DNA from: an uncultured Prevotellaceae bacterium
GTDB taxonomy: Bacteria; Bacteroidota; Bacteroidia; Bacteroidales; Bacteroidaceae
NCBI GenBank assembly: GCA_902790625.1
Contig: CADASP010000007.1
Coordinates: 1-64,000 of the forward strand
Length of the DNA stretch: 64,000 nt
Direction: 5' to 3'
This document shows, piece by piece, positions 1 to 64,000 of this stretch. Every line of letters starts with the position of its first letter. The first letter of the stretch is position 1. The notes beneath the pieces were generated by a model that made no database searches, had not been told where the DNA came from, and saw only the letters and a program-made list of their open reading frames with translations. The translations under genes were made by a program, and so were the position numbers.

Positions 1-93
<93 letters not shown>

Positions 94-100
94 TTTTGAT

Positions 101-140
101 GGAGACTGTAGCCCAATGCGGGTTGCGGTCTCCTTTTTTT
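101..140 (+). terminator. rRNA operon terminator
   Basis: GGAGAC (101-106) pairs with GTCTCC (128-133), with an inner AGCCC/GGGTT stem, and seven Ts follow at 134-140. It lies immediately after the 5S gene and is a textbook Rho-independent terminator. Confidence 0.9.
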
Positions 141-261
141 GTGCGCGTTCGTCTCGCGCCGCCCGGATATATCGGATTCTCCAGAATCTCCGACATTCCC
201 TGATTCTCTGGGCTTCATTTTCATGTTTACTTTTATGCTATTCTTGTTATATGTATACAAT

Positions 262-872
262 GGTGCCAGGACGGCCTTTTCCAGCGCATCAAGAAGAGCG
301 TGCGTGTTGCCATTGCAAATGCCACTTATCTCGCGATAGGCAGAGAGGAAACGGAATGGAAACTGTCGTGAGCGTATCACCTCGCGCTCGTCGCTAAGCC
401 GATGGGCCACATCTTCAATGGCATTTCCTGAGACACCGCAAGTGAGGAAATTGCGAAGATTGCGGAGCATAGCCAAGTAGCCCAGTTTCCCGCTGCCGAC
501 AAGTTCTTCCCATCGGGCAGCGAAAGCCTCCTTCTTTGCTTCAGCAGGCGCGAACTCCTGCTGCCCAAGTGCTGACAATTCTGTCTCCCACGTATAAGGT
601 GTCTCCAGCGTCTTGTTCGTAATTTTGTCGAACAACAGCTGCTGAGCCTCGTCCTTTGCTTTGGGATGAACGATGAACAATGCATCGCGCAGCTTGACAT
701 CCAGATTGCTGCGGTCGTATTTAGAAACTGATACTCGTCGAAGTTGCCAGAACGCCTTCTGCAGCCCCACCTGTATCTGATGAGAGAGCTTGGCGGGCTT
801 CTTCGCTGGGGCGTTCCCCCTTGCGGCAGAGGCATTCTTAGAAGTGTAACCATCAACCTTACAATCTAACAT
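262..872 (-). pseudogene. TROVE (Ro60-like) protein remnant
   Basis: Read on the minus strand, the frame starting at 872 gives recognisable TROVE-domain sequence: KKPAKLSHQIQVGLQKAF, then SKYDRSN, LRDALFIVHPKAKDEAQ, GSGKLGYLAMLRNLRNF and RSRQFPFRFLSAYREI. Intact Ro60/Rsr proteins are about 500 aa and end in a von Willebrand A domain. Here the N-terminal part is missing and the similarity stops after EKAVLA near base 262. From there the frame runs without a stop through AT-rich DNA and antisense to the 5S gene. Between the QKAF and SKYDRSN segments, the family sequence FDEYQF appears only in another frame, which points to two compensating frameshifts. The fragment is therefore truncated at both ends and damaged. 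The ATG at 872 may be fortuitous. Confidence 0.75.
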
Positions 873-891
873 CTATCATTTGCCGCCTTCA

Positions 892-1455
892 TTATGTGGC
901 GTTGCAACTCGCCGTGTTCCACGCCTCACTCCCCTTTCTCAATGCCGCCAACAGGGCTCCAAGCTCTAGGTCGGGACCTTTGATGTGAACGTCGTACATA
1001 TAGCAATATGCACTATGCCATTTGATGGGAACATTTCTGAAGCCATTCTTTATGTAGAATATCTTCCGGTGGACACAAGCGGATAGTTGTTCGTTGTCGC
1101 TCATTGCCACTTCAGTGAGTAGCAAATAAGTGCGTTCAGGATTACTACAGACATGGCGCAGCAGCATGGAGCCATATCCTTGCCTATGATACGCCTCTTT
1201 GATTTGAAGATGCGTGATGTAGGTGGCCTGAAAGAAATCGATGGTGATGACATAGCCTACCCATTGGCCTTCCACTGCGATGGCCAGCAACCTTGGGGAT
1301 GAGCACTGGGTGGCCGAACCAAACAGCAGACTCCTCAACGTCTTGGCTTCAACGCCAAATGCCGACAAATCACTTTCTATGGACTTGTATGCCATATCGT
1401 CCTCGGCCACCCGCCTGATGGTGACCGAGGGGTTGTTCAAAGGTTTATGCACCAC
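892..1455 (-). CDS. GNAT family N-acetyltransferase
   Basis: A 187-aa soluble protein of the GNAT superfamily, which transfers an acetyl group from acetyl-CoA to an amine; the substrate cannot be told. The acetyl-CoA-binding motif A is visible as QIKEAYHRQGYGSMLLRHV around residues 95-113, preceded by the beta-4 strand and followed by a late NGF segment (IKNGFRNV) typical of the fold's end. The longest frame begins with GTG at 1455 and overlaps the end of the upstream 149-aa gene by 11 bases, which suggests translational coupling. An internal ATG about 20 codons in is an alternative start. The TROVE remnant follows it. Confidence 0.8.
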   Translation of the reverse strand: MVHKPLNNPSVTIRRVAEDDMAYKSIESDLSAFGVEAKTLRSLLFGSATQCSSPRLLAIAVEGQWVGYVITIDFFQATYITHLQIKEAYHRQGYGSMLLRHVCSNPERTYLLLTEVAMSDNEQLSACVHRKIFYIKNGFRNVPIKWHSAYCYMYDVHIKGPDLELGALLAALRKGSEAWNTASCNAT

Positions 1456-1894
1456 GTAAGTCTTCTAAGATACTGTCTACGTAAAGCTCCAGCATAGGAT
1501 AACCAAATGGATACAGCCGATGTCCGAAATCACTATACAACCCGCATAACGGATAGGGACGATTCGTCTCTTCTTCAATTCTCTTGAAAAATTGATAATG
1601 ACTGTCGCCCAGCACTTCGTCGTGGGAAGACAGCACTGCACATAGATAATCGATTTTGGACTTCGTCTTTTCGGCAACGTCATATTCCTTGAAACGCTCA
1701 AGGACTGGCAATGTCAGGGTATACGTTTCACTGCCGTCGCTGCGTTTGGAATGATAGGTCAGCTCCTGGTCCAGATATCTGCGCATGTGCGAATAGGGAT
1801 CGACACAAGGGTTGACCACCACAACGGGGGTGTCGCCGCTCTCGCACATGTTTTTGCGTTGCTTGTTTTTGTTTTTACCTTTCTTTGACATCAT
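1445..1894 (-). CDS. Hypothetical protein, 149 aa
   Basis: No family recognised. The N-terminus is very basic (SKKGKNKNKQRKN), followed by a mixed charged region and an aromatic C-terminal half. No signal peptide or membrane segment is seen. There are two adjacent ATG codons (1894 and 1891); the second would give a start at SKKGK. It ends 11 bases inside the GNAT gene, so the two are probably co-expressed. About 130 nt separate it from metK upstream; that gap holds a hairpin and a heptamer repeat, so transcription from metK into this gene may be reduced. Confidence 0.6.
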   Translation of the reverse strand: MMSKKGKNKNKQRKNMCESGDTPVVVVNPCVDPYSHMRRYLDQELTYHSKRSDGSETYTLTLPVLERFKEYDVAEKTKSKIDYLCAVLSSHDEVLGDSHYQFFKRIEEETNRPYPLCGLYSDFGHRLYPFGYPMLELYVDSILEDLRGA

Positions 1895-1917
1895 CTTGAT
1901 TGTTTTTTTATGGATGA

Positions 1918-1942
1918 CCTGTTATCTGAATCCGATAACAGG
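1918..1942. other. Short hairpin between metK and the 149-aa gene
   Basis: CCTGTTATC (1918-1926) and GATAACAGG (1934-1942) form a perfect 9-bp stem with a 7-base loop. Neither flank carries a clean T tract on the metK-reading strand, so an attenuator or processing site is as possible as a terminator. Confidence 0.45.
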
Positions 1943-1980
1943 CCTTTTGTTCTTCTTACTGCCTCTTACTACCAAGGGGG

Positions 1981-2020
1981 AGAGGTGAGAGGTGAGAGGT
2001 GAGTGGTGAGAGGTGAGTGG
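1981..2020. repeat. Heptamer tandem repeat (AGAGGTG)
   Basis: Five full copies and one partial copy of a 7-bp unit, AGAGGTG or AGTGGTG. The repeat ends three bases before the metK stop codon (minus strand, 2026-2024). The same unit occurs at 19020-19068. Confidence 0.9.
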
Positions 2021-2023
2021 AGG

Positions 2024-3226
2024 TTACTTAAGTTGGCACGCGCTCTGCAAGTAGTCTGCGATGTCCGTCTGCTCCCAGGGGAACAACAGGAAATTCTTCT
2101 CCTGTTTGTCGTGGGAATGTCCGAAATGTCCCCGCCTCGTCACCTCAAGGAAGCGAGGTCTCAGTCCGTCGAAGCGCTCGATGATACCTTTTGGCGACAG
2201 GTCGACGTGTCCCCTTATCCATGCTACGAGGGCTTCAGGGAGTTCACCGCTGTTGTCCGACAGTTTGTCTTCACTTTTTTCTAAATTGTTGAGTTCGATG
2301 TTGATGGCGCATGGTTGAGGTTGGCCGATGATATATGCCAGTTCCACCTTCGCCGTGTCTGCCAGACCTGCCGCCACGATGTTCTTTGCCAAGTATCGGC
2401 ACATATAGGTTGCGCTGCGGTCTACCTTGCTCATGTCCTTGCCCGAGAGGCCGCCACCGCCAACGGGAGCATAGCCACCATACTGGTCGACCACAATCTT
2501 TCGGTTCGTTATGCCGCAGTCGGAGATGCTGCCGCCAGTGTGCCACTCCCCAGCCGGGTTGATGACGATTTCTGGCTTGTCCTCGATGATGTGCTGGTGG
2601 AAAAGATGCGTGTCGATGTCCATACCATTATTCATAATATAGTCATTGACCTTGGCCCGGCACTCCTCTAATGAGCACTGGTGCATGGTGCTCACGAGGA
2701 TGGAATTGACATGGCTCCGGCCCTCTTCGTCGTAGGTCACCACCACCTGCGACTTGACGTCGGGCCCGAGAGTGTGGTGCAAGTCTTCGGCACATTGGCA
2801 GAGCTGTCGGGCGAGATAGGCCCCTAATGGCATCAGGTCTTCCGTCTCGTTAGAAGCAAACCCCACGCAGAAACCTTGGTCGCCCGCCCCGATGATGCCG
2901 TTGTCATGGTCTACGCTTTGGCTGATTTCCGGCGACTGCTTCCCGATGAGGTTGACCACCTTCATGTCGTCGCCCGCCAGATGGTGGTCGTCGGGATAGC
3001 CGATGCTGTCCATTGTCTCCCTCACGATGTGGTCGTAGTCGATTTGCGCCGTGCTCTTCACCTCGCCGCCCAAGACCACGATGTTGTCTTTCACCATCAC
3101 CTCGATGCCTGCGCGGGTGTTGGGGTCTTTCTCAAGGAAAGCGTCTAAAAGGGCGTCGCTGATTTGGTCGGCCACCTTGTCGGGATGGCCGAACCCTACG
3201 TGTTCACAGATTACTGTTCTTTTCAT
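2024..3226 (-). CDS. metK: S-adenosylmethionine synthetase, divergent form
   Basis: Makes S-adenosylmethionine from methionine and ATP in the cytoplasm. Family signatures seen: GHPDKVADQISDA near residue 13, IGKQSPEI, the GAGDQG hexapeptide near residue 115, and the P-loop-like GGGGLSGKDMSKVDRSATY near residue 255, so the ATP- and metal-binding residues look present. At 400 aa it is somewhat shorter than the roughly 430 aa I expect for the usual Bacteroidales enzyme. It is also unusual in places: the SEGHPDK motif reads GFGHPDK, so the family's Glu is Phe. It may be a second, specialised copy. It sits 51 bases downstream of an unknown 248-aa gene and probably shares its transcript. Confidence 0.92.
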   Translation of the reverse strand: MKRTVICEHVGFGHPDKVADQISDALLDAFLEKDPNTRAGIEVMVKDNIVVLGGEVKSTAQIDYDHIVRETMDSIGYPDDHHLAGDDMKVVNLIGKQSPEISQSVDHDNGIIGAGDQGFCVGFASNETEDLMPLGAYLARQLCQCAEDLHHTLGPDVKSQVVVTYDEEGRSHVNSILVSTMHQCSLEECRAKVNDYIMNNGMDIDTHLFHQHIIEDKPEIVINPAGEWHTGGSISDCGITNRKIVVDQYGGYAPVGGGGLSGKDMSKVDRSATYMCRYLAKNIVAAGLADTAKVELAYIIGQPQPCAINIELNNLEKSEDKLSDNSGELPEALVAWIRGHVDLSPKGIIERFDGLRPRFLEVTRRGHFGHSHDKQEKNFLLFPWEQTDIADYLQSACQLK

Positions 3227-3277
3227 TGTGTCTTGTTTTTAAAGTTAATGTTATTGTTATTCAGTCTATAAGCCTGG

Positions 3278-4024
3278 TCAGGCTATGCGGTAATTGAATG
3301 GGCCATTTCCCCTAAGGATTCCACTCGCCTTCTTGATACGCACCTCGTAAATGCGCTCGGTGGTCTTGTTGCTGAATCCGAATAGGTCGTGCAGAGGCGG
3401 CAACTGCTCTATGAGCTGCTCGAACGACACACGGCTGCCTACTGCGTCCTCGAAGACAATGCGGTCGTTGGGCATGCGTATTCTCCTCAGTTGCAGTTGG
3501 TTCTTGCCTACCATACGTTTCTCGTCCTCGAATCCACACCAGTAGCGCACCACGTTGTCCAGCGCCTCGTTGTTCTCCACGGCATTCTTCGCATGGGTGC
3601 GGAAGGTGGAGATATTGTGGTTGTTGGCCGCGCAGCCCTCCACCCACTCGTTGCCGCCCGAGCGGTAGAATTTGTCGTAGAGCGCCTCTATGGTAGCGGC
3701 AGCCCGCTCGTTGGTGAAGTATTTGTTGGGCAGTCCCCCCACCGCCTTCTGGCACAGCAGCGTGAGCACATAGAGCATTTTCGCCCCACGGTGCGGCATA
3801 CAGAGTGGCGTCTCCTCGCCGTTGTCCTTGCGGACGACGACGGTGTAGTCGCCCTCCCGCTTCACAAAGTCAGGCCTGTCCGACGGTTTCACCACGATAG
3901 AGAAGTTCGGCGTGGCGATCTTTTTAATTGTGCTCTTGTCCACCTTGTCGCCGAGCAAGATGAGGATTTGGAAAGGGTCTACGTTGTTGAGGGTAAGTCG
4001 GTTTCTGCTAATCTCAATTGTCAT
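3278..4024 (-). CDS. Hypothetical protein, 248 aa
   Basis: No family recognised. It appears soluble, with no signal peptide or membrane segment. The N-terminal third contains KSTIKKIATPNFSIVVKPSD; the middle carries a Cys/His/Asn-rich stretch (EGCAANNHNISTFRTHAKNA); the C-terminal third is basic (KNQLQLRRIRMPNDRIVF). The start ATG at 4024 is the first in the frame. It is the first clear gene of the metK group and lies 51 bases before metK. The 325 bases upstream (4025-4349) hold no convincing gene. Confidence 0.65.
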   Translation of the reverse strand: MTIEISRNRLTLNNVDPFQILILLGDKVDKSTIKKIATPNFSIVVKPSDRPDFVKREGDYTVVVRKDNGEETPLCMPHRGAKMLYVLTLLCQKAVGGLPNKYFTNERAAATIEALYDKFYRSGGNEWVEGCAANNHNISTFRTHAKNAVENNEALDNVVRYWCGFEDEKRMVGKNQLQLRRIRMPNDRIVFEDAVGSRVSFEQLIEQLPPLHDLFGFSNKTTERIYEVRIKKASGILRGNGPFNYRIA

Positions 4025-4349
4025 GGATGATTGATTTTAAGTTATAAGGTATGGTGAGGGGATAGCTGAAAACTCTGGGATGGAGCGCGAGAAGGGTCGT
4101 CATAGAGCGTATGACTTTCGGGGTTCGAGTCAGGATAACAAGAGGGGGGGGGGAGGTGGCTTCCTTTTGGGAAACCTACGAGTCGAATAGCGTTGTCATT
4201 GTGCAACGCGGAAGAAGGTTGGTTGTGGGTCCAACGCCGAAAAGCCCTTCCGCCAAGTGTTTGGCGTAGGGTACGAAGATGTTGTGTGAAGAACTTGTAG
4301 CCCCCCACACGCAAATCAAAAATAATAAAGAAAGAAATAATTTTGTCAT

Positions 4350-4648
4350 AATCACTTTTAATTAATCGGTTAATAATAAACTGTTAATTCAGATCCTTTT
4401 CCCACCGTGGCGATTATGTACTACTACATTACAACCTGCAATTCCCTGTTTTTGCTGGGTAGCGTGAGGGCTCCCGTGGTGAATTCGGTTGTCACGTGCT
4501 CGGTTGGGGCAGCTCAAGGCTGTCTCTTGATCTAATAATTGTTCAATAGTTCAAAGATCACTTACGATCATTGCCCAATTGGAAAGGGCCGCTTCTGCTG
4601 TTCCGTTTGAGGGTCTTTTGCTCTTCGGAATACAGTCTTTTTAATTTC
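4350..4648 (-). ncRNA. Candidate structured leader RNA or small RNA
   Basis: About 300 nt downstream of a promoter-like TACCTTTG have no coding potential but many short stems on the minus strand: GATC...GATC pairs around 4508-4560, CAGC-CTTGA-GCTG, and ATGTA-GTAG-TACAT. It precedes the 248-aa and metK genes, so it could be their leader or a free RNA. I could not match it to RNase P, tmRNA, SRP RNA, or the SAM, TPP, FMN or cobalamin riboswitches. An AT-rich stretch with a second TAnnTTTG-like box (4317-4324) marks its 3' side. A 57-codon frame starting at 4349 has a hydrophobic start but looks like chance. Confidence 0.35.
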
Positions 4649-4654
4649 GGAGCG

Positions 4655-4662
4655 CAAAGGTA
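4655..4662 (-). promoter_or_regulatory. Promoter -7 box for the metK group leader
   Basis: TACCTTTG on the minus strand fits the Bacteroidetes TAnnTTTG box and is followed by CGC, as is common. The predicted start is near 4648. No strong TTTG -33 box was found at the ideal distance. Confidence 0.5.
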
Positions 4663-4729
4663 AGTAAAATAATTGAGAATGAAGAATTATTCGCCCTAAA
4701 GATTGTTAACGCGGCGAAAATTTTTCGAG

Positions 4730-4796
4730 GTACGGTTGAAAAGACGCTTTCAGCGTCTGGAATCTTCAAAAAACGCTACCGTCTTCTCAACCGTAC
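4730..4796. repeat. Nested inverted repeat in a divergent intergenic region
   Basis: Arms at 4730-4745 and 4781-4796 (GTACGGTTGAAAAGAC and its near-perfect complement, 15 of 16) enclose a smaller perfect hairpin GACGC-TTTCA-GCGTC (4743-4757). The flanks are A/T runs. It lies between two divergent promoters, where no transcript ends, so it is probably not a terminator. A repeat element or operator is more likely. Confidence 0.7.
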
Positions 4797-4931
4797 GAAT
4801 TTTTTTTGCGAACATGCCAGGAACGATGGATTTCCAGCCAAATCGGCGGCCTGTCAACTAATCCTGAAAACTTCTGGTATTCTTCATTTTAATATTTAGG
4901 TGTTTCCCTACGAACTGATAGGGAATTCCAT

Positions 4932-4962
4932 TTTGCTGCTCGGGGGGAATGCGCTATCTTTG
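4932..4962 (+). promoter_or_regulatory. Promoter of the DKNYY-repeat gene
   Basis: TTTG at 4932-4935, a 19-base spacer and TATCTTTG at 4955-4962 match the Bacteroidetes -33/-7 pattern. The start of transcription would be near 4969, about 15 bases before the ATG. Confidence 0.75.
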
Positions 4963-4983
4963 CGCCATAGAAAGAACTTTTAA

Positions 4984-5610
4984 ATGTTTAGAATTATGAA
5001 ACGGATAGCTTTTTTGTTCAAGTCGTTTGTGACGATGGTGCTGTTGGGATGGACATTGACGAGCCACGCCCAGCGATATGAGATTGACCGCGACCGGGTG
5101 TTCTTCGGCGAGAATGTTGTGATGCAGGCCGATGCGCGTAGTTTTGTTGATTTGGGCTTCGGCTATGCCAAGGACCGTTGGAATGTATATCTGAACGGCC
5201 GTTTGCTGGAGTTTGTCGACCCGTCGACGTTTCGTTTGAAGCGGGGGCCTGCCTTACGCCATCACGGGCATGAGGAGGTGGATGCCGAAGCGCAAAGGGG
5301 GTATTACAAGAATCAGTTCAACGTCTACTATGGCAACAAGAAGATTGATGCCCAGGCCGCCACGTTTGTGGAATTGGGCGACGGCTATGCCAAGGATGCC
5401 TTCAATGTCTATTATTTCGGTGAGAAGATTAAAGGTTCTATGGCTGCCAACTTCGTGATTTTAGACGGCTACTATGCCAAGGATGCCTTCAATGCCTACT
5501 ACCGTGGTAAGAAGGTGGAAGGTGCCTTCGCCTCAACCTTCAAATCCACGGGCAACGGTTATGCCGAAGATACCTTCAATGCTTATTACAAGGGGAAAAA
5601 GCTGGAATAG
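4984..5610 (+). CDS. Secreted DKNYY-repeat protein
   Basis: A 208-aa exported protein with an N-terminal signal peptide ending near SHAQ. The mature part is made of about six repeats of roughly 25 aa with the pattern GYAKDxFNVYYxGKKI, seen as GYAKDRWNVYLNGRLL, GYAKDAFNVYYFGEKI, YYAKDAFNAYYRGKKV and GYAEDTFNAYYKGKKL. This is the DKNYY family, common in Bacteroidetes and Fusobacteria, with no established enzyme activity. Two start codons are possible (4984 and 4996); both suit the promoter. A monocistronic unit is likely, since a bidirectional terminator lies just downstream. Confidence 0.85.
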   Translation: MFRIMKRIAFLFKSFVTMVLLGWTLTSHAQRYEIDRDRVFFGENVVMQADARSFVDLGFGYAKDRWNVYLNGRLLEFVDPSTFRLKRGPALRHHGHEEVDAEAQRGYYKNQFNVYYGNKKIDAQAATFVELGDGYAKDAFNVYYFGEKIKGSMAANFVILDGYYAKDAFNAYYRGKKVEGAFASTFKSTGNGYAEDTFNAYYKGKKLE

Positions 5611-5622
5611 AGATGACAAGAA

Positions 5623-5669
5623 CAGTGTAGGAGGCGAACACCACTGACGGGTGTTCGCCTCCTACGCTG
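5623..5669. terminator. Bidirectional terminator
   Basis: A 20-bp stem (5623-5642 with 5650-5669, one G-U pair) with a 7-base loop sits between the convergent DKNYY-repeat gene and clpB, and can serve both. Confidence 0.85.
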
Positions 5670-5711
5670 TTTAGAGAAGGGCTGGCTTTTGCGTTGTGAG
5701 CAACGCTTGGC

Positions 5712-8270
5712 TTAGTTGTGGAAGACGAGGCCGTCGCCAAACTCATCAATGACGATGGGGTGCTCGCGAGTCACCTCGCCCGCCAGCAGCCGTCGGCTCA
5801 ACTCGTTGAGCACATGGTGCTGAATGGCGCGCTTCACGGGTCGTGCGCCCATGTCGGGGTCGTAGCCCTCGCGGGCCAGCCAGCGCACGGCGTGGTCGGT
5901 GACCTCGAGCTTGAATCCCTGCGGCTCCAGCATCTTCTGCACGCGTGCCAGTTGCAGGCGCACCACCTGCTCTATCTCCTGCTCGTTGAGCTGCTGGAAG
6001 GTGATAATCTCGTCGATGCGGTTCAGGAACTCCGGGCGCATCACCATGCGTAGTTGTTCGCGCGTGGCGTTGCTGGTCATGATGATGATGGTGTTCTTAA
6101 AGTCGGCTGTGCGCCCCTTGTTGTCGGTCAGTCGTCCGTCGTCGAGCACCTGCAGCAGGATGTTGAACACGTCGGGGTGTGCCTTCTCTATCTCGTCGAA
6201 GAGGATGACGCTGTAAGGCTTGCGACGCACGGCCTCTGTGAGCTGTCCACCCTCGTCGTAGCCCACGTAGCCCGGAGGTGCTCCGATGAGCCTTGATACG
6301 GTGTGCTTCTCCTGATACTCGCTCATGTCGATACGCGTCATCATCGTCTCGTCGTTGAATAGATACTCTGCCAGTGCCTTGGCCAGCTCGGTCTTGCCTA
6401 CGCCCGTCGTTCCCATGAAGATGAACGAGGCGATAGGCCGCTTGGGGTCTTGCAGTCCGGCACGCGAGCGGCGCACGGCATCGCTGACGGCCTGGATGGC
6501 CTCGTCCTGCCCGATGACGCGATGGTGTAGCTCCTCCTCCAGGTGGAGCAGCTTCTCACGCTCGCTCTGCATCATGCGGCTCACGGGGATGCCCGTCCAG
6601 CGGGAGACGACCTCGGCGATGTCGTCGGCGGTGACCTCCTCGCGGACGAGGCGGGAGCCCGACGGAGAACCGTCGGACACTGCGGCCGACTCAAGCTGGG
6701 TCTGGATTTGCTTGATGTGATCTTCGATGGCCTTCAGTTTTGAGTAGCGAATCTCTGCCACACGGCCATAGTCGCCTTCACGCTCAGCACGTTCCGCCTC
6801 TAAGCGCAACTGCTCCATCTGCTGTTTGTCCTGCTGGATGGTGTTGATGAGCTGGCGCTCACCCTCCCAGCGGGCTCGGAACTGCGTCTCCTGCTCGCGC
6901 AGTTCGGCGATTTCCTGGTCGAGTTGCTGCAGCTTGGTAGGTGCTGTAGGTGTGGTAGGTGTAGTAGGTGAGGTAGGCGTTTCGCGCTTGATGCTCTCGC
7001 GCTCTATTTCGAGCTGCGCCAGGCGGCGGGTAATCTCGTCGAGCTCCTCGGGCACTGAGTCGCGCTCCATGCGCAGCTTGGCGGCCGCCTCGTCCATCAG
7101 GTCGATGGCCTTGTCGGGCAGGAAGCGCTGGGTGATGTATCGCTCCGAGAGCTGCACGGCTGCGATGCAGGCATCGTCCTGTATGCGCACCTTGTGGTGG
7201 TTCTCGTAGCGCTCCTTCAGTCCTCGCAGGATGGAGATGGCGCTCAGCTCGTCGGGTTCGTCGACCATCACCGTCTGGAAACGACGCTCCAGCGCCTTGT
7301 CCTTCTCGAAGTACTTCTGATATTCGTTCAGCGTGGTGGCACCTATGGCACGCAGCTCGCCCCGCGCCAGTGCCGGCTTCAGGATGTTGGCGGCATCCAT
7401 GGCCCCTTCGCCCCCACCGGCTCCCACCAGGGTGTGAATCTCGTCGATGAAGAGGATGATGCGGCCGTCGCTCTTCGTCACCTCGTTGATGACGCTCTTC
7501 AGTCGCTCCTCAAACTCGCCCTTGTACTTGGCTCCCGCCACCAGTGCGCCCATGTCGAGCGAATACACCTGCTTGTCCTTCAGGTTCTCGGGCACGTCGC
7601 CTCGCACGATGCGCCCTGCCAGCCCCTCCACGATGGCGGTCTTGCCCGTTCCCGGCTCGCCGATGAGGATGGGGTTGTTCTTTGTGCGTCGCGAGAGGAT
7701 TTGCAGCAGTCGGCGTATCTCGTCGTCGCGTCCGATGACGGGGTCGAGCTTTCCGGCTCGTGCCAGGCTCACCAGGTTCTTGGCATACTTCTCCAGCGAC
7801 TGGTAGTTGTCGTCGGCGCTCTGGCTCTGCACCTTCTGTCCCTGTCGCAGTTCCAGTATGGCCTGCCGCAGGTCGCGCTCGTTGGCGCCGGCGTCTTTCA
7901 GTATGCGGCTCACGGTGCTGTTCACTATGAGGAGAGCCAATAATATTGGCTCACACGCAACAAACTCGTCGCCCATCTGCTGGGCTATCTCCTGCGCCCT
8001 CAGCAGTACCTTGTTGGTGTCGTTGCTCAGGTAGGGTTCTCCACCCTGCACGCGTGCCAGATGCTGCATCTCCTGCTGGCAGAGCATGGCAATCTGCTGT
8101 GCGTTCATGCCCAGCTTCTGGAATACGTAGCCCGTGATGTCGCGTGCTTTGTCGAGCAGTGCCGCCATCAGGTGCACCGGCTCTATGGACTGCTGTCCGT
8201 TCTGTCGCGCCAGGTTCACGGCCTGTTGCACCGTCTCCTGCGCCTTGATGGTAAACTTGTCTAATGTCAT
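5712..8270 (-). CDS. clpB: ClpB disaggregase chaperone
   Basis: A hexameric AAA+ chaperone that rescues aggregated proteins with DnaK after heat stress. Visible in order: the Clp N domain from the start, first Walker [10 protein letters not shown] near residue 205, Walker B FIDEIHTL, the coiled-coil M domain (about 400-540), second Walker [10 protein letters not shown] (usually GPTGVGKT) near 620, the pore segment GYVGYDEGG, and the C-terminal small domain. It is 852 aa, near the family length. Two oddities: a Thr/Pro-rich run [15 protein letters not shown] inside the M domain, coded by a 9-bp repeat, and a short link between MTSN and [10 protein letters not shown], where the family normally has about 25 more residues. 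A Shine-Dalgarno-like AAAGGAGA precedes the ATG. Confidence 0.97.
6936..6980. repeat. 9-bp in-frame tandem repeat inside clpB
   Basis: About five imperfect copies of GTAGGTGTG-type units encode TPT/SPT/APT tripeptides on the minus strand. The unit length keeps the frame, so copy-number change would only lengthen or shorten the loop. Confidence 0.8.
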
Positions 8271-8276
8271 AGCTAT

Positions 8277-8284
8277 CTCCTTTC
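8277..8284 (-). promoter_or_regulatory. Shine-Dalgarno-like site of clpB
   Basis: AAAGGAGA lies 6 bases before the clpB ATG on the minus strand. Such a site is uncommon in this phylum and supports the start at 8270. Confidence 0.6.
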
Positions 8285-8376
8285 TTTATTGTTTTTGTCA
8301 AAAATGCTTCAAAAGGTGTGCCGCAGCCAGAAAAGGCGACAAAATGGCAGGGTGTGCCGACAGAATGGCGCGTTAA

Positions 8377-8418
8377 AGTGAAGGGTGAAAAGTGATGAGT
8401 GAAGAATGAAGAGTGAAG
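8377..8418. repeat. Heptamer tandem repeat (AGTGAAG)
   Basis: Six imperfect 7-bp copies (AGTGAAG, GGTGAAA, AGTGATG, AGTGAAG, AATGAAG, AGTGAAG) in the 570-base gap between clpB and the macroglobulin gene. Apart from the promoter at 8788 and the palindromes at 8596, nothing else was seen in that gap. Confidence 0.8.
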
Positions 8419-8595
8419 AATTGGCTGCCGCGTTTCATGGAGGGGGCGCGCGAATACGCGCTTCACCCAACCAGGGGGCGGGAAATGATTTTTGGAACGA
8501 TTTAGCGTGTGTAGGCCATGGGCAAATGGGGGCAGGGGATGGCGGAGCGGGAAAAAGTAGCGTGCCTTTTGGGTTGGCAGCGGGCGGGGACAATG

Positions 8596-8658
8596 TTGGC
8601 AGCGGCCGCTGCCAATGATGGCAGCGTTCGGGAACAATGATGGCAGCGGCCGCTGCCA
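8596..8658. repeat. Paired GC-rich palindromes
   Basis: TTGGCAGCGGCCGCTGCCAA (8596-8615) is a perfect 20-bp palindrome. A second 18-bp copy lies at 8641-8658 and a half copy (ATGGCAGCG) between them. Spacing of the centres is 44 bases. No T tract or gene end is nearby. Confidence 0.85.
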
Positions 8659-8787
8659 ACCGTTTTTTATGCTGTGGGGTATTATGATGACGGCACAGCG
8701 AGCGAAGACCAAACGGCAGGAATCATGGCTCCAGCCTTCCCTGCGCACGCTTTTTTAGTTAAATATTATAATAATTGAGCGCGATGT

Positions 8788-8819
8788 TTTGACAATGTGA
8801 AAGTAAATGTTTATCTTTG
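8788..8819 (+). promoter_or_regulatory. Promoter of the macroglobulin-like gene
   Basis: TTTG (8788-8791), a 20-base spacer and TATCTTTG (8812-8819). The predicted start near 8826 lies after the upstream in-frame ATG at 8807 and so supports translation from 8843. Confidence 0.75.
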
Positions 8820-8842
8820 CATATTCTAAATTGAACATATAT

Positions 8843-11800
8843 ATGAAAAAGCTCCTTTTTACTATTATCCTACTGACTACAATGCCCATGATGATGAAAG
8901 GACAGACATTCAGCAGCCTGTGGAAGCAGGTGGCGGCGGCTCAAGGCGACGACCTGCCGCAGACCGAGCAAAAGGTGCTGAGCCAAATAGTGGTGAAAGC
9001 TGCGGCCGAGCGGGCCTACGGCCAGTTGCTGAAAGCCGAGTTGCAACGTGCTCGCTCCATCTGCAACGTCGCCCCCGACTCGCTGCGCCCCGTGGTGGAA
9101 AGGCTGAAGCAGCGGGTGGAAGAGGTGGAGGGCGACGTGCCCTTGCAGGCCATCTACAACTGTGTGCTGGGATATATCTACCAGCAGAACAGCTGGCTCG
9201 ATGTGGACCGTCATGAGGAGATAGGCCTCGACTACTACCGCCAGGCCCTGGCCCACCCCGCAGAACTGGCCCAGGTGAAGGCCACCGACTACGAGCCCTT
9301 CGTGGTGGAAGGCAGCGACAGTCGCTACTTCGACCACAACCTGCTGAGCGTGGTGTGCATGCACACCCGCAACTGGCGCCCGCTGTGCGACTACTACGAG
9401 GGCACCGGCAACCGTGCCGCCTCCCTGCTGGCCAAGTTGCGGCTGATAGACAGCGACTGGCCCACGGAGATGGAGCCGATGGAAAGCTCGCGCTTCCTAC
9501 AGCGCCTCGACTCGCTCATCGGCCAATACCAAGACCTGCCCGAGTGTGGCGAAGCCGCCATCACTCGCTTCACGTTTATGAACCTGAAGAGCGATGCCAC
9601 CGACAAGCAGAAATGGGAATACCTGAACGATGCCCTGCAGCGCTGGCCGAAATGGAAGCGAATGAGCCGACTGCGCAACAGTCTCAACGAGATGACCGCC
9701 ACCCAGTTTCGCGCAACGGGCAACGAGTGCCTGTCCATCCCCCAGCGTGAGCAGATGCTGCAACTGGATGAGCTGCGCAACGTCCAGAGCATCACCGCAC
9801 GGCTCTATCGCGTGAAGGCCGATGGCGAATATGAGGGGGAGATGAACAACAGCGAAAACTACAATAAGGTGAAACCCCTTCTGACGGCGCTGCCCGAGCT
9901 GACGCGCACGAAGCAGTTTGATGCACGTCCGCCCTACGAGCTGTTCAAAGACTCCATCGCCCTGCCGCCGCTGCCCGTGGGTGTCTATATGCTGGAGATG
10001 GAGAGCCAGCCCGCTTCGACGGTGTGCCGCCAGTTGCTCTACATCAGCGACGTGCGCGCGCTGGCCCTCAATCTGCCTGGCGACCAATGCCGCATCGTGA
10101 TGGTGAATGCCACCACGGGCCAGCCCATCGCTGGCGGCAAGGTGAAGGTGGATTCGGGCAGAGGCAACAGCGTCAAGAGCACCGTGCTGACCTGCGATGC
10201 CAAAGGCGAGTGCACATGGAAGAAGAATGGGCGTGAATCGTTGGTGTTGCGCCCCTATACCGATGCCGACAAGTTCTGCCCCCGCTTGAACATGTGGGGC
10301 AATTACTTCTACGATGACAAGATATATAATAATGTGCAGACCGCCGTCTTCACCGACCGCGCCATCTACCGCCCTGGACAGACGGTGCATGCCGCTGCCA
10401 TCGTGTATACCACTGCCAACGGCTTCGACCACACGGCGGTGAGCGGCCAGCAGGTGCGCTTCGAACTGATTGACGCCAACTTTGAGACGGTTAGCGAGCA
10501 GACGGCCACCACCGACCGCTTCGGCACTGCCACCGTGCAGTTCACCCTGCCCTCGAAAGGCCTGACGGGCAACTACCGTCTGCACGTCAACAATCAGAAT
10601 CACAACTTCCGCGTGGAGGAATATAAGCGTCCAACGTTTGAGGTGGACATCCCGCAGGTGACCGACGACTACAAGGACGGCGACACCCTCAGCGTGAAGG
10701 CTACGGCGCGCAGCTATGCCGGCGTGCCCGTGCAGGGAGCCACCGTGAAGTATAAAGTGGTGCGCCGGCTCGCCTTCTGGTGGATGAGCTACTCGCGCTA
10801 TTGGGAGACAGGTGCCATCGGCACTGCCAGCAATGAGGAGGTGATGGCTACGGGCGAGACCGTCACCGACGAGCAGGGACAGTTCTCGGCCGAGGTGCCG
10901 CTGGTGCTGCCCAAGACCAAGCATCCCATGTTCTATCACTTCGTGCTCACTGCCGACGTCACCGACCAGGCTGGCGAGAGCCATCAGGGCCAGCTGTCGC
11001 TGCCCTTGGGCAACAGGGAGACGGCGCTGAGCGTGGAGCTTGATGAGCAAGTGCTCGTCGAGAACCCCTCGAAGCTGACCTTCCACCTGCGCAATGCCGC
11101 TGGGGCCGACATGGACGCACGTGTGCGCTATCGCTTCGAGAACGAGGGCGGTGCCGCCGTCACCAGCTGGCTCACCGCGCCCACCAATACACCCACGGCG
11201 CTGCCCAAGCTGAAGAGCGGGCGCTACAAGCTGCATGCCGAAACTGCAAGCGCCGCCAATGGCACCGACCCCTTGGAGCAGACGTTCATCATGTTCTCGC
11301 TCGACGACAAGCGTCCCGCTGCCGACACCCGCGAGTGGTTCTACGTCAGCAATGGCAGCGTGTTTCCTGTCGATGGAAGTCCCGTCACCGTACAGGTAGG
11401 CTCGTCGGACAAGAACGTCTATGTGGTCTATGCCTTCTTCGCTGGCGACAAGCTGTTGGAGAGCGGCACCACCCAGCTCTCGAACGAGCTTATCAACCGC
11501 AAGCTGCGCTACAAGGAGGAGTATGGCAACGGTCTGCTGATGACCTACGCTTGGATGAAAGAGGGCAAGATGCATCAGTTTAGCAACACCATCGGTAGGC
11601 CCATACCCAACAAGCGGCTGAAGTTGACGTGGCAGACTTTCCGCGACAGGCTCACCCCAGGACAGCAGGAGGAGTGGACGCTCAGCATCACCGATGCCAA
11701 CGGCGTGCGGCTCGACAAGGTTGCCCAGCTCATGGCCACCCTCTACGACAAGAGCCTCGACCAGCTCAGCGGTGCTCGCTCGTGGCGCTTCGTGCCCATC

Positions 11801-14443
11801 AACCGAGTTCCCACACCCTCTACCAGTTGGATGAGTGGCAACTGGCGTAACATCTTCTTGTTCGCCAATGGCAAACTCGAATGGGAACAGGTGTACGACA
11901 TTGATTTCAGCCATTTCGACACCAATGTGCTCCCCAGCTATATTGACATGCGAATGAAGAGAAGGTTAAGGGGGGCCGGCTTGCCGGTAATGATGAAGAT
12001 GCAAAGTGACAACAATCGTCTGGCCGAGGTGGTCTATAGCGTTGAAGAATCCAGTGCTGAGGAGGAGTCGCTCTCTATGGATGAAGCGTTGCAGGGACGT
12101 ATTGCCGGGCTCGATATCTTAAGCGATTCTGGAAGTTTGGGGGCAGTAGAGGAGCAGGGCCAGGCCGAGATACAGCTGCGCGAGAACCTGCAGGAGACGG
12201 CCTTCTTCATGCCACAGCTCGTGGCCGACTCGGCGGGCATCGTCAAGATGAAGTTCACCCTGCCCGAAAGCCTCACCACATGGCATCTCCTCGGCGTGGC
12301 CCACACAGAGGATATGATGTACGGGCAGATTGAGGGCGAGGCCGTGGCCAGCAAAGATGTGATGATTCAGCCCAATATGCCGCGATTCCTGCGACAGGGC
12401 GACGAGGGAACCATCAGCGCCCGCGTCGTCAACATGAGCGACGAAGTGCAAAGCGGTACCGCCATCCTGCAACTGCTCGACCCTGAAACCGAGCAGGTGC
12501 TGATGGAGCAGAAGCAGCAGGTGACGATAGCTGCCGGCAACACCAGCAGCGTGAGCTTCAGCGTGAGGGCGAGTGGGTTGAATAATCGGAATAATCCGAC
12601 AGGCCTCAATGGTGGTCTCCCGTCGCTGCTTATTGCGAGGGTGAGCATCAGCACGGCCAAGCACAGCGACGGCGAGCAGCACTATCTGCCCGTGCTGCCC
12701 AATACGGAGCGCGTCACCGTCACCGTGCCTTTCACACAGACTGCACCGGGTACGAAGACCATTGACCTGAAGCACCTTATTCCTGTTGATGACCCGCAGG
12801 CCAAGCTCACTGTGGAGTACACCAACAACCCTGCCTGGCTGATGATTCAGGCACTGCCCACCGTGGGACATCCCCACGACGACTGCGCCATCTGTCAGGC
12901 CACCTCGTTCTATGCCAACAGCATCGGACGACATATCCTGAAGCAGAACCCCACGGCCAAGCACGTCTTTGAGCAATGGAAACAGGAGGAGAATACCGCA
13001 GCTTCCAGTCTGCAATCTTCGCTGCAGAAAGACCAGGAGCTGAAAGACCTGCTGCTCAACGAGACACCGTGGGTGATGGATGCCAACCGCGAGGAGGAGC
13101 AGAAGCAGCGGCTGGCCGACTTCTTCGACGCCAACACCATTGGCGCGCAGATAGACGAGGCCATCGACAAACTGGGCAAGCTGCAGAATGGCGACGGCTC
13201 GTGGAGCTGGTGGCCGGGCATGAAAGGCTCGACCCATATCACCACCGCAGTGGCCGAAATCCTGGTGCGCCTGAACCAGATGACAGGCCAGCAGGACGAC
13301 ACGAAGAAGATGCTCGCCAGTGCCTTCGGCTTCTTGGGCGACGACATCGTGGAGATGGTCAACGAGATGAAGAAGGAGGAACGGAAGGGACACAAGCAGC
13401 TCTTCCCCAGTCACCGCGCCCTGCAGTGGCTCTACATCTGCGCCCTCGACGGCCGTCAGCTGCCCGCGAAGGTGAACGAGGCCAACACCTACCTGAAGAA
13501 CCTGCTGAAGAAGGACACCAAGAACCAGACTATCCTGGAGAAAGCCCTCTCGGCCATCGTACTGAACGACAAGAAATATATCAAGAGCCTGAAGGAATGG
13601 ACGGTTTACAAGGAGGAGATGGGCCGCTACTACGACACGCAGCGCGCTGGCTACTCATGGCGCGACTATAAGATTCCCACGCAGGTGGCCGCCATCGAAG
13701 CCTTGAAGCGACTGACGCCACAGGACACCGAAACCATCACCGAGATGCAACGCTGGCTGCTGCAGCAGAAGCGCAACCAGGCCTGGGACACGCCACTGAA
13801 CAGCGTCGATGCCATCTATGCCTTCCTCGACGGCAACAGTCAGGCACTGGCACCACAGCCGAAGACCGTGCTCGCCATCGACGGCACTCCCATCGCCACC
13901 AGCACCGCTACCGCCGGCATCGGCTATGTGAAGACGGCGCAGACCTACAACGGACAGACAACGTTCACCGCCGAGAAGACCTCGACGGGCACCTCGTGGG
14001 GAGCTGTCTATGCACAGTTCACGCAGCCCGCCCGCGACATCAGCGACCAGCAGAGCGGGCTGAGCGTGAAGCGCGAAATAAGGAGGGACAACCCATCCGA
14101 GACGCTCAAGGTGGGCGACCGCGTCACCGTGCGCCTCACCATCGAGGCCGACCGCGACTACGACTTTGTGCAGCTCGTAGACCGTCGTGCCGCCTGCATG
14201 GAGCCAGTGAAGCAGCTCAGCGGCTACAACTGGCGCGAGGGTTACTACTGCGCACCGAAGGACAACAGCACCAGCTACTTCTTCGACCTGCTGCCCAAGG
14301 GCCGCCACATCATCGAGACGGAGTACTACATCGACCGCGAAGGCGTCTACGAGACGGGCTCCTGCACCGTGCAGTGCGCCTACTCGCCAGAGTTCCGAGG
14401 CACCACCAAGGGCATCACCGTGCGCTCAGCTGCGCTTCGCTAA
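8843..14443 (+). CDS. Alpha-2-macroglobulin-like surface protein
   Basis: A very large exported protein (1866 aa from ATG 8843). Bacterial alpha-2-macroglobulins trap or inhibit attacking proteases in the periplasm or at the surface. Seen: a signal peptide (MKKLLFTIILL...), an MG2-like segment with FTDRAIYRPGQTVHAAAI near residue 500, the A2M core near 1120-1190 (LPESLTTWHLLGVAHT), and an alpha-helical toroid region with the thioester-position sequence DDCAICQATSFYAN near 1345. The expected CxEQ thioester motif is not present, so covalent trapping is doubtful. A stretch near residue 1078, MDEALQGRIAGLDI followed by SGSLGA, resembles the TonB plug of SusC proteins. The start was chosen from the promoter and signal peptide. 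The next gene begins 6 bases on. Confidence 0.88.
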   Translation: MKKLLFTIILLTTMPMMMKGQTFSSLWKQVAAAQGDDLPQTEQKVLSQIVVKAAAERAYGQLLKAELQRARSICNVAPDSLRPVVERLKQRVEEVEGDVPLQAIYNCVLGYIYQQNSWLDVDRHEEIGLDYYRQALAHPAELAQVKATDYEPFVVEGSDSRYFDHNLLSVVCMHTRNWRPLCDYYEGTGNRAASLLAKLRLIDSDWPTEMEPMESSRFLQRLDSLIGQYQDLPECGEAAITRFTFMNLKSDATDKQKWEYLNDALQRWPKWKRMSRLRNSLNEMTATQFRATGNECLSIPQREQMLQLDELRNVQSITARLYRVKADGEYEGEMNNSENYNKVKPLLTALPELTRTKQFDARPPYELFKDSIALPPLPVGVYMLEMESQPASTVCRQLLYISDVRALALNLPGDQCRIVMVNATTGQPIAGGKVKVDSGRGNSVKSTVLTCDAKGECTWKKNGRESLVLRPYTDADKFCPRLNMWGNYFYDDKIYNNVQTAVFTDRAIYRPGQTVHAAAIVYTTANGFDHTAVSGQQVRFELIDANFETVSEQTATTDRFGTATVQFTLPSKGLTGNYRLHVNNQNHNFRVEEYKRPTFEVDIPQVTDDYKDGDTLSVKATARSYAGVPVQGATVKYKVVRRLAFWWMSYSRYWETGAIGTASNEEVMATGETVTDEQGQFSAEVPLVLPKTKHPMFYHFVLTADVTDQAGESHQGQLSLPLGNRETALSVELDEQVLVENPSKLTFHLRNAAGADMDARVRYRFENEGGAAVTSWLTAPTNTPTALPKLKSGRYKLHAETASAANGTDPLEQTFIMFSLDDKRPAADTREWFYVSNGSVFPVDGSPVTVQVGSSDKNVYVVYAFFAGDKLLESGTTQLSNELINRKLRYKEEYGNGLLMTYAWMKEGKMHQFSNTIGRPIPNKRLKLTWQTFRDRLTPGQQEEWTLSITDANGVRLDKVAQLMATLYDKSLDQLSGARSWRFVPINRVPTPSTSWMSGNWRNIFLFANGKLEWEQVYDIDFSHFDTNVLPSYIDMRMKRRLRGAGLPVMMKMQSDNNRLAEVVYSVEESSAEEESLSMDEALQGRIAGLDILSDSGSLGAVEEQGQAEIQLRENLQETAFFMPQLVADSAGIVKMKFTLPESLTTWHLLGVAHTEDMMYGQIEGEAVASKDVMIQPNMPRFLRQGDEGTISARVVNMSDEVQSGTAILQLLDPETEQVLMEQKQQVTIAAGNTSSVSFSVRASGLNNRNNPTGLNGGLPSLLIARVSISTAKHSDGEQHYLPVLPNTERVTVTVPFTQTAPGTKTIDLKHLIPVDDPQAKLTVEYTNNPAWLMIQALPTVGHPHDDCAICQATSFYANSIGRHILKQNPTAKHVFEQWKQEENTAASSLQSSLQKDQELKDLLLNETPWVMDANREEEQKQRLADFFDANTIGAQIDEAIDKLGKLQNGDGSWSWWPGMKGSTHITTAVAEILVRLNQMTGQQDDTKKMLASAFGFLGDDIVEMVNEMKKEERKGHKQLFPSHRALQWLYICALDGRQLPAKVNEANTYLKNLLKKDTKNQTILEKALSAIVLNDKKYIKSLKEWTVYKEEMGRYYDTQRAGYSWRDYKIPTQVAAIEALKRLTPQDTETITEMQRWLLQQKRNQAWDTPLNSVDAIYAFLDGNSQALAPQPKTVLAIDGTPIATSTATAGIGYVKTAQTYNGQTTFTAEKTSTGTSWGAVYAQFTQPARDISDQQSGLSVKREIRRDNPSETLKVGDRVTVRLTIEADRDYDFVQLVDRRAACMEPVKQLSGYNWREGYYCAPKDNSTSYFFDLLPKGRHIIETEYYIDREGVYETGSCTVQCAYSPEFRGTTKGITVRSAALR

Positions 14444-14449
14444 TGAATA

Positions 14450-15574
14450 ATGAAAAATGAAAAAAGAACGATGACCAATAAAAGAATATATTGTAAGCCT
14501 TCAGATTGTAGCTTTTCAAGGTGGACGATGCTTGTGGCGTTGTTCATAATGCATTGTTCGTTGTTCGTTGGCACCGCAGGGGCGCAGAAGCTCACCATCA
14601 ACAAGCAGACCATCGACGTGGGCAAGACGGGCTTCGAGGTGCCCGTCACCGCCTCCTTCGAGTTGCGCAACAAGAGCACGAAGCCCATGGTCATTGAGAA
14701 GCTGCAGACCGACTGCGGCTGCACCACCGTCGACGGCCCCAAGACGGTGGCTCCCGGCGAACGGTTCACCATCTCGCTCACCTACGATGCACGCCTGCTG
14801 GGCCATTTCACCAAGCAGGTGGCCGTCTACAGCAATGCCACCCGCGAGCCCGTCTACCTGAAGATGAAAGGCGTGGTGCTTGCCGACATGGTAGACTACT
14901 CCAACCGCTACCCCTACGATATGGGCGGCCTGCTGGCCAGCGTGAACAACGTGGAGTTTGACGACGTGAAGAAGGGCGAGAACCGCGAAGTGGAAATCAA
15001 CCTGATGAACAACACCGAAGCCGACATGACGCCCAACATGCTGCACATGCCGGCCTGGCTCCACGCGCTGGCACTGCCCGAGAAACTGGAGCCCAACCGC
15101 AGCGGCAAGATGATCCTGACGCTCAATTCGGAGGAAGTTCACAACTACGGCCTGACGCAGGTGTCCATCTATCTGGCGAAGAAACTTGGCGAGAAGATCA
15201 GCAGCGAGACGGAGATCCCCGTCTCGGTGGTGCTGCTGCCCGACATGTCGCAGTTTGAGGGACAGAACCGCGAGCAGGCCCCGCAGCTCCATCTGTCGGC
15301 ACAGACGCTCAATCTCGACGCCCATCACAAGCAGGGCACCATCATCATGACCAACAAAGGCCTGTCGGCACTGCGTATCACCTCGCTGCAGATGTTCACC
15401 GGCGGCGTGAAGGTGAAGTTGCCCAAGCAGGAGCTGCAACCCGGCGAGTCGACGAAGATGCGCGTCACCATCATACCCGACCAGATTCGTAAGGCACGCT
15501 CGAAGCCCCGCATCCTGATGATTACCAACGACCCTTTGCATGCCAAAGAAGTGATAACAATAAATGTGGAATAA
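14450..15574 (+). CDS. Secreted DUF1573 protein
   Basis: A 374-aa exported protein with a DUF1573 domain, an immunoglobulin-like fold common in Bacteroidetes whose function is unknown. The hallmark DCGCTT motif is near residue 88, inside KLQTDCGCTTVDGPKTV. A second, weaker copy of the fold probably occupies the C-terminal 100 residues (ITSLQMFTGGVKVKLPKQEL). The hydrophobic export segment starts only about 26 residues in (MLVALFIMHCSLF), so the true start may be an internal ATG rather than 14450. It follows the macroglobulin gene by 6 bases and its stop abuts meaB, so these are probably one transcript. Confidence 0.82.
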   Translation: MKNEKRTMTNKRIYCKPSDCSFSRWTMLVALFIMHCSLFVGTAGAQKLTINKQTIDVGKTGFEVPVTASFELRNKSTKPMVIEKLQTDCGCTTVDGPKTVAPGERFTISLTYDARLLGHFTKQVAVYSNATREPVYLKMKGVVLADMVDYSNRYPYDMGGLLASVNNVEFDDVKKGENREVEINLMNNTEADMTPNMLHMPAWLHALALPEKLEPNRSGKMILTLNSEEVHNYGLTQVSIYLAKKLGEKISSETEIPVSVVLLPDMSQFEGQNREQAPQLHLSAQTLNLDAHHKQGTIIMTNKGLSALRITSLQMFTGGVKVKLPKQELQPGESTKMRVTIIPDQIRKARSKPRILMITNDPLHAKEVITINVE

Positions 15575-16684
15575 ATGGAACACCCAGAGAACAGCAGTGA
15601 ATACGCTGGTCTGCAAGTGAACAGTGGCGTTCAGCAGCCCAGCATCATCAACCCCTACCTGAAGCGCACCCGCTTCCGCCGTCACGAACTCTCGGCCGCC
15701 GAGATGGTGGAGGGCATCGTGCGGGGCGACATCACCATCCTCAGTCAGGCGGTGACGCTCATCGAGAGCGTCAACCCCGACCATCAGGCCAAGGCGCAGG
15801 AGGTCATAGAGAAATGCCTGCCTCACAGCGGGCGCAGCGTCCGCATCGGCATCAGCGGCGTGCCCGGTGCCGGCAAGTCGACCAGCATCGACGAGTTTGG
15901 CATCCATCTGCTGAAGGAGAAGGGTGGCCGCCTGGCCGTGCTCGCCATCGACCCTTCGAGCGAGCGCACCAAGGGCAGCATCCTCGGCGACAAGACCCGC
16001 ATGGAGAAGCTTGCCATACACCCCAACTCGTTCATCCGTCCCAGCCCGTCGGCAGGCTCGTTGGGTGGCGTGGCCCGCAAGACGCGTGAGACCATCATCC
16101 TCTGTGAGGCCGCCGGCTTCGACAAGATTTTCGTCGAGACCGTAGGCGTGGGGCAGAGCGAGACCGCTTGTCACTCCATGGTCGACTTCTTCCTGCTCAT
16201 ACAGGTGGCCGGCACCGGAGACGAGTTGCAAGGCATCAAGCGCGGCATCATGGAGATCAGCGACGGCATCGTCATCAACAAGTGCGACGGCGACAATGTG
16301 GACCGCTGCCAGATGGCTGCTACCAACTTCCGCAACGCCCTGCACTTCTTCCCCATGCCCGAGAGCGGATGGACACCGAAGGTGCTGTGCTACTCAGGCT
16401 TCTACGGCACCGGCGTAAAAGAGGTGTGGGACATGATTTATCAGTATTTCGACTTCGTACGTGCCAACGGCTACTTCGACTATCGGCGCAACGAGCAGTC
16501 GAAATACTGGATGTATGAGAGCATCAACGAGCATCTGCGCCTGAACTTCTACAACAACCCCCTCATCCGCCAACAGCTGAAAGCCGCCGAGCAGAGCGTG
16601 CTTCAGAACCAGAAGACCAGCTTCGTGGCGGCCAACGACCTGCTCGACCTTTACTACACACAGCTCACCAATAAGACGAAGTAA
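15575..16684 (+). CDS. meaB: Methylmalonyl-CoA mutase-associated GTPase MeaB
   Basis: A P-loop GTPase that protects and loads the adenosylcobalamin-dependent methylmalonyl-CoA mutase, in the succinate/propionate pathway typical of these bacteria. Visible: Walker A GVPGAGKST near residue 95, the AIDPSSERTKGSILGDKTRM segment, the switch-like ETVGVGQSE near 188, and NKCDGDN in the position of the NKxD guanine-specificity motif. The length (369 aa) is normal for the family. It starts directly after the DUF1573 stop and is followed without a gap by ispH. Confidence 0.95.
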   Translation: MEHPENSSEYAGLQVNSGVQQPSIINPYLKRTRFRRHELSAAEMVEGIVRGDITILSQAVTLIESVNPDHQAKAQEVIEKCLPHSGRSVRIGISGVPGAGKSTSIDEFGIHLLKEKGGRLAVLAIDPSSERTKGSILGDKTRMEKLAIHPNSFIRPSPSAGSLGGVARKTRETIILCEAAGFDKIFVETVGVGQSETACHSMVDFFLLIQVAGTGDELQGIKRGIMEISDGIVINKCDGDNVDRCQMAATNFRNALHFFPMPESGWTPKVLCYSGFYGTGVKEVWDMIYQYFDFVRANGYFDYRRNEQSKYWMYESINEHLRLNFYNNPLIRQQLKAAEQSVLQNQKTSFVAANDLLDLYYTQLTNKTK

Positions 16685-17572
16685 TTGAAAATAGGCATTG
16701 ACAGCGGCAGCGGCTTCTGCTTTGGCGTCACCACCGCCATCAAGAAGGCCGAAGAGGAATTGGCAGCGGGCACCACGCTCTACTGCTTAGGCGACATCGT
16801 GCACAACAGCATGGAGTGCGAGCGACTGCGCCAGATGGGACTCATCACCATCAACCACGAGGAGATGGAGCACTTGCACGATGTGAAGGTGCTGCTGCGC
16901 GCCCATGGCGAACCGCCAGAGACCTACGAGATGGCGCGGCGCAACAACATCGAAATCATCGATGCCACCTGCCCCGTGGTGCTGCAACTGCAGAAGCGCA
17001 TCCGCAAGAATTACGAGATGCGCATCCACCAGCCGCAAATCGTCATCTTTGGCAAGAAAGGCCACGCCGAGGTGCTGGGTCTCGTGGGACAGACGGACGG
17101 CAACGCCATCGTCATCGAGAGTTTCGACGAGGTGCAGAAGCTCGACTTCACCCGCGACATCTACCTCTACTCGCAAACCACCAAGAGCCTCGACGAGTTT
17201 CAACGTATCATCGACTATATCCAGCAGCACATCGCCCCTGGTGTCACCTTCCGCAGCTTCGACACCATCTGCCGCTCGGTGGCCAACCGCATGCCCAACA
17301 TCATGCAGTTTGCCGCCCGCCACGACCTCATCCTCTTCGTCTGTGGGCGCAAGAGCAGCAACGGGAAGGTGCTCTTTGGCGAGTGTCAGCGAGTGAACCC
17401 CAACACCCACTTGGTGGAAGGTCCTGCCGAGATTGACCCCGACTGGCTGAAGGACATCGACTCCGTGGGCATTTGCGGCGCCACCAGCACGCCCAAGTGG
17501 CTGATGGAGCAGTGTCTTGATGCAGTGAAGTTATTAGTAGAAAAAGATATTGAAAATGATGAACATCCGTAA
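16685..17572 (+). CDS. ispH: 4-hydroxy-3-methylbut-2-enyl diphosphate reductase
   Basis: The last step of the MEP isoprenoid pathway: reduction of HMBPP to IPP and DMAPP by an iron-sulfur enzyme. The three cluster-binding cysteines are in place: GFCFGV (residue 12), DATCPVV (about 95) and GICGATSTP (about 263), with the substrate-binding AHGEPP and the TTKSL region between. It is 295 aa, the plain single-domain form. The frame begins with TTG immediately after the meaB stop; no ATG gives the conserved KIGIDSGSGFCFGV start, so TTG is the likely start. Its end overlaps the next gene by about 17 bases. Confidence 0.95.
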   Translation: MKIGIDSGSGFCFGVTTAIKKAEEELAAGTTLYCLGDIVHNSMECERLRQMGLITINHEEMEHLHDVKVLLRAHGEPPETYEMARRNNIEIIDATCPVVLQLQKRIRKNYEMRIHQPQIVIFGKKGHAEVLGLVGQTDGNAIVIESFDEVQKLDFTRDIYLYSQTTKSLDEFQRIIDYIQQHIAPGVTFRSFDTICRSVANRMPNIMQFAARHDLILFVCGRKSSNGKVLFGECQRVNPNTHLVEGPAEIDPDWLKDIDSVGICGATSTPKWLMEQCLDAVKLLVEKDIENDEHP

Positions 17573-19034
17573 AGCCGTTTTAGCAGTTTTCGTTGGCATC
17601 CTGCCCTTTTGCAGCGTAGCCGCGCAGTACGACATCATCCCCCGCCCCTCCAGCGTGAGCATCGATGCCAAGGGGCGCACGCTCGACATCAGTGCCAACA
17701 CACCCATCAACGACCGCGTCAACCCCGACATCAAGAATGCCGAGGGCTGGCGGCTCACCGTCGACAAGCGTGGCATCACGGTCGAGGGCAGCACCCAGGC
17801 GGGCATCTTCTATGCCCATCAGGCGTTGCGCCAAATCATGGATGGCGGCCCCACCGCTCTGCCCTACGCCGTGGTGGAGAGCAGTCCCCGCTTCGCCTAT
17901 CGTGGCATGCACCTCGACATCTGTCGCCATTTCTTCACGAAGGATGTGGTGAAGCAGTATCTCGACATGATGGCTCTGCACGGCATGAACACACTGCACT
18001 GGCACCTGAGCGACGACCAGGGCTGGCGCATCGAAATAAAGAAATGGCCCCGGCTGACGCAGGTGGGAGCCTGGCGCGATCGCACGGTCATTGGCCGCAA
18101 CATGGGCATCTACGACCACACGATGTATGGCGGCTTTTACACGCAGAAGGACATCCGCGAGGTGGTGGAGTATGCCGCCCAGCGCCATATCACCATCGTG
18201 CCCGAGATTGACATGCCCGGACACATGGTGGCTGCGCTCACCGCCTATCCAGAGCTGGGCTGCACAGGCGGTCCCTATGAGGTGTGGCCCGACTGGGGCG
18301 TGAGCGAGGACATCCTCTGCGCTGGCAATCCCCGCGTCTACGAGTTCTTGGGCGATGTGCTCACCGAGCTGATGCAGCTCTTCCCCTCGTCCATCATCCA
18401 CCTGGGCGGCGACGAGGCTCCGAAGGTGCGCTGGAAGCAGTGCCCGCGCTGTCAGCAGAAGATGAAGGAGGAGCACCTGCAGAACGAAGAGCACCTGCAG
18501 GGCTACATGGTGCGGCGCATGCAGCAGCTGCTGGAGCAGAAGGGACGCCGCCTGATGGGATGGGACGAAATCATGGACTGCAACGTGCCGAAGACGTCGA
18601 TAGTGATGAACTGGCGCGACTGGCAGGGCGTCGTAGACCCCGCCAAGCAGGGCTTCGACGTGGTGCGCACGCCCAACAGCACACTCTACTTCGACCATTA
18701 TCAGATTCCTGCCGACACTTGGAGCAACACGCTGCTCTTCGGCGGTAATTCCAATCTTCAGAAGGTCTACAACTACGAGCCGGCACCCGCCACGCTCACG
18801 GCCGAGGAACAAGCCCACGTGATGGGCGTGCAGGCCAACCTATGGACTGAATACATCGCCTATCCCGAACTGATAGAGTATCAGGTGCTGCCGCGCATGG
18901 CGGCCTTGGCCGAGGTGCAGTGGAGCGCACCTGAAGGCAAGGACTACAAGTCGTTCTTGAGTCGTCTGCCGCGTCTGCTCAACATTTATAAGCAGGAAGG
19001 CTGGCACTATTGTGAAGTGAGAGGTGAGAGGTGA
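17556..19034 (+). CDS. GH20 beta-N-acetylhexosaminidase
   Basis: A secreted exo-hydrolase that removes terminal N-acetylglucosamine or N-acetylgalactosamine from glycans. After a signal peptide (FVGILPFCSVAAQ) comes the GH20b-like alpha/beta domain, then the catalytic barrel from about residue 110 (FAYRGMHLDICRHFF). The Asp-Glu catalytic pair is in HLGGDEAPK near residue 285, and the substrate-shaping WHLSDDQGWRIE is present. ATG 17556 or 17559 gives a better signal peptide than the TTG at 17550. The last six residues and the stop are coded by a heptamer repeat (19020 onward), so the C-terminal tail looks newly acquired. Confidence 0.93.
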   Translation: MMNIRKAVLAVFVGILPFCSVAAQYDIIPRPSSVSIDAKGRTLDISANTPINDRVNPDIKNAEGWRLTVDKRGITVEGSTQAGIFYAHQALRQIMDGGPTALPYAVVESSPRFAYRGMHLDICRHFFTKDVVKQYLDMMALHGMNTLHWHLSDDQGWRIEIKKWPRLTQVGAWRDRTVIGRNMGIYDHTMYGGFYTQKDIREVVEYAAQRHITIVPEIDMPGHMVAALTAYPELGCTGGPYEVWPDWGVSEDILCAGNPRVYEFLGDVLTELMQLFPSSIIHLGGDEAPKVRWKQCPRCQQKMKEEHLQNEEHLQGYMVRRMQQLLEQKGRRLMGWDEIMDCNVPKTSIVMNWRDWQGVVDPAKQGFDVVRTPNSTLYFDHYQIPADTWSNTLLFGGNSNLQKVYNYEPAPATLTAEEQAHVMGVQANLWTEYIAYPELIEYQVLPRMAALAEVQWSAPEGKDYKSFLSRLPRLLNIYKQEGWHYCEVRGER

Positions 19035-19068
19035 GAGGTGAGTGGTGAGAAGTGAGTGGTGAGAAATG
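19020..19068. repeat. Heptamer tandem repeat (AGAGGTG)
   Basis: Seven copies of a 7-bp unit (AGAGGTG, AGTGGTG, AGAAGTG, AGAAATG). The first copies code for the end of the GH20 protein, whose stop TGA (19032-19034) is formed by the repeat itself. The last copy ends 10 bases before the S8 protease ATG. Confidence 0.92.
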
Positions 19069-19078
19069 AGTAATAATA

Positions 19079-21289
19079 ATGAAAAGTGTGACGATGAGGA
19101 ACCGACTATTATATTTAATAATGTATATGGCGCTGACGGTGGCCATGCCGTCATCGGCCCAGCGTATGCCATACCGCCAAAAGCTGTCGCCCTGGTTGCG
19201 CAGTCTGGTAAGGGCTCATCAAGGAGAGCGAGATGTGGTGGTGGCTTCCAAGCGTTCTGGGAATGCCGAGCCATTGTCATCTCCCTCGGTCATTGCCTTC
19301 ATCAAGACCACCGATGCCGACGACCGTGTGCTCGACGAACTCGGTTGCCGCAGCTTGACGCGCTATGGCCGTCTGCACATTGCCTCCATCCCCCTTCATC
19401 AGCTCGAACGGCTGGCTGACGACCATCGTGTGGAGCGCATTGAAGCACGCCCCAGCGGCCACGCGCTCACCGACTCCATGGCCATCCATCTGAATGCCAC
19501 TCAAGCCTACACTGGAGAAGGACTCCCACAGGCCTTCACGGGACAGGGCGTGGTGCTGGGCCTGATGGACGTGGGCTTCGACCTCACCCATCCCAACTTC
19601 TACAGTCGCGACCTCACCGACTATCGCATCCGCCGTTTCTGGGACCAAATCTCTGCCGACACCGTGGGCAGCCCCTTACCCGTAGGCCGTGATTTCGTCA
19701 CGGCAGCCGACATGCTTGCCCTCGGCCATTCGCGCGACGGCCTTGACCTTACCCACGGCACCCACACCCTGGGCATTGCCGCTGGCAGTGGCTACGACAC
19801 CAACTATCGTGGCATGGCCCCCGAGGCCGACATCTGCATCGTGGCCAACGCCGTGAGCGAGGACCTGCACCTGATTGACTCAGCCGATGTATATAAATAC
19901 ACCTTCGCCACCGACGCACTCGGCTTCAAGTACATCTTCGACTACGCCCAGCAGGTGGGCAAGCCTTGCGTGGCCTCGTTCAGCGAGGGCAGCGGACAGG
20001 ACCTCTATGGCTGGGACCAACTCTACTACGAGATGCTCGACAGCCTCGTCGGCCCTGGGCGCATCCTCGTGGCGGCCGCTGGCAATCAGGGCACCACCAA
20101 GTCGTATATGCAGAAGCGGCGCGGACAGTCCTCGGCGGGCACCTTCATCTATCGTCGTGGCAAGGATATGATGTTCACGTTGCGCTCGGCCGACGACTTC
20201 GCCCTGCGCTTGGTGAGCTATACCCCCACGGCCGACACCCTCGTCGTACTGCCCCGTCAGGCTTTTCTGCAGCCCGATTCGGTGCTCACCGACAGTTTGG
20301 CCGGCCTGCACCTGCTCATCGAGGCATATCCCTCCAGCTATCAACCTACCGACCTCTGCTACGATGTCACCATCAGCGTTGATGAGGGCACGCTGAGCGG
20401 TCAGCGGTGCCAGTCGATAGAGTTGTTGGGCGCCGATGCCGAGGTGGAGCTGTGGCGGGTGACGGGCTATCTGGGCGAGAACGACCTCAACCCACGGCTC
20501 TGCGATTCTGAATACACCCACAACGTGCACTCGCCCTCCAGCGCCCCCTGCGTGGTGAGTGTGGGAGCCATCACCAGCCGCAACTCCATCGTCAACATGC
20601 AGGGCGAGACGATGGTGGCGGGAAGCGACGTGCTGGGTCTGCGGGCCGATTTCTCATCGACAGGTCCCACCATGGACGGGCGCATCAAGCCCGACTGCGT
20701 GGCTCCTGGCCGAAACATCATCTCATCCTACAGCAGCTTCTTCCTTGAAAACCATCCCGATGCTGGCGACATCGACTGGGATGTGGCCCACTACGACTTC
20801 CGTGGGCGCACCTATGCCTGGAATGCCAACACGGGCACCTCGCAGTCGACACCCGCCGTGGCTGGTGCCATCGCCCTCTGGCTACAGGCCTGCCCCACGC
20901 TCACGCCCGCCGATGTGATGGATTTGCTCCGTCTCACCTGCCGCCATCCCGACCCGTCGCTCAGCTATCCCAACAATGAGTATGGCTATGGCGAGGTGGA
21001 TGTCTACGCCGGACTGCTGCACCTGCTTAACTTTTCGTCCATCCCCGACGTGCCCGCTCAGCACACCCGTGCCCGCATCAGCTTGGCGCGCCAGCAACTG
21101 CATATCGTGCTGCCTCAGCCTTCTGTCGCCCCTGCCGCATTGTGTATCTACGATGTGGCGGGGCGACCCGTTTTTAAGGCACAGCTGCCCCAGGGACAGC
21201 AAGAGCACACCATCGCCCTGCCATCATTGCCCGCTGCCGCCGTATATGCCGTTTGCATCGGGCAAGAATCAACACTTATAAAACTTTAA
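19079..21289 (+). CDS. Secreted S8 (subtilisin-like) serine protease
   Basis: An exported protease with the S8 triad in order: Asp in LMDVGFDLTHP near residue 164, His in THGTHTLGIAAG near 228, and Ser in NTGTSQSTPAVAGA near 588. The oxyanion Asn is in VAAAGNQGT. The about 230 residues between the oxyanion region and the serine include an inserted domain, a layout seen in Bacteroidetes members. The C-terminal 70 residues (LCIYDVAGRPVFKAQL...) resemble a type IX secretion sorting domain. Signal peptide at residues 1-28; ATG 19094 is an alternative start. It lies between two glycosidase genes and ends 7 bases before the GH5 start. Confidence 0.92.
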   Translation: MKSVTMRNRLLYLIMYMALTVAMPSSAQRMPYRQKLSPWLRSLVRAHQGERDVVVASKRSGNAEPLSSPSVIAFIKTTDADDRVLDELGCRSLTRYGRLHIASIPLHQLERLADDHRVERIEARPSGHALTDSMAIHLNATQAYTGEGLPQAFTGQGVVLGLMDVGFDLTHPNFYSRDLTDYRIRRFWDQISADTVGSPLPVGRDFVTAADMLALGHSRDGLDLTHGTHTLGIAAGSGYDTNYRGMAPEADICIVANAVSEDLHLIDSADVYKYTFATDALGFKYIFDYAQQVGKPCVASFSEGSGQDLYGWDQLYYEMLDSLVGPGRILVAAAGNQGTTKSYMQKRRGQSSAGTFIYRRGKDMMFTLRSADDFALRLVSYTPTADTLVVLPRQAFLQPDSVLTDSLAGLHLLIEAYPSSYQPTDLCYDVTISVDEGTLSGQRCQSIELLGADAEVELWRVTGYLGENDLNPRLCDSEYTHNVHSPSSAPCVVSVGAITSRNSIVNMQGETMVAGSDVLGLRADFSSTGPTMDGRIKPDCVAPGRNIISSYSSFFLENHPDAGDIDWDVAHYDFRGRTYAWNANTGTSQSTPAVAGAIALWLQACPTLTPADVMDLLRLTCRHPDPSLSYPNNEYGYGEVDVYAGLLHLLNFSSIPDVPAQHTRARISLARQQLHIVLPQPSVAPAALCIYDVAGRPVFKAQLPQGQQEHTIALPSLPAAAVYAVCIGQESTLIKL

Positions 21290-21296
21290 ATTGGAA

Positions 21297-22658
21297 ATGA
21301 AACGTATTCTGTTTGCACTGTCTTTCCTCCTCATGGCCTTTTGCCACGCAGGAGCGCAAAACACCGCCTCCGACATCATCAACCAGATGTCGCCCGGCTG
21401 GAACCTGGGCAACACCCTCGAAGCCAAGCACTGGAACGGCGCCGACCTCTTCAACAACAAGGGGGGACTGGCTGCCGAGACATCGTGGCAACCCACTCGA
21501 ACCACGCAGGCCATTATCGACTATGTGAAGTCGCTGGGATTCCGCTCGGTGCGCATCCCCTGCGCATGGGTGTGCGGCCACATCAGCGATGCCGCCAACT
21601 ACACCATCGACACCGCCTGGATGGCCCGCGTGAAGCAGATTGTGGACTATTGTCTGAATGCAGGGCTTTACGTGGTGCTCAACGACCATTGGGACGGCGG
21701 CTGGCTCGAAGAGCACATCGCCGACACCGACGCTGCCACCGTGGCCAAGAACAAGGCAGTGCTGGCCGCACTTTGGACGCAGATTGCCGAGACGTTCAAG
21801 GACTACGACCAACGGCTGCTCTTTGCCGGACTGAACGAACCCAACACCGAGGACACGCCGAAGACGACGACCCTCAACAATCTGCTGGCCTACGAGCAGG
21901 TGTTCATCGATGCCGTGCGGGCCGTGGGCGGACAGAACGCCAACCGCGTGCTGGTTGTGCAAGGCCCCAGCACCGACATTGGCAAGACGACCAAATACGC
22001 CTCTCGCTTTTTTCAGTTTAACGACACCGCCCCCGGTCTGCTGGCCATCGAGGTGCACTACTACAACCCCTGGCAGTTCTGGGGGATGGAGAAAGACGAG
22101 TCGTGGGGCAAGGTATTCTACTACTGGGGCAAGGGCAACCACCACAGCGGCTCGCAGCACAATGCCACATGGGGCGAGGAGGACAACATGAAGGAGCTGC
22201 TGCAGAAGATGAAGACGAACTTCGTGGACAAGGGGATGCCCGTCATCCTCGGCGAGTTTGGTGCCAACTGGCGCGACCTGAGCGGACAGAAGGGCGAGAG
22301 TCAGGAGAAGCACGATGCCAGCATCCGTGCCCACTATCGCGAGTTGCACCGCTTGTGCCAAGAGATGGGCGGCATGGTGCCCATGACGTGGGACATCAAC
22401 AGTTGCAACCAAGGCGGCACCAAGGGCATCATGACCGTCGTCGACAGGAAGAACCGCACCATCTTCGGCACTCCAGCCATGCAGGGCATCCGCGACGTGT
22501 ATCCAGAGCCTTCGGTCGAGGGCGTGGAAGCTGTTCGCACTGGCGACGCCCAGCACCCCGCTGCCGTCTACGACCTGCAGGGTCGTCGGCTGGCCACTTT
22601 TTCCAGCGGCTACGTAGGCATCGTGGTGAGCCAAGGCCGCAAAATGCTGATGCGATAA
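21297..22658 (+). CDS. GH5 endoglucanase (cellulase-like)
   Basis: A secreted beta-glycanase of the GH5 barrel family; beta-1,4-glucan or a related beta-glucan is the likely substrate, which the sequence cannot settle. After the signal peptide ending HAGAQ comes GWNLGNTLEA, then RIPCAWV, the acid/base Glu in AGLNEPN near residue 180 and the nucleophile Glu in ILGEFGAN near residue 320. The C-terminus after about residue 400 carries a short tail (AAVYDLQGRRLATF) like the Prevotella surface-protein ending seen in other genes here. ATG 21297 is preferred over the TTG at 21291. Confidence 0.93.
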   Translation: MKRILFALSFLLMAFCHAGAQNTASDIINQMSPGWNLGNTLEAKHWNGADLFNNKGGLAAETSWQPTRTTQAIIDYVKSLGFRSVRIPCAWVCGHISDAANYTIDTAWMARVKQIVDYCLNAGLYVVLNDHWDGGWLEEHIADTDAATVAKNKAVLAALWTQIAETFKDYDQRLLFAGLNEPNTEDTPKTTTLNNLLAYEQVFIDAVRAVGGQNANRVLVVQGPSTDIGKTTKYASRFFQFNDTAPGLLAIEVHYYNPWQFWGMEKDESWGKVFYYWGKGNHHSGSQHNATWGEEDNMKELLQKMKTNFVDKGMPVILGEFGANWRDLSGQKGESQEKHDASIRAHYRELHRLCQEMGGMVPMTWDINSCNQGGTKGIMTVVDRKNRTIFGTPAMQGIRDVYPEPSVEGVEAVRTGDAQHPAAVYDLQGRRLATFSSGYVGIVVSQGRKMLMR

Positions 22659-22688
22659 GGAAAAAACAATCACTAAAACAATAAAATT

Positions 22689-24257
22689 ATGCTTGACAAA
22701 GAACGCGGGCTGTACATAGCCCATTGCTCGGAAGGAGCACTTAGTATAGTAGGGAAGATGGCCAACCGCCATGGACTGATAGCCGGAGCCACGGGTACGG
22801 GCAAGACCGTGACGCTGCAGGTGATAGCCGAAACGTTCTGCCAGGCAGGCGTGCCCTGCTTCATGGCCGACATGAAGGGCGACCTCTCGGGCATCTCGCA
22901 AACGGGAAAAATGAGCGGTTTCATCGAGAAACGTCTGCCAGAGTTTGAAATCGACAACCCTCAGTTCCAGCCTTGTCCTGTGCGCTTCTTCGACGTCTTC
23001 GGCGAGCAGGGCCACCCCATGCGCGCCACCGTCAGCCAGATGGGGCCGCAGCTGCTGAGCCGTCTGCTGCAATTGAACGAGACGCAGGACGGCGTGCTCA
23101 ACATCACCTTCCGCATCGCCGACGACCGCGGGCTGCTCATCCTCGACCTGAAGGACCTGCGCTCCATGCTCGACTATGTGTCGCAGCATGCCAAGGAGTA
23201 CACCACGAAGTATGGCAACATCTCGACGCAGACCGTGGGTGCCATCCAGCGCTCCTTGCTGCAGCTCGAAGCCCAAGGAGCCGAGCACTTCTTCGGCGAG
23301 CCTTCGTTCGACATTTACGACCTGATGCAGACCGAGCAGGGCAAGGGCGTGATGAATGTGCTGGCTGCCGACAAGCTGATGATGCAGCCCAAGCTCTACA
23401 GCACCTTCCTGCTGTGGCTGCTCAGCGAACTCTATTCCAAGTTGCCCGAGGTGGGCGACCTGGAGCTGCCCAAGCTCGTATTTTTCTTCGATGAGGCCCA
23501 CATGCTCTTCGAAGGCACGTCGAAAGCCCTGCTCGACAAGATTGAGCAGGTGATACGCCTCATCCGCTCCAAGGGCGTGGGCATCTACTTCATCACGCAG
23601 AGTCCCACCGACATCCCCGAGAGCATCCTCGGCCAGCTGGGCAACCGCGTGCAGCACGCCCTGCGTGCCTATACGCCCAAGGACCAGAAGGCCGTGAAGA
23701 CCGCCGCTGACACCTTCCGTGCCAACCCCGCCTTCAAGACCGACGAGGCCATCATGCAGCTCGAAACGGGCGAAGCCCTCGTCAGCTTCCTCGATGCCAA
23801 GGGTGCGCCCAACGTCGTGCAGCGGGCCAAGATTCTGTTCCCCCTCAGCCAGATTGGAGCCGTCACCGAGGGTCAGCGCCTCGACATCATCAAGCAGAGT
23901 CGCATCTATGGGAAGTACGACACGACGGTGGACCGTGAGAGCGCCTACGAGATACTGACGCGCGAGGGCGAGGAGGCTGCCGTTGAGCAGCAGGAGGCCG
24001 AGCAGGAGAAGCAGGCGGCAAAGGAAGCGAAGTCGAAGAAGCCGGGCTTCTTCTCGAAGATTCTCAAGGCCATCATCACCGCCATCACCGGCACGCTGGC
24101 CACCATCCTGGGAACCATCGTCAGCGACAAGGTGACCGGCAAGAAGCGCAAGTCGACCACCAGCACCACGGGGCGCGTGGTGAAGAATGCCACCAGTGCC
24201 GCCACACGAACCATTACCAAGGAACTCACCCGCGACATTTTGGGCAACCTGAAATAA
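22689..24257 (+). CDS. HerA-like/DUF853 ATPase
   Basis: A predicted cytoplasmic ATPase of the DUF853 (YjgR) group, related to HerA/VirB4 motor proteins; its cellular role is not known. Walker A is GATGTGKT near residue 33; Walker B is [11 protein letters not shown] near residue 266; an arginine-finger-like [20 protein letters not shown] segment follows. After about residue 430 the protein changes to a charged coiled stretch ([20 protein letters not shown]) and then a hydrophobic segment ([20 protein letters not shown]) that could associate with the membrane. Length 522 aa is normal. It lies 30 bases after the GH5 gene. Confidence 0.85.
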
Positions 24258-24283
24258 TGGGTTCTTGGAGGGGGCGTATCGTG

Positions 24284-24359
24284 CTTGAAAAATTTGGAGC
24301 GCGACTTTTTTGAAAAAGTCAACGCCTTTTTTCGAAAAGTCGTGCTCCAAATTTTCAAG
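24284..24359. repeat. Long inverted repeat, family A
   Basis: Left arm 24284-24310 (starts CTTGAAAAATTTGGAGCGCG) and right arm 24335-24359 (ends TGCTCCAAATTTTCAAG) form a stem of about 24 bp with few mismatches. Inside is AAAAAGTCAACGCCTTTTTT. The sequences AAATTTGGAGCGCGA and AAAAGTCAACGCC recur at 56343-56421, so this is a dispersed element. It could also end the HerA-like transcript. Confidence 0.8.
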
Positions 24360-24478
24360 GTGTCGTGCGAGGCATTTTTCTGCTCACGCAAAACCAACAA
24401 AAACCATGTAAATGGCATGGCGCGGGCAGTGGGGCGAAAAAAAACTGCGGTTTTTTCGTCAGTTTCAAATTAATTGCT

Positions 24479-24486
24479 TACTTTTG
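24479..24486 (+). promoter_or_regulatory. Promoter -7 box of ilvE
   Basis: TACTTTTG followed by CA matches TAnnTTTG; predicted start near 24493, about 24 bases before the ATG. The -33 region is only weakly T-rich. Confidence 0.65.
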
Positions 24487-24516
24487 CAATCAAATTGAAT
24501 TTTAACCGTAAAGAGA

Positions 24517-25533
24517 ATGAAGAACTTAGACTGGGCCAACTTGTCGTTTGGCTACATGAAGACCGACTACAACGTGCGTTGCTATTATCGCGACGGCAAA
24601 TGGGGCGAGATTGAAGTCTGCTCCGACGAGTATCTGAAACTGCACATGGCAGCCACCTGTCTGCACTACGGCCAGGAGGCTTTCGAGGGCCTGAAAGCAT
24701 ATCGCTGCCCCGATGGCAAGGTGCGCATCTTCCGTGTCGACGAGAATGCCGCTCGCTTGCAGAGTACCTGCCGGGGCATCATGATGCCCGAGGTGTCGAC
24801 CGAGCTGTTCACCGAGATGGTGAAGAAGGTGGTGCGCCTGAACCAGGAGTGGATTCCTACCTACGAGAGCGGGGCCACGCTCTACATCCGCCCGCTGCTT
24901 ATCGGCACCAGTGCTCAGGTGGGCGTGCATCCCGCCAAGGAATACTGCTTCCTCATCTTCGTCACGCCCGTGGGACCCTATTTCAAGGGAGGCTTCGCAG
25001 CCAACCCCTATGTCATCATCCGCGACTACGACCGCTCGGCTCCTCTTGGCACGGGTAAGTACAAGGTGGGAGGCAACTACGCCGCCAGCCTCTTCGCCAA
25101 CAACCTGGCTCACGAGAAGGGCTACGCCTGCGAGTTCTACCTGGATGCCAAGGAGAAGAAATACATGGACGAGTGTGGCGCCGCCAACTTCTTCGGCATC
25201 AAGGACAACACCTACATCACGCCGAAGTCGACATCCATCCTCCCCAGCATCACCAACAAGAGCCTGATGCAGGTGGCCGAGGACCTGGGCATGAAAGTGG
25301 AGCGCCGCCCCATCCCCGAGGAGGAACTGGCCACCTTCGAGGAGGCTGGTGCCTGTGGAACCGCTGCCGTCATCAGTCCCATCAGCTACATCGACGACCT
25401 CGACACGGGCGTGCGCTACAGCTTCGGCGACAAGCCAGGCCCCATCTCGAAGAAACTCTTCGACACGCTGTGTGGCATCCAATACGGCACCATCGAGGAC
25501 AAGCACGGTTGGACTACCGTGGTGATTGAATAG
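24517..25533 (+). CDS. ilvE: Branched-chain amino acid aminotransferase
   Basis: A PLP enzyme of fold type IV that makes and degrades leucine, isoleucine and valine by exchanging amino groups with glutamate. The PLP lysine is in GTGKYKVGGNYA near residue 183. Other conserved parts: HYGQEAFEGLKAY near residue 53, the RIFRVDENAARL segment, YIRPLLIGTSAQVGV, and DECGAANFFGIK near 223. At 338 aa it is the normal length for the class II form. It has its own promoter and a terminator just behind, so it is probably transcribed alone. Confidence 0.96.
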   Translation: MKNLDWANLSFGYMKTDYNVRCYYRDGKWGEIEVCSDEYLKLHMAATCLHYGQEAFEGLKAYRCPDGKVRIFRVDENAARLQSTCRGIMMPEVSTELFTEMVKKVVRLNQEWIPTYESGATLYIRPLLIGTSAQVGVHPAKEYCFLIFVTPVGPYFKGGFAANPYVIIRDYDRSAPLGTGKYKVGGNYAASLFANNLAHEKGYACEFYLDAKEKKYMDECGAANFFGIKDNTYITPKSTSILPSITNKSLMQVAEDLGMKVERRPIPEEELATFEEAGACGTAAVISPISYIDDLDTGVRYSFGDKPGPISKKLFDTLCGIQYGTIEDKHGWTTVVIE

Positions 25534-25539
25534 AACAGA

Positions 25540-25584
25540 ATGGTTAGCCCGGTTAGTTCGCCCTAACCCGGCTAACCATCTTTT
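25540..25584 (+). terminator. Terminator of ilvE
   Basis: ATGGTTAGCCCGGTTAG (25540-25556) pairs with 25563-25579 (16 of 17), followed by CTTTTC. It starts 6 bases after the ilvE stop. Imperfect CATCTATAG-like copies follow at about 25590-25625. Confidence 0.85.
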
Positions 25585-25641
25585 CATCTGTCTCATCTAT
25601 AGCCTCTATAGCATCTATAACATCCATCCCTTCTAAGATAT

Positions 25642-26511
25642 ATGGGAAAAGGCAAACTGGCGAAATTCGCCGACATGGAGACCTACAGGAACGTCTTTCA
25701 GTTTCCTTACTCCGTTCTCTCCGCCCTTAGGGGGGAGCAGGAGGAGGGTTGTCCCATGCGTGGCCGTTGGCGCGACGACTATTTCCACAACCAGAACCCC
25801 ATCATCCTTGAGCTGGGCTGCGGCAAGGGCGAATACGCCGTGGAGCTGGCCAAGGCCCACCCCGACCGCAACTACATCGGAGTCGACATCAAGGGCGCCC
25901 GCATGTGGACGGGAGCCACCCGCGCCCTGCAGGAGGGCATCGACAATGTGGCCTTCCTGCGCACCAACATCGAAATCATCGACTGGTTCTTTGCCCCCAA
26001 CGAGGTGCAAGAGATATGGCTCACCTTCAGCGACCCGCAGATGAAGAACCCGCGCAAGCGACTCTCATCCACCTATTTCCTGCAGCGCTACCGCCGTTTC
26101 CTTGCCGATAGTGGCATCATCCATCTGAAGACCGACTCCAATTTCCTCTTTACCTATACCATGCTGATGGTCGGCCACAACCATCTGCCCCTCGTCGTCA
26201 GCACCGACGACCTCTACGCCGCCACCTCCATCGATGGCCCCGTCGCCCCGTCTGTCGCCCCGCCCCTCGATGGCCTCTCTCCCTCCTTCTCCGCAGGTGG
26301 CGGCTCTGCCGCCACGCCCCTCCTCCACGAGGCCGCCGCCATCCAGACCTACTATGAGCAGATGTGGCTCAGCCGGGGCATCAGCATCAAATACCTGCAG
26401 ATGCGCCTGCCCCACGACACCACGCTCGAAGAACCCGATGTGGAGATAGAGATGGACGACTACCGCAGCTATCATCGCACCAAGCGCAGCAGCTCGATAA
26501 GTTCTAAATGA
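25642..26511 (+). CDS. trmB: tRNA (guanine-N7-)-methyltransferase
   Basis: Methylates G46 in the variable loop of tRNA using S-adenosylmethionine. The AdoMet-binding motif [14 protein letters not shown] is near residue 57; VDIKGARMW and [15 protein letters not shown] (family signature D-P-x-x-K) follow; the C-terminal part has [16 protein letters not shown]. The protein is 289 aa against about 230-255 usual. The excess is a low-complexity stretch around residues 196-230, rich in Pro, Ala, Gly and Ser ([22 protein letters not shown]), between LYA and HEAAA. A smaller one near residue 30 (LRGEQEEG) interrupts the N-terminal region. The next gene starts 4 bases before its stop. Confidence 0.93.
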
Positions 26512-28298
26512 CAACGATGATGAAAAAGAATTTGATAGAAACAAACCGATGGATGACGCTGATAGCCTTGTCGTTTATTATGTGTCATCTGTCGTTTAGC
26601 CCCGCAAGGGCGCAGGAACTCACCGTGACCGTCGACTCCGTGGGCCGGCTGGCCAGTCAACTGCCCGATAGCATCCGCTACACCATGAGCGAGCTGAAAA
26701 TCACTGGCCCCCTCAATGGCAACGACCTGAAGATTCTGCAGCTGATGACCCGCAACGTGCGGCCCAAGAAGGCTGGCGAGGTGGTGCTCACCGCGATCGA
26801 CCTCTCGGAGACCACCATCGCCGAGAGCAAGGGCAGCTTCCGCACCAAGGCCGATGTGCTGCCCGCCGCCATGTTCCAGGGCTGCAAGAACCTGCAGCGC
26901 GTGTCGCTGCCCAGCACCACCACCGAGGTCAGCCGCAGCTGCTTCAGCGGGTGCGTCAACCTGAAGGAGGTCGACATCCCCGACGGCGTGCGCGCCATCG
27001 GCGACTATGCTTTCAATGGCTGCGCCAGTCTGGAGCGCGTCAAGCTGCCCGAAGAGCTCGCCGTCATTCAGAACCGTGCCTTCGACGGCTGCATAGCCCT
27101 GGCCAGCATCGACATCCCAGAGTCGGTGGAGGTGATAGAGGCGGGGGCTTTCGCCAACTGCAAGGCACTGGAGCGCATCTCGCTGCACGAGACCTCGCTG
27201 AAGACCATCAGCAACGCCACCTTCCTGCGTTGCGAGCGCCTCAGCAGCATCAACCTGCCCGGTTCGGTGACGCTCATCGGCACCGAGGCATTCAAAGGGT
27301 GCAAATCGCTGGAGAGCATACAGATGCCCGATGCCATCAACGAGATTGGCAACAGCGCCTTCGAGGACTGCCAGTCGCTGGAGAGCATCGAGATGACCAC
27401 CGCCACCGCCATCGGCAGCGATGCCTTTAAGGGCTGTCTAAGTCTCAACTCGGTGGAGATAGAGCGTGTCAACAAGATTGGCAACAACGCCTTCGAGAAC
27501 TGTGCCGGACTGGCCAACGTCAGCCTCAACGGCAACCTGCAGTCCATCGGCACCGAGATGTTTGCCAAGTGCACCAGCCTCTCCAGCGTCAGCCTCCCGC
27601 CATCGGTGAAGACCATTGGCAAGAGCGCGTTCAGCGAGTGCAAGTCGCTCGCCACCATCGAACTGCCCGATGGCCTCACTAAGCTGGGCGACCGTGCCTT
27701 CCAGGATTGTGCCTCGCTGAAGCAGCTCACCATCCCCAGCATGGCGAAGCAGCTCGGCAGCAACACCTTCGAGAACTGCACTTCGCTCGACAGCGTCAGC
27801 ATCCTGGGATTTGTGGAGAAGCTCGAGAGCGACGTTTTCCGCAACTGCCACTCGTTGCGCATCGTGGAGCTGCCCATCTCGGTGAAGAGCATCGGCGACC
27901 ACGCTTTTGAGCAGTGTTCGTCGCTGAATACGCTGAAGCTCCCCATCAGCGTCACCAGCATTGGCGACGACGCCTTCGCCAAGTGCGCCTCCCTCACGTC
28001 GATAGTGCTGCCCGCAGCATGCACCACCATTGGCAGCGCCTCGTTCCGCGAGTGCACCACGCTGGCCAGGGTGGAACTGCCCGCAGCCATCAAGAAGATT
28101 GGGGGCAACGCCTTCTCTAAGTGCGTGTCGTTGAAGGAACTCGTCATCGGCGCACCGCTGCCGCCCAACATCAGCCACAGCACCTTCAAGGGCGTAGTGC
28201 TCTCAGCCTGTCGCATCATTGTGCCCAAGGGTGCCAAGAACAACTACAAGACCGACAAGTCGTGGGCCAAGCTGCCCACCATTGTGGAACAAGAATAA
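26508..28298 (+). CDS. BspA-like leucine-rich repeat surface protein
   Basis: A 596-aa exported protein built from about 18 leucine-rich repeats of the LRR_5/BspA type, each roughly 23 aa with the pattern IGxxAFxxCxSLxxVxLPxS. BspA-like proteins in Bacteroidetes bind host or matrix proteins or other bacteria. The signal peptide ends near PARAQ. The start overlaps trmB by 4 bases (ATGA). Repeats run from about residue 120 to 560; a C-terminal cap with [15 protein letters not shown] is typical of the family. There is no clear sorting tail. Confidence 0.9.
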
Positions 28299-28364
28299 CA
28301 AATAGCCCCCCTTCGCCTCTCCCCAAGTGGGCACAATTACCCCCTTGCCCCGCAAAACTATAGT

Positions 28365-28380
28365 AGCCCCCTCGGGGGCT
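28365..28380. terminator. GC-rich hairpin after the LRR gene
   Basis: AGCCCCCTCGGGGGCT is a perfect palindromic hairpin in a C/G-rich 90-base gap. The outer AGCCCCCC and GGGGGGCT runs (28304-28312 and 28384-28392) could pair around it. No T tract follows, so the terminator call is weak. Confidence 0.45.
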
Positions 28381-28390
28381 GAAGGGGGGG

Positions 28391-28460
28391 CTAACTCCTA
28401 ACTCCTAACTCCTAACTCCTAACTCCTAACTCCTAACTCCTAACTCCTAACTCCTAACTC
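28391..28460. repeat. Ten copies of CTAACTC upstream of a start codon
   Basis: A perfect 7-bp unit CTAACTC repeated exactly ten times (70 bases). It ends one base before the ATG of the acyltransferase gene, where a ribosome would bind. Confidence 0.97.
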
Positions 28461-28461
28461 G

Positions 28462-29574
28462 ATGGATTCTCTCCGCCCCTTTGACCCCGAAGAACTGCCT
28501 TCAGCCTACGACCGACTGGAGCGCGACCCGCAGTTCCGTGCCGTGGTGCAGTACCTCTATCCGCAGGTGCCCTTCCCCGTCATCATGCAGCAGATGCGTG
28601 GCTGTGCCACCAGTTTCGATTTTCAGAAGACGTTCTGCTACACCTTCCTCAAGCGGCTCATGGCCACTGCCAGCAAGGGCCTGGACATGGACGCTACGGC
28701 CATCGACCTGAAGCAGCGCTACACCTTTGTGAGCAACCACCGCGACATCGTGCTCGACTCGGCCCTGCTCAGCGTGCTACTCATCGATGCTGGCATCGGC
28801 ACCACCTGCGAGATTGCCATCGGCGATAACCTCTTGGCAGCCCCTTGGATCAAGGACTTGGTGCGCATCAACAAGTCGTTCATCGTGCAGCGCTCCCTGG
28901 GCATACGCGAGATGCTGGCCGCCTCGCGCCAGCTGTCGGAGTATATGCACTACGTCATCGGCACCAAGCACGACAACATCTGGATTGCCCAGCGCGAAGG
29001 CCGTGCCAAGGACAGCGACGACCGCACACAGCCCAGCATCCTGAAGATGATGGCCATGGGCGGCGAGGGCACCGTCGTGGAGCGACTGAAGCAGCTGCAC
29101 ATCGTGCCCCTGGCCATCAGCTACGAGCTGGACCCCTGCGACTACCTGAAGGCGCGCGAGTTTCAGCTGCGGCGCGATGTCCCTGGCTGGAAGAAGACGA
29201 AGGAGGACGATGTGGAGTCGATGCGCACGGGCATCATGGGGGCCAAAGGCCATGTGCACTACCACTGTGCGCCTTGCATCGACGAGTGGCTCGACACGCT
29301 GCCCGCCGACATGCCGCGCACTCAGCTCTTCGATGTCGTCGCCGCCCACATCGACCACGAAATCCACAGCCATTACCGCCTCTACGCCTTCAACCGCGTG
29401 GCAGCCGATTGTGCCGATGTCACCGACGAGGAGCGCCAGGCCTTCAACGCCTACGTCGACGGACAGATAGCCAAGGTACAGCTCCCGCAGCCCGACATGC
29501 CCTTCCTGCGACAGTGCATCACCACGATGTATGCAAATCCTTACCTGAACAACAAGAAGACCCTTACCCCCTAA
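28462..29574 (+). CDS. Acyltransferase (PlsC-like, Bacteroidetes type)
   Basis: A 370-aa protein of the glycerolipid acyltransferase superfamily, which probably transfers a fatty acyl chain to a lipid precursor at the inner membrane. The active-site region is VSNHRDIVLDSALL near residue 93; the spacing between His and Asp (HRDIVLD) is one residue longer than the classic HX4D if the last Asp is used. EGRAKDSDDRTQ near residue 178 takes the place of the EGTRS motif, and IVPLAISYELDPCDYLKAR follows. Homologues in Bacteroidetes are annotated as 1-acylglycerol-3-phosphate acyltransferases, but the substrate is unproven. It begins directly after the CTAACTC repeat and has no Shine-Dalgarno site. 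Confidence 0.78.
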   Translation: MDSLRPFDPEELPSAYDRLERDPQFRAVVQYLYPQVPFPVIMQQMRGCATSFDFQKTFCYTFLKRLMATASKGLDMDATAIDLKQRYTFVSNHRDIVLDSALLSVLLIDAGIGTTCEIAIGDNLLAAPWIKDLVRINKSFIVQRSLGIREMLAASRQLSEYMHYVIGTKHDNIWIAQREGRAKDSDDRTQPSILKMMAMGGEGTVVERLKQLHIVPLAISYELDPCDYLKAREFQLRRDVPGWKKTKEDDVESMRTGIMGAKGHVHYHCAPCIDEWLDTLPADMPRTQLFDVVAAHIDHEIHSHYRLYAFNRVAADCADVTDEERQAFNAYVDGQIAKVQLPQPDMPFLRQCITTMYANPYLNNKKTLTP

Positions 29575-29605
29575 TTGAGGAGGCTTTTGAAGTACATGAT
29601 TTTTA

Positions 29606-30286
29606 ATGTTTAAATATTTTATTTTTTTCATTTTCCTTATCTGCGCTGCCCTGCTGTCGTGTACCGTCGATGCCTACGAGAAGGGCGAGGGCGACTACTC
29701 GCTGCTCACCGCCGAGCTGGTGGAGGCCAGCGTCAACTCCAGCAAGCAGGTCACACAGGTCGTCACCGACGATGCCCAGCTGCTCACCCTCACACAGCCC
29801 TTTACCGCCAAGTGGGTGGCACGCCCCGACACCACCTATCGCGCACTCCTCTATTACAACAGGGTAGGGGCTGCGAAGGCCGAAGTGGTGAACATGGGCG
29901 CTGTGAGCGTACTCTATCCATTGAATGCCGACAGCCTTAAAAAGGGAATGAAAGCCGACCCGCTCTATGTGGAGAGCATCTGGCAGTCGCGCAACGGGCG
30001 CTATCTGAACATGCAGCTCCGTCTGCTCACCGGACAGGTCGCCAACGATTCCATCCGTCAGAGCATTGGCATCGTAAAGGCGAAGGGTTCTACCTCCACC
30101 CACCAGCAGCTGCAACTCTATCACGACCAGGGTGGCCAACCCGAATACTATTCCAGCTCTGTCGTCGTCTCGCTGGCCACTAATAGCCTCAGCGCCGACA
30201 CCGTCACCATCACCGTTAACACCTACGACGGCCCCTTCGTCCGCACCCTCACAGGGTGGAAAGCAGCGTCGGGCGCACGCCACTAA
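29606..30286 (+). CDS. NigD-like lipoprotein
   Basis: A 226-aa lipoprotein with signal peptide and lipobox (AALLSC at residue 19), acylated at Cys and held in the outer membrane. The mature part resembles NigD-like proteins (DYSLLTAELVEASVNSS, FTAKWVARPDTTYRALLYYN, KADPLYVESIWQSRNGRYLN), a family found widely in Bacteroidales and near a bacteriocin locus in one species; its role is unknown. It follows the acyltransferase by 31 bases. Confidence 0.75.
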   Translation: MFKYFIFFIFLICAALLSCTVDAYEKGEGDYSLLTAELVEASVNSSKQVTQVVTDDAQLLTLTQPFTAKWVARPDTTYRALLYYNRVGAAKAEVVNMGAVSVLYPLNADSLKKGMKADPLYVESIWQSRNGRYLNMQLRLLTGQVANDSIRQSIGIVKAKGSTSTHQQLQLYHDQGGQPEYYSSSVVVSLATNSLSADTVTITVNTYDGPFVRTLTGWKAASGARH

Positions 30287-30339
30287 CAAAGGTCTGATAC
30301 CCCTTTTTTAGAGGCTCAAAACCGCAAGCCGTAAAAGTT

Positions 30340-30621
30340 ATGATTGAGTTTTCTTTTGGAGCATTTATTGTGGCCCTGTTTTTTGTAGCCATAGGTAAGA
30401 GCAAATATGCGGGAGTCATATTTCTAGTCCTTTTTGTTCTTATTATGATTGGCCTTGGTCAAACTTGTGAAGAAGAGGAAAGGGAGAAACAAAAATTTAT
30501 TGAAGAGTCGAATCGGTGGTCAAATGAAATTAGGCAGCGAAAGGAATATTATAATAGTATATATGGAGGAGTGCAATGGGATCCACCTGCGAGCAATAAT
30601 GAAAAAAGCGAGAATGATTGA
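30340..30621 (+). CDS. Small membrane protein, unknown
   Basis: A 93-aa protein whose first 42 residues hold one or two membrane helices (FGAFIVALFFVAIG and YAGVIFLVLFVLIMIGLG), followed by a charged, probably helical tail (EEEEREKQKFIEESNRW). No family recognised. Base composition is clearly more AT-rich than its neighbours, hinting at separate origin. The stop codon lies within its own terminator hairpin. Confidence 0.6.
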   Translation: MIEFSFGAFIVALFFVAIGKSKYAGVIFLVLFVLIMIGLGQTCEEEEREKQKFIEESNRWSNEIRQRKEYYNSIYGGVQWDPPASNNEKSEND

Positions 30622-30638
30622 TGATTCTCGCGCTTTTT
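30601..30638 (+). terminator. Terminator of the small membrane gene
   Basis: GCGAGAAT (30608-30615) pairs with ATTCTCGC (30624-30631), followed by GCTTTTT. It overlaps the TGA stop at 30619-30621. Confidence 0.8.
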
Positions 30639-30688
30639 AGTGGGTGGTACCTCTTGTGTCTGGATGTAAAGATATCTATTTCCGATGT

Positions 30689-30751
30689 CCCCCCTATAGA
30701 GTTCGCGGCATCAGGCCTTAATGGTCTGATGCCGCGAACTCTATAGGGGGG
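30689..30751. repeat. Perfect 26-bp inverted repeat
   Basis: Arms at 30689-30714 (CCCCCCTATAGAGTTCGCGG... ) and 30726-30751 are exact complements with an 11-base loop GCCTTAATGGT. It lies between convergent genes, so it may act as a bidirectional terminator, but it has no T tract and is longer and more perfect than usual. Confidence 0.92.
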
Positions 30752-30759
30752 GGCGTCGG

Positions 30760-31935
30760 TTAATTCTCCTCTTCGCTCTCTTCCTCGCTGTCATTAAATC
30801 GGTTGGGGAGCATGGAGTACAATTCCATGACAGCCTCGTTGCCGAAGGCGTATTGGCCGAAGCGGTTCATGTTGGTGCGCCCGGCGATGCTGGCGGCGCA
30901 GTTCATGGCGATGATGTCGTTGGGATGACGCTCGATGCGATGCAGGCAGGTTTTGTAGCAGAGCCGACGGTAGTCGTTGTAGTAGTTGTTGGGGATGAAG
31001 GAGTCTCTGGAATTGCCGAGCAACGAGCCTTGGCAGAGGGCACGCCAGGAAATCCATATCTTGTTGAGGAATGGGAAATACCTGCCGCTCTTCATCAGCT
31101 GGATGGCCGTTGCGACGAGCCATTCGTCTTCTCCTCCCGACTTGTTGCAGTCGGCCCAGCTGAGCCACAGCGAGCACTGCTCGTCGAAGCTTTGGCAGTC
31201 GGCCATCTCATGGAGGATGACGCCGAGTTGCTCCTTCTCGTTGGCAGCGGAATAGCGCTGGAACCTGTCGCTTGCCAGGCTCGTTGCCATGCTCGACACG
31301 CTGTCTAAGAACGCCACAAACTCGTCCTCGTCATCGTAGAAGCGATAGGCCGTGCGCTCTATCACGGCATTGAAATCTGACATGTAGCCACCGATATTGG
31401 GAGCATCGTCATCCTGCAGCTCTTCTTCGGTGAGGGCCATCGCTGCAAGCATAGCTTTCTTGTACGCCTTGGCAGCTCTGTGTAGCTCATCGTTGTTGAT
31501 GATGTCGGCACTGATGGCTTCTGTGTATGGGCGTGCCTCTTCAGTCCCACTGATGCTGTGGCTTGTCATGCCGCGATAGTACACCTCATAGTTGCTGTAG
31601 ATGTTCCACGAGAAGGCGCAGCCGTTGTAGAAATCTTCTGCCTGCGCCAGAAAAGGCTGTTCAGCCTGGGCGTATTGCGGCAAACGAATCACAAACGATG
31701 TGTCGCCAAAGAGGTAGAAATCCTCTTCGGGCAAATCGGGTAAAAGCTTGGTATAGAATTCTTGGTAGTCTACCTCCGTCTGTTGCTCATACCATTGATA
31801 TGCTTGCAGTATGGATGTCATGTCGACGGGCTTGTCGCTGTCGAAGAATGATTCCTCTTCCTTGGCTTTGCTGCACCCAAGGGCTGCAACGATGCTTGTG
31901 GCCAAGAACAAATAGGCTAAACGACGTATTCTCAT
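30760..31935 (-). CDS. Hypothetical lipoprotein, 391 aa
   Basis: A lipoprotein with signal peptide and lipobox (IVAALGC, Cys at residue 21) followed by an acidic linker (KAKEEESFFDSDKP). No family recognised. The mature part is mostly helical and aromatic-rich (YQWYEQQTEVDYQEFY, AQAEDFYNGCAFSWNIYS, IPNNYYNDYRRLCYKTCLHR), with several cysteines. The tail is a run of Asp/Glu (DSEEESEEEN). It has its own promoter at 31961-31993. Confidence 0.65.
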   Translation of the reverse strand: MRIRRLAYLFLATSIVAALGCSKAKEEESFFDSDKPVDMTSILQAYQWYEQQTEVDYQEFYTKLLPDLPEEDFYLFGDTSFVIRLPQYAQAEQPFLAQAEDFYNGCAFSWNIYSNYEVYYRGMTSHSISGTEEARPYTEAISADIINNDELHRAAKAYKKAMLAAMALTEEELQDDDAPNIGGYMSDFNAVIERTAYRFYDDEDEFVAFLDSVSSMATSLASDRFQRYSAANEKEQLGVILHEMADCQSFDEQCSLWLSWADCNKSGGEDEWLVATAIQLMKSGRYFPFLNKIWISWRALCQGSLLGNSRDSFIPNNYYNDYRRLCYKTCLHRIERHPNDIIAMNCAASIAGRTNMNRFGQYAFGNEAVMELYSMLPNRFNDSEEESEEEN

Positions 31936-31960
31936 GATGCTGCGGATGATTGTTCGTTTG

Positions 31961-31993
31961 CAAAGTTAAGAAGCATCCCAGACTTCATTCAAA
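31961..31993 (-). promoter_or_regulatory. Promoter of the 391-aa lipoprotein
   Basis: On the minus strand, TTTG (31993-31990), a 21-base spacer and TAACTTTG (31968-31961). One arm of the hairpin at 31974-32007 lies in the spacer, so the hairpin could also be an operator. Confidence 0.6.
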
Positions 31994-32007
31994 AGAGGTC
32001 TGGGATG
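31974..32007 (-). terminator. Terminator of the giant surface protein gene
   Basis: CATCCCAGAC (31974-31983) and GTCTGGGATG (31998-32007) are perfect 10-bp arms with a 14-base loop. On the minus strand the hairpin comes about 50 bases after the giant gene's stop and is followed by CTTCTTAA, a weak T tract. Confidence 0.55.
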
Positions 32008-32056
32008 TTTCCTATGTTAAGCACGAATGGCTATGTGCGCTATTTCAACGTTTTTG

Positions 32057-35000
32057 TTAAGGCTCTACCACGGGTTCTTCAACAGAGGTTATCAGCTTAA
32101 TCAAAGCTGTCACGTCGGAGATGGAGATGGTATAATTGCCGTCTTCATCCACGATGCCGTCCACGTTGGAAGCATCCATGTCGTAGTTAGCACCTTCGGG
32201 CACCATATCCAGAATGATGTTCACGATGGCTTGCACGTCAGCGAAGTCAACATTGCTGTCGCGGTTCACATTACCTATCTTGAAGGCTACGAGCGTGCAT
32301 GTGCCATTCTCGCAACTCCACTTGTAGCCCTCGGGAGCATCCACTTCGAAGCTTTCACCCTTGGTGACGTTTGCCTTATCTGCGCCCTCTGCCATCACTA
32401 AACTGCCATTGAGCGTACCTGAGGTAAGGGCCAGCGATGCAGGAGTTGTCCCCTCCTGTCCATAGTAGCTTATCTCTACGAGTCCGGTGATGACGCTCTC
32501 TCCTGTCACCTCCACTGCATTGCTCTGATAGCCTCCCCAGCCAGAGCAGGCATCAAAGGCTGTGTGACCTTCCTTGGCGGTTATCTTGGTGTCGTTAATG
32601 GTTGTGCTGCCGTTGTTTGTGGAGAGCACATAGTCAATGCTGTTGGTTCCCACGGTGGCATCCAGTGTCATGTTGTCGAGCGTGATGTTGGAATAGTTTT
32701 GAATCATCATCTGCACACCTTCGCTGTCAGCAACGATAGTACCGTTCTTGAATACGATAGTATTGTCCTTCAGCAACTGGAAAGCCTGCGTCTGAGTGCC
32801 AGTAGAGCCAACCAGCGAACCGTCCATTGTATAGGTGTGTCCGTCGAAATCTACAGTCAAGCCTGTGGTGAACTTGCCCTGCGGAACCTTAATGCCATTG
32901 CCAGCGCAGTCGGCCAGCAGTGTGATGGTCTCGCCATCCTGGGCTGCGGCGAAGGCGGCCTCCAAGGACTCGTACTTTGTGCCATCGATCTCGGCGACGA
33001 AAGCACCTTCCTTCACACTATAGACGCCTTCCTCAATCTCTACGGGTATGAAGCCCGGAGCACAGTACTCTTCGAGAACGGGGGCATCAAAAGTGCCGCC
33101 AGAAATCTGGATGGAAGCGCCCTCTTCAGTATCGGGAGCGAAATTGCTGAACTCACCACCTTTGATATAGATGGTGCCAGCTTCAGCATATATATCCTTG
33201 GCGTAAGAGCCACTATTGATGGTAATGCTGCTGGTGGTAGTACTGCTAGAGGAAGACCAGTTGGCAATGTAATTGCTGAAGTCACAGTCGTCCAAGGTAA
33301 CTTCATAATTCTCGGCCTCGACACTCAGACAAGCATTTTCACAGTCAATCATAGTGCCAGTAACCTGCAAGGATCCACCGCTGGGGTCATGTTGGCCCAC
33401 AGGAGCAACAACAATGCCGTATGTGGCATTTGTTGAAGAATGGCTGTCGTTATTGGAAAGAATCGTGCAATCCTTTATCTCAACGTCACCGCTGCCCATG
33501 ACCTCAATACCACCGCTCATATAACTATTACTGCTTCTCTCCATGTTGCAGATGAGGGTGTTATCGATGGTGCCGGTTGCGCTGCCCTTGATCTCAATGC
33601 CCTTGGTGAAGGCACCACTTCTGCTGTTGGCGCAGTCGATGTAGCAGTCGTTCACCTCAAAAGCACCGCCATAGAGGAAGATGCCACCACGGTTGAAGTC
33701 GCTGATATACACATTGACCAGCGCGACCGTGCCCGTGAAGTTGGTAGAGACATAGACGGGAGCATGGCCGGGATTGGTATTGGCATCATTGCCGAAGTTC
33801 TTGATCTTCAGATTAGAGAGGGTCACCGTGCCGCTTCCAGTAATGAAGATGTCATTCGTGCCAGTTGCAGTGCTCTTGCCAAAGATGGTGTACAGCGGCT
33901 CACCATTCTCGGCCTTAGCTCCTGTGATGGTCAGCGACTTGTTGATTTCCAGCTCCGAACCGTCTTCAAGTGATCTGTCGTCAGCAATCAGTGTGATGGT
34001 GTCACCCTCCACGGCAGCGGCGACGGCAGCCTTCAGCGACTTGTAGCCTATCTCGCCAATCATGGCAACATCGGGCTTCTCGACCAAGGTGTAGGTAGTC
34101 ACACCGTTAGCATCTGGTTCGCTGGTTACCAAATCATAGTCTGCGGGAGGATTCACCGTCAGCGTATGGCCATTCAGGGCCACCATCAGCGTCTCACCTG
34201 CGGTCATTATGTATCCCTCGGAAATGTCGGCAAGCAGGGTTATAGCCGTCTTACCATTTGCATCGATAGCAGCAGAAGTAAAGGTCTCATAACCGTAATC
34301 ACCAACAAGAGCAACATAGCTACCCTCCTTGATGGTGTAGTAACCATCCGCATTTGGTTCTTCACTACAAATGAAACCTTCTGCGCAGTATACAGCTTCA
34401 ACTCTCTCTAAGAATTCTCCACCACTGATGAAGCCAGTCTGAGACCCCCAGGTTCCTACCCAGCAAGTAAATGTACCACCTGAAATGCTAATATCACTTG
34501 GACCTGCTGATCCGAAACCAACATAACCATCACATGTTCCGCCAGAAACAGCTATGCTACCACCAGTATTATTGGCATACAATGCATATTCACCGGCAAT
34601 AGTTCCACCCGTTACAGAGACATTGGCATTTTCTCCAGACATGACTTGGATACCATAATACGAACAGTTATCATCGCTATTATAGTGTCCGACGGTTCCA
34701 CCATTAACAGTCAGGGAGCCTCCCTTTACGTAGAACATGCGGATTGCACTTGCTTTAGCTGCGTCAACTTTTCCACCGTTGATGGTCACCTTTCCTGCGG
34801 AGTAATTGTCAATAGCGTAAGCGGCACTACCAGTACTTATATTGTTAAGGAAGCCACTATTTACGACTAAAGTGCCTTCGTTTCTAATAAGGTTACTAGC
34901 GTAACTGCCTGCATAGTTGTCGGTGCCATCCCAAGTCCATGTCGAGCTAGCGCCAGCAATCAATTTGCCATCTCCTGTTCCGTCTACGTTTGTGTCAGAA

Positions 35001-38000
35001 CTATCCTGAATGGTCAGAGTGCCCAAATTGCGTATCAAAGCAGATGTGCCACTTGTTTCGCAAGTACCAACAACTTGATGGCCGTTCAAATCGAGCACAA
35101 CATTCTGATTAGCAGCTACTGTCAGTGCATATCCAGATACACTAATTATTTCATTAGCAATCATCGTGATGGTCGTCTCGGTGCCATCAGTAGGAACGGC
35201 TGCCACGGCAGCGGCCAAGGTCTTATAGCCCGTCTCACCAATCATGGCAACATTGGGCAGTTCTTCTACTGAATAGGTGTATTTGCCATTGACTTCCGTC
35301 TCGACAACCGTATAGTTGGCAGCGTCAGCAGCCGAGAAGATGTCGGTTTGCTTGTCGGTCACCACGCTCACGCCAGCCTTCAGCGTCACAGTGTAGTCGC
35401 CCTTGGTGATGGAGAAGTCGCCCTGTGTCAGGGTGAACAAGCCGCTTTCCAGTTGGCAAGCGATGTTCCCCGTCAGCGTCACATCCTTCTTCAGGCGGAT
35501 GAACTCACCGTCGGCCAGCCAACCTTCGATGAAAGGCTGGACAAAGTCGCAGTTCTCGCCATCCTCAACACCATTAGCAATCCAATAGTAGTAGACTTCC
35601 GACACATACGTCACGGCATAAAGCCCGTTAGCGTCAGGTTCGCTGGCCACCGTAGCCTTCTTGATGAGCTGCTCCAGATTACCCTTGGCCGTGGCATCCA
35701 TCAGCACGGTGCTGGTTTCCAAGGTACCCTCGTTGTAGAACAGGCCACCACGCTCCTCCGAGTTGCAAGTGTAGGTGGTGTTACCCGTAATCTTCATCGT
35801 GGCACCCGTGCCGCGCAGGTCGACCATCTGCTGGGTGGCAGACGACCCCACGGTACTGATGGCTGCCTCGCTCAGGTTGGCGATGAAGGTTACACCATTG
35901 ATGTTGTAGTTGTTGTCCGTCGCATCTTTGTACTCCACGATGCAGGCAAATGCCTCCGTAGAGCCAGTCTCGTTGTTCAGGCCGTGCACCTCCACGCCGT
36001 CGAGGGTGAACGTATTGTTGCTGCCCCATACGTTGAGGGCTGCGCGGCCGTATGTCTTGCCGCCCGTCATGGTGACGGTGAGGTTGCTGCCCGATGTCAC
36101 GCTGTTGATGTCGTAGGAGAAGCCCTTCAGCTCCGAGTTGTTGATGGTAACAGTATAGCCCTTGCCGTCGGTGGTGCCCAGGCTCAGGGCCATGGCATCG
36201 TTGCCCGTGGTGTAGATCGTCGTCGGGTCGGCCACATTGCTCTGGATGACAGAACCGTCAACAGCGATGCCGAAGCCCGTGTCCTCATTGTAGACGCGGA
36301 TTCCGCGCTTGGCCACGGTCAGCGTGGCACCATCCAGAGTGAGCTGGCCGGAATAGGCGGCATCGTCATTACCAGCCTGGATGCCATGACCAGCCGAGGC
36401 CACAATGGCAACATCCTTGAAAGTGGCTGCACCATTGCCCGTCAGCAAAACGGCCTGGGTAGCGCTGCTGGTGATGCCATACTGGCCACCACCATCAATC
36501 GTCAGGGCCTTGCTGATGCTCAGGCTCTCAGCGCCAAGGTCGATGTCCTGCAACAAGACAACCGACTGGGCAGCCGCAGCGGCCTCGATGGCAGCGGCAA
36601 AGGTCTTGTAGTAGCCATCAATATTCCCGTTGGTGGCAAGGGCTGCCTTGTAAGCGGCAACACCACCCTCGGGAACCATCGTCTCGTCTTCGCTGGTGAA
36701 AGCGATGTCACCATACTGCCCGGCCAGATCCTCGTCCACCCAGACGGCATTCACATTGTCGGCAGCAACGTTCTCGATATCCAGCCCCGAAGCCTCGATT
36801 GCTGCGCCATACTTAGCGGTCACGAGGATAGCGGCTTTCTTGCCTGTAGTGAAAGTGGAGTTCGTTATAGAGAGTGTGGTTGTCTCAGCAGGTGCCGAGT
36901 TGACATACTGGTCCTTGACCGCGATACCGCGACCGTTGGGAACGTTCATCGTCAAGCCGTCAATACTGACATTCTGGCCGTTGGTCTGAATCCAGATGCC
37001 GTAGACATCGCCCGTTTCAGTGATTTCCACATTCTTCAACTTAGCATCATTCTTGAACGCCAGTGCCTTGTCAGAGGTCACGTTGTTCAGCTCCACGGCA
37101 CAGTTGAAGTTGATGTCATGACGGTTCCAAGGGCCATTGTTATAGCCGCTGTTGGTGATGCTCATATCGTTCAAGATGAGCTTTGTCACTTCGTCGTTCG
37201 CAGTTGACACATCGTTCCAGTCGCTATTCTTCTGGTTGAAGGTCAGCGTATGGTTGTTGCCGTTGATGGTTATCGACTGCGTGCTTTCTGTTCCAATGGA
37301 AAGGACATTAGCCCTTGCCGTGATGTCGAGGGTGGCATCAGACAACAGTTCGATGACGATATTTTCAGGATTTTCAGCCTCGGCGGCATCCAAAGCCTCC
37401 TGCAGGCTCTCGTACTTCTTATCACCGTACTGGGCGACATACTCGCAGGCGGCAAGGGCGCAGGTGCCGTCGGTGCACACCCACTTATAGCCCTCGGGGG
37501 CAGCTTGCGAGAAGGCTTCGCTCTTGGTGATGGTCACCTTGTCGGGCGTGGCGGCCATAGCGGCTGCGGCGGTGGCATCCATCACGATGTTGCCACTGAT
37601 GGTGCCGGAGGTTAGCGTCAGGCCGAAGCCGTCCTTGGCATCGTTATTGGAAGCAAATATCTCAATGTTGCCGTTGATGGTGCTGTTGTCCTTCACCTCA
37701 ACGCTGACAGAGGGATAGCTGCTGTAGCGGCATACGTCGAAGGCGAAGCCGCCGGCGGGGTTGGCGTTGATGGTTGAGCCGTCGATGACGACATTGCCGT
37801 TGTTGTTCGACAGCGTATAGGCGCTGCTGTAACTGCTGTTGTTCAGCGTCAGCGTCATGCCCTCAAGTGTCAGGTTGCTGTAGTTCTGAACGAGAATCTT
37901 AGCCTTCTCAGAGGTGATGGTACCGTTCTTGAAGGTAATCTTGTTGTCCTTCAGCAGCTGGAAGGCCTGTGTCTGCGTGCCAGTAGAGCCAACCATTGCG

Positions 38001-39835
38001 CCATCCATCGTGTAGGTGTGGCCGTTGAAGTCTACGGTCAGCCCCGTGGTGTACTTGCCCTGTGCCACTTTGATGCCATTGCCGACGCAGTCGGCCAGCA
38101 GGATGATGGCCGCGCCATCCGCAGCGGCGGCGAAAGCGGCCTCCAGCGTGGCATAGAACTTTGCAGCATAATCGCTGTTCTTAATCATGGCAACAGGGCT
38201 GTAGGTCTCAGTCTTTTCGGCCGAAGTATAAGCGGGGAACACCAAGTTGCCAGCGTACCCGCTATTGTTGTTCATCAGTATGCAGACTTCGTCGATAGCC
38301 TCGATGTAGTTCAACTTGAGGTCAACCTTGGTTTCATCGGTGGGATAGTAAACGCCCATCGGCTCCTGCTTCAGATGGCCGTACATCACATTGCCTGTGA
38401 CGGTGGCAGAGAAATCCACATTCTGGGCAGACTGTACATGTACATAACGCTGCTGCTTGATGCCGTCATTCGTGTCATCCCTGAACGTGTTGTTGGTGAT
38501 AATCAACACAGCACCTGCTACAGGAGTTATCTGGATGGCATCCCAATCGCAATTGCTGAACGAGCAGCCTGTAATGGTGGCTGTGCCTTCAAGACTGTTG
38601 CCATAGATTGCTGACAGCTTACTATTAGCGTTATGTATGCTCTCGAAGTTCACGTTCTGAACACTGCCACCTGCCTTGTTGACATAGACAGCAGAATTGC
38701 CGCTGATGGTCTTACCGTCGCCGTCGAGGGTCACACCGGCTGGTAGATACACACTTCCAAGGTCGCTGAGGTCAGCCAGCAGGGTGATTGTATCGCCGTT
38801 ATTTGCAGCAGCAACGGCTTCTGCAAGAGATGCGTAATAGGTGTCATTGATTTTGGCAACAGGAGGATTACCTTCAAATACGGTGTAAAAGCCATTGTTG
38901 TTGACTAAGCTATAGCCTTCTGCGAGATAGTTAGTTACATCATCTGTGAATGTTCCACCAGAAATGTTAAGGGCATCTTTGCCATTCAAAACGACCACCC
39001 TACCAGTGTAAGTGCCACTCGTCACATTGATGCGAGCACTACTTGCGCCACCTCTGTTGACGATAACGCCTTCGTCACTTCCTGTTGATGTACTGATAAA
39101 GGTGTTGTCTTCAAGCGTGATTGTGCCAGTATATCCATCCTTATAATCACGCAATGCATATTTACCCGTAGTGATTTGGCAATTCTTGATGAGAACAGTA
39201 CCGGTAAAGCCGCCCGAGTCGCCTGTCTTTATGTTGAAGCCAGCCGTGACATTATTGGTTGCAACGATGTTCTCAAACACCACTTCCGAAGACAAATCAC
39301 CTTGAATCAGACGGGTATTCTCAACTGTCAGATTTTTTATGGTTGCTCCGTACAAGGGGCCATCACCAATATTCATGAACCAATTATCAGAACTTGCATC
39401 TGACCCAGTATATGTACAATCTTGTATTGTCAGGTTATGCGGATAGTGTTGAGGCTTAATAGCATCTTTAGCTGCACTATTGACAAATGCTATGTTTTTC
39501 AGAGTAACGGAAGCACCATTAGAGGGACTGCCATTATTGCCACGTAAACCATCAACAATGATTTGTGCATCAACAGTGTAATTTGAAGTTGCATCCTTCT
39601 GCCCGTCAATTGTAAGCTGGAAGTTGGCAACTTCTTGAATCGTCACGGTTTCACCGCTTATGTCGCTAAGCAGGTTGATGGTTTGTGCTCCACCTAAATC
39701 TTTTGCCGCATTGACAGCTTCCTGCAGCGTTGCATACCCTGTGTCCCCAATCTTAGCCACGTCGTCAGCCCATGCAGCAGCTATCGGCAACATGGTAGCG
39801 AAGATGGCCATGAGGAGTTTTCTCATTTTTTTCAT
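32057..39835 (-). CDS. Giant modular surface protein with dockerin-like C-terminus
   Basis: A 2592-aa exported protein (signal peptide to about residue 24). Nine related modules each open with a segment such as VAMIGETGYKTLAAAVAA followed by GDTITLLAD, at about residues 25, 325, 545, 800, 1080, 1530, 1845, 1925 and 2280. The sequence between them is rich in short beta-strand repeats (VTISGGTF, ITISGN-like), as in right-handed beta-helix adhesins or glycan-binding proteins. Modules three and nine share almost identical blocks (GHTYTMDG, VGSTGTQTQAFQLLKDN). The end, about residues 2520-2585, resembles a type I dockerin: GNVNRDSNVDFADVQAIVN and a second Asp-rich loop. Dockerins bind cohesins in cellulosomes, but outside them their partner is usually unknown. 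No catalytic motif is seen. Confidence 0.82.
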   Translation of the reverse strand: MKKMRKLLMAIFATMLPIAAAWADDVAKIGDTGYATLQEAVNAAKDLGGAQTINLLSDISGETVTIQEVANFQLTIDGQKDATSNYTVDAQIIVDGLRGNNGSPSNGASVTLKNIAFVNSAAKDAIKPQHYPHNLTIQDCTYTGSDASSDNWFMNIGDGPLYGATIKNLTVENTRLIQGDLSSEVVFENIVATNNVTAGFNIKTGDSGGFTGTVLIKNCQITTGKYALRDYKDGYTGTITLEDNTFISTSTGSDEGVIVNRGGASSARINVTSGTYTGRVVVLNGKDALNISGGTFTDDVTNYLAEGYSLVNNNGFYTVFEGNPPVAKINDTYYASLAEAVAAANNGDTITLLADLSDLGSVYLPAGVTLDGDGKTISGNSAVYVNKAGGSVQNVNFESIHNANSKLSAIYGNSLEGTATITGCSFSNCDWDAIQITPVAGAVLIITNNTFRDDTNDGIKQQRYVHVQSAQNVDFSATVTGNVMYGHLKQEPMGVYYPTDETKVDLKLNYIEAIDEVCILMNNNSGYAGNLVFPAYTSAEKTETYSPVAMIKNSDYAAKFYATLEAAFAAAADGAAIILLADCVGNGIKVAQGKYTTGLTVDFNGHTYTMDGAMVGSTGTQTQAFQLLKDNKITFKNGTITSEKAKILVQNYSNLTLEGMTLTLNNSSYSSAYTLSNNNGNVVIDGSTINANPAGGFAFDVCRYSSYPSVSVEVKDNSTINGNIEIFASNNDAKDGFGLTLTSGTISGNIVMDATAAAAMAATPDKVTITKSEAFSQAAPEGYKWVCTDGTCALAACEYVAQYGDKKYESLQEALDAAEAENPENIVIELLSDATLDITARANVLSIGTESTQSITINGNNHTLTFNQKNSDWNDVSTANDEVTKLILNDMSITNSGYNNGPWNRHDINFNCAVELNNVTSDKALAFKNDAKLKNVEITETGDVYGIWIQTNGQNVSIDGLTMNVPNGRGIAVKDQYVNSAPAETTTLSITNSTFTTGKKAAILVTAKYGAAIEASGLDIENVAADNVNAVWVDEDLAGQYGDIAFTSEDETMVPEGGVAAYKAALATNGNIDGYYKTFAAAIEAAAAAQSVVLLQDIDLGAESLSISKALTIDGGGQYGITSSATQAVLLTGNGAATFKDVAIVASAGHGIQAGNDDAAYSGQLTLDGATLTVAKRGIRVYNEDTGFGIAVDGSVIQSNVADPTTIYTTGNDAMALSLGTTDGKGYTVTINNSELKGFSYDINSVTSGSNLTVTMTGGKTYGRAALNVWGSNNTFTLDGVEVHGLNNETGSTEAFACIVEYKDATDNNYNINGVTFIANLSEAAISTVGSSATQQMVDLRGTGATMKITGNTTYTCNSEERGGLFYNEGTLETSTVLMDATAKGNLEQLIKKATVASEPDANGLYAVTYVSEVYYYWIANGVEDGENCDFVQPFIEGWLADGEFIRLKKDVTLTGNIACQLESGLFTLTQGDFSITKGDYTVTLKAGVSVVTDKQTDIFSAADAANYTVVETEVNGKYTYSVEELPNVAMIGETGYKTLAAAVAAVPTDGTETTITMIANEIISVSGYALTVAANQNVVLDLNGHQVVGTCETSGTSALIRNLGTLTIQDSSDTNVDGTGDGKLIAGASSTWTWDGTDNYAGSYASNLIRNEGTLVVNSGFLNNISTGSAAYAIDNYSAGKVTINGGKVDAAKASAIRMFYVKGGSLTVNGGTVGHYNSDDNCSYYGIQVMSGENANVSVTGGTIAGEYALYANNTGGSIAVSGGTCDGYVGFGSAGPSDISISGGTFTCWVGTWGSQTGFISGGEFLERVEAVYCAEGFICSEEPNADGYYTIKEGSYVALVGDYGYETFTSAAIDANGKTAITLLADISEGYIMTAGETLMVALNGHTLTVNPPADYDLVTSEPDANGVTTYTLVEKPDVAMIGEIGYKSLKAAVAAAVEGDTITLIADDRSLEDGSELEINKSLTITGAKAENGEPLYTIFGKSTATGTNDIFITGSGTVTLSNLKIKNFGNDANTNPGHAPVYVSTNFTGTVALVNVYISDFNRGGIFLYGGAFEVNDCYIDCANSRSGAFTKGIEIKGSATGTIDNTLICNMERSSNSYMSGGIEVMGSGDVEIKDCTILSNNDSHSSTNATYGIVVAPVGQHDPSGGSLQVTGTMIDCENACLSVEAENYEVTLDDCDFSNYIANWSSSSSTTTSSITINSGSYAKDIYAEAGTIYIKGGEFSNFAPDTEEGASIQISGGTFDAPVLEEYCAPGFIPVEIEEGVYSVKEGAFVAEIDGTKYESLEAAFAAAQDGETITLLADCAGNGIKVPQGKFTTGLTVDFDGHTYTMDGSLVGSTGTQTQAFQLLKDNTIVFKNGTIVADSEGVQMMIQNYSNITLDNMTLDATVGTNSIDYVLSTNNGSTTINDTKITAKEGHTAFDACSGWGGYQSNAVEVTGESVITGLVEISYYGQEGTTPASLALTSGTLNGSLVMAEGADKANVTKGESFEVDAPEGYKWSCENGTCTLVAFKIGNVNRDSNVDFADVQAIVNIILDMVPEGANYDMDASNVDGIVDEDGNYTISISDVTALIKLITSVEEPVVEP

Positions 39836-39932
39836 AAGCTTTTCGTTTGTTTTTGGTTAATATTGTTTTAAATCAATTATCTAGTTTAAACGGAAAAAGT
39901 TGTCGGCGTTAGGTAACACACCAATTCCGCTG

Positions 39933-39964
39933 CAAATATACAAATTCTATGCATTTCAGCCAAA
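39933..39964 (-). promoter_or_regulatory. Promoter of the giant surface protein gene
   Basis: On the minus strand, TTTG (39964-39961), a 20-base spacer and TATATTTG (39940-39933), followed by CAGC. It leaves a leader of about 90 bases. The rest of the 390-base gap up to 40227 holds only a terminator (40157-40199) and AT-rich DNA. Confidence 0.7.
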
Positions 39965-40156
39965 TAAAATGACAAGAATCTTTCAACAAACAGAAAAAAA
40001 GTTGTTCGACTGGACGGTTGGAAGGAAATAATCGACAGGTATGGAACAAGAATAGGTGTTGGGAAACGAATGTGCCTATTACTGAAATCAATAAAATTCG
40101 TGAGCAAAATTATAAGCAATTAGAAAAATTCGTTTCTAAAAACAAAGTATTAAAAA

Positions 40157-40199
40157 CCACCCCTTGCACCCTCGTTGATAGGAGGGATGCAAGGGGTGG
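40157..40199 (-). terminator. Terminator of the Omp28-like operon
   Basis: Arms 40157-40173 and 40182-40199 (CCACCCCTTGCACCCTC and complement, one bulge). On the minus strand it starts 29 bases after the stop of the last operon gene and is followed by TTTTTAA. Confidence 0.85.
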
Positions 40200-40227
40200 G
40201 GGAGCGCTATGCAAGCAGGAGTGGTGA

Positions 40228-43200
40228 TTACTTCACCAGCTTCTTGCTGCCGTTGTGGATGAGGACACCCTTCTGGGCGTTCTTCAGCTGCTGGCCGTTC
40301 AGGTTGTAGAAACGTTGAACGTTGGACGTTGAACGTTGAACGTCGTCGATGCCACTGATGACGGCCACGGGGGCGGCATTGCTCAGCGGCGACTCGCCCT
40401 CGGCATAGACGGCGGTGACGTGGTAGGTGTGCAGCCCTGAGGCGAAGGCATCAGTAGGATGCTCGAAGCTGGTGGCTTCGGCATCGGCGGTGCCCACGAG
40501 CTGATGGTCGCAGTAGATGTTGTAGCCCTTCAGCGTGAGCGGTCGGCCTTCGTAGCTGATGTCGTCGAGCATGAAGATGCCGCCGTTCTGCGAGTTGCAG
40601 TGGATGGCGAAATACTTGGCTCCTGCGGGCAGCGTGGCGGCGAAGCGTCCGAAGTAGTTCTTCGGGGCCTCATACTCGTCGACGACTTGGTCGGCGTTGA
40701 AGTCGGTCACCTGGTTGCCCGTGGTGCTGTAGCGCACCTCGAAGGTCTCGTTCCACACGCCGGCAAGGCTCTCTGCGTAGATGCGGATGGTCTGCTCCTC
40801 GCCCGACAGTTCGGGCGAGATGAGCCAGTCGTTGTTCTTGTTGCCCGGCGCATTGTTGGCCTTGAAGCAAGCCAGGAACTGCGTGCCACTGTTGGCCTCA
40901 AACTGCGGGTACTGCCTCATCTGTGCCTCGGTGACCCCCGCCTCGCGGAAGTTGAAGGTGAGGAACGCCTGTGGCTGTCCAGCTCCGGGCCACCACAGTC
41001 CGTTGATGCCGGCTGTGGCGCAGTTGTCGCGGTCGTAGTTGCCCCACTGTCCGAAGGTGGACTGGAAGCTGTCGTAACCCTCGAAGCTCTCGGTGACCTC
41101 GTTGCGCCCGCTGACGGGTGTCCACACGAGGGTGCTCTTGCCATCGGCATTGGTGGCCACTAATGAGGCAACGGCCTCTAACTGAGAGGGTACCACCACC
41201 AGCGGCAGCTGCTCGGTGGTGTTGTCGCTGAGGTCGAGGTCGGCGGCATAGTCGACGGTGGCCCACACCAGTGTCTGCTCTGGGTCGGTGGCCTTGGTGG
41301 CGTAGGTGAAGTCGAAACGCTGGCGACCGAAAGGCTCCACGGCTTCATTCTGCTCAAAAGTCTTCACCTGCTGTCCGTTGACATAGATGCTCACGGTGTA
41401 GTCGTTGGCCGTCTGTTCGCCCACATTGTGCGTGGTGACGCTGATGCGTGCTGGCTGTCCGGCGGTGGTGCGGCGCTGCACGTCGGCATAGGCCGTCATG
41501 TTGCAGGCCACTACGTTGCGGAAGTTCACGTCGTCGATGGCGACGAGTCGCAGCTTGGGGTCGTTAAGCTCTGCCACGAACGAGGCGGTGATGTACTTGG
41601 CATCCTTATAGGCCGAGAGGTCGATGGCGTAGGTGATGAATTCCTCGACCTGCATGGTGGCGTAGTCGACGGTGAGCAGCGTGTCGGCGCGTGCCTCACC
41701 ATTCTTCTGTATGGCCACCTTCAGACGGTTTGCGGTGCCGGGGTCGCCAAAGGCGGTGAAAACCAGCTTGGGTGTGTCGGCACCCTCCAGGCTTACCTTG
41801 CCCGACGTGAGTACTGCCCATGCTCCAGCCTTCTCCGACTCGACCGCCGTGAGGCAGTCGTCGCCATCGCTCGACATGCCAGTGTACATCTTCCAGCTCA
41901 CGTCCTGCGTGTTGGAGCGTGTGGCCCAGATGCCTTTCAGCCCAGCGGTGAGGAAATTCTCCATGAAGGGCAATGTGTAGGGAGCACCATAGATGAGGGG
42001 CGCAGCCAGGGCGATGTTGCTCTCGCCCAACTCGTTGAGCGCGTTTACGCCATAGATGACCTGCCCTTGCTGCCCCGTCTGGGCGATGCCCGTCACCTGG
42101 TAGTTCATGTCGCTGATGTTGCTCTTCACCTGTCGCAGCTCGTTGTCTACCACTCCCCACACGTTGTAGGTGAGTTCGTCGGGGTCTACATATCCGTTGT
42201 GCTGACCCTTGGTGGGAGTCTGCCACGAGAGGATGGCTGTGCCATCGAGCTGGTCGGCGAGGGTGACGCTGATGGGCGCGTCGGGCGCATCGGTGCCCAC
42301 ATAGACGGTGGCCTGGGTGGTGAGTCCGGCGCCGGCCTCGTTGAAGGCTGTGACGCTGTAGAGCACCTCGCCGTTCACGGCATCCTCGTCGACGATGGTG
42401 TAGTGCTTGCCCGGCTCAGCATCCTTGATGGTGGTCACCAGGTCGCCATTTTGTCCGCGACGGATGTCGATGGCGGTGAGGCTCTCCAAGGGATTGCCGT
42501 CGTTGGCCACGGTGGGCGCGTCGAAGTCGATGGTGACGATGAGGTCGCCGTCGTCGGCGGGTGTCAGGCGCAGGTTCTTCACGCTGTCGGGGGTGATGAG
42601 CAGCATGCCAGCGGTAATCTGCAGGTTGTCGATGAAGAGCGAGTTCTGCCACTCATTGCTGAGGTCGTGGAATCCAAAGTAGTAGTCGCCCGTTTGCTTC
42701 ACCTTGATTTCGCCTGTCATCTCCATGCCTTGCTGCAGGGATGTCGACACCTCGGTGACGGGTATCAGGAGGTCGTATTGCTGTGGGTCGGTGCCTTGTC
42801 CGCAAGCCACGGCCAGCCGCTGCCGATAGGCGGGCGACACGCCGAAAGCGTCGAACTTGATTTGATAGGCCACGCCCTCCATGAGGTGGAGCGGCGGCGT
42901 GAGGCACCAGTCGTCGATTTGGCCGCCTCGGCTGAAGTCGTGGCGCAAGCGTCCTGTGGTAGAATCGAAGTGGGCGAAGTCCCAGGTGAGACCGTCGCCA
43001 TCGGTGTCGAGGATGGTATAGGCGCTACCCGCATCGGCATCCTCGAAGTCGTCGACGAAGGGCACCATGCGTGCATGGCCATAGCGCACCACGTTGCTGG
43101 CGGTGGTCTCGCACTCCGTGTCGTCTTGCAGGGCCGTCACGCGGTAGTAGTAGCCGTCGTAGTCGGCATCGGTGATGGTCTCGCTGAACTGTGTTCCACT

Positions 43201-44700
43201 GATGCCCGTGGCCACCTTCACGGCGCCGGGATAGCGCACCACGTTGAAGGTCTGCGACCCTGGGTCGGTATATCCGCCCATCTTGCCCTGCGAGGCGTTC
43301 CATGTCAGCGTGTTCAGGCCTGTGGCCTCGTCGCGTGTGAAGACCACGTTGCTGGGCTTGGGTGTGTCGGCGCCAATCCAGGCTTTTGCCCAGTTGCGCT
43401 GTCCTGTCTTGCCATTGGCGGTGAGCTGCACCACCACCTTCTGGCGGCCTGTGCCCTCGGGATAGAGCACGGCAGCCTTCCACTGTCCGGCAGCCCCCTC
43501 GCCCGTGACTGCCTTCTCCTCGTTGTCGTTCACGGTGATGCGGTAGCTGATGTTGCCAGTAAGCTCTTGGCCATCGATGGTGGTGGTGGGCAGGGTGAAG
43601 TTCACGATGCCAGCCGTCCCTTCCGATGCGAAGTTCACCAGCATGTCGGTGAGGGCGGCGGGAGCGTCACCGTCGGGCTCGTCGAGCACATGCAGACAGG
43701 TGTACTCCTCGGCTTCGGGCAGATAGGCGATGAGGGTGGTCTTGCCCGTGGTCACGTCGACCTCGCACAGGCGGCCCATCATCTCCTCGGCTTCCTCGTC
43801 GACCTCGGTGGCCACCATGTAGAGGCGGTCGGTGGTGCGGTCGAAGGTCATGCTCTCGAAGATGGCATAGAAGTTGAAGTCGAGGGTGCCGATGTATGTC
43901 AGGTTGCCCGTGGCCTTGTCAACGCGGCAGAAGCTGCGGTTCTCGGTCACGCCATACATCTCTCCCAGACTGTTGATGGCGAGCATCACGCAGAGCGAGT
44001 CGGAGGAGGTGATGATCTCGCGACTCTGCGTCTCATAGTCGATGCGCATAAAACTCTGTCCGCTGGTGCCTTCGTCTTTCCAACCATAGCAGATGCCCGT
44101 GGTGGGGTCCCAGTCGGCGGCCTTCACGATGAGCGTCTGCTGCGTGCCGCGTGTGCCGTGGTTGCCGGTGGGCTCCCATGTGTCGGTGTCCCACTCGCAG
44201 TACACCCAGTTGTTGCTGCCCAGATAGGGCAGGGGCAGCGACGAGGTGCCGTGCAGCTTATGGTTATAGTAGGCTCCGCGTCCGTTCAGGTCCCAGTCCA
44301 CGGGGGCCATCGTCTCACGCACAAAGCCGTTCTGCTGGCTGAAGCGATAGAAGCCGTAGTCGAGGAGCATGCGCTCGCCGTGCTGGTTATATTGCAGCAT
44401 GCCGCTGAAGGCGAGGGGCTTCTCGCCAGGAGCCACGGGGCGCACAAAGTGGCGTGTGCCGGGCTTCATGCGCAGCAGCTTCGCCTCGTCCATGGGCAGT
44501 GGTATGCCGGTGGCCTTCAGACGTTCCACCAGTCCACGGCCAAAAGCGGTCTCAGTGGCGGCGGGGGCTTTGCTCAGGTTGACAATCTGTGAACCTCCTT
44601 CTGCTGGTTGCAGCCGTTGCCGTGTGGTTTGGGCATGCGAGGGCAGTGCCATCAGCACACATGCCGACAGCACGAGGATAGATGGAAAGTGTTTTTTCAT
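40228..44700 (-). CDS. Secreted cleaved-adhesin/fibronectin-type protein
   Basis: A 1490-aa exported protein (signal peptide ends near PSHAQ), last gene of a seven-gene operon. The N-terminal third has a beta-propeller-like pattern (LYMVATEVDEE, RLCEVDVTTGKTTLI). The middle has fibronectin type III-like repeats (LTWNASQGKMGGYTDPGSQ; SWQTPTKGQHNGYVDPDEL). Three segments resemble the cleaved-adhesin/choice-of-anchor J fold (GDGLTWDFAHFDSTTG, GQIDDWCLTPPL; DNDWLISPELS-like), known from gingipain adhesins. The end is a Prevotella surface tail (FYNLNGQQLKNAQKGVLI) preceded by heptamer-coded VQRSTSNVQR. Probably surface-exposed; the ligand is unknown. Confidence 0.8.
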   Translation of the reverse strand: MKKHFPSILVLSACVLMALPSHAQTTRQRLQPAEGGSQIVNLSKAPAATETAFGRGLVERLKATGIPLPMDEAKLLRMKPGTRHFVRPVAPGEKPLAFSGMLQYNQHGERMLLDYGFYRFSQQNGFVRETMAPVDWDLNGRGAYYNHKLHGTSSLPLPYLGSNNWVYCEWDTDTWEPTGNHGTRGTQQTLIVKAADWDPTTGICYGWKDEGTSGQSFMRIDYETQSREIITSSDSLCVMLAINSLGEMYGVTENRSFCRVDKATGNLTYIGTLDFNFYAIFESMTFDRTTDRLYMVATEVDEEAEEMMGRLCEVDVTTGKTTLIAYLPEAEEYTCLHVLDEPDGDAPAALTDMLVNFASEGTAGIVNFTLPTTTIDGQELTGNISYRITVNDNEEKAVTGEGAAGQWKAAVLYPEGTGRQKVVVQLTANGKTGQRNWAKAWIGADTPKPSNVVFTRDEATGLNTLTWNASQGKMGGYTDPGSQTFNVVRYPGAVKVATGISGTQFSETITDADYDGYYYRVTALQDDTECETTASNVVRYGHARMVPFVDDFEDADAGSAYTILDTDGDGLTWDFAHFDSTTGRLRHDFSRGGQIDDWCLTPPLHLMEGVAYQIKFDAFGVSPAYRQRLAVACGQGTDPQQYDLLIPVTEVSTSLQQGMEMTGEIKVKQTGDYYFGFHDLSNEWQNSLFIDNLQITAGMLLITPDSVKNLRLTPADDGDLIVTIDFDAPTVANDGNPLESLTAIDIRRGQNGDLVTTIKDAEPGKHYTIVDEDAVNGEVLYSVTAFNEAGAGLTTQATVYVGTDAPDAPISVTLADQLDGTAILSWQTPTKGQHNGYVDPDELTYNVWGVVDNELRQVKSNISDMNYQVTGIAQTGQQGQVIYGVNALNELGESNIALAAPLIYGAPYTLPFMENFLTAGLKGIWATRSNTQDVSWKMYTGMSSDGDDCLTAVESEKAGAWAVLTSGKVSLEGADTPKLVFTAFGDPGTANRLKVAIQKNGEARADTLLTVDYATMQVEEFITYAIDLSAYKDAKYITASFVAELNDPKLRLVAIDDVNFRNVVACNMTAYADVQRRTTAGQPARISVTTHNVGEQTANDYTVSIYVNGQQVKTFEQNEAVEPFGRQRFDFTYATKATDPEQTLVWATVDYAADLDLSDNTTEQLPLVVVPSQLEAVASLVATNADGKSTLVWTPVSGRNEVTESFEGYDSFQSTFGQWGNYDRDNCATAGINGLWWPGAGQPQAFLTFNFREAGVTEAQMRQYPQFEANSGTQFLACFKANNAPGNKNNDWLISPELSGEEQTIRIYAESLAGVWNETFEVRYSTTGNQVTDFNADQVVDEYEAPKNYFGRFAATLPAGAKYFAIHCNSQNGGIFMLDDISYEGRPLTLKGYNIYCDHQLVGTADAEATSFEHPTDAFASGLHTYHVTAVYAEGESPLSNAAPVAVISGIDDVQRSTSNVQRFYNLNGQQLKNAQKGVLIHNGSKKLVK
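40312..40343. repeat. Coding heptamer repeat (ACGTTGA)
   Basis: Four 7-bp units plus ACGTCG, inside the end of the preceding gene. On the coding strand it gives DVQRSTSNVQR; three units make one 7-residue peptide period. Confidence 0.92.
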
Positions 44701-44791
44701 AAGTGTTGTTAATTTGTAGTCGTTGAAGGTGGTCTCGCCCTCAACGTTGTTGTTAGTTCTTTCGTTAGTGACGGGTTGCCTTGCGGGGGCA

Positions 44792-46519
44792 TCATCTCAC
44801 CTGCATCTTCACAGTGCGTTGGTGGCCGTCGGCATTGGTCTTGCGCACGATGAGCAATCCTCTTTGCTTCGCATCGAGCTTGCGGCCGTCGAGGGTGAAG
44901 TATTCCGTGCGCTCTTCATTGGTGCTCCCCACGGCGCTGACGCTGTTGGCCTGACTGATGGGGAATCCGGCCTGTTCCACGTTGTCGACGTAGCAGTTCT
45001 TGTTGTTGCTGGGGTCGTCGTTGCTCACGATGGCCACCACCTGCATATTCTCCTTCTGCCATTCGTCGGCCACGCTGAAGGTGACGTGGTGCTCATACTG
45101 GTTGATTTCCCAGTTGATGCGTTCGCCAAAATCGCTGGCAAAGGCGCGGATGACGTGCTTGTGGTAGAAGGCACCCGTGGCCCCCGACTGGTTGACGGCC
45201 TTGACGTCGTCTTCGAGCAGGTAGACGGTGAGCACGGGCGACGGGGCTGTCAGCTCGTCGCGCTTTCCGCTCACCACGACGTGTAGCTGCTTCTGCTCTT
45301 CGTCGAAGTTGGCGCTGATGTTGATGGTGGTGTGGGCCTCGTCCTGCATGCAGAAGCGCATGGCGGCTTCGAGTTCCGACTGCGAGGGACAGGCATGCAG
45401 TTCGGGCCAAATGGGCTTGCGGTCGACCATGATGGCGGGGGCATAGCCCACGCCGAAACGCACGGCCAGCTTCTCGTCGCACGACTTGGTGAGCCAGTCG
45501 GTCTTGTAGCCAGCATGATGGCACACGGCCACGGCGCGGTCTTTGAATTCATCGCGCGAGAGCAACGTGTGCAGATAGCCTGCCACGCGGGGGCAGTTGC
45601 CGCAAGGTTCGGTGGTAAACTCCTCGATGAGAATCTTCTTCACCAAGGCAAACTTGGCCTTGATGGTGTTGTTCGAGGCTGTCTCGTCGGTGCCGTCGTC
45701 GATGGATTGCAGACTGACGATGATGTCGCCGTAGCTGACGGTGGAGCGATTGGGGATTTGGTAGTTCACGGTGGTTTTCTCGCCCCAGTCGAGTGCCACG
45801 TCGAAATGGTGGGCGTATACGTCGTCGCCCATTTCGTATTTCGTCTCAAGGGTGAAGCCTGTGATGGGCTTCAGTCCGTTGTTCACCACGGTGACCTGCA
45901 TCTGGGTCTGCGAAGCGTCGGCAAAGGTGTTGGCCATGGCGGCTGCCAAGCCCAGGTCGTAGTTGGGCAGGTTGTTGCCCTCCACCACGGCCTCCACGCT
46001 GAGGATGCCAGCCTCGCTCATGTCTTGCCAGCGAGCGTCGTGCCCCAGCTGCACCCAGCAGGCGTTCTCCAGCGGGCTGCCCACCACCGACAGTGCTGCC
46101 ACCTCGGCTTTCTGGCGATAGCTCAGACCGACGTAGAGGCCCTGCCCTTGGGCGATGGTGAGGGGTTGGCTAAGCTCGGCCTCGTTCCATCCCTTGGCCA
46201 GCTTGGGCGTGGTCTTGGTGGTGATGATGGCCTCGGCGATGTTGTCGCCGGTGAGCGATGTGCGCACCCACAGACGTAGGCTGTCGACGTTGACCTTCGA
46301 GGCCAGGGCGCCGCGCAGGGCGGTGATGGTGCTGCCCTCGTAGCTGGCCAGCATGTCGGCTGGCAGATAGATGGCAGCACTCACCCACGCCTTGCCCTCG
46401 GTGCTGATGCTGCCCTTGTCGGCAGCCTCGCCTCCGCAGTAGCCTAAGTGTACGGTGCTTTGAGCCTGCATGCCGATGGCCACGAGGGCCATCAGCAGCA
46501 GGGATAGAATGTTTTTCAT
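44792..46519 (-). CDS. Omp28-like outer-membrane protein with CGNC motif
   Basis: A 575-aa exported protein (signal peptide ends near GMQAQ). Residues about 290-480 match the Omp28 family, which has a thioredoxin-like start: LIEEFTTEPCGNCPRVAGYL with the CXXC at about residue 303, then AVAVCHHAGYKTDWL and YAPAIMVDRK (a cis-Pro-like position). The N-terminal half is a beta-sandwich region with VQLGHDARW. The C-terminal tail (YFTLDGRKLDAKQRGLL) is the Prevotella type, without the heptamer repeat. It starts 4 bases after the stop of the upstream 1137-aa gene. Omp28 of Porphyromonas is a surface lipoprotein; an enzyme role has not been shown, so redox activity is inference. Confidence 0.82.
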   Translation of the reverse strand: MKNILSLLLMALVAIGMQAQSTVHLGYCGGEAADKGSISTEGKAWVSAAIYLPADMLASYEGSTITALRGALASKVNVDSLRLWVRTSLTGDNIAEAIITTKTTPKLAKGWNEAELSQPLTIAQGQGLYVGLSYRQKAEVAALSVVGSPLENACWVQLGHDARWQDMSEAGILSVEAVVEGNNLPNYDLGLAAAMANTFADASQTQMQVTVVNNGLKPITGFTLETKYEMGDDVYAHHFDVALDWGEKTTVNYQIPNRSTVSYGDIIVSLQSIDDGTDETASNNTIKAKFALVKKILIEEFTTEPCGNCPRVAGYLHTLLSRDEFKDRAVAVCHHAGYKTDWLTKSCDEKLAVRFGVGYAPAIMVDRKPIWPELHACPSQSELEAAMRFCMQDEAHTTINISANFDEEQKQLHVVVSGKRDELTAPSPVLTVYLLEDDVKAVNQSGATGAFYHKHVIRAFASDFGERINWEINQYEHHVTFSVADEWQKENMQVVAIVSNDDPSNNKNCYVDNVEQAGFPISQANSVSAVGSTNEERTEYFTLDGRKLDAKQRGLLIVRKTNADGHQRTVKMQVR

Positions 46520-46523
46520 GCGT

Positions 46524-49500
46524 TTATTTCACCAGCACTTTCTTGCCATTAATGATGTATAGGCCCTTGGTGCGTTTAGCGTTGAGGCGGCGACCCTGAA
46601 GGTCGTAGATACGTTGAGCGTTGAGCGTTGAACGTTGAACGTCGTTGATGCCAGTGACGGGGCCACCGTCGTATTCGAGTGTGAAGACGGTGCTGGGAAC
46701 CACTAAGGAGAAGTCGAGCGGCAGATAAGCGGTGCCGGGCTGCAAGAAGTACTTGCCCTGTGCCCACCATCCTGTCTCGTCGTCGATGTCGTTGGGGTCG
46801 CAAGCGGGCACGAAGCCAAACTTGCCGTTGCTCACGTTGTTGCCCAGCACGAAGGGATAGAAGAATTCCTCGGCTTCTTCATCCTCGGGGAAGGTGATGA
46901 ACGATGCGTCGACCAGCCAGGGGTTGGCCACCAGGTCGTTGTTCTCCAGCGGAGCCACCTCGCCAACGGCCACGGGGATGTCGAACGTCAGCGGGTCGCC
47001 AGATGTTCTGCGGGCCAAACTGGCGGCAGAACTGCGCAGCAGCACACCCGTGTTGGCCGGAACCTTGTCCACCTTGGTGAGCACCACGCCCGTCATGTTG
47101 TAGCGTGTGCCCCATGGTGTCTCCACGGCTTCCAGCTGCTTGGTCACGGCGTAGGCCTCCACATCCTCCACATCCGTGAAGTCGAGTGCCTGGTCGCAAG
47201 AGAAGAGGGCGAAATATGAGGTGCCGTCGGTGAGGTCTGACGATGTGCTCACGCTCACAGTGTTGTTGATGCCTTCGGTGAAGGTGATGTTCACGTTGAG
47301 CACCACAGCCTTCTCGTCGGCATTGACGAAGCCCCACTTGGCCACGTAGGTGTCGCCTTCCTGATAGCTGTTGTCGATGGCGCCCATATAGTCAATGATG
47401 CCGCTGGCAGGATTGCTGATCTTTACGCATACGCCAGGAGCTGTTCCGTTGAGCTCAGCCCATAGGCAGGCGTCGCCGTTGGCATCGCGCCAACCGTCGG
47501 TGGTGTTCTCCACGAAATTGCCATCGGTCACGTTCACAATATATTGAGCGGCATCGCTGATGCTGATGCCCAGGGCGTTGGCCACCTCATCCACGGGGAA
47601 GGTGGCCGTCTTGGCCTCGTAGGCTGTGGCGGGCAGCATCTGCACGGGCACGTCGATGGTGGCGATGATCTCGGGTTTGTACTCAGGCTGCTGCACCTCG
47701 ACGAAGGTGACGTTGATGGTGTAGCGCACGGCTTTCTCGCCGTTCACCAGCACCCACTTCACGGTGTAGGTCTTTCCCACTTCGTCGGCGCCGTTCATGT
47801 CGTAGAAGGTGAAGGCTCCATCATTGGCAAGAGCCTCGAAGAACTTCACGCAGATCTTGGTGTCGGCACCCCACTTGGTGGGATTGCCCTCGCCGTCGAA
47901 CCAGCCGTCGTAGCCGTCGGCAGCACTGTTGTCGGCATTGAAGAGGATGCGCTCGCCATCGGGCTTCTCAATGTAGAGCATGTCGGTGCTCAGTGCATCC
48001 ACACCGAGGAAAGCCTTGGCCTCAGTGAAGTCGGCGATGGCTTCAGTGGGTGTGTAGCCCAGCTTCGTGGGACGCTCATGGTCGATGGTGAGGTCGAGTT
48101 CCTGTGGCTGGGGCTGCTCCTGTCCGTAGTAGGGCAGCTGTGCCTTGGTGGCATTGACAATGAAGCCTGTGGCGGGGTCGATGACCAGTGCTGCCACATA
48201 CATGTTGTCGCGGCGCAAGGCGTTCTTCAGCGATACAGGGGTGGTGGGTAGCGCCATGGTGCAGGTGACCTCGGTGGGCTGGGTGGCCGAGTAGGTCTGT
48301 CGCTCAATCTGGTTGCGGCCGTTCTTATAGCTACTGGCCAGCGCCACATCGTTGAAATAGAGTCCGGTGACCGAGCTCTTCCCGTTTTTGCCACCCTGGC
48401 ACCAGTCGGCCAGGTCGGGTCCAGCTTGTGCAGCGGGGTAGCTGGCATAGTTGTTCAGCTGCGTCCAGCCTGAGCCTGTTCCTGTGAGGCTGTCGCCGAT
48501 GAGCACCATCTCCACGTCGTATTCCGAAGCATCGAAGAGTGGGTCGATGACGGCTGTGGCCACCACCTGTGTGGAGTCTTCGTTCCATTGGCCGCTGATG
48601 GTGACGCCGACGAAAGCGGGCTGCGCCAGCAGCTGGTCGAGGAGTTGGCTGATGCCGAAGTTGTCGCCATTTGCGCCATAATAGGGGTCGACCTCGCCCA
48701 TGCGGTCGAGCATGCACGACGGTGCCCCCGAGAAGTTGAGACGGGCGTATTTGTTGGCAGCGATGGTCATGGCATCTTGCGAGACGGAACTATATTGGTG
48801 GATGGCCACCTGCACCAGCTGGTCGCCATAGCGCTGGCGCATCATCTCCATGCCCACGATGCCACGGGGACACCAAGGGCAGGTGAGGCCGGTAAACTCT
48901 TCGACGGTGACTCGGCGCTGGATGAGCTTGGTGGTGGTGATGGCTTGCCCGCTGATGGTGGCATTGGCTGGGTCGTTGTCCTCGCCATTCACCTTGGTCA
49001 CGGTCAGGCTGTATTCTTGTGTGCATTCGATGGGTGCGGCTTCGAAGAACACTTCCACCTCACCCTTGTCGCCGAAGACCACGGGACTGGCCAGCTCGGC
49101 ATGCTGCTCGGACTGTGCCTCGCCATCGATGCTGATGACATAGTCGATGCTCTGCAGGTCGGCAGTTCCTACGTTGATGACTGAGAGTGTTTGGGTTTTA
49201 CCGATGCCAAAGGGGATGATAATGTTGCCAATGGCTTGCGGCATGGCCTTGTTCTCTGCGAAATCGCCTTCGACGATGGCCTGAACGCTCAGGTTGCCAT
49301 AGCTGTTGCCCATGTCGTAGTAGCTGACGCCTTGGCCCAGGTTGCCATAGATGTAGAGGTTGTACATGTCGCTGCCCGCGTCGACGCACGACATGGGATA
49401 GTTCGACGCCGTCTGCCTGTAGTCATAGCCCATCAGCACTCCGTCGTAGTCCTGCAAGTTGAGGGTGACGGGGGTGGTGAGAGTGAACTCGTTCCATCCT

Positions 49501-49937
49501 GCTTTGTTGGAACTCACCGCTTGGCTGACGATGGGGTCTAAAAGGTTGCCTCCCTGGAAGGGGATGATGTAGATGTGCGAGATGGTGGTGGATTGTGCCA
49601 GTCCGACGCGCATCTTCACCACTTGGCCACCATCGAAGGGCGCAATGACGCTGTAGGGCAGCTCCACGTAGGCGCCCAGTGTGCCAGGTACGCCCGTCAC
49701 GCCCAGGCCCTGATTGGAGGTGGCCACTTGGTCGGTGGTGTATGGGCCCATCACGAGTTGGTTGTCGGCCAGCTGGATTTTGTTGGCCGGAGCTCTGAAT
49801 CCCTTAGGCACCAGCGAGGTGGGGTAGGGGTTCTGTTGTAGTGTGCCGGCGTCGGCTCGCTTGGCGCTGGCAATCTGCGCATTAGCAGAAATGGCTACCA
49901 TCAGCATGGCTGCCATCGAAAGTAAGAATTTTTTCAT
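46524..49937 (-). CDS. Large Omp28-like protein with CPWC motif
   Basis: A 1137-aa exported protein (signal peptide ends ISANAQ). An Omp28/thioredoxin-like domain begins near residue 340: TVEEFTGLTCPWCPRGIVGM with CPWC at about 351, QVAIHQYSS and GAPSCMLDR. The N-terminal 330 residues form a beta-sandwich region like that of the neighbouring 575-aa protein. Residues about 625-930 contain two related repeats with the pattern of WFDGEGNPTKWGAD and GWRDANGDACLWAE, possibly carbohydrate-binding-like modules of unknown type. The tail is YDLQGRRLNAKRTKGLYI preceded by heptamer-coded DVQRSTLNAQR. Its gene lies 22 bases after the 225-aa gene. Confidence 0.8.
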   Translation of the reverse strand: MKKFLLSMAAMLMVAISANAQIASAKRADAGTLQQNPYPTSLVPKGFRAPANKIQLADNQLVMGPYTTDQVATSNQGLGVTGVPGTLGAYVELPYSVIAPFDGGQVVKMRVGLAQSTTISHIYIIPFQGGNLLDPIVSQAVSSNKAGWNEFTLTTPVTLNLQDYDGVLMGYDYRQTASNYPMSCVDAGSDMYNLYIYGNLGQGVSYYDMGNSYGNLSVQAIVEGDFAENKAMPQAIGNIIIPFGIGKTQTLSVINVGTADLQSIDYVISIDGEAQSEQHAELASPVVFGDKGEVEVFFEAAPIECTQEYSLTVTKVNGEDNDPANATISGQAITTTKLIQRRVTVEEFTGLTCPWCPRGIVGMEMMRQRYGDQLVQVAIHQYSSVSQDAMTIAANKYARLNFSGAPSCMLDRMGEVDPYYGANGDNFGISQLLDQLLAQPAFVGVTISGQWNEDSTQVVATAVIDPLFDASEYDVEMVLIGDSLTGTGSGWTQLNNYASYPAAQAGPDLADWCQGGKNGKSSVTGLYFNDVALASSYKNGRNQIERQTYSATQPTEVTCTMALPTTPVSLKNALRRDNMYVAALVIDPATGFIVNATKAQLPYYGQEQPQPQELDLTIDHERPTKLGYTPTEAIADFTEAKAFLGVDALSTDMLYIEKPDGERILFNADNSAADGYDGWFDGEGNPTKWGADTKICVKFFEALANDGAFTFYDMNGADEVGKTYTVKWVLVNGEKAVRYTINVTFVEVQQPEYKPEIIATIDVPVQMLPATAYEAKTATFPVDEVANALGISISDAAQYIVNVTDGNFVENTTDGWRDANGDACLWAELNGTAPGVCVKISNPASGIIDYMGAIDNSYQEGDTYVAKWGFVNADEKAVVLNVNITFTEGINNTVSVSTSSDLTDGTSYFALFSCDQALDFTDVEDVEAYAVTKQLEAVETPWGTRYNMTGVVLTKVDKVPANTGVLLRSSAASLARRTSGDPLTFDIPVAVGEVAPLENNDLVANPWLVDASFITFPEDEEAEEFFYPFVLGNNVSNGKFGFVPACDPNDIDDETGWWAQGKYFLQPGTAYLPLDFSLVVPSTVFTLEYDGGPVTGINDVQRSTLNAQRIYDLQGRRLNAKRTKGLYIINGKKVLVK
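46611..46644. repeat. Coding heptamer repeat (ACGTTGA)
   Basis: Four units (ACGTTGA, GCGTTGA, GCGTTGA, ACGTTGA) plus ACGTCG near the 3' end of the 1137-aa gene. Confidence 0.9.
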
Positions 49938-49959
49938 AGGGTTGTTTGTTTAGTTGGTG

Positions 49960-50637
49960 TTATGGATTGATTCTCTTAATGACACGGCCATCGGCCAGGC
50001 GCACGATGCGGAGACCGTGAGAACGTTGAACGTTGAACGTTGAACGTTGAACGTCGAGACGGCGGCCCTGTAGGTCGTAGACACATTGAACGGTGGGTGT
50101 TGAACGTTGAACGTCGTTGACATCGGCGTTGTCGGCATATACGAAATTGATGGTCACGCTGGGTCCATAGCCCACGACGTTGTTGCCAGCCTGTTCCATG
50201 CCGAAGAAATTCTTGGTGATGTTGAAGTAGCGGATTTCGAGCGTAGCAGTCCAGCTGCCGTATTTTCCTTCCTCCAGCATCCACTCGGTCATGATGTCTT
50301 GGTCGTACTCGCCGCTGAGGACGCTCTTGGCCGAGTAGCCGCTCTCGGCCAGCGTCATGCAGTTGCCGAAGGCGCAGGTCTGCCACTCGCCGCTGGGCTT
50401 CTGGCTGATGTCCTCCCACATGCTCACGGCGGCTTTCTCGCCCGTCATGTTCTTTATGTGCAGTGGTACGACCATTTGCAGCTGGTCGTTCACTTTGTTG
50501 ATGGTGATGACGGAGCCGTCGGGGACGATGTTGCCCTGCTCGTCGATGAACTGGAATGTTTTAATCTTGTCGTCCTGTGCCCACCCGCTGGCAGCGAGGG
50601 TGGCAAGGGCGAAAATCAGTGTAAAAAATCTCTTCAT
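49960..50637 (-). CDS. Small secreted protein with repeat-coded tail
   Basis: A 225-aa exported protein (signal peptide MKRFFTLIFALATLAASGWAQ shortened to the first 21 residues). The mature part (about 22-170) is a beta-rich domain (VPLHIKNMTGEKAAV, TATLEIRYFNITKNF) of no family I recognise. The last 55 residues hold two heptamer-coded stretches, DVQRSTPTVQ and DVQRSTFNVQRS, around YDLQGRR, so the tail has expanded twice. It is the fourth gene of the operon, 25 bases after the lipoprotein gene. Confidence 0.75.
   Translation of the reverse strand: MKRFFTLIFALATLAASGWAQDDKIKTFQFIDEQGNIVPDGSVITINKVNDQLQMVVPLHIKNMTGEKAAVSMWEDISQKPSGEWQTCAFGNCMTLAESGYSAKSVLSGEYDQDIMTEWMLEEGKYGSWTATLEIRYFNITKNFFGMEQAGNNVVGYGPSVTINFVYADNADVNDVQRSTPTVQCVYDLQGRRLDVQRSTFNVQRSHGLRIVRLADGRVIKRINP
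50023..50116. repeat. Two coding heptamer repeat blocks (ACGTTGA)
   Basis: Block one, 50023-50056: four perfect ACGTTGA units plus ACGTCG. Block two, 50083-50116: four imperfect units plus ACGTCG. They are 27 bases apart and both lie in the 3' end of the 225-aa gene. Confidence 0.92.
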
Positions 50638-50662
50638 AAGTTGATGGTTTGGTTTGTTTCTT

Positions 50663-51571
50663 TTATTTTGTTTTCAGCTTGCGGCTCACTACCTGCAGCA
50701 CACCTTCGCTGTCGTTGCATACGAATGCCACCACGCTCAGGTCTTGCGGTTTCCAGCCCTCTTTCAAGCTGGCCTTGTAGTGATGCTCCACGATGTTGTC
50801 GCCCTCAGCACCCCTGAGTGCGATGTTGTCGCCGCTGGTGCTGTTGATGGCAGCGCGCAGCACGTGGTTGTGTACATAGTTGTTGATGATGGTTCCCATG
50901 CTGTCTTGCGGGGCCACGATGTTGTCTTCGGTGAGCCACACCACCAGCTTGCCGTTGGCAGTGGCGTCGGGGCGTGTGCAGAGCACCTTCACGTCGATGT
51001 CGGCCGTGGAGCTGTTGGCAGCTTTGCAGGCTTTCACACGGATGTCGAGTGCCGCCTCTTGGGGGAGCACATATTGCAGCGCCTGCATCCAGAAGTCCTT
51101 GTTGAGCACGCGCTCGCCGCCGAAGTCGAAGCGGTTGAAGAGTCCGGCCGGCTTGTAGGTCAGCTTCCACTGGTTGTAAAGCTCGTTGCCCAGCTCGTTG
51201 CCCAGTCCTTCCGGCTCCATGATGCCCTGAGCTTGCGAGTGGATGGCCACGGGCACGACGAGCGCTCCGTAGAGTTGCTGGAAGTCGTGGATGAGCTTGC
51301 TGGCTTCTGGGCAGTTGGGGCAGCGCTGGCCGGTGTGGTCCTCGATGAGCACGCCATGGGGCACCACGGCGATGGGAGCGTCGTAGAGTTCGTCGGTGTC
51401 GTCGACGACAATGGTGTCGATGGGTGTGGCCGGCTCCACGTAGATGAGGCGGTCGGCCTCGTCGATGTTGGAGCACGAGGGCAAGGCTGCGGCCAAGCCG
51501 CAGCATGCGGAGAAGCCGACGAGGAGCCTGGCGAGGCGGCGGGAGCTGATGAAGATATAGCGTAGGTTCAT
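50663..51571 (-). CDS. Omp28-like lipoprotein with CPNC motif
   Basis: A 302-aa lipoprotein (lipobox LPSC, Cys near residue 33) of the Omp28 family. The thioredoxin-like start is LIEDHTGQRCPNCPEASKLI, with CPNC near residue 84; VVPVAIHSQAQGI follows. It is shorter than the two other Omp28-like products here and lacks their N-terminal sandwich and surface tail, so it is probably anchored by lipid only. It lies 7 bases after the DUF6029 gene. A role in handling disulfides of exported proteins is possible but unproven. Confidence 0.82.
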   Translation of the reverse strand: MNLRYIFISSRRLARLLVGFSACCGLAAALPSCSNIDEADRLIYVEPATPIDTIVVDDTDELYDAPIAVVPHGVLIEDHTGQRCPNCPEASKLIHDFQQLYGALVVPVAIHSQAQGIMEPEGLGNELGNELYNQWKLTYKPAGLFNRFDFGGERVLNKDFWMQALQYVLPQEAALDIRVKACKAANSSTADIDVKVLCTRPDATANGKLVVWLTEDNIVAPQDSMGTIINNYVHNHVLRAAINSTSGDNIALRGAEGDNIVEHHYKASLKEGWKPQDLSVVAFVCNDSEGVLQVVSRKLKTK

Positions 51572-51578
51572 TTTCGGT

Positions 51579-53267
51579 TCAGAAATTGTAGTTGTAGGAG
51601 AGGGTGAATCCCTTCTGCGCGGGGATGATGCGGCACACGCCGCCCGAACAGTTGTAGCCCTCGCGTGTGCGACAGTAGCCCAGCTGCAGACGGTGGGCGT
51701 TGAGGTTGTAGGTGACGAGTGCCTGATAGTAGTGAATGTGCGACGAGCCGCAGTTGTACATGTCGCTCACGGTGAACATCCAATGGGGCACCAGCGACAG
51801 CTCGGCCAGCCCGTACACCCAGTCGCCCTCGTCCTGCTTTGTCTGCAAGTACTGTGCCTCTACGCGCAGGGTGGTCTTGGGCGAGAACTGATACAGGCCG
51901 TCGGCCACGAAGATGTTGCTGTGGATGATGCCGCCCGCCTCGCCGCGCACCTTGGTGATGTTGAAGCGCTGGTTCATATACATCAGGCTCAGCTTGAACT
52001 CCTTCGAAAGCTTGCGGGTGAGGGTGATGTCGAGGTCCTGGTAGTAGGTGTCGTCGCCCCACTTGAAGAATTTCGAGGCGTAGCCATCGGTGGCGGCCAG
52101 TGCCATCTGTCCTCCCAGTGCCTTGCGCTGCTGCCCGTCGACAAACTGTCGGTCAATGGCGCGCACGTAGCTGTAGTTCACCTTCAGGTTCATGCCATAG
52201 CGTCCGCCGAGGGCGGTCTTGCGTTTGAAGTTGTAGCCCAGCTCGGCCTGGTAGGCCCACTCGCCGTCGGCCAGTTGCGTGCCGTAGGGGTAGAGTGCTG
52301 CGAGGGCGTAGGTGTGGTCTTGCGTGAAGGCTGGCAGATGGTTGATGGCCGACGCGTTGATGTCGTACTCGCGGCGCAGGCTCTTCGATGCCATGTTCTC
52401 CGAGCGCTTGGCTTGCAGCAACAGGCTCAGGCCACGGCGCGACCATGATGTGGAGAGCATGGCGGCACTACCTTTCTTATATATATAGCCGTTGGCATAG
52501 GATGGGTCGGCCGTCTTCTGCGCATATTCGGCCAGGATGCTGAAGTTGCCCTTGTTGAGTTGTGCGCGCAGGTCGAATGCGTTCACATATTCAGGCAGGT
52601 TCAGCTTGTGGGTCATGTCGGTGAGGATGTCTTCCTGGTCCTCGTGCTTGTTCACCCACGATGCTCCCAGCATCAGTCGTGTGTCGCTCTGTTGCAGTGC
52701 TGGCACCAGCTCGTCGATGTTCACCTCGGCATCGGCTCCGCTCACGAAGCTCTTGTTCCAGTCCCAGTATCGGCGTTGCTTGCCGCCCAGTGCTTTCAGG
52801 GTGATGCCAGGCATGGGCTTCAGCACCAAGCGCCCTCCGAGCAGCGAGTTGTCGATGCCGAGCATGCGCTCCTCGTATGTGCGCAGGATGAACCCTGAGC
52901 CAAACTGCTCGTAGAAGGTGCCCACTGTGAGCTCGGCCATGGTGGCTCCGTCGGCGCGGCGCCCTAAGCGTCCCTTGGCATAGAAGTGTGGCACGCCCCA
53001 TCCCTTGAAGTCGGGCTCGAATCCGGGTAGCGGGTGCTCCAGGTATTCCAGTCGTGCGCCGGCCTCGAAGTCGCGGTGCTGTAGCCGCAGGTCCAGGTAG
53101 GTGTTGGTCTGGAAATCCTCGGTCTTCTTGGCGCCCGTCTTGTCGTCGCTTTGTGGCAGCAGCATGTCGGTTTGCAGGCTTCCGCTCAGCGTCAGCTGTC
53201 GGTCGCTCTGGGCGGTGGCAGCGAGTGCCACCAAGCATGCTGCCAATGCGGTGAGTGCTCTCTTCAT
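51579..53267 (-). CDS. DUF6029 outer-membrane barrel protein
   Basis: A 562-aa exported protein of the DUF6029 family. After the signal peptide (ending AATAQ) the sequence alternates beta-strands with aromatic girdles and ends in SYNYNF, a C-terminal Phe typical of outer-membrane barrels. Segments such as GFEPDFKGWGVPHFYAKGRL and KTALGGRYGMNLKVNYSYV fit a porin-like barrel of perhaps 18 or more strands. The function of the family is not known. ATG 53267 follows the TlpA-like stop by 2 bases; a GTG at 53270 is less likely. Confidence 0.8.
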   Translation of the reverse strand: MKRALTALAACLVALAATAQSDRQLTLSGSLQTDMLLPQSDDKTGAKKTEDFQTNTYLDLRLQHRDFEAGARLEYLEHPLPGFEPDFKGWGVPHFYAKGRLGRRADGATMAELTVGTFYEQFGSGFILRTYEERMLGIDNSLLGGRLVLKPMPGITLKALGGKQRRYWDWNKSFVSGADAEVNIDELVPALQQSDTRLMLGASWVNKHEDQEDILTDMTHKLNLPEYVNAFDLRAQLNKGNFSILAEYAQKTADPSYANGYIYKKGSAAMLSTSWSRRGLSLLLQAKRSENMASKSLRREYDINASAINHLPAFTQDHTYALAALYPYGTQLADGEWAYQAELGYNFKRKTALGGRYGMNLKVNYSYVRAIDRQFVDGQQRKALGGQMALAATDGYASKFFKWGDDTYYQDLDITLTRKLSKEFKLSLMYMNQRFNITKVRGEAGGIIHSNIFVADGLYQFSPKTTLRVEAQYLQTKQDEGDWVYGLAELSLVPHWMFTVSDMYNCGSSHIHYYQALVTYNLNAHRLQLGYCRTREGYNCSGGVCRIIPAQKGFTLSYNYNF

Positions 53268-53269
53268 CA

Positions 53270-53761
53270 CTACTTCAGCAGTTCTCTTACTTTCTCAATC
53301 AGTTCCGTCTCGGCCCCGTCGGTATATCCCGTGTGGCGATAGACAATTTTGCCCTTTCCATCGACGATGACGGTGTAGGGCATGGCTCCCGAGTTGTTGC
53401 CCAGGGCTTTCGAGAACTCGTAGTTGGGGTCGAGCAGCACGGTCTCGTATTCCCATCCGTGGTTGTCAACGAGGGGTTTCACCTTGTTGGTGTTGTGTGC
53501 CTGGTCGTTGCTCACGATGATGATTTTCAGGCCTGTCTCTTCCTTCCAGTCGTCGTAGACCTCGGCGATGGCGTCGAGTTCGCGGTTGCAGGGCTTGCAC
53601 CACGTGGCGAAGAAATCGATGATGAAGGGCTTGCCACCGTTCTTCAGTTCGGCGGTGTTGATGGTCTTGCCGTTGATGTCCTTCAGGCTGATGGTGGGCA
53701 GCTGGGCCATGACCGTGCAGGTCATCACCAGCATGCAAGCAGCGAAAAATAATCTTTTCAT
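53270..53761 (-). CDS. TlpA-like thiol-disulfide oxidoreductase
   Basis: A 163-aa exported thioredoxin-fold protein, first gene of the operon. The active site is FFATWCKPCNREL with CKPC near residue 55; the cis-proline is in GAMPYTVIVD near residue 130. Signal peptide at residues 1-19 (MKRLFFAACMLVMTCTVMA), so it works in the periplasm, or at the outer membrane if anchored. TlpA-like proteins reduce disulfides or supply electrons to partners; here the partners may be the CXXC-bearing Omp28-like products of the same operon. Promoter just upstream at 53797-53827. Confidence 0.93.
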   Translation of the reverse strand: MKRLFFAACMLVMTCTVMAQLPTISLKDINGKTINTAELKNGGKPFIIDFFATWCKPCNRELDAIAEVYDDWKEETGLKIIIVSNDQAHNTNKVKPLVDNHGWEYETVLLDPNYEFSKALGNNSGAMPYTVIVDGKGKIVYRHTGYTDGAETELIEKVRELLK

Positions 53762-53796
53762 TTGATATAAATTGAGTTAAGTTTGAAATTTGTCGG

Positions 53797-53827
53797 CAAA
53801 ATTACTGTTTTTTCTTCAAATGACAAA
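53797..53827 (-). promoter_or_regulatory. Promoter of the seven-gene operon
   Basis: On the minus strand, TTTG (53827-53824), a 19-base spacer and TAATTTTG (53804-53797), followed by CCG. It leaves a leader of about 30 bases before the TlpA-like ATG. Confidence 0.75.
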
Positions 53828-53912
53828 ATTTCACGCCTAAATAGCATCATTCCGAATGTAAAATAATCCTAAATTATTGGGTGAATATAATAATTGGATG
53901 CGAAAATATGCG

Positions 53913-53920
53913 TAATTTTG
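53913..53920 (+). promoter_or_regulatory. Promoter -7 box very close to a start codon
   Basis: TAATTTTG at 53913-53920 fits TAnnTTTG, but the ATG of the DUF4294 gene is only 5 bases on (53926). If this box is used, the mRNA would begin at or near the AUG. A TTG at 53894-53896 is the only weak -33 candidate. Confidence 0.45.
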
Positions 53921-53925
53921 TACCG

Positions 53926-54528
53926 ATGAAACGCATTGCACTCATTTTGACGGCTTTCCTGTTGGTGCTGTCCGCCGCAGCCCAAGAGGTGGGCGACCCT
54001 CAGTTTGTGCCCATGGTGAAGATGGGCAAGACGCTGGGTCCCGATGGCGACACCATCCAATACATGGAGATGCAGAACGTTTATGTCTATCCCGAACCCA
54101 CGTTCAAGAACAAGCGTCAGCAGCAGGCCTACATCAAGCTGGTGCGCAACGTGAAGAAGGTGCTGCCCATTGCCAAGGAGGTGCGGCAGATGCTGATTGA
54201 GACGGCTGAGTATGTGGAGACGCTGCCCTCGAAGAAAGAGCGCGACGAGCACCTGAAGCGTGTGGAGGATGCCGTGGTGAAGGAGTACAAGCCCCGCATG
54301 AAGAAGCTCACCTTCGCCCAGGGCAAGCTGCTCATCAAACTGGTGGACCGCGAGTGCAACAGCACGGCCTACGAGGCCATACAGGCCTTCATCGGTCCTG
54401 TGCGTGCCGGCATGTGGCAAGCCTTCGCTTGGATGTTTGGTGCCTCGCTGAAGAAGGGCTACCAGCCCGATGGCGTCGACCGCCTGACGGAGCGCGTGGT
54501 GCTGATGGTAGAGGCGGGGCAGCTGTAG
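53926..54528 (+). CDS. Secreted DUF4294 protein
   Basis: A 200-aa exported protein (from ATG 53926) of the DUF4294 family, of unknown function and widespread in Bacteroidetes. Signal peptide MKRIALILTAFLLVLSAAAQ; the mature part begins GDPQFVPMVKMG and continues with a long helical, charged region (RQQQAYIKLVRNVKKVLPIA; ETAEYVETLPSKKERDEHL) and a conserved DRECNSTAYEAIQAF. The upstream in-frame codons (from 53881) would make the signal peptide too long. It is divergent from the seven-gene operon. Confidence 0.82.
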   Translation: MKRIALILTAFLLVLSAAAQEVGDPQFVPMVKMGKTLGPDGDTIQYMEMQNVYVYPEPTFKNKRQQQAYIKLVRNVKKVLPIAKEVRQMLIETAEYVETLPSKKERDEHLKRVEDAVVKEYKPRMKKLTFAQGKLLIKLVDRECNSTAYEAIQAFIGPVRAGMWQAFAWMFGASLKKGYQPDGVDRLTERVVLMVEAGQL

Positions 54529-54590
54529 CCACCATGGCTGAAAAGTATCGATGAAATCGTTGTTTTTTGAAGATATCAACTGACCTGAAT

Positions 54591-56180
54591 ATGCGAAAGT
54601 GTTTTGGAATTATTTGTGCCATCTGTGCCGTCTGTGGCATCGCCTCATGCAGCGTAGAGAAAGAGGAATTCCGCGTGGGCGTGTCGCAGTGCTCCGACGA
54701 CATCTGGCGCGACAAGCAGAATGCCGAGCTGCGTATGGGCGCTTATTTCTACGACAATGTGGAGCTGAAGTTTGCGGTGGCCTTCGACAGCGATGAGCGG
54801 CAGATACAGCAGATTGACAGCCTCGTCGACAGCGGCATCGACCTGCTCATCGTGGCCCCCAACCAGGTGAAGACCATCTCGCCCGCCATTGACCGGGCCT
54901 TCGACAAGGGCATTCCCGTCATCGTGTTTGAGCGCAAGACCAGTTCGCAGAAATACACCGCCTTCATCAGTGCCGACAACTACGAGATGGGACACACCAT
55001 GGGCGAGTATATCGTGACGCGCCTCAATGGGCAGGGCACGGTGCTGGAGATAAAAGGACTGGAAGGCTCGTCGCCGGCCATCGAGCGCCACAACGGTTTC
55101 ATGGATGCCTTGAAGGATGCCCCCGGCATCAACGTGGTGGCATCGCTGCAAGGCGACTGGACGGAGCCTACGGCCTACGAAATCACCCGCCAATGGCGGG
55201 CCGCCCATGGCGACACGAAAGTGGACCTGGTGTTTGGCGCCAACGACCGCACAGCCATGGGAGCGCGCGAAGTGCTGGGAGCCGATGTGCTCTATTGCGG
55301 CATCGACGGCTTGCCAGGCCCTACGGGCGGCATTCAACTGGTGCGCGACTCGCTGCTCGACGCTTCGTATATCTATCCCACCCATGGCGACCAAATCATC
55401 GACTTGGCCGTCAGCATTCTCGAAGGCAAACCCTACGCTAAGGAGACCATGCTGATGTCGGCCCTCGTCACCCGCGATAATGCCAAGGTGCTGCAGATGC
55501 AGGCCGAGGAGCTGATGCAGCAGGCTGACCGCTTGGACTTGCTTCACGACAAGGCCGACAACTACCTGCGCAAGCTCGATGCCCAGCGCGTGGTGAATTG
55601 GCTGGCCATCGGCATCATCGTGCTTCTGGTGGTGGTGTTCGTCCTCTTCTATCTCTATCACCTCCGCAAAATCAGAATGCAGCGCGAGCGCGTGGTCAAC
55701 ACGTTGTGGAACATGGGAAGCGCCGACGACACCGACGGTGCTGCGCTGCCGATGGCGGCGGACGATGGCCACGGCGATGATGGTGCGGCGACGACCGCCG
55801 ACACCCATCCCCAGCCCTCTTTGGCCGACGGCGATGCCACCCCCGAATCGTCGGCATCGGCCTTGCCCTCGCTGTTCTTGACCCGCTTCCGCGAGGCTGT
55901 CGAGGCGCGCTTAGACGACAGCGACCTCTCTGTCGACGACCTGGCAGCCGACATGAACCTCAGCCGTGTGCAGCTCTATCGCAAGGTGAAGGCCGTCACC
56001 GGCTCGTCGCCCGTTGAACTGCTGCGCACGGCCCGTCTGAACCGTGCCTACCAGCTGCTGCTCACCACCGACAAGAGCGTCAGCGAGGTGGCCTACACCG
56101 TGGGCTTCACAGCCCCCTCCTATTTCACCAAATGCTTCAAAGAGGAGTATGGCATGGTGCCGGGCGACGTGAGGAAATAA
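54591..56180 (+). CDS. Membrane regulator: sugar-binding domain plus AraC
   Basis: A one-component regulator of about 529 aa from ATG 54591. Residues about 30-310 are a periplasmic-binding-protein type 1 domain (VGVSQCSDDIWRDKQNAEL; LIVAPNQVKTISPAIDRAF; DLVFGANDRTAMGAREVLG), the fold that binds ribose or fructose-like sugars. One membrane helix follows (LAIGIIVLLVVVFVLFYLY, about 335-355), then a low-complexity linker and a C-terminal AraC HTH (SVDDLAADMNLSRVQLYRKV; SEVAYTVGFTAPSYF). It lacks the kinase and receiver domains of the hybrid sensors that usually control such loci. The start of the protein also has a lipobox-like GIASC. It probably senses the released sugar and switches on the SusC/D genes downstream. 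TTG 54567 is a less likely start. Confidence 0.9.
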   Translation: MRKCFGIICAICAVCGIASCSVEKEEFRVGVSQCSDDIWRDKQNAELRMGAYFYDNVELKFAVAFDSDERQIQQIDSLVDSGIDLLIVAPNQVKTISPAIDRAFDKGIPVIVFERKTSSQKYTAFISADNYEMGHTMGEYIVTRLNGQGTVLEIKGLEGSSPAIERHNGFMDALKDAPGINVVASLQGDWTEPTAYEITRQWRAAHGDTKVDLVFGANDRTAMGAREVLGADVLYCGIDGLPGPTGGIQLVRDSLLDASYIYPTHGDQIIDLAVSILEGKPYAKETMLMSALVTRDNAKVLQMQAEELMQQADRLDLLHDKADNYLRKLDAQRVVNWLAIGIIVLLVVVFVLFYLYHLRKIRMQRERVVNTLWNMGSADDTDGAALPMAADDGHGDDGAATTADTHPQPSLADGDATPESSASALPSLFLTRFREAVEARLDDSDLSVDDLAADMNLSRVQLYRKVKAVTGSSPVELLRTARLNRAYQLLLTTDKSVSEVAYTVGFTAPSYFTKCFKEEYGMVPGDVRK

Positions 56181-56342
56181 GAGGAAAGACGACCGTACAG
56201 GTTGAATTGTTTTCGACGGTTGATAATTGGTGGTGTTGCTGGAAATCTTCAGACGCTGAAAATCGCGATTGAGCGACGGCCTTCCGCCATCGAAAAATCG
56301 CAAAACGCAACTGGCAGATAAGCACCCCGTTGCAGCTAACCG

Positions 56343-56421
56343 AAATTTGGAGCGCGAATTTTTCCAAAAAGTCAACGCCTTTTTCCAAAAAGTCAACGCC
56401 ATTTTTTCAAAAGTCAACGCC
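56343..56421. repeat. Repeat family A copy with 3x21-bp array
   Basis: AAATTTGGAGCGCGA (56343-56357) is followed by three 21-base copies of TTTTTCCAAAAAGTCAACGCC (56359-56379, 56380-56400, 56401-56421, the last imperfect). The same unit occurs once at 24284-24359. It lies in the 540-base gap between the regulator and susC, which otherwise shows only the SusC promoter and a TGTTACATTGCAACA palindrome at about 56604-56618. Confidence 0.85.
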
Positions 56422-56668
56422 TTTATAGGAGCTGTCTTTTGTCTTAACAACGAATTTTACGAATTAAACGAATTGAGGTCAAATGTCGGCCTCTGGCGAT
56501 TTGTTGTCATGGTGTCGTGGTGCTGCTGAGGCCCTCCGAATCCTTTGCTCTGCGTGCCTCGTCGCGCATGGATGGTAATTATCGTTCATTCCTTCGCAAA
56601 TTTGTTACATTGCAACATATTTTGCACGGTGTGAACGATATTTTTAATGCTTTTGTGCTGGTGGTTGG

Positions 56669-56676
56669 TACTTTTG
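56669..56676 (+). promoter_or_regulatory. Promoter -7 box of susC
   Basis: TACTTTTG followed by CACCAGA. The 16-mer GTACTTTTGCACCAGA (56668-56683) recurs exactly at 63798-63813 before the last gene, which suggests shared control. No good -33 box; activation by the AraC-type regulator would explain that. Confidence 0.7.
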
Positions 56677-56723
56677 CACCAGATTTTTGGAACAAATAGT
56701 ATTAACAAAAAACCTCGAAGCAA

Positions 56724-59700
56724 ATGGAAAGACTAAGGAGATTTCTGTTGAGCGCGACGCTCATCCTTGCGAGTACTATAATGTATGCGCAGACAGAGAT
56801 TACTGGCTCGGTGGAGGACGACATGGGTCCTGTCATCGGTGCCACGGTAATGGAAAAAGGCACATCAAACGGCACCGTGACCGATTTTGATGGCAACTTC
56901 AAGCTGAAGGTGAAGGCTGGCACGACGCTCGTCTTCAGCTACATCGGCTATGAGAAGCAGGAGCTGCCCGCGCAGAACGGCATGCACGTGGTGATGAAAG
57001 ACAACGCCCCGCAGCTGCAAGAGGTGGTGGTGACGGGCTATCAGGTGCAGCGCAAGGCCGACCTGACGGGTGCCGTGGCCGTGATGGACATGAAAGGCGC
57101 GAAGAGCGAGGGCGACCCCAACATGCTCAACTCGATGCAGGGCAAGCTGCCCGGCGTGAACATCGTGACCGATGCCGCCCCTGGTGGTGGTGGTGCCAGC
57201 ATCCGCGTGCGCGGTATGAGCACGGTGAACGGTGCTGCACCCCTCTACGTCATCGATGGCGTGGCCACCACCGAGAACCTCAACTCGCTGAACGCTGCCG
57301 ACATCGAGTCGATACAGGTGCTGAAGGACGCCTCGTCGGCCTCTATCTACGGTAGCCGAGCCGCCAACGGCGTGATCATCATCACCACCAAGAAAGGCAA
57401 GGGCGACAAGGTGACGGTGAACGTGGGCTACACCGCCACGCTGAACACCATTGCCAAGCAGTACGACGTGATGGACGCCCAGCAGTGGGGACAAGCCTAC
57501 TGGACTGCCAACAAGAACGCAGGGCTGGTGGCCTCGCACCCCTTCTATGGCAGTGGCGACCAGCCGCAGCTGGCCACCACCCTCGATGCTGCCGGCAAGG
57601 TGCGCGCTGCCAATACCGACTGGCAGGACGAGGTGTTCTCGTCGGCCTGGACCAACAACCTCTCGGCCTCGGTGTCGAACAGCAGCGAGAAGGGCTCGTT
57701 CATCCTATCGGGCAACTACATCAACCAGAACGGACTGATGAACCACACCTTCTATCGCCGCTACACCGCACGCCTGAACTCTACCTATAATATAAGTAAG
57801 GTGTTCAGCGTGGGCGAGAACCTGATGATAGCCCAGTGGAACGACCGTGGCTATGGCACTGGCAACGACCGTGGCATCCCCTATACCGCCATGCGCCAGC
57901 ACCCCGCCATCCCCGTCACCGACAGCGAGGGCACTTACACCAATCCCATGCAGCTCTCGGGCAGCGACATCGCCAACCCTGTGCACGAGCTGTACAACGG
58001 TCGCGACAATACGAATGAGAGCTGGCGCATCTTTGGCAACGCCTATATCGACATCAAGCCCATCGACGGCCTCACCCTGAAGAGCAATCTGGGCATTGAG
58101 TACACCCAGTTCTTCAACAAGAACCTGGGACGCCGTCTGCAGCCCAGCGACATGAACAGCGTGAGCCGGGCCTACGGGCAGGGCGATACCTACACTTGGA
58201 CCAACACGGCCAACTATCTGAAGACCTTCAAGGGTGTGCATCACCTGAACGCCCTGCTCGGCTCGGAGTTCATCAAGTACCGCTCTGAAGACCTGAACGG
58301 TGCCAACCGCGACTATGCCTTCGAGGACGTGGACTACATGCAGATAGGCGCTGGCGGCGGCGAGCAGACCGTGGGCGGCGGCAAGGCCGAGTGGGCCCTG
58401 TTCTCGCTCTTCGGCAAGCTCGACTACAACTATGCCGACCGCTACCTGGTGAGCGCCACCCTGCGCCGCGACCAGACCTCGCGCTTGCACAAGGACAACA
58501 ACAGCGGCGTGTTCCCCGCCTTCTCGGCCGCCTGGCGTGCCAGTGAGGAGAGCTTCTTCCCCCAGAACCCCGTGGTGAGCGACCTGAAGATTCGCGTCGC
58601 CTGGGGACAGAACGGCAACTCGGCCATCAGCGACAACTACGCCTACTACACCCGCTACGCCTATAACCTGCGCCATGGCTCCTACGACCTCAACGGCACC
58701 AACAACAGCGTCGTGCCCGGCATCGTGGCTGCCTCGAGCGGCAACCGCAACCTGAAGTGGGAGACCACCACGCAGACCAACCTCGGCTTCGACGCACAGC
58801 TCTTCCAAGGTGCCCTGAGCCTGTCGTTCGACTACTTCTGGAAGAACACCAAGGACATGCTCACCATCCCCCCGACGCTCTCGGTGGAAGGCGAGGGAGC
58901 CGCCATGTGGATGAACACGGGCGAGATGAAGAACAACGGATGGGAGCTGACCATGACCTACCGCTCGCCCCAGTATGGCGACTTCTCGTGGAATGGCACG
59001 CTCAACCTCTCGCAGTATAAGAACGAGCTGGTGAAGTTCAACGACGTGGTGACCTCGCAGGGCGGCGACTACCGCCTGATGGTGGGCCAGCCGATGGGCG
59101 TGTACTATGGCTACGTCAGCGACGGTATCTTCCAGAACGAGGACGAGGTGTCGAATCACGCCATCCAGCAGGGCAAGGGTGTTGGCCGCCTCATCTTCCG
59201 CGACATTGATGGCAACGGCACCGTCGACGACAACGACCGCTGCATCATCGGCGACCCGAACCCCGACTTCGCCATGGGCCTGAACCTCGACCTGAACTAC
59301 AAGGACTTCACCCTCTCGGCATTCTTCAGCGGCGAGTTTGGCTTCGACATCTACAACACCACGCGCCGTCAGTTGGAGTTCATGCACTACGGTGGCGGCT
59401 CCTCGACCAACCACGGCGTGGACATCCTCGACGCCTGGAGCCCCACCAACACCGGCGCCACCATCCCCGCGCTGACCATGGTAGACAACAACAACGAGAC
59501 CCGCATGTCGAGCTACTTCGTTGAGGACGGCTCCTACCTGAAGCTGAAGTACCTGAAGCTGGGCTACCAGCTGCCGAAGGATCTGGCTCAGAAGATTTAC
59601 GCTTCGGGCATCAGCGTCTTCGGGCAGGTGGAGAACATCTTCACCATCACCAGCTACAAGGGCCTCGACCCCGAGGTCATCCTCGGCGGCTACGGTGCCC

Positions 59701-59765
59701 GTGTCGACAGCGGCCTCTATCCCCGAGCCCGTACCTTCACACTGGGACTCAACATTACTTTCTAA
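56724..59765 (+). CDS. SusC-like TonB-dependent outer-membrane transporter
   Basis: A 1013-aa outer-membrane transporter that imports glycan fragments with a SusD partner, driven by TonB. Signal peptide ends MYAQ. Next the carboxypeptidase-like Ig domain (ITGSVEDDMGPVIGATVMEK; GTVTDFDGNFKLKV), the plug domain (MLNSMQGKLPGVNIVTDAAP; LYVIDGVATTENL; YGSRAANGVIIITTKKGKGD) and a 22-strand barrel that ends LGLNITF. No N-terminal STN domain, so it is not tied to an anti-sigma pair. Paired with the SusD gene 24 bases downstream. Confidence 0.97.
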   Translation: MERLRRFLLSATLILASTIMYAQTEITGSVEDDMGPVIGATVMEKGTSNGTVTDFDGNFKLKVKAGTTLVFSYIGYEKQELPAQNGMHVVMKDNAPQLQEVVVTGYQVQRKADLTGAVAVMDMKGAKSEGDPNMLNSMQGKLPGVNIVTDAAPGGGGASIRVRGMSTVNGAAPLYVIDGVATTENLNSLNAADIESIQVLKDASSASIYGSRAANGVIIITTKKGKGDKVTVNVGYTATLNTIAKQYDVMDAQQWGQAYWTANKNAGLVASHPFYGSGDQPQLATTLDAAGKVRAANTDWQDEVFSSAWTNNLSASVSNSSEKGSFILSGNYINQNGLMNHTFYRRYTARLNSTYNISKVFSVGENLMIAQWNDRGYGTGNDRGIPYTAMRQHPAIPVTDSEGTYTNPMQLSGSDIANPVHELYNGRDNTNESWRIFGNAYIDIKPIDGLTLKSNLGIEYTQFFNKNLGRRLQPSDMNSVSRAYGQGDTYTWTNTANYLKTFKGVHHLNALLGSEFIKYRSEDLNGANRDYAFEDVDYMQIGAGGGEQTVGGGKAEWALFSLFGKLDYNYADRYLVSATLRRDQTSRLHKDNNSGVFPAFSAAWRASEESFFPQNPVVSDLKIRVAWGQNGNSAISDNYAYYTRYAYNLRHGSYDLNGTNNSVVPGIVAASSGNRNLKWETTTQTNLGFDAQLFQGALSLSFDYFWKNTKDMLTIPPTLSVEGEGAAMWMNTGEMKNNGWELTMTYRSPQYGDFSWNGTLNLSQYKNELVKFNDVVTSQGGDYRLMVGQPMGVYYGYVSDGIFQNEDEVSNHAIQQGKGVGRLIFRDIDGNGTVDDNDRCIIGDPNPDFAMGLNLDLNYKDFTLSAFFSGEFGFDIYNTTRRQLEFMHYGGGSSTNHGVDILDAWSPTNTGATIPALTMVDNNNETRMSSYFVEDGSYLKLKYLKLGYQLPKDLAQKIYASGISVFGQVENIFTITSYKGLDPEVILGGYGARVDSGLYPRARTFTLGLNITF

Positions 59766-59789
59766 CACAAACAATAAATAAAGACAGTT

Positions 59790-61502
59790 ATGACAACCAA
59801 GATATATAAAGCAATCATTGCCTGTTCTGTATGTTGCTGTATCACAGCAATCACCACGAGCTGCTCCGACCAGCTCGACTTGGCCCCACAGGGCGAGTTC
59901 ACCGCCGAGCAGCTCACCGACGAGAGCATCGAGGGCCTGATGTCGTCGGCCTACCAGGGCTTGGAGGCCCACTTCTTCGACGACAACAACGCCGCCTTCG
60001 CCGGCCCCATCACCAACTGGGTCTTCGACGTGCGCTCCGACGATGCCTACAAGGGCGGCGAGGGCGTGTCGATGGAGTCGAACATCCACCAGCTGGAGAT
60101 ACAGAACATCAGCAGCGACAACCCCACCTGCCTCAACAAGTGGGAGAACAACTACCTGGGCATCGCCCGTGTGCACAAGGCCATGCAGGCCATCAACGAC
60201 GCCTCGAACGTGGGCGACAAGGAGGCACTGCTGGGCGAGCTGAAGACGCTCCGCGCATGGTACTACTTCGACCTGAACCGCATCTTCCGCAGCATTCCCT
60301 ACTTCACCGAGAACGACGACCCGAAGACCGTCACCAACGGCAACAAGAGCCGCGAGGAAATCTATGCCGCCATCAAGGCCGACCTGGAGAGCGCCTACGC
60401 CGCCATGAAGGAGACGCAGGAGCAGCCCGGTCGCTTCACCAAGTATGTGGCCGCCGCCCTGCTCTGCAAGGTCAACGCTCAGACCGCCTCGTGGAGCGAG
60501 GTGGAGAAGTGGGCCGATGTGGTCATCAAGAGCGGAAAGTATGAGCTCTACGACAACTTCGCCGACATGTCGAAGCTGGAGTTCAACAACAAGAAGGAGA
60601 GCATCATGGCCGTGCAGTTCAGCACCGCCAACGACAACATCCACATCAACTTCTGCAACCTGCTGAACACCACTCGCAGCGAGGGCAACATCTTCGGCTC
60701 GGGCGACGACTTCTTCCTCGGCTCGCAGAACCTGGTCAACGCCTTCGCCACCGATGATAAGGGTCTCCCCTTCCTCGACGGCTCCTTCAACACGAAGAAT
60801 GTCAGCAGCAACTATGCCGGCACCGTCGACCCGCGCCTCGACCTCACCGTGGGCCGCATCGGCCTGCCCTTCCGTGGCCATCTCTACACGCAGGGCTGGT
60901 GCCGCGATTACAACACCTACGGTGAGTATTCGGGCAAGAAGGGACTCATCGACCCCTCCAGCCCCGACATGGTGCAGGGCTTCCCTTGGGGCGCCAGCGG
61001 CCTGAATTTCATCCTCATCCGCTACGCCGACATCCTGCTGCTGAAGGCTGAGGCCCTCGTAGAGCTGGCTAAGGGTACCAACGCCCAGCCCGATGCCGAC
61101 CCCGACGGACGTCTGGCAGCAGCCCGCGACATCGTGAACCAGATTCGCCAGAAGGCCGCACGCAGCATCGACGGCAACTACACGCCCGTTGACCTCGACC
61201 CCTTCACCGCCGAATACAACGTGGGCCTCTACCCCACCGACTGGGACGGCAACCTCGCCTGGACCAAGGAGCAGGCACGCCGTGCTGTGCGCATGGAGCG
61301 CCGTCTGGAGCTCGCTATGGAAGGTCAGCGCTGGTTCGACCTCGTGCGCTGGGGCACCGCTGTCGAGACCATCAATAAGTATATGAAGGAAGAATCGGCC
61401 CTGCGTCCCTACTACGCCGGCGCCAGCCTCACCGAGGACGAGCTCTACCTGCCCATCCCCATCTCGCAGATTGAGAACAGCAATGGACTGTACAAACAAT
61501 AG
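59790..61502 (+). CDS. SusD-like surface glycan-binding lipoprotein
   Basis: A 570-aa lipoprotein (lipobox ITTSC, Cys at residue 25) that forms the lid of the SusC transporter and binds the glycan at the surface. Family features: LDLAPQGEFTAEQL start, a four-TPR helical layout (RAWYYFDLNRIFRSIPYFTE; FTKYVAAALLCKVNAQTASW), the RYADILLLKAEALVELAKG segment and ARRAVRMERRLELAMEGQRW near the end, with YLPIPISQIENSNGL at the C-terminus. It follows susC in one transcript. Confidence 0.97.
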   Translation: MTTKIYKAIIACSVCCCITAITTSCSDQLDLAPQGEFTAEQLTDESIEGLMSSAYQGLEAHFFDDNNAAFAGPITNWVFDVRSDDAYKGGEGVSMESNIHQLEIQNISSDNPTCLNKWENNYLGIARVHKAMQAINDASNVGDKEALLGELKTLRAWYYFDLNRIFRSIPYFTENDDPKTVTNGNKSREEIYAAIKADLESAYAAMKETQEQPGRFTKYVAAALLCKVNAQTASWSEVEKWADVVIKSGKYELYDNFADMSKLEFNNKKESIMAVQFSTANDNIHINFCNLLNTTRSEGNIFGSGDDFFLGSQNLVNAFATDDKGLPFLDGSFNTKNVSSNYAGTVDPRLDLTVGRIGLPFRGHLYTQGWCRDYNTYGEYSGKKGLIDPSSPDMVQGFPWGASGLNFILIRYADILLLKAEALVELAKGTNAQPDADPDGRLAAARDIVNQIRQKAARSIDGNYTPVDLDPFTAEYNVGLYPTDWDGNLAWTKEQARRAVRMERRLELAMEGQRWFDLVRWGTAVETINKYMKEESALRPYYAGASLTEDELYLPIPISQIENSNGLYKQ

Positions 61503-61580
61503 AAGTCGCTCCCTAACCCTCCCCAAAGGGAAGAACTAAGAGACAAACAAAGCAATAATCATCAAAAATAGCACAACAAT

Positions 61581-63608
61581 ATGAAAACGAATATAATGAA
61601 CCACCTCCGCCGCTGTTCTGTATGTTGCGGCATTGCCGCAACTCTCGCGCTCCTCGCCGCCTGTAGCGATGTCGACATCCCCGCCTCGGCCTCCGACGCC
61701 AAGGCCACCGTCAGCGGCCTCAGCTACGACAACCCGCAGGGCACGCGCCAGCTCACCCTCAGCTGGACGCTCCCCGCTGGCAACGTCACGGGTGTGCAAA
61801 TCATCAAGGACGATGCCGACATCATCGAGCTGGAAGGCCCTCAGACCAGCTATTTCATCAAGAAGGCTCCCACGAACGTCAACGTGAGCTACACGGTGAA
61901 GGCCCGCTTCGCCGACGGCACCGTGTCGAAGGGTCAGACCGTGCGCCTCTTCATTGCCTATGAGGCGCAGAAGGGCGGCTCGAAACTTGCCATGCTCGTG
62001 CCTAACGACTACGCCACTGGCTCGGCCGACGAGAAAGACGCCGCCGACTGGTTCAAGAAGAACTATGTGGACGCAGGCAAGGGTGTGCTCCTCACTCCCG
62101 CCACCATCGACGACCTCGACATCGAGCAGAATCCCGCCGTGTGGGTGATGTGCGACCGCATCGGCATTGAGCGTGGCTGGCAGAACCTGCCCGGCGACCT
62201 GGCCGGCACCGCTACCATTGAGGCACTGAAGGCTTTCGCCAACGACGGCGGCAACCTCTTCCTCACCAACCACGCCACACAGCTCACCGTGGCCCTCGGC
62301 CGCATTGACGAGGCCTATGCTCCCGGCATCTACGGCAACGGCGAGGGCGGCAACAATCCCGACATCTGGGGCGTGCATCCCATCATAGGCAATGTGGAGG
62401 GACAAATCTACGACCACAGCGGCCACGACATCTATCGCGGCATGACCTACGAGCCTGGGCTCTACGCCGGCATCTACTGCTTCGAAGGCGAAGGCGTGAA
62501 GGGCGACCACAACTGCATGTGGGACCTCAACGCCTATGGCCTGGCTCCCAATCCCAACGTTGTACGCACATGGGAGGAGACCACCAACTCCACCGTCCTC
62601 GGCACGTGGAACCATGTGGTGGACTACTGCTGCGCCGGTATTGTCGACTTCGCACCCCTCACCACCTTCCCCGCCCGCATCCTCGCCGTCGGCCTGGCTG
62701 CCTACGAGTGGAACCTCGGCGGCACGGCCAATACGAAGCAGTCGGAACTGGAGAAGTTCACCGCCAACTGCCTGAAGTACGTGGGCACGCCCGCTGAGCA
62801 GAAAGTGGCCATGCTCCTGCCCAATGACTACGCCACGGGTTCAGCCGATGAGAAGGACGCTGCCGACTGGTTCAAGCGCAACTATGTTGATCAGGGCAAG
62901 GGCGTCATCTTCACCCCCGCCACCATTGACGACCTCGACATCGAGCAGAATCCCGTGGTGTGGGTGATGTGCGACCGCATCGGCATCGAGCGCGGCTGGC
63001 AGAACCTGCCCGGCGATCTGGCTGGCACCGCCACCATTGAGGCACTGAAGGCTTTCGCCAACGACGGCGGCAACCTGCTGCTCACCAACCACGCCACACA
63101 ACTCACTGTGGCCCTGGGCCGCATCGCCGATGCCTATGCTCCCGGCATCTACGGCAACGGCGAGGGCGGCGACAACCCCGACATCTGGGGCGTGCATCCC
63201 ATCATCGGCAATGTAGAGGGCCAAATCTACGACCACTCGCAGCACGACATCTACTGGGGCATGACCTACGAGCCGGGTCTCTATGCGGGCATCTACTGCT
63301 TCGAGGGTGCTGGTGTGAAGGGCGACCACAACTGCATGTGGGACCTCAACGCCTACGGTCTGGCCCCGAACCCCAACGTGGTGACCGCCTGGGAGGAGCT
63401 GACGAACTCGACCGTGCTGGGCACGTGGAACCACGTGGTTGACTACTGCTGCGCCGGCATCGTCGACTTCGCCCCGACGACCGCCTGTCCTGCCCGCATC
63501 CTCGCCGTGGGCCTCGCCGCCTACGAGTGGAACCTGGGCGGCGCAGCCAACACGAAGCAGGCTGAGCTGGAGCGCTTCACGGCCAACTGCATCAGCTACC
63601 TGAAGTAG
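61581..63608 (+). CDS. Surface lipoprotein with duplicated DUF4960-like domain
   Basis: A 675-aa lipoprotein (lipobox LLAAC near residue 28) with an N-terminal Ig-like domain (LTLSWTLPAGNVTGVQII) and two near-identical tandem copies of a domain starting LVPNDYATGSADEKDAADWF (about residue 137) and LLPNDYATGSADEKDAADWF (about 410), offset 273 codons. I believe the domain is DUF4960, known from a surface levan-binding protein of Bacteroides thetaiotaomicron (BT1761), where it occurs once. In that locus it lies after susD, as here. A binding role for the glycan is likely; the duplication may raise avidity. Confidence 0.78.
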   Translation: MKTNIMNHLRRCSVCCGIAATLALLAACSDVDIPASASDAKATVSGLSYDNPQGTRQLTLSWTLPAGNVTGVQIIKDDADIIELEGPQTSYFIKKAPTNVNVSYTVKARFADGTVSKGQTVRLFIAYEAQKGGSKLAMLVPNDYATGSADEKDAADWFKKNYVDAGKGVLLTPATIDDLDIEQNPAVWVMCDRIGIERGWQNLPGDLAGTATIEALKAFANDGGNLFLTNHATQLTVALGRIDEAYAPGIYGNGEGGNNPDIWGVHPIIGNVEGQIYDHSGHDIYRGMTYEPGLYAGIYCFEGEGVKGDHNCMWDLNAYGLAPNPNVVRTWEETTNSTVLGTWNHVVDYCCAGIVDFAPLTTFPARILAVGLAAYEWNLGGTANTKQSELEKFTANCLKYVGTPAEQKVAMLLPNDYATGSADEKDAADWFKRNYVDQGKGVIFTPATIDDLDIEQNPVVWVMCDRIGIERGWQNLPGDLAGTATIEALKAFANDGGNLLLTNHATQLTVALGRIADAYAPGIYGNGEGGDNPDIWGVHPIIGNVEGQIYDHSQHDIYWGMTYEPGLYAGIYCFEGAGVKGDHNCMWDLNAYGLAPNPNVVTAWEELTNSTVLGTWNHVVDYCCAGIVDFAPTTACPARILAVGLAAYEWNLGGAANTKQAELERFTANCISYLK

Positions 63609-63642
63609 GCTCTACATTTATAGATTAGTTAGTTCTTATTTT

Positions 63643-63676
63643 GAGCTGCCTGTCGGTGCCCTCCGATAGGCAGTTC
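63643..63676 (+). terminator. Terminator after the susCD-lipoprotein transcript
   Basis: GAGCTGCCTGTCGG (63643-63656) pairs with CCGATAGGCAGTTC (63663-63676), with a 6-base loop, followed by TCTTATTGCGTTTTTC. It separates the SusCD unit from the last gene. Confidence 0.75.
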
Positions 63677-63798
63677 TCTTATTGCGTTTTTCAGTCTGAA
63701 GCTTTAAGCCCCCCCGTTTTCCCTGCGAAAATTGTTGCGTTGAACGTTTTTTTCAATCATTTGAAACAATTGTTTTATCCTGAAAGCGCGAAAAGCCG

Positions 63799-63806
63799 TA
63801 CTTTTG
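63799..63806 (+). promoter_or_regulatory. Promoter -7 box of the last gene
   Basis: TACTTTTG in the same 16-base context as the susC promoter (63798-63813). Predicted start near 63813, about 20 bases before the ATG. TTTCAA (63751-63756) and TTGAAA (63761-63766) upstream make a small palindrome that could be an operator. Confidence 0.7.
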
Positions 63807-63833
63807 CACCAGAAACGAAACAAAACAACCATT

Positions 63834-64000
63834 ATGACACTACGAAACTTTCTGCTGATTGTTCTCACGGCCCTGGGCATCGACGCCCTTGGCCAGGCCA
63901 CTGTGGCACACTTCGACATGTCGCTCGCGGGCGGCAGCATCCTGGAGCGCGTTTCTAACAAGAGCTACACCGTCAGCTCGCAGTTGCCCCCCTGCACCGT
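63834..64000 (+). CDS. Secreted protein, N-terminal fragment (possible GH32)
   Basis: The frame from ATG 63834 runs to the end of the window (55 codons) and is cut there. A signal peptide (MTLRNFLLIVLTALGIDALG) is followed by ATVAHFDMSLAGGSILERVS and YTVSSQLPPC. This start looks to me like the LamG-type N-terminal domain of glycoside hydrolases such as GH32 in Bacteroidetes PULs, which would fit the DUF4960 neighbour. The catalytic part is outside the window, so the enzyme call is only a suggestion. Confidence 0.5.
   Translation, partial: MTLRNFLLIVLTALGIDALGQATVAHFDMSLAGGSILERVSNKSYTVSSQLPPCT

Follow-up and report, generated by a model that had tools for sequence, protein, structure and literature searches.

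Seven open reading frames lie in series on the minus strand of the 64-kb stretch of DNA analysed here (the window; all coordinates refer to it, and all features described are on its minus strand), running from position 53761 down to 40228. Do they form a functional unit and, if so, what does that unit act on? The six intergenic gaps, from gene 1 to gene 7, measure 2, 7, 25, 22, 4 and 91 bases. The promoter, TTTG-N19-TAATTTTG (53797–53827), was read directly from the sequence; it fits the Bacteroidetes promoter consensus perfectly and is found twice in the window, where 0.04 occurrences would be expected. An intrinsic terminator at 40157–40199 consists of a hairpin followed by TTTTT, with a folding energy of −34.2 kcal/mol (z −6.8) that was equalled by none of 200 shuffles. 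Generic sigma-70 promoter and terminator scans of the window did no better than shuffles. An earlier note on this DNA had proposed an operon of seven same-strand genes with these six gaps, a promoter and a terminator, and had pointed out the motifs CKPC, CPNC, CPWC and CGNC. Each of these elements was found exactly as described, with the motifs in genes 1, 3, 5 and 6, respectively.

Gene 1 (53270–53761) encodes a secreted TlpA/ResA-like thioredoxin, which matched the superfamily model PF00578 (AhpC-TSA) alone (73.5 bits) and missed the cut-offs of the curated ResA, DsbE and TlpA models (67.6 bits vs. 170 and lower). Its CKPC motif (53588–53599) belongs to a WCKPC conserved in 138/150 TlpA orthologues. 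TlpA-type proteins usually reduce the disulfides of specific partners. The product of gene 2 (51579–53267) matches DUF6029 (PF19494) over its full length (627 bits, positions 1–538) and is a predicted outer-membrane barrel, with about 24 strands in its AlphaFold model (pLDDT 83.4). Gene 3 (50663–51571) encodes an Omp28 outer-membrane lipoprotein and is a full member of the family defined by PF11551 and NF033782 (208 bits, cut-off 150 for the latter). Its CPNC (51311–51322) is thioredoxin-like; CxNCP and the lipobox cysteine are conserved, and a CxxC was present in all 123 Omp28 lipoproteins compared, mostly as CxNC followed by P. Omp28 is a long-known antigen.

Three Omp28-like proteins had been proposed for this operon. 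Genes 3 and 6 bear this out by matching PF11551, whereas gene 5 falls below that model and is weakly Omp28-like. Gene 5 (46524–49937) encodes a large secreted protein with CPWC that scored 46.6 bits against NF033782; gene 6 (44792–46519) encodes a second secreted protein, with CGNC, that scored 83.4 bits against NF033782 and 64 bits against PF11551. Both are thus larger secreted relatives under the NF033782 cut-off of 150. Gene 7 (40228–44700) encodes a choice-of-anchor J/Cleaved_Adhesin surface protein (NF038128, 100 bits). For genes 5–7, no match over the cut-off was obtained to the type A sorting domain TIGR04183 of the T9SS, and relatives of gene 5 at locus L067 do pass that model (30.7 bits, cut-off 23). 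The tails of genes 5–7 resemble a shortened T9SS sorting domain.

Gene 4 (49960–50637) had been described as a small secreted protein of unknown family. It matched none of the domain profiles searched, a PDB search with the single sequence found nothing, and a first profile built from seven sequences matched the sorting domain alone. With a profile of 29 N-domains from gene 4 relatives, 6kjk, the crystal structure of the N-domain of P. gingivalis PorA, was the top match across the PDB (E 4.9e-4). A local HMM from which 6kjk had been left out still recovered it at E 2.2e-9, well separated from the noise. Structure comparison gave the same answer: the N-domain of the gene 4 AlphaFold model has a pLDDT above 90, and among 350,542 PDB chains its best match was 6kjk (Foldseek E 3.5e-6; Z 14.6 over 127 residues, rmsd 2.5), the next entry scoring 8.9. 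The matches that followed were FimH-type lectin domains, and PorA itself has been reported as FimH-like (PMC7712824). A cysteine pair, C88 and C93 of CAFGNC (50359–50376), is invariant in the 29 sequences, where it occurs in motifs such as NG-x-x-Q-x-C-F-P-x-x-C, and aligns with CFGQC of 6kjk. By structure and by profile, gene 4 is a PorA.

The genome from which the window comes carries this single PorA copy, together with SprA and PorX. Gene 4 thus resembles P. gingivalis PorA (PG2172/PGN_0123) in its FimH-like domain, its cysteine pair, its Omp28 neighbour and the presence of PorX and SprA in its genome. It differs in its C-terminus, a short Prevotella-type tail that matches neither TIGR04183 nor PF18962; relatives at L067, L113 and L206 pass TIGR04183. 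When the 6kjk sequence was used as query in 393 genomes, only weak matches were obtained; they led to a PorA right behind TlpA-DUF6029-Omp28 in G449 and, in G481, G532 and G438, to PorA genes with Omp28-like CxxC neighbours.

We then turn to how widely this gene order is conserved. The order-level set comprised 119 Bacteroidales genomes, one per genus, and DUF6029 was present in 68 of them, mostly as a single copy. At 40 order-level loci (L031–L070), TlpA lay directly upstream of DUF6029 in 33 and Omp28 directly downstream in 33, with both in 28; at 40 further loci from the window's family and genus, both genes flanked DUF6029 in 34. The Omp28 lipoprotein was searched for separately in the same 119 genomes, a strong match being 126 bits or more. 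It occurred together with DUF6029 in 60 genomes and alone in none; DUF6029 stood alone in four and neither was found in 55 (Fisher p 1.3e-29). The two genes lay within 500 bases of each other in 51 of the 60 genomes. Of 120 loci from the family and genus, 94 had PorA on the same strand, and in 88 of these it lay no more than 3.5 kb downstream of DUF6029; in most loci of the genus it is followed by a gene 5-like CxxC homologue. A gene 7-like gene was present in few relatives only (e.g. L079, L119 and L132).

The conserved core therefore consists of TlpA, DUF6029 and the Omp28 lipoprotein, in that order; PorA and an Omp28-like CxxC protein usually come next, and the operon in the window is a lineage-extended form of this Bacteroidales module. 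The earlier note had called for a survey of TlpA-like, DUF6029 and Omp28-like genes across genomes, and held that the operon idea would fail if homologues were never clustered elsewhere; clustering recurs strongly across Bacteroidales, with conserved order and with every Omp28-positive genome also DUF6029-positive. Its treatment of the seven genes as equal members does not stand, as genes 6 and 7 are accessory genes that vary. Genes 1–5, with gene 5 as the usual fifth member, are assigned to the module with high confidence; gene 6 probably belongs to it as well, and gene 7 is an accessory. We hold it very probable that all five components (TlpA, DUF6029, Omp28, PorA and the CxxC proteins) form one module.

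P. gingivalis PorA is tied to T9SS regulation, whereas in the window's genus PorA tracks DUF6029. Across 120 genomes of the genus, DUF6029 was found in 53, PorA in 52 and SprA, the T9SS translocon, in 113; PorX passed its cut-off in 110, regardless of PorA. PorA and DUF6029 occurred together in 52 genomes, PorA alone in none, DUF6029 alone in one and neither in 67 (p 1.6e-33). The sole mismatch was G166, in which the DUF6029 gene is cut by the contig end. None of the 67 genomes lacking DUF6029 had PorA, and nearly all of them kept the T9SS translocon and PorX. The link persisted inside the SprA-positive genomes of the genus (p 1.7e-31), and no association between PorA and SprA was detected across the 120.

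Shared ancestry alone is insufficient to account for this link. In a tree of 101 genomes built from PorX, with contrasts taken on supported branches, 13–14 of 14 independent contrasts agreed with it (p about 2e-4); the lone dissenting contrast was the truncated G166, in half of the pairings. Physical linkage alone is likewise insufficient, as six genomes carry PorA away from the DUF6029 locus (L073, L074, L075, L079, L080 and L084), although these were read from contig coordinates and gaps in draft assemblies could mask some linkage. Strict dependence of DUF6029 on the T9SS was also rejected, G059 and G113 having DUF6029 without SprA; in these two genomes TlpA is not adjacent to DUF6029, as far as the open reading frame calls go. 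In evolutionary terms, PorA depends on the DUF6029 module; no such dependence ties it to the T9SS translocon.

Gene fusions connect PorA to the Omp28-like proteins more closely still. At nine loci, the two are joined in a single open reading frame, with the PorA domain first and a CxxC Omp28-like part behind it. G059 lacks SprA, and its DUF6029 gene is immediately followed by one that codes for a single 689-residue lipoprotein of the form Omp28-PorA-Omp28. CINC lies in the Omp28 part, CAGGQC in the PorA-like domain (E 3.3e-6) and CGYC in the second Omp28-like part. These fused genes are direct evidence for joint action of PorA with thioredoxin-like Omp28 proteins, for which the T9SS can be dispensed with. 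The fusions also weigh, with the conserved order and the near-perfect joint presence of the genes, against a loose operon of surface proteins, an adhesin or metal-binding set with no joint function. The variability of genes 6 and 7 would fit such an assemblage, but co-occurrence largely refutes it and we regard it as very improbable. For the metal-binding reading raised by the earlier note, nothing was found.

What, then, does the barrel contribute? The best structural matches of the DUF6029 model were the 24-strand usher pores FimD (Z 17.7) and PapC (Z 16.9), and OccK porins scored Z 16.1. Because the porins score nearly as high, the usher match conveys barrel size and not kinship. DUF6029 as an outer-membrane usher was rejected: it has no usher Pfam match and no plug or N- or C-terminal usher domains, and the operon holds no chaperone. 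The likeness to chaperone-usher systems (FimD/FimH) thus consists of a similar barrel size and the FimH-like domain of PorA, and pilins, too, are absent here. This is a weak echo of the adhesin assembly suggested previously.

An usher-like role could still be imagined in which DUF6029 exports PorA, with Omp28 as its lipoprotein partner. Such an exporter would account for the surface exposure of PorA even in T9SS translocation mutants (PMC7712824), and would suit the usher-like matches of the barrel, the FimH-like PorA domain and the restriction of PorA, within the genus, to genomes that also have DUF6029. The OccK scores and the lack of usher domains and of a chaperone gene speak against it, however, as do the T9SS tails borne by PorA homologues, and we judge it improbable. 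In Bacteroidetes, a barrel paired with a lipoprotein is a common kind of transporter, and DUF6029 could instead be a porin that exports or takes up a polysaccharide or another solute, Omp28 being the binding lipoprotein and PorA and the CxxC proteins passengers. A survey of OPX proteins found some export barrels to resemble DUF6029 and suggested that it has a role connected with polysaccharides (PMC9603273). Yet the loci share no recurrent gene for polysaccharides, TonB or transport, and the strict coupling to PorA and the invariant cysteines would be left unexplained; a porin of this kind seems to us quite improbable.

The invariant cysteines point in another direction. In the loop before its last strand, DUF6029 carries CSGGVCR (residues 540–546; 51630–51650) in invariant columns: CxGGxC was present in 160/160 orthologues, with R next in 158, and lay 16 residues from the C-terminus in 154. 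From the usual topology of outer-membrane proteins, this loop is predicted to lie on the outer face. A large barrel with an obligate lipoprotein partner and conserved cysteines recalls LptD-LptE, whose activity depends on correct disulfides. That likeness is an analogy and claims no sequence kinship; it differs in that Omp28 bears a thioredoxin-like CxxC and LptE none. At only two loci, L067 and L113, does DsbD directly follow the cluster; there it comprises an N-domain, a membrane domain and a thioredoxin domain. One further locus has DsbD nearby. A CKPC TlpA-like protein and a DsbD beside the cluster are also reminiscent of the DsbD-TlpA/CcmG and ScsB-type reducing pathways. Unlike in those pathways, the thioredoxin proteins here reach to an outer-membrane lipoprotein and to secreted proteins beside a barrel.

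As the best overall explanation we propose, with about even confidence, an outer-membrane thiol-disulfide module acting on PorA and its partners. DUF6029 and Omp28 would form a complex of barrel and lipoprotein in the outer membrane. A DsbD-type reductase in the inner membrane would charge the periplasmic TlpA, from which thiol or disulfide equivalents would go to Omp28. Together with the surface CxxC proteins, Omp28 would in turn establish or restore the redox state of the barrel's CxGGxC and the C-x(3-4)-C of PorA, and the complex might so fold, hold or switch PorA at the surface. That a thiol relay acts on PorA is, in our estimate, an evenly balanced proposition. The surface thiol exchange suggested by the earlier note is thus the function we favour by inference, supported by the invariant cysteine pairs of barrel and PorA, the adjacency of DsbD and the fusions of PorA to thioredoxin-like proteins. 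Co-location with cysteine proteins leaves a relay unproven, because thioredoxin folds are common, and the PorA pair may be a plain structural disulfide. We are not aware of any description of thiol equivalents being passed to the exterior of an outer membrane.

The main rival to the relay is quality control of folding, in which TlpA and the Omp28-like proteins would serve as isomerases or reductases for DUF6029 and exported proteins, as Dsb does for LptD, with neither relay nor signalling. The same observations would suit it: an invariant cysteine pair in each of DUF6029 and PorA, a CxxC in TlpA and in the Omp28 lipoprotein, and DsbD beside the cluster at some loci. Several of the CxxC proteins are, however, large and secreted and have relatives with T9SS tails, so that they act outside; PorA is fused to CxxC proteins, which goes beyond the need of a folding helper; and a whole dedicated system for two disulfides would be lavish. 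We consider folding control on its own possible, though on the unlikely side.

A wider reading of the thiol module would extend it to signal transduction. In P. gingivalis, the one species for which this has been shown, PorA acts upstream of PorY and PorXY-SigP; without the porA gene, SigP and PorY are lost and T9SS expression falls, and the authors state that further factors have to stand between PorA and PorY (PMC7712824). PorA is also part of a Sov-PorV-PorA complex (PMC8754138). The PorA and Omp28 genes of that species are PG2172 and PG2173 (PMC9722745), a gene order that rests on these locus tags, and PG2174 is described as an uncharacterised vesicle protein. In species whose PorA acts on PorXY-SigP, the module would be a candidate link from the surface to the inner membrane, which would agree with the genetics of P. 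gingivalis. PorA is no general requirement for PorXY signalling, because many PorA-negative Prevotella keep PorX and SprA, and we put forward a link between the module and PorXY-SigP only tentatively. In its complete form, a thiol relay crossing the outer membrane from DsbD/TlpA through Omp28/DUF6029 to PorA and the secreted CxxC proteins, and coupling surface redox to PorXY-SigP, is doubtful.

In the literature searched, DUF6029 is named in a single paper, and PorA has been studied alone, no link having been found to DUF6029, to a thioredoxin module or to CxxC Omp28-like proteins. The module is real and widely conserved, is undescribed as a whole, and is built around a known but poorly explained protein. 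By its co-occurrence, PorA is a member of the DUF6029 module more than of the secretion machinery itself, and DUF6029 and Omp28 gain a hypothesis for their role. TlpA, DUF6029, Omp28 and their CxxC partners become named candidates for the factors that would mediate between PorA and PorY.

At three loci (L207, L209 and L212), PorA adjoins CxxC Omp28-like proteins at sites away from DUF6029, and the PorA-CxxC pair is therefore a second conserved unit. At the end of the PorA gene in several relatives (L127, L130, L134, L149 and L184), the sorting tail is replaced by a dockerin-like DVNGDGEVNIADV stretch.

Neighbours of the DUF6029-centred cluster in relatives include a full-length DsbD, encoded directly 3′ of the cluster in two loci (L067:3655-5625 and L113:15313-17256); a further DsbD lies close to the cluster on the opposite strand in L127. 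Upstream of TlpA, a protein of ∼326 residues with the start LYPLKFKPIFKDKIWGG is a common neighbour in order-level loci (L031, L032, L033, L035, L040, L042, L043 and others); it looks like a mannose-6-phosphate isomerase.

Downstream of the operon terminator, the window encodes a 2592-residue repeat protein with a dockerin-like stretch at its end (32057-39835), whose gene is a transcription unit separate from the operon. Further Omp28-like proteins are encoded elsewhere in the window's own genome, G000 (G000:C27:394-909 and G000:C1:119482-121257). Within the genus sample, G128, a genome that is 99% complete, was found to be without SprA, a true PorX, DUF6029 and PorA, and has probably lost the T9SS completely.

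Heptamer repeats, (TTCAACG)n, occur 17 times, as compared with 0.4 expected. Located at 40313-40342, 46612-46641, 50024-50058 and 50098-50113, they are confined to the linkers that precede the C-terminal tails of genes 4 (PorA), 5 (the large CPWC protein) and 7 (the cleaved-adhesin protein), where they are translated as VQRSTFN-like stretches. These repeats may be marks of shuffling or slippage at sorting-tail linkers.
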